Origin: a virus
Reading direction: 5' to 3' (one strand)
IMG/VR virus record: IMGVR_UViG_3300042898_005321
Coordinates: 1 to 21,135 of that record
DNA length: 21,135 nucleotides
Shown here: positions 1 through 21,135 of the stretch, piece by piece
Numbering within the stretch: the first letter of the stretch is position 1
Layout of the letters: every line of letters begins with the position of its first letter
Translations under genes and position numbers: made by a program
Notes under the pieces: model-generated
Told to the model about the DNA's origin: nothing
Databases searched by the model: none
The model's input: the letters and a program-made list of their open reading frames with translations, nothing else

Positions 1-137
1 GTCATAGTAGGGTTATCATTTGGATCGTAAAATGAAAAATCTTTGAAAGTTCTAGAGAAAGAACCAGCCCACGATACTTCTTTAGTAGATAGAACGTCCC
101 AGGCTGTTGCAGATTCGATAATTTTTGAGTACCACAT
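1..137 (-). CDS. N-terminus of an unidentified protein, cut by the window edge
   Basis: A minus-strand frame opens with ATG at 137 and stays open for 45 codons to the left edge. The N-terminus reads MWYSKIIESATAWDVL and continues with Ser, Phe and Asp-rich sequence. It is too short to assign to a family. The opening Met-Trp-Tyr resembles the start of the protein at 10891 (MWYKQVLSQF), which may be chance. No clear Shine-Dalgarno site precedes it; the upstream bases are almost all A and T. It is the only minus-strand gene suspected here and is transcribed divergently from everything else. Confidence is limited because only a fragment is visible, although the absence of stops and normal amino-acid composition support coding. 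Confidence 0.55.
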   Translation of the reverse strand, partial: MWYSKIIESATAWDVLSTKEVSWAGSFSRTFKDFSFYDPNDNPTM

Positions 138-278
138 ATGTTTTTTATTTTACAAATCTACTAATTTAACCTTTGGAATATATTTTTGAAATTCTCGTAT
201 TATATAATTATGTTCCACAAAAACCTCTAAGACATTTCAAGCACGTCTAGAGGTTTTATTTATTTAAGTCCTTTTACG
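138..278. promoter_or_regulatory. Divergent intergenic region with possible promoter
   Basis: This 141-base stretch separates the leftward partial gene from the rightward gene at 279 and should contain the start signals for both. A perfect TATAAT lies at 203-208 on the + strand, but no good -35 box sits at the usual 16-18 base spacing. The nearest TTGGAA, at 173-178, is too far away. A strong hairpin at 220-257 lies between this candidate -10 box and the start codon. The promoter call is weak; the region's role rests mainly on the divergent gene layout. Confidence 0.3.
220..262 (+). terminator. Terminator-like hairpin in the divergent region (possible leader attenuator)
   Basis: The left arm 220-233 (AAAACCTCTAAGAC) pairs with the right arm 245-257 (GTCTAGAGGTTTT), leaving one bulged A and an 11-base loop, and is followed by ATTTATTT. 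It has the form of an intrinsic terminator. However, no rightward gene lies upstream in the window, so it may act as a leader attenuator or a 5' stabilising structure for the gene at 279. The A-run on the left side means it could also stop leftward transcripts. Confidence 0.55.
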
Positions 279-1025
279 ATGGGAATCAAAAATCTAAGGG
301 AGATAAGAGAAGTGTCTGAAAATAACACAAATGACATGATTTACAACTGGCGCAATGAATTAAGTTCACATAAAGATGGTGTTCTCGTTGTCGCAAATAA
401 TCAAGCACAAAAATATAAAAATCAAGGTTTCGATAAGTCAGAAGTTGTAGAATTACTCGCAGCTGATAATTTTGATTTAGACGTTGCTAATAGAGTTGCT
501 TCTAAGTTGTTTGACACTGCTGAAGAAGTAAAACAAAATACTGCTGTTGAAGTTGCTGTTGTTCCTACAAGATATTCCGATTGCGCTCCTGTAATTGAAC
601 GATCTTTAACAAAATTATCTGCCAAAGAATTCGTAAAGAGACTTTGCACTGGTCCTCATTCAGTTGTAAAAACTGATGAAAAAGGATTAGGATTTTGGAT
701 GAGAATTACTGAAGCTGCTAAAGAGACTGCTGCAGGTAAAAGCCATTTACATGCATCCTTAAGGCCATATATTGAGGAAACTCTCCTTAATAATGTTCTC
801 TTAGCACAATCTCAAGAAGCTCAAATCAAGACTGCTTCAAAGACAAAATATGTTGTTTCTATGAAGAAGGGATCCGCTGAAGTTGATTTATCAAATGCAA
901 CATCTTCAAGCGAAAAATTTATTGGTGGAAATTACGTTGATTTTGGACTGGCTGATGAATTTATGGTTAAGGCTGCTGATACAGTTTCCCCATACCAGAG
1001 ATTGAAAAGAGCTTTGAAAGACTAA
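279..1025 (+). CDS. Unidentified phage protein upstream of the terminase genes
   Basis: This is a 248-residue soluble, charged protein with no recognised family, signal peptide or membrane segment. Residues about 41-80 form a predicted helical stretch containing GFDKSEVVELL. That stretch resembles GVDKNDIVRYI in the protein at 8347, so the two may share a small helical domain. Near the C-terminus there is an IKTAS pentapeptide (residues 183-187) and MVKAAD close to the end, both of the type discussed as possible maturation-protease sites. The start at 279 has no visible Shine-Dalgarno site. The gene is followed by a strong terminator, so it is probably a transcription unit separate from the terminase genes. 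It could be an internal head protein, but only position and the shared motif suggest that. Confidence 0.8.
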   Translation: MGIKNLREIREVSENNTNDMIYNWRNELSSHKDGVLVVANNQAQKYKNQGFDKSEVVELLAADNFDLDVANRVASKLFDTAEEVKQNTAVEVAVVPTRYSDCAPVIERSLTKLSAKEFVKRLCTGPHSVVKTDEKGLGFWMRITEAAKETAAGKSHLHASLRPYIEETLLNNVLLAQSQEAQIKTASKTKYVVSMKKGSAEVDLSNATSSSEKFIGGNYVDFGLADEFMVKAADTVSPYQRLKRALKD

Positions 1026-1043
1026 CCTATATCCTGAAAGAAT

Positions 1044-1075
1044 AAACAAGCCGCATTTATGCGGCTTGTTTTGCT
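1044..1075 (+). terminator. Intrinsic terminator after the gene at 279
   Basis: A 12-base-pair perfect stem (1044-1055 with 1060-1071) closes a four-base TTTA loop. The core is GCCGCA/TGCGGC, and the right arm ends in TTGTTTTG. The GC-rich core, short loop and T-rich tail make this a textbook rho-independent terminator, 19 bases after the stop codon. Confidence 0.85.
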
Positions 1076-1090
1076 TGTATAACTAAAGAA

Positions 1091-1771
1091 ATGGAATCGA
1101 AAAAAGAAACTGTTGATGCTCTTATTGTTCCTGACGAAGGCCCTAAGAAACCATCAAGAATGTTCAGGGATTTGAAAGAAGGCGATAAACCTTTAATGCC
1201 TCTTCCCCCTGACAATATGAATGATATATCTTATCCTCAATTTATGGAACCGAGATGCGCAATTTGCACTTCTCCTTTTCGAGATTTGGTAGAACACGTT
1301 TATTTAGATAGTGGAAAGAAAAATCAATCAGTAATTAGATTTTTCTTACAGTATTTTGATGCACAGATGAACTGGATGCAGATTAATACCCACATGGAAC
1401 AACATTGTGATTTCAAAAAAATCTCAACTTCCGGACTTAAAAATTACGAGCAAAGAGAAGAACTTATTGCTCCTTGGATTTTTCGTGAACATCAATTAGC
1501 CCTTACTGCTTTACTCGTTGAACTTGATGATGTTCGTGGAATTGACTGCTCTAAAAATAATGATATGAAACTGAAAAGAGCAGCAATGGTAGAAAAATTA
1601 ATCTCTAAAATCTTACAATTAAAAGAAGCAAGAGATAATCAAGGAATTTACTCTATAAATATTTTTGAAATTTTAGCTGCCCTTCACGAAAAGATGGATA
1701 GTGAAAATGATAAAAGAATTATTAGGGATGAAATTGTGAATCTACGCAATAAGATTCAACAAGACAATTAA
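1091..1771 (+). CDS. Putative terminase small subunit-like DNA-binding protein
   Basis: This 226-residue protein lies immediately upstream of the large terminase gene; its TAA stop overlaps that gene's ATG by one base. The key region is residues 56-106, with C56-x2-C59 followed by Ser-Pro-Phe-Arg and ending in H101-x3-H105-C106. This fits a pattern I know from phage and bacterial helix-turn-helix proteins, in which a Cys-x2-Cys pair and an H-x-x-x-H ending flank a DNA-binding helix region, presumably binding zinc. The C-terminal half is helical and charged, suited to oligomerisation. Small terminases recognise the packaging start and load the large subunit onto DNA. Position and the putative DNA-binding motif support that role, but the sequence is divergent. 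A sequence TATAAC at 1078-1083 sits just before the start codon. Confidence 0.6.
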   Translation: MESKKETVDALIVPDEGPKKPSRMFRDLKEGDKPLMPLPPDNMNDISYPQFMEPRCAICTSPFRDLVEHVYLDSGKKNQSVIRFFLQYFDAQMNWMQINTHMEQHCDFKKISTSGLKNYEQREELIAPWIFREHQLALTALLVELDDVRGIDCSKNNDMKLKRAAMVEKLISKILQLKEARDNQGIYSINIFEILAALHEKMDSENDKRIIRDEIVNLRNKIQQDN

Positions 1772-3882
1772 TGAGAAAACCTACTCCCGTAAAACAATCT
1801 CCTAACGAATTAAGAAATCAATTATTACAGCAAGCCAATTCAGTAACACAATTATTCAAAGACACAGAATATGCTGAAGAGTTTGTTGATGAAATTGCTC
1901 CTGCTACAAGACAAGAAGTAGCTCCACCACCAAAACCCCCTAAAGATAGATTTAATCCTGATCAAATTGTAGATATCATTACATTTATAGAACATCCTTA
2001 TTTTTGTAATTTAAAACCCTATCCTTGGCAAAAATTAATTCTAAAATGCTTTTATATGGGACAAGAAGGCAATACTAATCTTGTAATAAATGAATCAGAC
2101 AATAAAGAAGACTGCAAAGGTTGTGTTTGGAATTATGTTCAAAAAAATGAAAATAATTTTTTAAAAGCCAGATCAGAAGGAAAACAGTTTAAAACAATTT
2201 TCAATGTTGTAAATTCCCCTTGCCTACAGTGTAAACGTCTTGATAATGAAGTTAGAGAAGAAAGATACAGATATGCCAAAGAAGAAGCAACAAACCCTGA
2301 TGCTGAAAGACAAGTCATAGTATTAGAAACAAGACCAATTATTGATGGTTTTCAAAGTGAAAATGATTTACTTTATTCAGAAGAATTTGATCCAAAGCTT
2401 CGTATGCAAGTTCAAGAAAAATGTACTAAAAGATATAAGTTTGAAGAATTAGTTTTAGTACTTGGTAGACGTTCAGGAAAATCGTTCCTTGTGTCTGCTA
2501 TGGCTCTTTATGAATTGTATAGATTGATTTCTATGGGCCATCCTCAAGCAAGATACGGCTTAATGGAGTTTGATGAAGTTGTTCTTCTAAATGTTGCTCG
2601 TAACGAAGAACAGGCTAAAAAAGCAATCTTCTCTAAGATTAAGCAAACTGTTCTAGCTTCTCCATTTTTTGCACCCTATATTGGCAAAGATACTGAGCTT
2701 GAAATGCGATTCTACACTGAACACGATAGAGAAGAGAATGTAAGAAGAAAAGCAGATAATATCAATCTTTTTGCAGGTTCTTTGGTATTACGATGTGGTT
2801 CTAGCAATGCATCAGGTCTTGTTGGTCTTACTTGCTGGACTATCATTATGGACGAAGTTGCAGCTATGGCAGGTGATAATCCTGACTCTGGTGTTGACTA
2901 TGCTCTTTATGATGATCTAAAACCATCTCTTGCTACATTTGGTAAAGATGGCAAAATGATGCTTCTTTCCAACCCTAAAGGTCCACTTGGTTTGCTTTAT
3001 GATTTACACGAGAATAGGCAAGAAGATCCTACTACTCTTGTGATGAGACTTCCTACTTGGCTTACCAATCCTAATATTGATAAAGAATGGTTAGATAGTC
3101 AGAAGAAAAAAGATCCTCAAGAATTTCAAATGCAGTACGGAGCTGAATTTGGAGCTTCTTCATCAGATCCAATGTTTAATTCCGAAGACGTAGACAGGAT
3201 GTTTGCTTCTATGTCTATGGTGAAAAGAAAAGAAATGGCAGAAGGTCATTTTGATTATTTTTGTCATTTAGATCCAGCTAGAACTTCAGACTATTACGCT
3301 CTTGTAATTGCTCATACTGAAAACATGTATGGTCATATTGGTCCTGACTTTCAACCACTTAAAAGAGTTGTGATTGATCATGTCCATTTTTGGAATCCTA
3401 GAACAAAAAATCAACCTGTTAAAGAAAGTGAAGTTGAAGACTATGTTATCAACTTACACGCTAAATTTAAATTTAAACAAGTTTCTATTGATCAATGGAA
3501 TTCACAGTCATCTTTAATAAAACTGCAATCTATGAGAATTCCAATTGTAGAAAGACAATTCAACAAAGAATATAAAGAAAAGATATATACAGAATTATCA
3601 CAATTAATCAGAGATGATCGAATTGATATTTATGATTTACCTGGTGGAGAATATAGAGATTTAGACAATAAAATTATATCTTTAAATGAAGTTCAAGAAG
3701 CAAAAATTCAATTTTTATTTTTACAAAAGAAATGGAAAGGTAAAAGATATTACATTGAAGCTTTATCGGGATATAAAGATGACATTTGTGATGCGGTGGC
3801 TGCTGTATGTTATGAATGTCTTACATCTAAAATTATGGTTAGATTGCCAAGATCAAAAATGGTCAATTTAAACAGAAGATAA
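1771..3882 (+). CDS. terL: Terminase large subunit (packaging ATPase and nuclease)
   Basis: The 703-residue protein has both parts of a large terminase. The ATPase domain shows an adenine-binding region around YPWQKLILK (residues 84-92), Walker A GRRSGKS at 232-238, Walker B IIMDE at 358-362 and the coupling motif LLSNPKG at 398-404. The RNase H-like nuclease domain shows candidate metal ligands at D501 (HLDPA), D574 (SIDQWN) and D670/D671/D674 (YKDDICDA). The motor translocates DNA through the portal and cuts the concatemer. An unusual feature lies between the adenine motif and Walker A: a roughly 100-residue insertion with C115-x2-C118 and C151-x2-C154, probably a zinc finger. The 50 N-terminal residues are low-complexity and charged. 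Translation is likely coupled to the preceding gene through TAATG. Confidence 0.95.
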   Translation: MRKPTPVKQSPNELRNQLLQQANSVTQLFKDTEYAEEFVDEIAPATRQEVAPPPKPPKDRFNPDQIVDIITFIEHPYFCNLKPYPWQKLILKCFYMGQEGNTNLVINESDNKEDCKGCVWNYVQKNENNFLKARSEGKQFKTIFNVVNSPCLQCKRLDNEVREERYRYAKEEATNPDAERQVIVLETRPIIDGFQSENDLLYSEEFDPKLRMQVQEKCTKRYKFEELVLVLGRRSGKSFLVSAMALYELYRLISMGHPQARYGLMEFDEVVLLNVARNEEQAKKAIFSKIKQTVLASPFFAPYIGKDTELEMRFYTEHDREENVRRKADNINLFAGSLVLRCGSSNASGLVGLTCWTIIMDEVAAMAGDNPDSGVDYALYDDLKPSLATFGKDGKMMLLSNPKGPLGLLYDLHENRQEDPTTLVMRLPTWLTNPNIDKEWLDSQKKKDPQEFQMQYGAEFGASSSDPMFNSEDVDRMFASMSMVKRKEMAEGHFDYFCHLDPARTSDYYALVIAHTENMYGHIGPDFQPLKRVVIDHVHFWNPRTKNQPVKESEVEDYVINLHAKFKFKQVSIDQWNSQSSLIKLQSMRIPIVERQFNKEYKEKIYTELSQLIRDDRIDIYDLPGGEYRDLDNKIISLNEVQEAKIQFLFLQKKWKGKRYYIEALSGYKDDICDAVAAVCYECLTSKIMVRLPRSKMVNLNRR

Positions 3883-3916
3883 AGGTAATTATTTTCATTT
3901 ATAAGAACAATTCATT
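3883..3916 (+). repeat. 34-base intergenic leader, first copy
   Basis: This gap matches the gap at 4910-4943 in length (34 bases), in beginning with AGGT, in an exact 10-mer ATAAGAACAA (3901-3910) and in ending with ATTATG at the start codon. TATAAG at 3900-3905 resembles a -10 box. It may be a shared translation-initiation or promoter element. Confidence 0.5.
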
Positions 3917-4909
3917 ATGTCTAACAATATCAGAACAGCTCAATTTGGTGGTGTAGGCGGAGGGGGAAATGGTGCTCCTTTCCAGCCTGGAAGTAGCCCT
4001 ATTGGTCGTGGTGGTGGAAATCGTGGTGGACACGAAATAAATCTTTACGTAGATGAAGATGCTGGTTTTGATAAATTATTAAGAAAAACACACATTGAGC
4101 CTGATAATCGTGATGTCAATATGGAGTCTAGACTTACTCCTCAGCACAAAAACTATGAAGAATTAATTCCATATGAATTAACTTCAGAAGAAAGAATGAG
4201 AGCAAAATTTAGAGCTCAACTTCATAATTATAAAAAATCTTTAGAAAATGCTGCTGATACTTTAATGAAAAACAGTCCAGCCTATATCAAAGAGCATTAT
4301 CGCCCTAAAGATGAACATATGATGACTATGGAACAATCTTTAGAAAATCGTCATAAATATAATAAAGATTTTAAGTATCCAAGAGAAGAATACAAAGATC
4401 CTGATAAAGCTTCTAGATTGCATTTTTCTATTTCTGACAAAGCCATAAATCGTATTGCTGAAGATTATGCAATCAGAAGAAGAAATAGAATTACTGATGA
4501 ATATCCTGAAGATAGAAATGAATTTGATGAGGCACAATTTACTCGTCCATCTTTAGGAAAAACACCTGTATTAGAATTCGGTGAAGAACTTGATAATTAT
4601 ATAACAAGTTTGATGACCGTAAACACTCCTGACCATGATGGCTTTCAAGAATATGGTCTAAAAGATACTATTCTTTCCTATCCAGATCCAGATGGTAAAG
4701 CAAACGTTCATGCTCCAAAAGATATAGCGCCCAAATCAGAAACATTAAAAGAATCAAATCCATTTATGACTACAGAGCAGGCATTGAATCCTGAACAAAA
4801 AGACACAACATACGCAAACTACATCGATCCGACAAATAGAGAGGATAAGGGCGTAGAAGAAGTTTACGATGGTTCAGCATTTTATGGAATCAGCGGACAT
4901 AGTTTTTAA
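3917..4909 (+). CDS. Unidentified protein with a glycine-rich N-terminus
   Basis: This 330-residue protein has no family I recognise. Residues about 10-45 are very rich in glycine and resemble a disordered tail (GGVGGGGNGAPF, GRGGGNRGG). It opens with IRTAQ, similar to the RTA motifs seen elsewhere in the window. The rest is highly charged, with many Asp, Glu, Arg and Tyr residues, few hydrophobic clusters and no membrane segment. The C-terminal 80 residues are rich in Pro, Asp and Thr and are probably extended. The protein follows the large terminase gene after a 34-base leader that resembles the leader of the next gene. A structural or internal head role is possible from position alone. Confidence 0.8.
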   Translation: MSNNIRTAQFGGVGGGGNGAPFQPGSSPIGRGGGNRGGHEINLYVDEDAGFDKLLRKTHIEPDNRDVNMESRLTPQHKNYEELIPYELTSEERMRAKFRAQLHNYKKSLENAADTLMKNSPAYIKEHYRPKDEHMMTMEQSLENRHKYNKDFKYPREEYKDPDKASRLHFSISDKAINRIAEDYAIRRRNRITDEYPEDRNEFDEAQFTRPSLGKTPVLEFGEELDNYITSLMTVNTPDHDGFQEYGLKDTILSYPDPDGKANVHAPKDIAPKSETLKESNPFMTTEQALNPEQKDTTYANYIDPTNREDKGVEEVYDGSAFYGISGHSF

Positions 4910-4943
4910 AGGTCATTTAAAGATTATTTAATAAGAACAAATT
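4910..4943 (+). repeat. 34-base intergenic leader, second copy
   Basis: This gap has the same length and plan as 3883-3916, with ATAAGAACAA at 4931-4940 and an ATTATG ending. A shorter relative, ATAAGGAATAAAATTATG, precedes the next gene at 5414. Neither copy has a strong Shine-Dalgarno site. Confidence 0.5.
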
Positions 4944-5402
4944 ATGAACGCAACTTCTTTACAAACAATTATCAAGATCTGTTCAAAACTAGACAAAAAA
5001 GGCCATTACTCCAAGGCTGATAATTTGTTTGAGAAAATTGCTCAATATTATCCACAACAATCAGTTACTCAATCACCAAATGTTTCTTTAGTTCCTTATG
5101 AAGAAATTGAAGAAGAAACAAAACAAAACGATTATTGGCGTCAAAAAATCAACCCAAGAAAAATTCCAAAAGAATATTTTGATTTGGGAGGAGAAGCTGA
5201 TGGTCCAAATATAGAAGGATTATTGCATGGTCCAGACAATGTTCCTGGTCCTGCCTATATAGATCCAGGCAATCCAGCATCAAGTCCTTCTATGGCAATT
5301 CACAGTGGAGAAGATTTGTGCGATAAATTTTCCTGGGAAGAAACATACGAGAAGAATGTTGATGAAGGAAATGCTTGGAAAAATAGAATACCAAATAGAT
5401 AA
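4944..5402 (+). CDS. Unidentified small protein with an N-terminal helical motif
   Basis: This is a 152-residue protein. Residues about 5-35 form an amphipathic helical pair (IIKICSKLDKKGHYSKADNL) of the type 'helix, Lys-Gly turn, helix with Ala-Asp'. I associate this with short N-terminal domains in large-phage proteins of unknown function. The remainder is rich in Pro, Gly, Asp and Asn, with repeated Gly-Pro and Asp-Pro pairs (GPDNVPGPAYIDPGNPAS), and is probably extended or disordered. It has no catalytic motif. It sits in a series of small genes with short spacers between the terminase and portal genes. Confidence 0.75.
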   Translation: MNATSLQTIIKICSKLDKKGHYSKADNLFEKIAQYYPQQSVTQSPNVSLVPYEEIEEETKQNDYWRQKINPRKIPKEYFDLGGEADGPNIEGLLHGPDNVPGPAYIDPGNPASSPSMAIHSGEDLCDKFSWEETYEKNVDEGNAWKNRIPNR

Positions 5403-5413
5403 GGAATAAAATT

Positions 5414-5905
5414 ATGCCAATACCAATTAAACCAGTTCATTCATTAGATTTGCATGCTGAATTATTCGACGGACCATCAATGGAAAGCCTCGGACTTTCT
5501 GACATTCAAATTCAACTTCTTGGCGTTTCACAAACTCCTAGAAAAGCAGAAGCAGCAAAGCTTAGTGATAGATATTTAACTATGCTTAAGTCTATTGACT
5601 CAAATACAGATGTTTTAGTGACTGCTGCAAGCTATGTTGCTTTGCATAAAGATAGCAACGTTTGTGGTGTTCCAACTGAAATTTCAGACAATGATCTTTT
5701 AGCTATGAAAACTGCTGGATTACTTACAGGATACGGTAGATCTGTAGAATTAACTGAAAGAGCCAAATTAGCATTACGTGATCATTATTTAAGCATAGAC
5801 AATGTTAATGAATTTAGAAAACAAAGAACAAAAGATAGATTTGATCTTGATGAAGCTAGAAATGTTAAAGCTTCTTCAAACAAATTTAGAAAAGTAGGTT
5901 CATGA
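5414..5905 (+). CDS. Unidentified protein ending at an unusual in-frame UGA
   Basis: The open frame gives 163 residues. A segment around 92-128 (NDLLAMKTAGLLTGYGRSVE, then LTERAKLALRDHYL) has a winged-helix-like pattern: helix, short wing with Gly-Arg-Ser, helix. This is only a resemblance. The gene ends with TGA at 5903-5905, the only TGA stop among the genes here; the others use TAA, and one uses TAG. The same frame continues without another stop to 6286 and encodes a DUF192-like domain. If the UGA is read through, the product would be a 290-residue fusion. A possible weak ribosome site (TAAGGA) precedes the ATG at 5414. Confidence 0.8.
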   Translation: MPIPIKPVHSLDLHAELFDGPSMESLGLSDIQIQLLGVSQTPRKAEAAKLSDRYLTMLKSIDSNTDVLVTAASYVALHKDSNVCGVPTEISDNDLLAMKTAGLLTGYGRSVELTERAKLALRDHYLSIDNVNEFRKQRTKDRFDLDEARNVKASSNKFRKVGS

Positions 5906-5983
5906 CTCACTAGTAAAGAATTCCGTGATGAATTCGATGTTAGATTTGTAGCTAACAATGACAAGCTACGAACTAAAGGTTTA
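5906..5983 (+). other. Coding-like extension of the DUF192 domain lacking a start codon
   Basis: Reading in the frame of the ATG at 5984, codons 5906-5983 contain no stop and no ATG, GTG or TTG. They encode LTSKEFRDEFDVRFVANN, then DKLRTKGL. DUF192 proteins normally begin with a beta strand followed by a 'thr-x-x-glu/lys-x-x-gly-leu-met' segment, which this stretch matches. The true domain therefore starts before 5984. Immediately upstream is ATGA (5902-5905), where the ATG lies in a different frame and meets TAG after two codons. A perfect stem GAATTC/GAATTC (5918-5923 with 5930-5935) lies 12 bases after the UGA. Confidence 0.65.
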
Positions 5984-6286
5984 ATGAATGCTGAGCCTTT
6001 AGATGAATATGAAGTAGTTTACTTTGAATTTGATTATCCAGACAGCTATTCATTTTGGAATAAAAATGTTTCTTTCCCGCTTTCTTTAGCTTTTTTAGAT
6101 AAAAATCATAAGATTGTGGACATCAAAGATATGGAAGCTGATGATCCAAAGTCAGTTGGTCCAGATTCTAACAGTGTTGTATTTGTTGTAGAAGCAAATA
6201 AAGGATTGTTTAAAAAATTAGGGATTGGTGTTGGAGATAAATTGCTCTTGAAGGGCAACAAACTAATTTTAAGTAAAAAAACATAA
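5984..6286 (+). CDS. DUF192-like protein, apparent start inside the domain
   Basis: From the first in-frame ATG the product is 100 residues. It matches the DUF192 (COG1430) pattern: LMNAEPLDEYEVVYFEFDYP, then SFWNKNVSFPLSLAFLD, then KIVDI, and near the end VFVVEANKGLFKKLGIGVGD. The Phe-Trp-x-Lys-Asn and Pro-Leu-x-x-Ala-Phe-Leu-Asp blocks are the family signature. DUF192 proteins are small beta-rich domains without an agreed biochemical function. This start drops the first strand of the domain, so it is probably not the real one; see 5906-5983. No Shine-Dalgarno site precedes 5984. The alternatives are readthrough from the gene at 5414, a frameshift from the ATG at 5902, or a base error in the sequence. 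Confidence 0.75.
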   Translation: MNAEPLDEYEVVYFEFDYPDSYSFWNKNVSFPLSLAFLDKNHKIVDIKDMEADDPKSVGPDSNSVVFVVEANKGLFKKLGIGVGDKLLLKGNKLILSKKT

Positions 6287-6312
6287 ATGGATGCATTAAA
6301 GGAATTTGAGCA

Positions 6313-6342
6313 TTGAATTTAGAAATTTTCTTAATGTATTTT
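6313..6342 (+). promoter_or_regulatory. Weak candidate promoter before the HED-repeat protein
   Basis: TTGAAT (6313-6318) and TATTTT (6337-6342) are separated by 18 bases in the 78-base gap before the gene at 6365. Both boxes are imperfect, and such pairs are common in AT-rich DNA. The gap size and the strong ribosome site that follows (GAGGAG, 6348-6353) make it worth recording. Confidence 0.22.
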
Positions 6343-6364
6343 TTCTTGAGGAGAAAAATTAATT

Positions 6365-7453
6365 ATGGCAGATAGAATTTTCCCAAACAGATTTCAAGAA
6401 GACCCTCTTGATTCTGACTTGGTTTTCCAAGGAATTGATTGGGACAACTTTAACCAAAGATTAGCCGAAGCCAAAGAGGGTAAAGAGACCAAAGGTCTCG
6501 AAGAACTTTTTAATGCTATTGGTGATAAAGAAGTAGATAGATTGCAAGCAAAATCTGGCACTATGTATGCTGGAGATGAAGAAGATGCTGAAGCTATGTC
6601 TGAAGACATGGAAGATGGCGCAATGTATCATAATTCAACCAAAATGGCCAAGAAAGGTATTCCACCTGGTTTAGCTAAGTGGATGGAAGAGAATGGCAAA
6701 GGCAAGAAGAAGTCTAAAGATTCTGATGATGAAGATGATGAAGATCATGAAGATCATGAAGATCATGAAGACCACGAAGATGACGAAGATGATGCAAAGG
6801 GTCCTATGAAGAGAAAAGGTCCTAAAGGCAAGTCTGAAAAGAAAGCTTACCATTTTAACCATGCATCACAATTATCAGCTGAAGCTGTAGAAGCTGCTGT
6901 AGCTGCTGGTGATGAAGATCTTAAAGATGCTATCCTTGCTGCTCGTCATGACAGAAGAGTAAGATTAGCTGGCAAAATTGAGCGCCAAGTTCAAGCCAAC
7001 AAAGAAACTAATGTTAAGCTTGCACAAAGAAGAGCTTACAGAGAAGCATTAGTTCAAAAAGTAGCTGCAAATATGGAAGTTGAAAAAGAAGCAGCTATGG
7101 AAAAAGAATGTGGAGCAAAGTCAGACATGAAAGAAGCTAAAGCATTCTCATCTGCTGCTAGAAAAGCATTTGCTGCTAAAGCTCTTGCCGAAGGTTTTCC
7201 AATCGAATATGTAAATGCTAGATTAGGCGAAACATCAGCTCCTGCAGTTGATAAGTTGTCCAATATCAAGGACGTTCTTGCTTCTGGTCTTGAAACTAAT
7301 GTCAAAGTTGCTGCAGCATCTTCAATGATCAAAGTTGCAACACTTTCAGACGCAGACTATTCCAGAATCGTTGATTACTGGAAGAATGAACTCGGCTATG
7401 GTGATCAAGAGTGGATTGATGCACTCTTTACCAAGAAATACGACAAGAAATAA
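6365..7453 (+). CDS. Acidic, repeat-bearing helical protein, possible internal scaffold or core protein
   Basis: This 362-residue protein has three parts. Residues 1-110 are acidic. Residues about 119-143 form an Asp/Glu/His tract with tandem HED triplets, followed by a basic Lys-Arg-Gly patch. Residues 165-362 are Ala-rich and helical, suggesting coiled coils (for example EAVEAAVAAGDEDLKDAILA). Several KVA-type tetrapeptides occur (KVAA, KVAAAS, KVATLS), similar to the proposed cleavage sites. The composition resembles phage scaffold or core proteins, which are acidic, Ala-rich and helical. A strong site GAGGAG (6348-6353) precedes the ATG by 11 bases, so expression is probably high. No enzyme motif is visible, and the function is inferred from composition and position. 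Confidence 0.8.
   Translation: MADRIFPNRFQEDPLDSDLVFQGIDWDNFNQRLAEAKEGKETKGLEELFNAIGDKEVDRLQAKSGTMYAGDEEDAEAMSEDMEDGAMYHNSTKMAKKGIPPGLAKWMEENGKGKKKSKDSDDEDDEDHEDHEDHEDHEDDEDDAKGPMKRKGPKGKSEKKAYHFNHASQLSAEAVEAAVAAGDEDLKDAILAARHDRRVRLAGKIERQVQANKETNVKLAQRRAYREALVQKVAANMEVEKEAAMEKECGAKSDMKEAKAFSSAARKAFAAKALAEGFPIEYVNARLGETSAPAVDKLSNIKDVLASGLETNVKVAAASSMIKVATLSDADYSRIVDYWKNELGYGDQEWIDALFTKKYDKK
6731..6793 (+). repeat. Seven 9-base tandem units encoding Glu-Asp-(His/Asp)
   Basis: The units are variants of GAAGATCAT in phase with the reading frame: GAAGATGAT, three identical GAAGATCAT, GAAGACCAC, GAAGATGAC and GAAGATGAT. They encode a metal-binding-like acidic His tract. Synonymous changes in the fifth unit show it is not a fresh duplication throughout. 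Confidence 0.85.
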
Positions 7454-7462
7454 TTACATTCC

Positions 7463-7506
7463 TCAAGAAAAGTTGTCCCAGGGTGAAAGCTCTGGGACAT
7501 TCTTGA
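7463..7506 (+). terminator. Long hairpin after the HED-repeat gene
   Basis: An inner stem TGTCCCAG/CTGGGACA (7474-7481 with 7492-7499) and an outer stem TCAAGAA/TTCTTGA (7463-7469 with 7500-7506) form a strong two-part hairpin ten bases after the stop codon. No T-run follows on the + strand, so it may be an mRNA 3'-end stabiliser or processing site rather than a true intrinsic terminator. Confidence 0.5.
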
Positions 7507-7531
7507 AAAGTAAGATCAGGATAAAATAAAC

Positions 7532-8347
7532 ATGAGCAGATTTAGAAAAGTATCAGAAATCGATAATATTCCAACATTTATGGAAAAGAGATTTATTGGC
7601 GCTCAAGTAGAAGTTGAAGAAGATCCATACGCTGAGTTAAAGAGAAATTCAACTGCAAACAGACAATCAATTTCTAAACAAAATATTGGTTTCACAAAAG
7701 AAGCAAACAATATTAATAAGTCTTGGGAAAGAATTCAAGGTGCATCAACATATCAAGATTTGAGAGACACCACAACTGAAGATAGAATTCTTGCTCAAGA
7801 TTTTGGTGCTATTAGAAGAGCTGGTTCACAATTTGATGATGGCGAAACTGCAAGAACTACTACAAGTGGATTGAAAGCATTTTCTTCAGATGACTATATG
7901 AACGCAATGCTTTCTAGATCAGCATCAATTTTCAATCCAGACATGATTTCAATAACAGAAGAATTCTTGAATTCTCAAGCTTCTACAAGTGAACAATCAA
8001 TTATTGAAAATCAAAGAGCAAGAGAAGCAAAAACAACTCGCCATAAAGCTTGGGAAGAAAGCCAACTTAATAACTTAAGACAATCTTCTGTAGTTTCCTC
8101 AAGAGCACATTCAATCTTGAGAACATCTTCAGACAATGAATTCAATTCACAATTTGGAATGATTGATCCATCTGCTCTGGACAATCGTGAAACCATGAGA
8201 ATTGCTAATCAAGAGAAGAATAGAAACGATAGAATGGCTATCAAGAAAAATATCCAAAGTGATATGAACAGCAAATCTCAAATGAGAGCAAAAACTGTCA
8301 ATGAAATTTATAATAGCATTGACATTAATTTTGATGATATTGATTAA
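7532..8347 (+). CDS. Unidentified charged protein
   Basis: This 271-residue protein is rich in Ser, Asn, Gln, Arg and Glu and lacks a recognised domain, signal peptide or membrane segment. Long stretches are low in hydrophobic residues and look like alternating helix and disorder. The C-terminal part (residues about 170-255) is probably coiled coil. AGGA at 7518-7521, ten bases before the ATG, is a plausible ribosome site. Its stop codon overlaps the ATG of the next gene (TAATG), so the two are probably translated together. Position suggests a head-associated or accessory structural protein, without direct evidence. Confidence 0.8.
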   Translation: MSRFRKVSEIDNIPTFMEKRFIGAQVEVEEDPYAELKRNSTANRQSISKQNIGFTKEANNINKSWERIQGASTYQDLRDTTTEDRILAQDFGAIRRAGSQFDDGETARTTTSGLKAFSSDDYMNAMLSRSASIFNPDMISITEEFLNSQASTSEQSIIENQRAREAKTTRHKAWEESQLNNLRQSSVVSSRAHSILRTSSDNEFNSQFGMIDPSALDNRETMRIANQEKNRNDRMAIKKNIQSDMNSKSQMRAKTVNEIYNSIDINFDDID

Positions 8348-9246
8348 TGAATAAACTGTCTCAAACTGAACCACCTCAACAATCTGGCCCAGCTATGGCT
8401 TCAAATCCAGCAAATGGGATTAACAATATTCCTTTAAATGGTGAAAATATTGAAGGTGTAACTAAAGATGAAATGAGACAGTTGATTAAAAAAATCAAAG
8501 CTAGTGATGGTAATTTTAGTGAACTTTCAAATGAAGTTACCCTTACAGCTGACAAAGTGCAAGATAATGATTTACGTCATCAATTAGATAAATTATCTAA
8601 AGCACTTTTAATGTCAAATAATAATGAAACAAGAACAAAAGATCCAATTACTAAAGAATTAGATCCAAGCTATTCTGATATAGCAAATAAGATTGAAGAA
8701 ACTTATTTAGTCGAGGCTAAGAACGTGTACAACAATTCAAAAACAGCACAGGTCAAAAAGAAAAAGAAAACTAGAGGCAATCCATTCCGTGTTTTAATGG
8801 GCAAGGTTGGAAAATTACTTGATCATGGTGTCGATAAAAATGATATTGTTAGATACATTTCTAAACTTAAATATTGGAATAAAGAAACAATTGAACGAGC
8901 TGTAGATATTGTTAAAGAATATAACAAAAAATTAGAGCAAGGCAAAGACAAAGACGATGAAACAAAAAAGAAAGCTAATACTGTTAATCTTTCTGAATCT
9001 GTCAAAATTGCTGCCTTAAATTATGATTCAAAACCTAATTTTGAAAAGAGATCAACACCTGAGTTAATTATGAGAGCTTGCTTCCTAATGGATTTACAAG
9101 ACTATTCTAAAACAACTAAGCAAGGTGACTTTAAAGATGCTGCTGACAAAAAAGGAGTTTCTGAAGAACTCAAGCAAATTAGAACAGCTCTCACAAATAG
9201 AGGTTTTGATAAAGAAGAATTATCAAACTTAGGACTGGGTAAATAA
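8347..9246 (+). CDS. Unidentified helical protein with a basic segment
   Basis: This 299-residue protein is mostly helical and charged. A basic run VKKKKKTRGNPFRVL at about residues 137-151 leads into a segment (KLLDHGVDKNDIVRYISKLK) similar to residues 45-65 of the protein at 279. The basic run would suit contact with DNA or an acidic partner. VKIAALNY, about residues 219-226, is a KIA-type site like others in this region. The gene starts inside the TAATG junction with the previous gene and ends three bases before the next start, so it belongs to a translationally linked group (7532-11436). No enzyme family is recognised. Confidence 0.8.
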   Translation: MNKLSQTEPPQQSGPAMASNPANGINNIPLNGENIEGVTKDEMRQLIKKIKASDGNFSELSNEVTLTADKVQDNDLRHQLDKLSKALLMSNNNETRTKDPITKELDPSYSDIANKIEETYLVEAKNVYNNSKTAQVKKKKKTRGNPFRVLMGKVGKLLDHGVDKNDIVRYISKLKYWNKETIERAVDIVKEYNKKLEQGKDKDDETKKKANTVNLSESVKIAALNYDSKPNFEKRSTPELIMRACFLMDLQDYSKTTKQGDFKDAADKKGVSEELKQIRTALTNRGFDKEELSNLGLGK

Positions 9247-9248
9247 TT

Positions 9249-10901
9249 ATGGACAAGGGATATAAAATCAAAGCTACATACGAAACTCACGATCCTAAAA
9301 AAATTCAAGATATTATGGACAAAAAACCATTGGTCGGTGGCAATGGATTACTTAGCATGCTTCAAGACACTTTGTCAGGTATTGGAGAAGGGGATTCTAT
9401 GCCAATGTCTTCCCCATTTCATGTTTTAGGTATGGATGATTTCGGAGATGATCCCGTTATTTCTGCCTTTAAGAATATGGGCGGACCACAACATATTATG
9501 AAGATAGTAGCTCTTCCAAAAGAAGAAGCACATCATCATTTGCATAAAGCATTAAATACATTAAACAACATAAGACTTGCTGAAGAAAGAAATACTCTTC
9601 GCTATGCTTATATGGCTATTCAAAATTTTATCAACAAAAACAATGAAGCGGCTAAAATGGAAAGAGTTGCTTACAAGAATAATAGTCAATCTTCAGGCTA
9701 TTGGCAAATTGAAGCTATTAAAGCTATTGATAAGCTAAATAAATTTGCTTCTAATAACAAAATTAGTAAATTAAACAGTGCAAGAAATATTGTACTTTCA
9801 GGCAATAAAGATAAATCCATAAAAGTTGCAAATTTTATGCATAATTGGTACTCAGAAATAACTCCTAAAGAAAATAGAAGAGTTGCATATACTACTCTTT
9901 CAACACAAGCAAATGAACCATATTTGCTGTGTCCTAAAGGAAAATTTCAAGGCTATAAAGCTCCAGTGCCTATGGAAGTTTCAAAATGTCGTGAAAATTG
10001 TATTGACTCAAGAGTTGATAAAGACGGACAAGTAACTTGTGCATATCAAGATTGGTTAAAAGTCGCATTCCAATCTCATGATGAAGTAATGGCCAGATTA
10101 GATGTTCATAAGCATCCTGACAACGAAGCTAATGCTCTTGAACTTAAAGAAGGTGAAAGATCCAAGAAACTTACCGAAGGTGAGATTGGATTTGAAGCTA
10201 GATTTGACAACTCAGATAGAGGCGCAAATAAAATCAGAGGCAAGCAAAATGTCGATGATTCAATGGAAAAACAATTGTCAGATGCCAAACAATCAAGCTA
10301 TGGGCATCAACAAGGTGAAAAACCAGTCATGCGCCCTAAGCAAGCTCAATCTGATTCTTTAAAAACTATTGATTCTCAACTTCCAAGAAAAGAACAAAAG
10401 GGCAGTGAATATCTTGAAGCTTTGTTGAGAAAATTAAATGGTAAAGAATCAGTAGCTGACGAAGCAATGGAAGAACAACTTGACTCTGATGGACTTTATA
10501 CTCATCGTGGTGAAATGGAAAAATCTTATGCTGACCAATTAAATGTTAAAAGCAAAGATCCCATTAATTACAGAGATGAGTTAAATAAAAATTTCGATGA
10601 GCCAAAGAATTCTATTATTCATCAATTAGATAAAACTGCATCAAAGAAAGAACTCAACCAAGAACAAATTCTTAACAGCACAAGAAAAAAGAATGTTGTT
10701 GATACTCCTAAAGATAATCAATTAGAAGACAAAAGAGAAAACAAGAAGATCAAAGTCAATATTGAAACTTTATTAAATGATGAAGATGATGACAGTTTTG
10801 GTCATCAATTTTCAGATGATGATCTCAAGAAATTTGCTGAAGAACTTGGCTTAGACTACATCATGGAATCTAAAAGAGAAGAATACGACGATGTGGTATA
10901 A
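9249..10901 (+). CDS. Unidentified protein with a four-cysteine motif
   Basis: This 550-residue protein has a helical N-terminal half and a strongly polar, Lys/Glu/Asp/Gln-rich C-terminal half that is probably disordered. The most conserved-looking region is residues about 226-272, with C228, C247-x3-C251 and C264: LLCPKGKFQGYKAPVP, then VSKCRENCIDSR, then GQVTCAYQDWLKVA. Four cysteines in this spacing could bind zinc or an iron-sulfur cluster. KTAS occurs at 462-465, and KVAN and KVAF occur earlier. The final residues are acidic. The gene overlaps the next by 11 bases. The family is unknown to me; a head or packaging role is suggested only by its position upstream of the portal gene. Confidence 0.8.
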   Translation: MDKGYKIKATYETHDPKKIQDIMDKKPLVGGNGLLSMLQDTLSGIGEGDSMPMSSPFHVLGMDDFGDDPVISAFKNMGGPQHIMKIVALPKEEAHHHLHKALNTLNNIRLAEERNTLRYAYMAIQNFINKNNEAAKMERVAYKNNSQSSGYWQIEAIKAIDKLNKFASNNKISKLNSARNIVLSGNKDKSIKVANFMHNWYSEITPKENRRVAYTTLSTQANEPYLLCPKGKFQGYKAPVPMEVSKCRENCIDSRVDKDGQVTCAYQDWLKVAFQSHDEVMARLDVHKHPDNEANALELKEGERSKKLTEGEIGFEARFDNSDRGANKIRGKQNVDDSMEKQLSDAKQSSYGHQQGEKPVMRPKQAQSDSLKTIDSQLPRKEQKGSEYLEALLRKLNGKESVADEAMEEQLDSDGLYTHRGEMEKSYADQLNVKSKDPINYRDELNKNFDEPKNSIIHQLDKTASKKELNQEQILNSTRKKNVVDTPKDNQLEDKRENKKIKVNIETLLNDEDDDSFGHQFSDDDLKKFAEELGLDYIMESKREEYDDVV

Positions 10902-11436
10902 ACAAGTTTTGTCCCAATTTGGCGGTGGTGTCATTAGCCCAGGACAAAATGAGTCAAAAGATACGGTAGATAGTCAGTCTGGTTTCGGAATTGATGGCAT
11001 AAGTGATGTAGATAATCAACCAGCTGGACTCTATGATGAACTTTCTGGAATTCTAGAAAAAATGGGTAAGAGTCTAGATGAATATTACCGCATGAATCAA
11101 GAACAACAAAAAGAAATCTGGAATCTTTTAGTCGAACGTCCTCATAGAATGAATATGGATAATAATGGACAGTATATTATTTCTCCTCAATCTGCATCTA
11201 CTGAAGCTAGAAGACACTCTCCATTTCATGAGAATCCAGAAGATACACCATTAGAAACTCAACTTAGAGGCTCGCAACAAGAAAACAATAACAGAGATCC
11301 TCAAAGCATGGCTTCAACTGAAAAAGGAAATAGTTTTCAACATTTCAAGAATGGTGAAGGTTATTATCAAGCGTCTAAAGGCAAACAAGATCCAATTCTT
11401 TTCGGCAACAAACCTTCTAATCAAACTTGGTATTAA
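10891..11436 (+). CDS. Unidentified small polar protein
   Basis: This 181-residue protein starts MWYKQVLSQFGGG, inside the last codons of the previous gene in another frame. A central helix (LYDELSGILEKMGKSLDEYY, then RMNQEQQKEIWNLLVERP) at residues about 47-84 probably oligomerises. The rest is rich in Gln, Asn, Ser, Gly and Pro and looks disordered. There is no catalytic motif, signal peptide or membrane segment. It is the last gene before the portal, separated from it by 33 bases. The Met-Trp-Tyr beginning also occurs in the minus-strand fragment at 137. Confidence 0.75.
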   Translation: MWYKQVLSQFGGGVISPGQNESKDTVDSQSGFGIDGISDVDNQPAGLYDELSGILEKMGKSLDEYYRMNQEQQKEIWNLLVERPHRMNMDNNGQYIISPQSASTEARRHSPFHENPEDTPLETQLRGSQQENNNRDPQSMASTEKGNSFQHFKNGEGYYQASKGKQDPILFGNKPSNQTWY

Positions 11437-11462
11437 GTTATATATTTTTAGAACGGTATAAT
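11433..11462 (+). promoter_or_regulatory. Candidate promoter abutting the portal start codon
   Basis: A perfect TATAAT lies at 11457-11462, only seven bases before the ATG at 11470. A weak TTAAGT at 11433-11438 has an 18-base spacer. If used, transcription would start at or next to the ATG and give a leaderless mRNA. No Shine-Dalgarno site is present, which fits that idea but does not prove it. Confidence 0.35.
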
Positions 11463-11469
11463 ACATGTT

Positions 11470-13824
11470 ATGGCAAATAGAACATCATTGGCTTCTGCTA
11501 TTCGAACAGCAGCAACACAAGTATCAGGAGCATCATCACCCACTGCAACTGTAGACAGAAATTATGCAAGCAGCAGAATTGGTCTAGGATTAGGTCCAAG
11601 CGTAACAAGAACTGCAAGCGTCAATACAGTTACTACAGCTCCTAACTTCTATTCACCATTTCTTACTCCATCATCTTTTCAAATCCCAAATGCTCGTCGT
11701 GAAGTTTATCTTTGGGCAAACTGGTGGAGAAACAATGAGCCAAAAATTGCTGCAGCCATCAATTTTTACACTAACTATCCTTTTTCTGGATGGAAGTTAG
11801 AGTGTTCTTCTTCTTATGTAAAAGATTATTTTGAAAAGCTAGTAGAATCACTTAATTTTCAAAAATGGCTACCAGAAATTTCTAAAACATATCACTTGTT
11901 AGGTGATTCCTTTGTTCTCCTTTCATTAGATTGTCCACATTGCCATGGTTCTAACTGGGATGAAGACAAAAATCAAGAATGTCAACATGATGGTGCTACT
12001 TGGAAGTCAATTTCTATACTTAATCCTGATTCTGTAATTAAGAGTCCAGGTATGATTGATCAACCTGGAAGTTATGCATATCGTCCATCTGCAGAAGAAA
12101 TTAGAATTGTCAATGAACGACATCCTAAAGAAATTTATGATTCTATTCCTGACAATATTAAAAAAATGATTGTTCAGGGTAATCCAATTAAACTGAACAC
12201 TATATCTATTCACCATTTCAAATATGGATCAAATCCTTGGGAAGATTATGGAATTTCTATGATCAGACCATTGTTCCCAATTCTGACATACAAAGACAAA
12301 TTAAGACAAGCTCAATATATGATTGCTGAGCGTCTTATCTTACCAATCAAGGTTGTAAAAATTGGTAGTGATACAAGACCAGCATCTCAAGAAGATATTG
12401 ATAATGTCCAAGATGAGTTAGCATCTATTGCTAATGATCCTAACTTAACACTTGTTACTCACCACAACTTTGATCTCGAGTGGTATGGAGCTACTGGAAA
12501 AATTCATCCTCTTACTGGTGAATTTGAATTAATTGAGCAAGAAATCCTCGATGGTGTTATGTTGAACAAAGCACTTTTGAATGGTGAGGGACCAACATAC
12601 GGTAATGCCCAAGTTGGACTTCTTGCAATGGCTCAAAGATTAGAGACATTTAGAAGAGAAGTTGCACACTGGATTGAACAAAATGTCTTTATGCCAGTTG
12701 CAAAATGGAATGGTTTTGTAATCGAAGGTGAAAGAGGACAGGACGAAATAGTCTATCCTAAAATCAAATTTGACGATCTTCAATTACGTGATGACACTGG
12801 TAAATTGCAAATGCTTGTCACTGCAAATCAAAATGGAGTTATTTCAAATGTTTCTCTTATTGAAGCTTTTGGTTTAGACTCAGACCAGGAAATTGAAAGA
12901 TTGAGATTTGAACAAGGTGCAAACTTTGTAAATGATCAAAGCTTTGGCACTCCAAATGTTTCATTAAGTTTCCAAAGTGGTGGCGTAACTGGACAAGGCT
13001 TTGCGGCTTCGTCTCCAGATATGTCTGGTGCAGGTATGGCTCCTCCACCTGCTGACTTATCTGTTGGTGGTGGGGCGCCTCCTGCAGCTCCAGCTCCAGC
13101 TGGTGCTCCTGCTCCTACTGCAGATGTAATGAACAGATTTTACAAAGTTGCTAGCTCAACCATTAATGAAATTTATATGGAAAGAATTGAAGCAAAGAAT
13201 TCTGGAGTAAGAACTGCAAGCAAGAAAATTAAATCTGCAGCACATGAAGGTTTCTTAAAATCACTAACACCAGTAACAGGTAGAGGTTCTTTGGGTCCTT
13301 TACCAGATGAATATGATGGATTGTATGGTCAATTACAATCCCCCTTTATTGGTGGAGATAATTCACATCCATTGAACAACTATGCATTAGAACAAATTCA
13401 TCAATTCGCTTCTAATGAAAATGAATCAATCAAAAAATACGCAAAAAAGAAAGTAGACATTTCTCAACAACCTAAAATGTTTACTAATTTGGAAAAGAAA
13501 CTTTATGGATTGACTATGTCTTTAAATATGCCTTTTCCGCTTTACGCTCAGTATTCTGCTGGTCCAGCAATGGATTATCAATTAGATGCTGCAATTCCTA
13601 ATCTTAAGATTGGCATTGAAGCTGATGGTGAAATTTGGCACAATAATCCAGACAAAATCGCTAAAGACAAGCGTAGAGATTCTGAATTAGCTGCTAATGG
13701 TTGGATTATAATTAGATTTACTGACAAAGAAATTAATGATCACCCACAAGATTGTTTGAATGTTTTAATTAAAGTAATTAAGAAGCGAACAGGTATGGGT
13801 GAGGGTAATTCTGAATATCTATAA
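11470..13824 (+). CDS. Portal protein fused to a C-terminal DUF559/Vsr-like nuclease domain
   Basis: The product has 784 residues. Residues about 75-480 are portal-like: WWRNNEPKIAAAINFYTNYP, then LLGDSFVLLSLD, then a clip/stem region, then a long helix ending RLETFRREVAHWIEQNVFMP. A Cys-His insert (C155-x2-C158 and C171-x-H173) lies in the wing part. After a Pro/Ala/Gly-rich linker (residues 515-550) and a helical segment, residues about 670-772 match DUF559/very-short-patch-repair-like folds: D706 (YQLDAA), then IGIEADGEIWH with E717, D719 and H724, then RDSELAANGWIIIRFTDKEI. These are the expected PD-(D/E)xK-type residues. The portal forms the DNA entry vertex. RTAS occurs at 47-50 and at 581-584, the latter between the portal and nuclease parts. 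The portal call is strong; nuclease activity is inferred. Confidence 0.88.
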   Translation: MANRTSLASAIRTAATQVSGASSPTATVDRNYASSRIGLGLGPSVTRTASVNTVTTAPNFYSPFLTPSSFQIPNARREVYLWANWWRNNEPKIAAAINFYTNYPFSGWKLECSSSYVKDYFEKLVESLNFQKWLPEISKTYHLLGDSFVLLSLDCPHCHGSNWDEDKNQECQHDGATWKSISILNPDSVIKSPGMIDQPGSYAYRPSAEEIRIVNERHPKEIYDSIPDNIKKMIVQGNPIKLNTISIHHFKYGSNPWEDYGISMIRPLFPILTYKDKLRQAQYMIAERLILPIKVVKIGSDTRPASQEDIDNVQDELASIANDPNLTLVTHHNFDLEWYGATGKIHPLTGEFELIEQEILDGVMLNKALLNGEGPTYGNAQVGLLAMAQRLETFRREVAHWIEQNVFMPVAKWNGFVIEGERGQDEIVYPKIKFDDLQLRDDTGKLQMLVTANQNGVISNVSLIEAFGLDSDQEIERLRFEQGANFVNDQSFGTPNVSLSFQSGGVTGQGFAASSPDMSGAGMAPPPADLSVGGGAPPAAPAPAGAPAPTADVMNRFYKVASSTINEIYMERIEAKNSGVRTASKKIKSAAHEGFLKSLTPVTGRGSLGPLPDEYDGLYGQLQSPFIGGDNSHPLNNYALEQIHQFASNENESIKKYAKKKVDISQQPKMFTNLEKKLYGLTMSLNMPFPLYAQYSAGPAMDYQLDAAIPNLKIGIEADGEIWHNNPDKIAKDKRRDSELAANGWIIIRFTDKEINDHPQDCLNVLIKVIKKRTGMGEGNSEYL

Positions 13825-13850
13825 TTACCAAATCGTTTGTCACTGTACAA

Positions 13851-13882
13851 TAAACCCGTCGATTTCGACGGGTTTAAATTTT
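13851..13882 (+). terminator. Intrinsic terminator after the portal gene
   Basis: An 11-base-pair stem (13851-13861 with 13866-13876; core AACCCGTCG/CGACGGGTT) encloses a four-base loop ATTT and is followed by AATTTTACAG. The GC-rich core and T-rich tail support rho-independent termination 26 bases after the portal stop codon. Confidence 0.8.
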
Positions 13883-13897
13883 ACAGGTTTTAATAGG

Positions 13898-13926
13898 TTG
13901 AAAATAGAAGAAATCCTATTGATAAC
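13898..13926 (+). promoter_or_regulatory. Candidate promoter for the protease gene
   Basis: TTGAAA (13898-13903) and GATAAC (13921-13926) are 17 bases apart and lie directly downstream of the portal terminator, where a new promoter is expected. The match to the sigma-70 consensus is five of six and four of six. Confidence 0.4.
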
Positions 13927-13949
13927 TTCATTTTTTAAGGATTGAATAT

Positions 13950-16900
13950 ATGTACAAGGTTGCAAAAGGAGGGGCTATTACTATAAATAGCTTCCTCAAC
14001 GAAAATGACCGAAATATAGCTAGAGATTATATCATAAAGACTGCTTCTTCAAATATGCGAGAAGCTGCAAAGATTGGTCTTCAATCACTCTATGCTGATC
14101 CAAAAGAAGTACTCGAAAAATACAAAGATTTCGACATTGTTAAAGAAATGCAAGCTCGTAAAGGTGCAAAACTTTTATGGGTAAGAGCTAGAGCAATTGA
14201 CGCTGATGTCGTAAATGCTAATGGAGACTTGTTTTCAAAAGAAGAACTTCTCAAGGAAGTTGAAATCAAAGGTCAAAAAATCCCGTCATATAAAACATTT
14301 GAAGGTGTGCCAATTTACACAAACCACAAAAATGATGATATTGAACAAGCTAAGGGTATGGTTGTTTATGCAGAATGGGATGAAAAGGAAGATTGTGTAT
14401 ATTGTACTTTCTTTGTAGATGAAGAAGCTTATCCTGATATTGCTAGAAATATTCGTACTGGTGTAATTCATGATGTCTCCATGGGTGCAAGTGTTGAATG
14501 GGGTGTTTGTTCAATTTGTGGAAATAAAGCATACACTGAAAAAGATTACTGTGAACACCTTAAAAAGTACAAAGGAAAAACACATCCTGAGTCTGGCAAA
14601 AAATCATATGAAAAGAACTACGGCGTAAAGTTTATTGAATTAAGCTGCGTAGGAGATGGTGCTTTTGAATCTTGTGAAATTCAAGAAATTTATGATGTTG
14701 ATGATGTTTTAGATGCTGCAATGAATTTAGAAAAGAAAGCAAATGAGCTTTCTTCAAATATTGTTTTAGCACTTCACGAAACATCATCTATTCCTCAACA
14801 TAGAGCAGAATACGAAAACTGCCTAAGTGTAGCAAATTTCACAGCGAAAACTGCAGTTAGATTAGCACAACAAGCTGGAACTCTTGTTGGTGGACCTTTA
14901 CTGGCTGGAGCAGGAGCGAATCAAAACTCAACCGTTTCTGCAGTATTGACAGCTCTTGGTATTGATCCAGCATCAGGATTGAATATTCTTGACTTAATCA
15001 ATTTATCATTAAACTTTTTGGAAGTTGCTGTGATGAATATGTTTGCTAGAAAAGATAATGTTGATTTAGGACACGTTGGAAAAATCACTAAATCCATGGC
15101 AGAACTTCAATCTACTATGCAAGACATGATTGACGATGGTGTTGACGTTGGTAGTGGGCAAAGACCACAACAAATCAATCAACCTCAAAATATGCAACAA
15201 GGACAAGCACCACAAGCTTCTCCAATGAATGCCAATATTGGTTTGGCAAATTATGCACCAACTGAATCTGTAGGAAAAGTGATGGACCTTACACTTCCTG
15301 GAGATCAAGACAATCAAGTTGGAGGCGGTGTTGCGTTAGCCTCTAGCGTTCACAATTTGGTGTGGGCTTCAAGAGATGGCAAGAGAGAAGTTTTTGCTAG
15401 CTCTCAAAACAGTTCATCTTCCAATAAAATTTTGAACTTGACTAAAAATATTTTAGATTTAAAAAATAATTTAAATAACAATTCTCAAGTACAAATAAGT
15501 ATTGATAGTGTCATTAGAATTGCTAATGAAAGAAGCAAAAATATAAAAACAAATACGCCTTTCATGGCGGGGAGCAGAAATCAAATGGATCACTTTGCAA
15601 AGATTGCATCAGAGCAAAGAAAAAAACTTGCTGCTGCAGTTACAATCGATTTTAAAGTCGAGGATAATGCAGGTAATAGAGTTGTTCTTTCTACTGATGG
15701 TTCAATCACAGGTTACACAAATGGAAAAAGAACTGCTTGGGTACCTATCCTTAATGAAAACCAACTTGGTTTAATGGAAAACGGACAAGGAACAAGAGTT
15801 GCTGCTGAATTACTCAAGGACTATTCACAATTTGTCAAGACTGCTTTACTTGATGTCAAAGAGAGACTCGATGACAGAGAAAGCCAACTTGATGAAGTAA
15901 GAAATGGTGAGTCATATGATAACTTGGCCACTGGTGTCAAGAGCAAGAATACTGGTGTAGATCAAAACGTTCGTGAATTACAACTCAAATCAAAGCAAAC
16001 TGGTGCAAGCCAAGATGCTGTAAGAGAAATTCTTCTTGGTGATGCTGGACTTTATGGAAGAAGAGTAAAAGACGAAGAAGTTTGCAAGTCCTTAACTGAA
16101 TTGGTAGATGAAGTAACTCATGGTGTTCCTACTGAAGTTTTAGAAAAGCAATTAGCTTGTTGCCGTGCAGAGGGTAGTGCAAGTGCTCACGAAATTATGG
16201 CAGCTACAATTAATGCATTAGGCAAGGCTGTTATTTCTTCACTAGAAACTCCTAAAACAATTGTTAGAATTGCACAAACATTAACTGAAGAACCAATGCT
16301 TCCTGAAATGATTGGAACTGCTGCTGCTGGTACTGATATGGAAGCAGATAAGGCAGAAAAGGCTGATTTCTTTGGTGGAAATGCTGAGCCAGAAAATTCA
16401 GTTTCTGCTGTTATTAAGCAATTAGGCGCTGCTGTAACTTCTGAAATTACTGCTCAAGATCTTGCTGATGCACTTTCAGTTGCAGTTGAAGAAGGCGAAA
16501 TGACCAAAGAAGGCGTTTCAAGAATTGCTGAACTTCTTATGGGTCAAGCATCTGTTCCTGAAGAAGGATTAGATGTTGAAACTGCACCTTCAAAAAATGA
16601 AGAGTTAAAGTCTGCACTTATGTCAGCCTTAGATTCTGATGCTGATCTTATTTCTAAAGACGATCTGAAGTCTGCAATTTCTGCAATGGCAATGTCTTCA
16701 AAAGAAACCGGGACAACTCCTGATGAAGTAGTTGACTCTGTTGAAGCAATGCCTGAAAAACAATTAATGGCTGCTATTGATAGAGCCAAAACTGCTACAG
16801 CTACTGACGGAAGATTGAGAGCTAGGGCTAGAAGAGAGTTTTGGGGTGTTAAGACTGCTTCTACAAAAAACATTTCTGATAATGTTATCGGATGGTTGGC

Positions 16901-18089
16901 AGACTATTCCACAAATTTTGGTATTAGCACTAGAAGAATTGCCAAGGCTGCAAAAAGACTCTGTGAAGAATTTGAAGTTGCAGAAAAGTTAGTTGCCAAA
17001 GCGGTTGCTGCAGCTGAAAGAACTGCTGGAATGACTGTTACTCAAAGTAAGTCAGAATGCATCAGATTTATTTGCAGAGCTGAAGATTTAGATGGTATGC
17101 AACCTGGTGATTCCAATTTCGATGATTCATTCAAACAAAAAGCAATTGAAGTTCTTCAAGGACATGGATTCCAAGTTGATCCAGGAACATTCTCTTTCAC
17201 AGACTTGATTGTTTCAGAAAATGGTGATGTTACTGCTACAGTTTCGACATCTACATCAAAAGCATTCAAAGCTGACGAACTAGAAGGTGAACTTCAAGCT
17301 GAAGAACCAGCTGAAATGCCTGTAGTAATGACTGAAGGTGCAAGAATAGCTAGAAAGAACAGAAGAGACAATATTTTAGCTAAATACGCACAAGCTGCAC
17401 CTGGCATGGGCGCTCCTGCTCCTGTTGGTCCAGCTGCTGGTCCTGTTGATCCAGGTTTAGGTGCTGGTCCAGCTGCTGCAGGTGGTGATTTAGGAATTTC
17501 ATCACTTACTGGTGGTCCAGACATGAACGAAGCTGGTGATATGGACGCAATGTCTGAACCAGGTGAAAAGAAACCGTGGGGATCTGTCTGCCCAGTTTGT
17601 GGTGCAGATGATGTAAACATTTCTGAATCAAATGCTGACTGCCAAAGCTGTGGTACTACATACAAGATCCTTCAACAAATTGAATTAATTTCAATGGGTG
17701 ACAAGGGCAAATCTTCACCAGAAGAAGAACCTATGGGACTTGGTCCAGACACTGGGTTAGGTATGGCAACTGCACCTACAGAAATGCCTGCTGCTAATCC
17801 TGCAGCTCCAGGTATGGGACCAGTAGCATCTGATATCAAAACAATGATCAGATTATCAGCTACAGTTGATTCTGACGTGTATTTGAAAACTGCATTACCA
17901 ACCTTTGATAGAACAAAAGAATCAATGCTTCCTGTCGGTATGGTTTGTCCATCTTGCGGAGATAGACAAGCTCATAAAGTCAAAAGTAATACATTCTGCT
18001 ACAAATGTGGAAATTATTCAAGAACCACAGTACAAGCTTCTAAGAAGGATCCATCAAAACTTGATGTATCAATTACTTGGATTGATTAG
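13950..18089 (+). CDS. Prohead maturation protease with a very long C-terminal extension
   Basis: The product has 1379 residues. Residues about 70-250 form an HK97 gp4/herpesvirus assemblin-type serine protease domain: GVPIYTNHKNDDIEQAKGMV with likely catalytic H126, IHDVSMGASVEW with likely S177, and FIELSCVGDGAFES, which matches the usual 'E-hydrophobic-S-x-V' ending. A zinc insert (C187-x2-C190, C201-x-H203) follows the active-site serine. The remaining 1100 residues are mainly helical and acidic, with Pro/Gly/Ala linkers (around 1150-1200) and two zinc ribbons (C1214/C1217/C1231/C1234 and C1333/C1336/C1350/C1353). KTAS at 30-33 and 968-971 and KTAL at 630-633 may be self-cleavage sites. 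The long tail could serve as scaffold. AAGGA at 13937-13941 supports the start. It is much longer than usual family members. Confidence 0.85.
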   Translation: MYKVAKGGAITINSFLNENDRNIARDYIIKTASSNMREAAKIGLQSLYADPKEVLEKYKDFDIVKEMQARKGAKLLWVRARAIDADVVNANGDLFSKEELLKEVEIKGQKIPSYKTFEGVPIYTNHKNDDIEQAKGMVVYAEWDEKEDCVYCTFFVDEEAYPDIARNIRTGVIHDVSMGASVEWGVCSICGNKAYTEKDYCEHLKKYKGKTHPESGKKSYEKNYGVKFIELSCVGDGAFESCEIQEIYDVDDVLDAAMNLEKKANELSSNIVLALHETSSIPQHRAEYENCLSVANFTAKTAVRLAQQAGTLVGGPLLAGAGANQNSTVSAVLTALGIDPASGLNILDLINLSLNFLEVAVMNMFARKDNVDLGHVGKITKSMAELQSTMQDMIDDGVDVGSGQRPQQINQPQNMQQGQAPQASPMNANIGLANYAPTESVGKVMDLTLPGDQDNQVGGGVALASSVHNLVWASRDGKREVFASSQNSSSSNKILNLTKNILDLKNNLNNNSQVQISIDSVIRIANERSKNIKTNTPFMAGSRNQMDHFAKIASEQRKKLAAAVTIDFKVEDNAGNRVVLSTDGSITGYTNGKRTAWVPILNENQLGLMENGQGTRVAAELLKDYSQFVKTALLDVKERLDDRESQLDEVRNGESYDNLATGVKSKNTGVDQNVRELQLKSKQTGASQDAVREILLGDAGLYGRRVKDEEVCKSLTELVDEVTHGVPTEVLEKQLACCRAEGSASAHEIMAATINALGKAVISSLETPKTIVRIAQTLTEEPMLPEMIGTAAAGTDMEADKAEKADFFGGNAEPENSVSAVIKQLGAAVTSEITAQDLADALSVAVEEGEMTKEGVSRIAELLMGQASVPEEGLDVETAPSKNEELKSALMSALDSDADLISKDDLKSAISAMAMSSKETGTTPDEVVDSVEAMPEKQLMAAIDRAKTATATDGRLRARARREFWGVKTASTKNISDNVIGWLADYSTNFGISTRRIAKAAKRLCEEFEVAEKLVAKAVAAAERTAGMTVTQSKSECIRFICRAEDLDGMQPGDSNFDDSFKQKAIEVLQGHGFQVDPGTFSFTDLIVSENGDVTATVSTSTSKAFKADELEGELQAEEPAEMPVVMTEGARIARKNRRDNILAKYAQAAPGMGAPAPVGPAAGPVDPGLGAGPAAAGGDLGISSLTGGPDMNEAGDMDAMSEPGEKKPWGSVCPVCGADDVNISESNADCQSCGTTYKILQQIELISMGDKGKSSPEEEPMGLGPDTGLGMATAPTEMPAANPAAPGMGPVASDIKTMIRLSATVDSDVYLKTALPTFDRTKESMLPVGMVCPSCGDRQAHKVKSNTFCYKCGNYSRTTVQASKKDPSKLDVSITWID

Positions 18090-18094
18090 TATGC

Positions 18095-18127
18095 ATATTA
18101 GTGAGGGATTTATTCCCTCACTAATAT
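18095..18127 (+). terminator. Long hairpin after the protease gene, without a T-run
   Basis: A 14-base-pair perfect stem (18095-18108 with 18114-18127; ATATTAGTGAGGGA/TCCCTCACTAATAT) with a TTTAT loop begins five bases after the stop codon. The following bases are CTTAAAAAAA rather than Ts, so it may be a partial terminator, an mRNA 3'-end stabiliser or a processing site. Confidence 0.55.
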
Positions 18128-18241
18128 CTTAAAAAAAGGTGTAAAAACAATTTATCTAGAAATTAAAAAAAAGTTAACAAATAACTATTTTATAGATTCT
18201 TTGATAAAAGATTTTATTTTATTAAGGGAAGCAGCATAAAA

Positions 18242-19945
18242 ATGAATAAAAATTCGAATAAAGCCAATCAGGTGAGATTTGCAGCAATGAGATTAGCTGA
18301 AATTAATGCAACTGATAAAGAAGATCTTATGAACTGCGCTTCTGACATGCAAAAAACAGCATCATTGGAAACAAACGAAGCTGTTTTAGTAGCAAAAGCA
18401 ATTAGAGCTAAGTATCTTCCAAACATTGCAAGACAAGCTGGTCTTGATGTTTCAAATTTAGACCTTGATAATGGCAAAGAGACTGTTGACTTCGCAAACG
18501 ATGAATCTGACGATGATGAAGACGATATGGAATTTCATCACTTTGAGAGTGATGATAATTCAGATGATGTAGAAGACGATGACATGTCTGATGAAGACAT
18601 GGATGACGAAGACGAAGTAGAAGATAGTGATGATGTCGCCACTTTTGAGATTGAAGTTCCCGCTGATATGGTTGACCAAGCACAAAAAGCTGTGCAAAAG
18701 GCGCTAGATAATCTTCTTGGCGGAGATGATGATTCTGATGAAGATGATGATGAAGATGTCACTCATTTTAACGATGATGATGATATGGATTCCGAAGATG
18801 AATCAGATGATGACGAAGACAATGAAAACCAATTTATGAAAAAAAGCAACGAGGTTAGATCAATGACTAAACAAGCATTGGCTGAGCGCAAGGCACAGAG
18901 AGAGGCTCTCTTGAGAAGAGCAGAAAGAGAAGAAATTCTCAAGAAGATTGCTTCAGAAGAAGAGAATTATCCAGCATCAGCCTCATTTAAGTATAACGAA
19001 GATATGGTTGACATGAAGGGTGAAGTTGAATACCCAAGCATGACAATGGAAGGCGGTGAGGGTAACTCACTCAAGGAACAAAATCCAACATGGGCTGAAC
19101 AAAAAGTTCCTACAATGAATCCAGGTTCATTGGAATTTCCTTCAGTCACAAAACCTAGTAAATTTGAAGGTTCTGGCGATGGCTCTTTAGAGTACACCGT
19201 TGATTGGGATCATTTAGAAAATCCTTCTGAAGGATTAGAAGATGTTGATCATCCTCATATTCCAACCCAAATGCCTTCTATGCCACACAAGACCACCAAA
19301 ACAGTTGCCGCTTCAAAGGAAGAAGATCATGAAGTTGAGTGTACCTCATGTGGTAAATCAATGAGAATGACCGAAGCAGCTATGAATGATGAAACAACTA
19401 GATGTGCAAATAAAGATTGTCCAACAAATGCTGAATCAAAAAATGAAGAAGATGAGGATGAGGATGTCAAGGAAGCTCAAACAGTAAGTGTCCCTGATGT
19501 CAATAACAAATTAATAGGCGTTGGAAATGCTCAAAAGCAAATGAAAGGTCTTCAAGAAAACATTAAAAACACTGGTGAACAATTATCGCAAAACGCATCT
19601 CTTGACTTAGCAAGAATCAAAACTTCCTATAGCTGTGCTACTAAATTAGCATTAGCTGGAATTATTACTTCTGAGGAAGTTGATTCATATGCTGAACAAA
19701 TGATCAATGATGGTCTTAAGTCTGATTCAATGATCAGACAAACCAAACTCTTACTTAAATCGGCACAATCTTCAACTGAAAGAGTTGTTGCAGCTGCTGC
19801 TGAAAGAATGAGTACTAGAACCGCTTCTACACTAGGCGTATCTACATCTCCTGCACTAAGTGGTGGATTATCCAACAACAGTGCAGCTCTTGACATCCAG
19901 GGTGCTCTTAAGGGTACTTGGACAATGCCAAAAATCGAGGACTAA
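18242..19945 (+). CDS. Acidic zinc-finger protein between protease and capsid genes, probable scaffold or core protein
   Basis: This 567-residue protein occupies the usual place of a scaffold gene. Residues about 85-200 are dominated by Asp and Glu (for example DDVEDDDMSDEDMDDEDEVE), interrupted by a helical segment. A basic helical segment follows (LAERKAQREALLRRAEREEI). Residues 260-350 are Pro/Gly/Glu-rich. A likely zinc finger at 367-393 has C367-x2-C370 and C388-x4-C393. The C-terminal 140 residues are helical, with an Ala-rich end. KTAS at 38-41 and RTAS at 526-529 would trim both ends if they are maturation sites, leaving the acidic centre. AAGGGAA (18224-18230) is the ribosome site. 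Scaffold proteins hold capsid subunits during assembly and are removed later; the role here is inferred from position and composition. Confidence 0.8.
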   Translation: MNKNSNKANQVRFAAMRLAEINATDKEDLMNCASDMQKTASLETNEAVLVAKAIRAKYLPNIARQAGLDVSNLDLDNGKETVDFANDESDDDEDDMEFHHFESDDNSDDVEDDDMSDEDMDDEDEVEDSDDVATFEIEVPADMVDQAQKAVQKALDNLLGGDDDSDEDDDEDVTHFNDDDDMDSEDESDDDEDNENQFMKKSNEVRSMTKQALAERKAQREALLRRAEREEILKKIASEEENYPASASFKYNEDMVDMKGEVEYPSMTMEGGEGNSLKEQNPTWAEQKVPTMNPGSLEFPSVTKPSKFEGSGDGSLEYTVDWDHLENPSEGLEDVDHPHIPTQMPSMPHKTTKTVAASKEEDHEVECTSCGKSMRMTEAAMNDETTRCANKDCPTNAESKNEEDEDEDVKEAQTVSVPDVNNKLIGVGNAQKQMKGLQENIKNTGEQLSQNASLDLARIKTSYSCATKLALAGIITSEEVDSYAEQMINDGLKSDSMIRQTKLLLKSAQSSTERVVAAAAERMSTRTASTLGVSTSPALSGGLSNNSAALDIQGALKGTWTMPKIED

Positions 19946-19977
19946 TTTCCTCATCAAATAATTAGGAGAAATAAACA

Positions 19978-20631
19978 ATGGCTATTCGTGCATTAAACAC
20001 ACTCGTAGTTGCTAACTACAACACAGCTGCTTCTGGCTCATGGCTTGCAGGCGATGCTCTTTTCCTTCAATCTGACGGAACTGTTGCAGCTGCATATAGA
20101 TCAGCTACAGGTTTTACAACACTTCAACAACAATTAGGTAAGTTTGTCGGATTCTCTGCAGATGATACTGCAAGAACTGGCAACACTATGATTCTTGCAG
20201 ATCCAGTTGGATCTTCTTACACTGATGCATCAGGTGTTCTTCAAGCTAACAACAACGGCTTCTACGTTGTTTCAAAGAGAGCAATTGGTGACTTCTTGGC
20301 TGAAAACGTCAACGGTGTTACTAACCCAACTGCTGGTTCTTCAGGATATGAAGGCCCAAGAAGAGGCGTAGGCGTTTTCAATACACCAGGCGCACAATTT
20401 ATTACTGATAGATTTGCATCCGTTGCATCCACTAACATTACTACTGACGGCGTTGCTGCTGGATGGACCCCTGCTGTAGGCGATCTTCTTACAGTTGCAG
20501 CTGGTTCAGCTAATGCTGGTAAGATTGTTAAATTAGGCACAGTTGGTACAGACGGCGTTATCATTGGTAGAGTTGATTCTTATGACTCTGCTGCTGGCCT
20601 TCTTTACTTCACACAACTTAGTGGCGTCTAA
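19978..20631 (+). CDS. Probable capsid decoration or head-stabilising protein
   Basis: This 217-residue protein is rich in Gly, Ala, Thr, Ser, Val and Asn with few charges, typical of beta-rich surface proteins. It opens MAIRALNTLVVANYNTAASG. Patterns such as GDALFLQSDGTVAAA, GDLLTVAAGSANAGKIVKLG and GVIIGRVDSYDSAAGLLYF suggest a beta-barrel or beta-tulip fold like those of phage lambda gpD-type stabilisers. It has a strong ribosome site (AGGAG, 19964-19968, nine bases before the ATG). Its codons contain more C-ending triplets (AAC, TAC, GGC) than the genes upstream, as expected for a highly expressed product. It sits directly before the capsid gene. The family assignment is from composition and position, not a clear motif. 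Confidence 0.6.
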   Translation: MAIRALNTLVVANYNTAASGSWLAGDALFLQSDGTVAAAYRSATGFTTLQQQLGKFVGFSADDTARTGNTMILADPVGSSYTDASGVLQANNNGFYVVSKRAIGDFLAENVNGVTNPTAGSSGYEGPRRGVGVFNTPGAQFITDRFASVASTNITTDGVAAGWTPAVGDLLTVAAGSANAGKIVKLGTVGTDGVIIGRVDSYDSAAGLLYFTQLSGV

Positions 20632-20664
20632 TCGGTAAAGAATTTTTAAAGGAGAATTATTCAA

Positions 20665-21135
20665 ATGTCAATGATTAAGAGAAACACAAATGAGCAAAGA
20701 GAATCCATTATTGCAATGGCTCTCGAGACTCCAGAGGGACGCACAGCTCTTGCACAAGCAATGGTTGAGCCAATCAAGACTTCCCTCATGTACCAAGCCA
20801 TCGGACGCAAGCTTTTGATGGTTGATGAGCTCCCACAAGGCGCTCTTGCTCGCTACGAGAGAGACGTTGCTGTAAAGTCATACGTCATTCCTAAGCGTGG
20901 TGCTGTTCCAACAGCTGAGGTTGAGGCTGAAGAGCTTCTCGTTCCTACAGTTGAATTAGCTGCACACCCACAAATTAGATTGAACGAAATCCGCCAAAGA
21001 AGATTCTATATTGTCGATAGAGCTCAAGTCCGTGCTAAGGACTCCCTCCAAAGACAAGAAGATACTGAAGTCTTCAAGGTCATCAATGCTGGTGTTCCAA
21101 CTGACCAAGCAATCTCCGTTTCTGGTACTCTTCAA
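20665..21135 (+). CDS. Major capsid protein (HK97 fold), N-terminal part cut by the window edge
   Basis: The frame runs 157 codons to the window edge without a stop. It follows a strong ribosome site AAAGGAG (20648-20654), ten bases before the ATG. The text ETPEGRTALAQAMVEPIKTS, then AIGRKLLMVDELPQGAL, then RYERDVAVKSYVIPKRG, resembles the N-terminal arm and E-loop part of major capsid proteins from large tailed phages. Its location after protease, scaffold-like and decoration-like genes fits. Codon use differs from the rest of the window: CTC, CGC, GAG, ATC and TCC are frequent, as expected for translational selection. GRTAL (25-29) could be where an N-terminal peptide is removed, but this is speculative. 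Confidence 0.82.
   Translation, partial: MSMIKRNTNEQRESIIAMALETPEGRTALAQAMVEPIKTSLMYQAIGRKLLMVDELPQGALARYERDVAVKSYVIPKRGAVPTAEVEAEELLVPTVELAAHPQIRLNEIRQRRFYIVDRAQVRAKDSLQRQEDTEVFKVINAGVPTDQAISVSGTLQ

Follow-up and report, generated by a model that had tools for sequence, protein, structure and literature searches.

Comparisons of sequences and predicted structures confirmed that one open reading frame (ORF) of the window, i.e., of the whole 21,135-nucleotide stretch analysed here, encodes a portal protein (core at residues ~71–480) with a predicted nuclease domain at residues 668–776. The preliminary description had put portal and nuclease into one open frame, and this is borne out by an ORF of 784 amino acids; its assignment of positions 13477–13785 to residues 670–772 of ORF 11470–13824 was correct. 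Judged by its model, the domain is a complete nuclease of the restriction type, of the Vsr/EDxHD/DUF559 kind, with predicted activity. Both halves belong to known families; the new element is a predicted virion nuclease which forms part of the portal itself and which the maturation protease apparently sets free. As the best explanation we favour, tentatively, that the predicted nuclease travels on the portal, would be freed by this protease and would be used after ejection on the DNA of the host or of rivals.

The coordinates of the features are collected in Table 1. The fusion ORF sits between the genes for the large terminase subunit (TerL) and a protease fusion, in a cluster of head genes. 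An assembly artefact was rejected, since the identical fusion was found across many contigs. An ORF at 20665–21135, open at the end of the window, resembles by eye the start of a major capsid protein and has RTAL near its N-terminus.

Table 1. Features of the portal-nuclease ORF and its neighbours in the window.
Feature	Position	Strand	Basis
Terminase large subunit, upstream, common head-gene cluster	1771..3882	+	phrog_2 6.5e-27
Portal-nuclease fusion ORF, 784 aa	11470..13824	+	Portal_Mu and DUF559 above Pfam cut-offs; phrog_16240 portal 7.3e-32
RTAS 47–50, candidate N-terminal maturation site	11608..11619	+	low-pLDDT segment 1–70; [KR][^P]A[SQ] in residues 1–63 of 35/46 portals
Portal core, residues ~71–480	11680..12909	+	largely ordered in full model, low confidence in places; portals of known structure matched by Foldseek
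Linker 481–636, Ala/Gly/Pro-rich at 490–556	12910..13377	+	pLDDT <50 at 481–587 and 591–622; composition; fast divergence
KVAS 559–562, candidate linker cleavage site	13144..13155	+	K/R 559 in 44/46, A561 in 44/46, S562 in 39/46
RTAS 581–584, candidate linker cleavage site	13210..13221	+	K/R 581 in 43/46, A583 in 40/46, S584 in 33/46
Predicted nuclease domain (Vsr/EDxHD/DUF559 type), residues 668–776	13471..13797	+	model with pLDDT 86.6; VIA-align matches
E675, counterpart of Vsr E25	13492..13494	+	alignment; invariant in 46/46
D706, E717, D719, H724, D733, D737, active-site-type residues	13585..13680	+	Vsr alignment; each invariant in 46/46
Head maturation protease fused to long region, 1379 aa, presumed cutter	13950..18089	+	phrog_18299 1.4e-20, residues 82–242

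The portal half was recognized both by its sequence family (Portal_Mu of Pfam, 32.2 bits against a cut-off of 23.9) and by its fold. The AlphaFold model of the full protein, computed from a shallow alignment of 35 sequences and with a mean pLDDT of 61, is mostly ordered at residues 71–480 and 637–778, and pLDDT is below 50 at residues 1–70, 481–587 and 591–622. Foldseek gave 116 matches to this model at E ≤ 0.001 (best 2.3e-9), and the best 50 of the 116 are portal or neck entries of phages, GTA or archaeal viruses. Matches to solved portals include those of lambda (4.0e-8), T4 and HFTV1 (1.4e-7 each); TM values are about 0.3 when normalized by the length of the query and about 0.5 by that of the target. 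The nearest annotated portal is gp14 of Bacillus phage G, with 28.4% identity over residues 1–486; it likewise ends in a tail rich in Pro and Gly, whereas phage G has no nuclease near the portal or anywhere in its record. In the distant portal of Virus Rctr197k (L211:5557–7941), too, there is a long linker rich in Gly, Pro and Ala, but the C-terminal extension beyond it is a different one without a Pfam match; from this example, docking of further domains at the C-terminus may be general among portals.

A DUF559/Vsr-like C-terminal domain, as had been suggested from the letters, was recovered by the family searches with a DUF559 score well beyond chance. PF04480 (DUF559), with a cut-off of 20.6, scored 29.2 bits for the entire protein and 32.1 bits for its C-terminal 204 residues; MTES_1575 REase stayed below its cut-off of 38.2 for the entire protein (36.7 bits) and exceeded it for the C-terminal piece (38.5 bits). 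Searches of the PDB found 3r3p with the single sequence (4.5e-4), and 3hrl (7.4e-6) and 3r3p (1.3e-5) with a profile. The preliminary description had made its proposal depend on a structure prediction, and a fold of the restriction-endonuclease type was indeed found, with matches to I-Bth0305I, NGO0050 and Vsr. The model of the nuclease piece (mean pLDDT 86.6, from a shallow alignment of 17 sequences) has the order helix, three strands, helix, strand, helices, and was matched by Foldseek to 3r3p (1.5e-4) and 1vsr (5.4e-4). With VIA-align the best match was 3hrl, the DUF559 protein NGO0050 (Z 13.9, rmsd 1.6, 92 aligned), followed by I-Bth0305I, 3r3p (Z 13.6, rmsd 2.6, 97 aligned) and Vsr, 1cw0 (Z 11.6, rmsd 2.3, 102 aligned); the remaining rows had Z values of 10.5 or less, with mitoribosomal proteins first among them.

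Each of these three relatives differs from the domain of the window in some respect. NGO0050 resembles it in family, the DUF559 score being above the cut-off, and most closely in structure, but among annotated phage records 38 matched the nuclease, and none of these is labelled as a portal; they are labelled helicase, endonuclease or hypothetical, or carry no label. I-Bth0305I, an EDxHD enzyme, shares the fold and, in sequence, the stretches E-x-[DN]-G and K-D-K-R; it is a mobile enzyme encoded by an intron, whereas the domain in the window ends a portal protein and has been passed on together with it. Vsr (1vsr, 1cw0) shares the fold and has counterparts of its E25, D51 and H69 in E675, D706 and H724. 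Identification as a Vsr repair enzyme was nevertheless rejected, as TIGR00632 gave only 13.5 and 18.2 bits, far below the cut-off of 97.85, and a setting of mismatch repair is not evident. For the domain, PADLOC returned a homing endonuclease model (1.7e-5), a weak match to PDC-S37 (0.0061) and nothing else.

The residues D706, E717-x-D719-G720 and H724 and the segment RDSELAANGWIIIRF (736–750) are present as had been noted before. In a MAFFT alignment with Vsr of E. coli K-12, E25, D51, H69 and D97 stand opposite E675, D706, H724 and D737; we take E25, D51 and H69 to be catalytic residues of Vsr. Conservation was followed in an alignment of 46 portals, i.e., the one of the window and 45 others with identities down to 39%, from which truncated or duplicate portals were omitted, as were six portals with inteins (L201, L203, L204, L205, L207 and L208); the latter six were inspected by eye. 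Seven residues of the nuclease (E675, D706, E717, D719, H724, D733 and D737) are invariant in all 46. Distances in the core and in the nuclease are correlated with r = 0.96, and the median divergence relative to the core is 1.37-fold for the nuclease and 3.4-fold for the linker (491–600). Values of dN/dS were 0.011–0.071 for the nuclease in 16 pairs and 0.017–0.049 for the core, where 15 of the 16 pairs were computable; they are rough, since dS is above 1, i.e., saturated, in many pairs, and place both core and nuclease under strong purifying selection. Taken together, the invariant residues, the correlation and the low dN/dS values speak for one ancient fusion, the function of which has probably been maintained and which has been inherited together with the portal.

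A search for other portals with the same fusion, recommended in the preliminary description, turned up many. Three overlapping scans of IMG/VR yielded 68, 66 and 75 loci. Only the scan with 66 loci gives a fair count, as it used patterns of the core alone; those with 68 and 75 loci are biased to carriers of the nuclease, because their patterns lay partly or wholly in the C-terminal part. Among the 66 core-only loci the nuclease was present in the same ORF in 58, the contig ended before it in seven, and one had an in-frame stop. In this last case, L125, whose contig also yielded L058 and L199, the stop is a TGA within the linker, and the nuclease downstream of it is intact; this could be genuine or a sequencing error. 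On the same contig, at about 9500–12500 of L058, the protease gene adjoining the portal seems to bear an intein. Over all scans, 190 of 205 core ORFs had the nuclease, 12 ran off the contig end and the other three are from this single contig; these figures count loci of one contig repeatedly and correspond to 57 distinct C-terminal sequences. A profile of the nuclease had a single match per record, in the portal frame, in 11 of 11 IMG/VR records searched.

Distant nuclease matches with 36–47% identity (L201–L208) are C-termini of portals as well and form a sister clade. Its portals L201, L203, L204, L205, L207 and L208 have ORFs of 1092–1659 amino acids with apparent inteins inside the core, two by eye in L201 and three in L208; in Pfam searches Intein_splicing and LAGLIDADG_3 were above cut-off for L207, and LAGLIDADG_3 was found for L201. 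The closest non-portal relative found lies in L209:1–1335, where a DUF559-type domain (49.5 bits) is situated inside an apparent intein (Intein_splicing 34.4 bits, just below the cut-off of 35.8); the flanks of this gene look MuF-like by eye, and it is not a portal. A scan of genome contigs gave ten short weak matches (31–44% identity), of which L227 is by eye a different protein. Whole records of Bacillus phage G, Tunturi_5 and LR745208 had zero matches to the nuclease profile, and the surroundings of the portal had no nuclease match in these three, in Rctr197k or in Vibrio D69. Annotated phage records that matched the portal numbered 223, and coverage of the query reached 80% in none of them. 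The longest relative measures 379 kb, which indicates a clade of giant phages; its portal core is about 28% identical to that of phage G, and the family is seen here solely through environmental DNA.

The segment between the two halves contains candidate sites for processing. RTAS at 581–584, proposed earlier as a cleavage site between portal and nuclease, is present there, within the stretch of pLDDT <50 at 481–587, and is probably disordered; its reading as a plausible protease site gained in strength, since RTAS belongs to a motif, [KR]xA[SQ], which is specific for head proteins in three relatives. Over the 46 portals, matches to the strict pattern [KR]TA[SAG] numbered 42 in the N-terminal segment, from 29 rows, and 23 in the linker, from 23 rows; the nuclease had a single match and the core none. 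What speaks against a straightforward reading is that the looser pattern [KR].AS also matches the ordered core, 45 times over 43 of the 46 rows, with 6.2 expected; the core match of the window is RPAS 303–306.

The motif was first chosen from this window, and [KR].AS was then tested on the relatives G001, G005 and G004, which are homologous and not independent, by comparing the head cluster with other genes over 180 kb each, about half of each record. Head genes of G001 contained 19 matches against 5.3 expected by shuffling, other genes 22 against 18.7 (Fisher 1.1e-6); the corresponding values were 21 against 6.5 and 16 against 23.8 for G005 (1.5e-8), and 18 against 4.8 and 23 against 19.1 for G004 (6.2e-6). 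With the strict pattern, enrichment in head genes was significant for G001 (13 matches, p 5.3e-8) and G005 (5 matches, p 0.007) and not for G004 (3 against 0.8 expected, p = 0.13). When 13 patterns were compared, [KR].A[SQ], a form picked after viewing the alignments of the relatives, reached z values of 8.8, 8.1 and 9.7 in the three head clusters, and the other 12 remained at or below 3.4; S and Q were prominent after [KR].A, and R, K, then V preceded xA[SQ]. Sites of the type [KR][^P]A[SQ] numbered 7, 9 and 9 in the protease fusions of G001, G005 and G004, and 0, 0 and 1 in TerL. From the head genes of the window (279–19945) and those of the three relatives, [KR]xA[SQ] seems to be the site at which head proteins of the clade are generally matured.

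Of the 46 portals, 41 contain a [KR][^P]A[SQ] site between core and nuclease, in the linker; the rows without one are L032, L053, L067, L202 and L206. By its sequence the linker has what is expected of a putative substrate of the maturation protease, namely a motif common to head proteins at a domain border, and it is probably cut by this protease at the candidate sites in the clade of the window. In the sister clade (L201–L208) a site between core and nuclease was found only in L207; since the nuclease is kept there and the site is mostly missing, release at [KR]xA[SQ] would not be required in that clade. A prohead protease of a giant phage that cuts its portal has a precedent in SPN3US, where gp245 cuts many head proteins, including the portal gp81, at the short motif AXE (PMC10052503). 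The SPN3US portal loses N-terminal propeptides in this way, whereas in the window the predicted motif is [KR]xA[SQ] and a cut in the linker would free a nuclease.

The sequence of events which we tentatively prefer would be the following. The nuclease would be borne by the portal C-terminus on a flexible linker, and with twelve portal subunits in the ring, about twelve copies would reach the prohead. The head maturation protease would then, most likely, cut the linker in the clade of the window between A and [SQ] of the motif (559–562, 581–584), leaving nuclease fragments of about 22.5 kDa enclosed with the genome. These could enter the cell with the ejected DNA, where cutting of host or rival DNA would be the most likely use. 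In known portals the C-terminal crown points toward the capsid interior. With a C-terminus facing the lumen, the nuclease most likely lies within the head instead of at the motor face. A role in packaging termination, considered in the preliminary description, is weakened by the expected location on the lumen side. The lumen side and the sites in the linker together favour use after ejection. Counting against this use, DNA methylation does not appear to be a general shield for the phage genome, since a PF01555 methylase was found in only two of nine relatives.

Also against such a cargo, the domain is uniform, with a rate of evolution only slightly above that of the core, unlike the variable MuF toxins. 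This slow, uniform evolution and the retention of the domain in a sister clade mostly without linker sites favour a task in packaging or head closure, and it is possible, if rather unlikely, that the nuclease serves head morphogenesis: it would trim or nick DNA during packaging, headful completion or head closure in the manner of T4-like gp4, and the cut in the linker would only mature the vertex. In T4, gp4 is a virion-linked nuclease of the restriction-endonuclease fold which is needed for packaging (PMC7824862), and the TnsA-like family of gp4 (PF08722) was found in none of nine relatives searched. T4 gp4 differs in being a separate gene of the TnsA-like family (PF08722, 2e-21), and kinship with it was rejected, as hhalign against gp4 gave a probability of 0.2% over 7 columns and the portal had no PF08722 match. 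Against morphogenesis stand the expected position of the portal C-terminus on the lumen side, away from the motor, and the ability of phage G, Tunturi_5 and LR745208 to package similar or larger genomes without a match to the domain in their records. The nuclease motifs of TerL in the window also look intact by eye, so that the portal nuclease would not be a simple replacement of the terminase nuclease, an idea which was rejected.

That the domain does not cut and has a structural or regulatory part (DNA binding, DNA anchoring, assembly) is improbable; mitoribosomal and FASTKD4 RAP-type proteins, which are not thought of as nucleases, are among its fold matches, but against it stand the seven residues of the active-site type, invariant over 46 portals with identities down to 39%. 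Least probable is that the portal gene is fused to a selfish domain of a homing endonuclease, which would persist by driving the spread of its allele among co-infecting phages: I-Bth0305I is among the closest folds, PADLOC applied the label of a homing endonuclease, L209 has the same type of domain within an apparent intein and the sister-clade portals are rich in inteins, but the distribution is vertical and uniform (58 of 66 loci, r = 0.96) instead of the sporadic presence in introns, inteins or free-standing genes typical of such elements, and alleles without nuclease were unseen in the core-only finds, save for truncated contigs and the one in-frame stop. An origin of the domain from a homing endonuclease is plausible, given the fold of I-Bth0305I and the apparent intein of L209.

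Among the systems compared, the MuF polymorphic toxins of temperate phages resemble the preferred arrangement in that a head protein near the portal carries a C-terminal effector, often a nuclease, and the toxin domains vary (PMC5576092). There the effector is variable, whereas in the family of the window the portal itself is the carrier and the effector is uniform. The MuF domain PF04233 was absent from the portal and from all 12 records searched, nine of them relatives; an impression by eye that gp15 of phage G is a MuF protein was not upheld in the domain search. Searches of the open-access literature in PMC, a scope outside which most subscription papers lie, revealed no report of a portal with a nuclease, and a portal-nuclease fusion is not described in passages from PMC7824862, PMC3943268, PMC5576092, PMC3482391, PMC10052503, PMC12908700 and PMC12363816.

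The portal could possibly, though this is doubtful, act as a dosing device, with about twelve nucleases per capsid that would be freed by the protease and injected with the genome against host or rival DNA, a route distinct from that of MuF toxins and of internal proteins of the T4 type. If the nuclease is encapsidated, it becomes testable how a phage can store it together with its own DNA, whether DNases are among the proteins injected by giant phages and whether a portal can act as a carrier of cargo. The predicted maturation motif [KR]xA[SQ] should also provide a testable map of head processing for an uncultured clade of giant phages.
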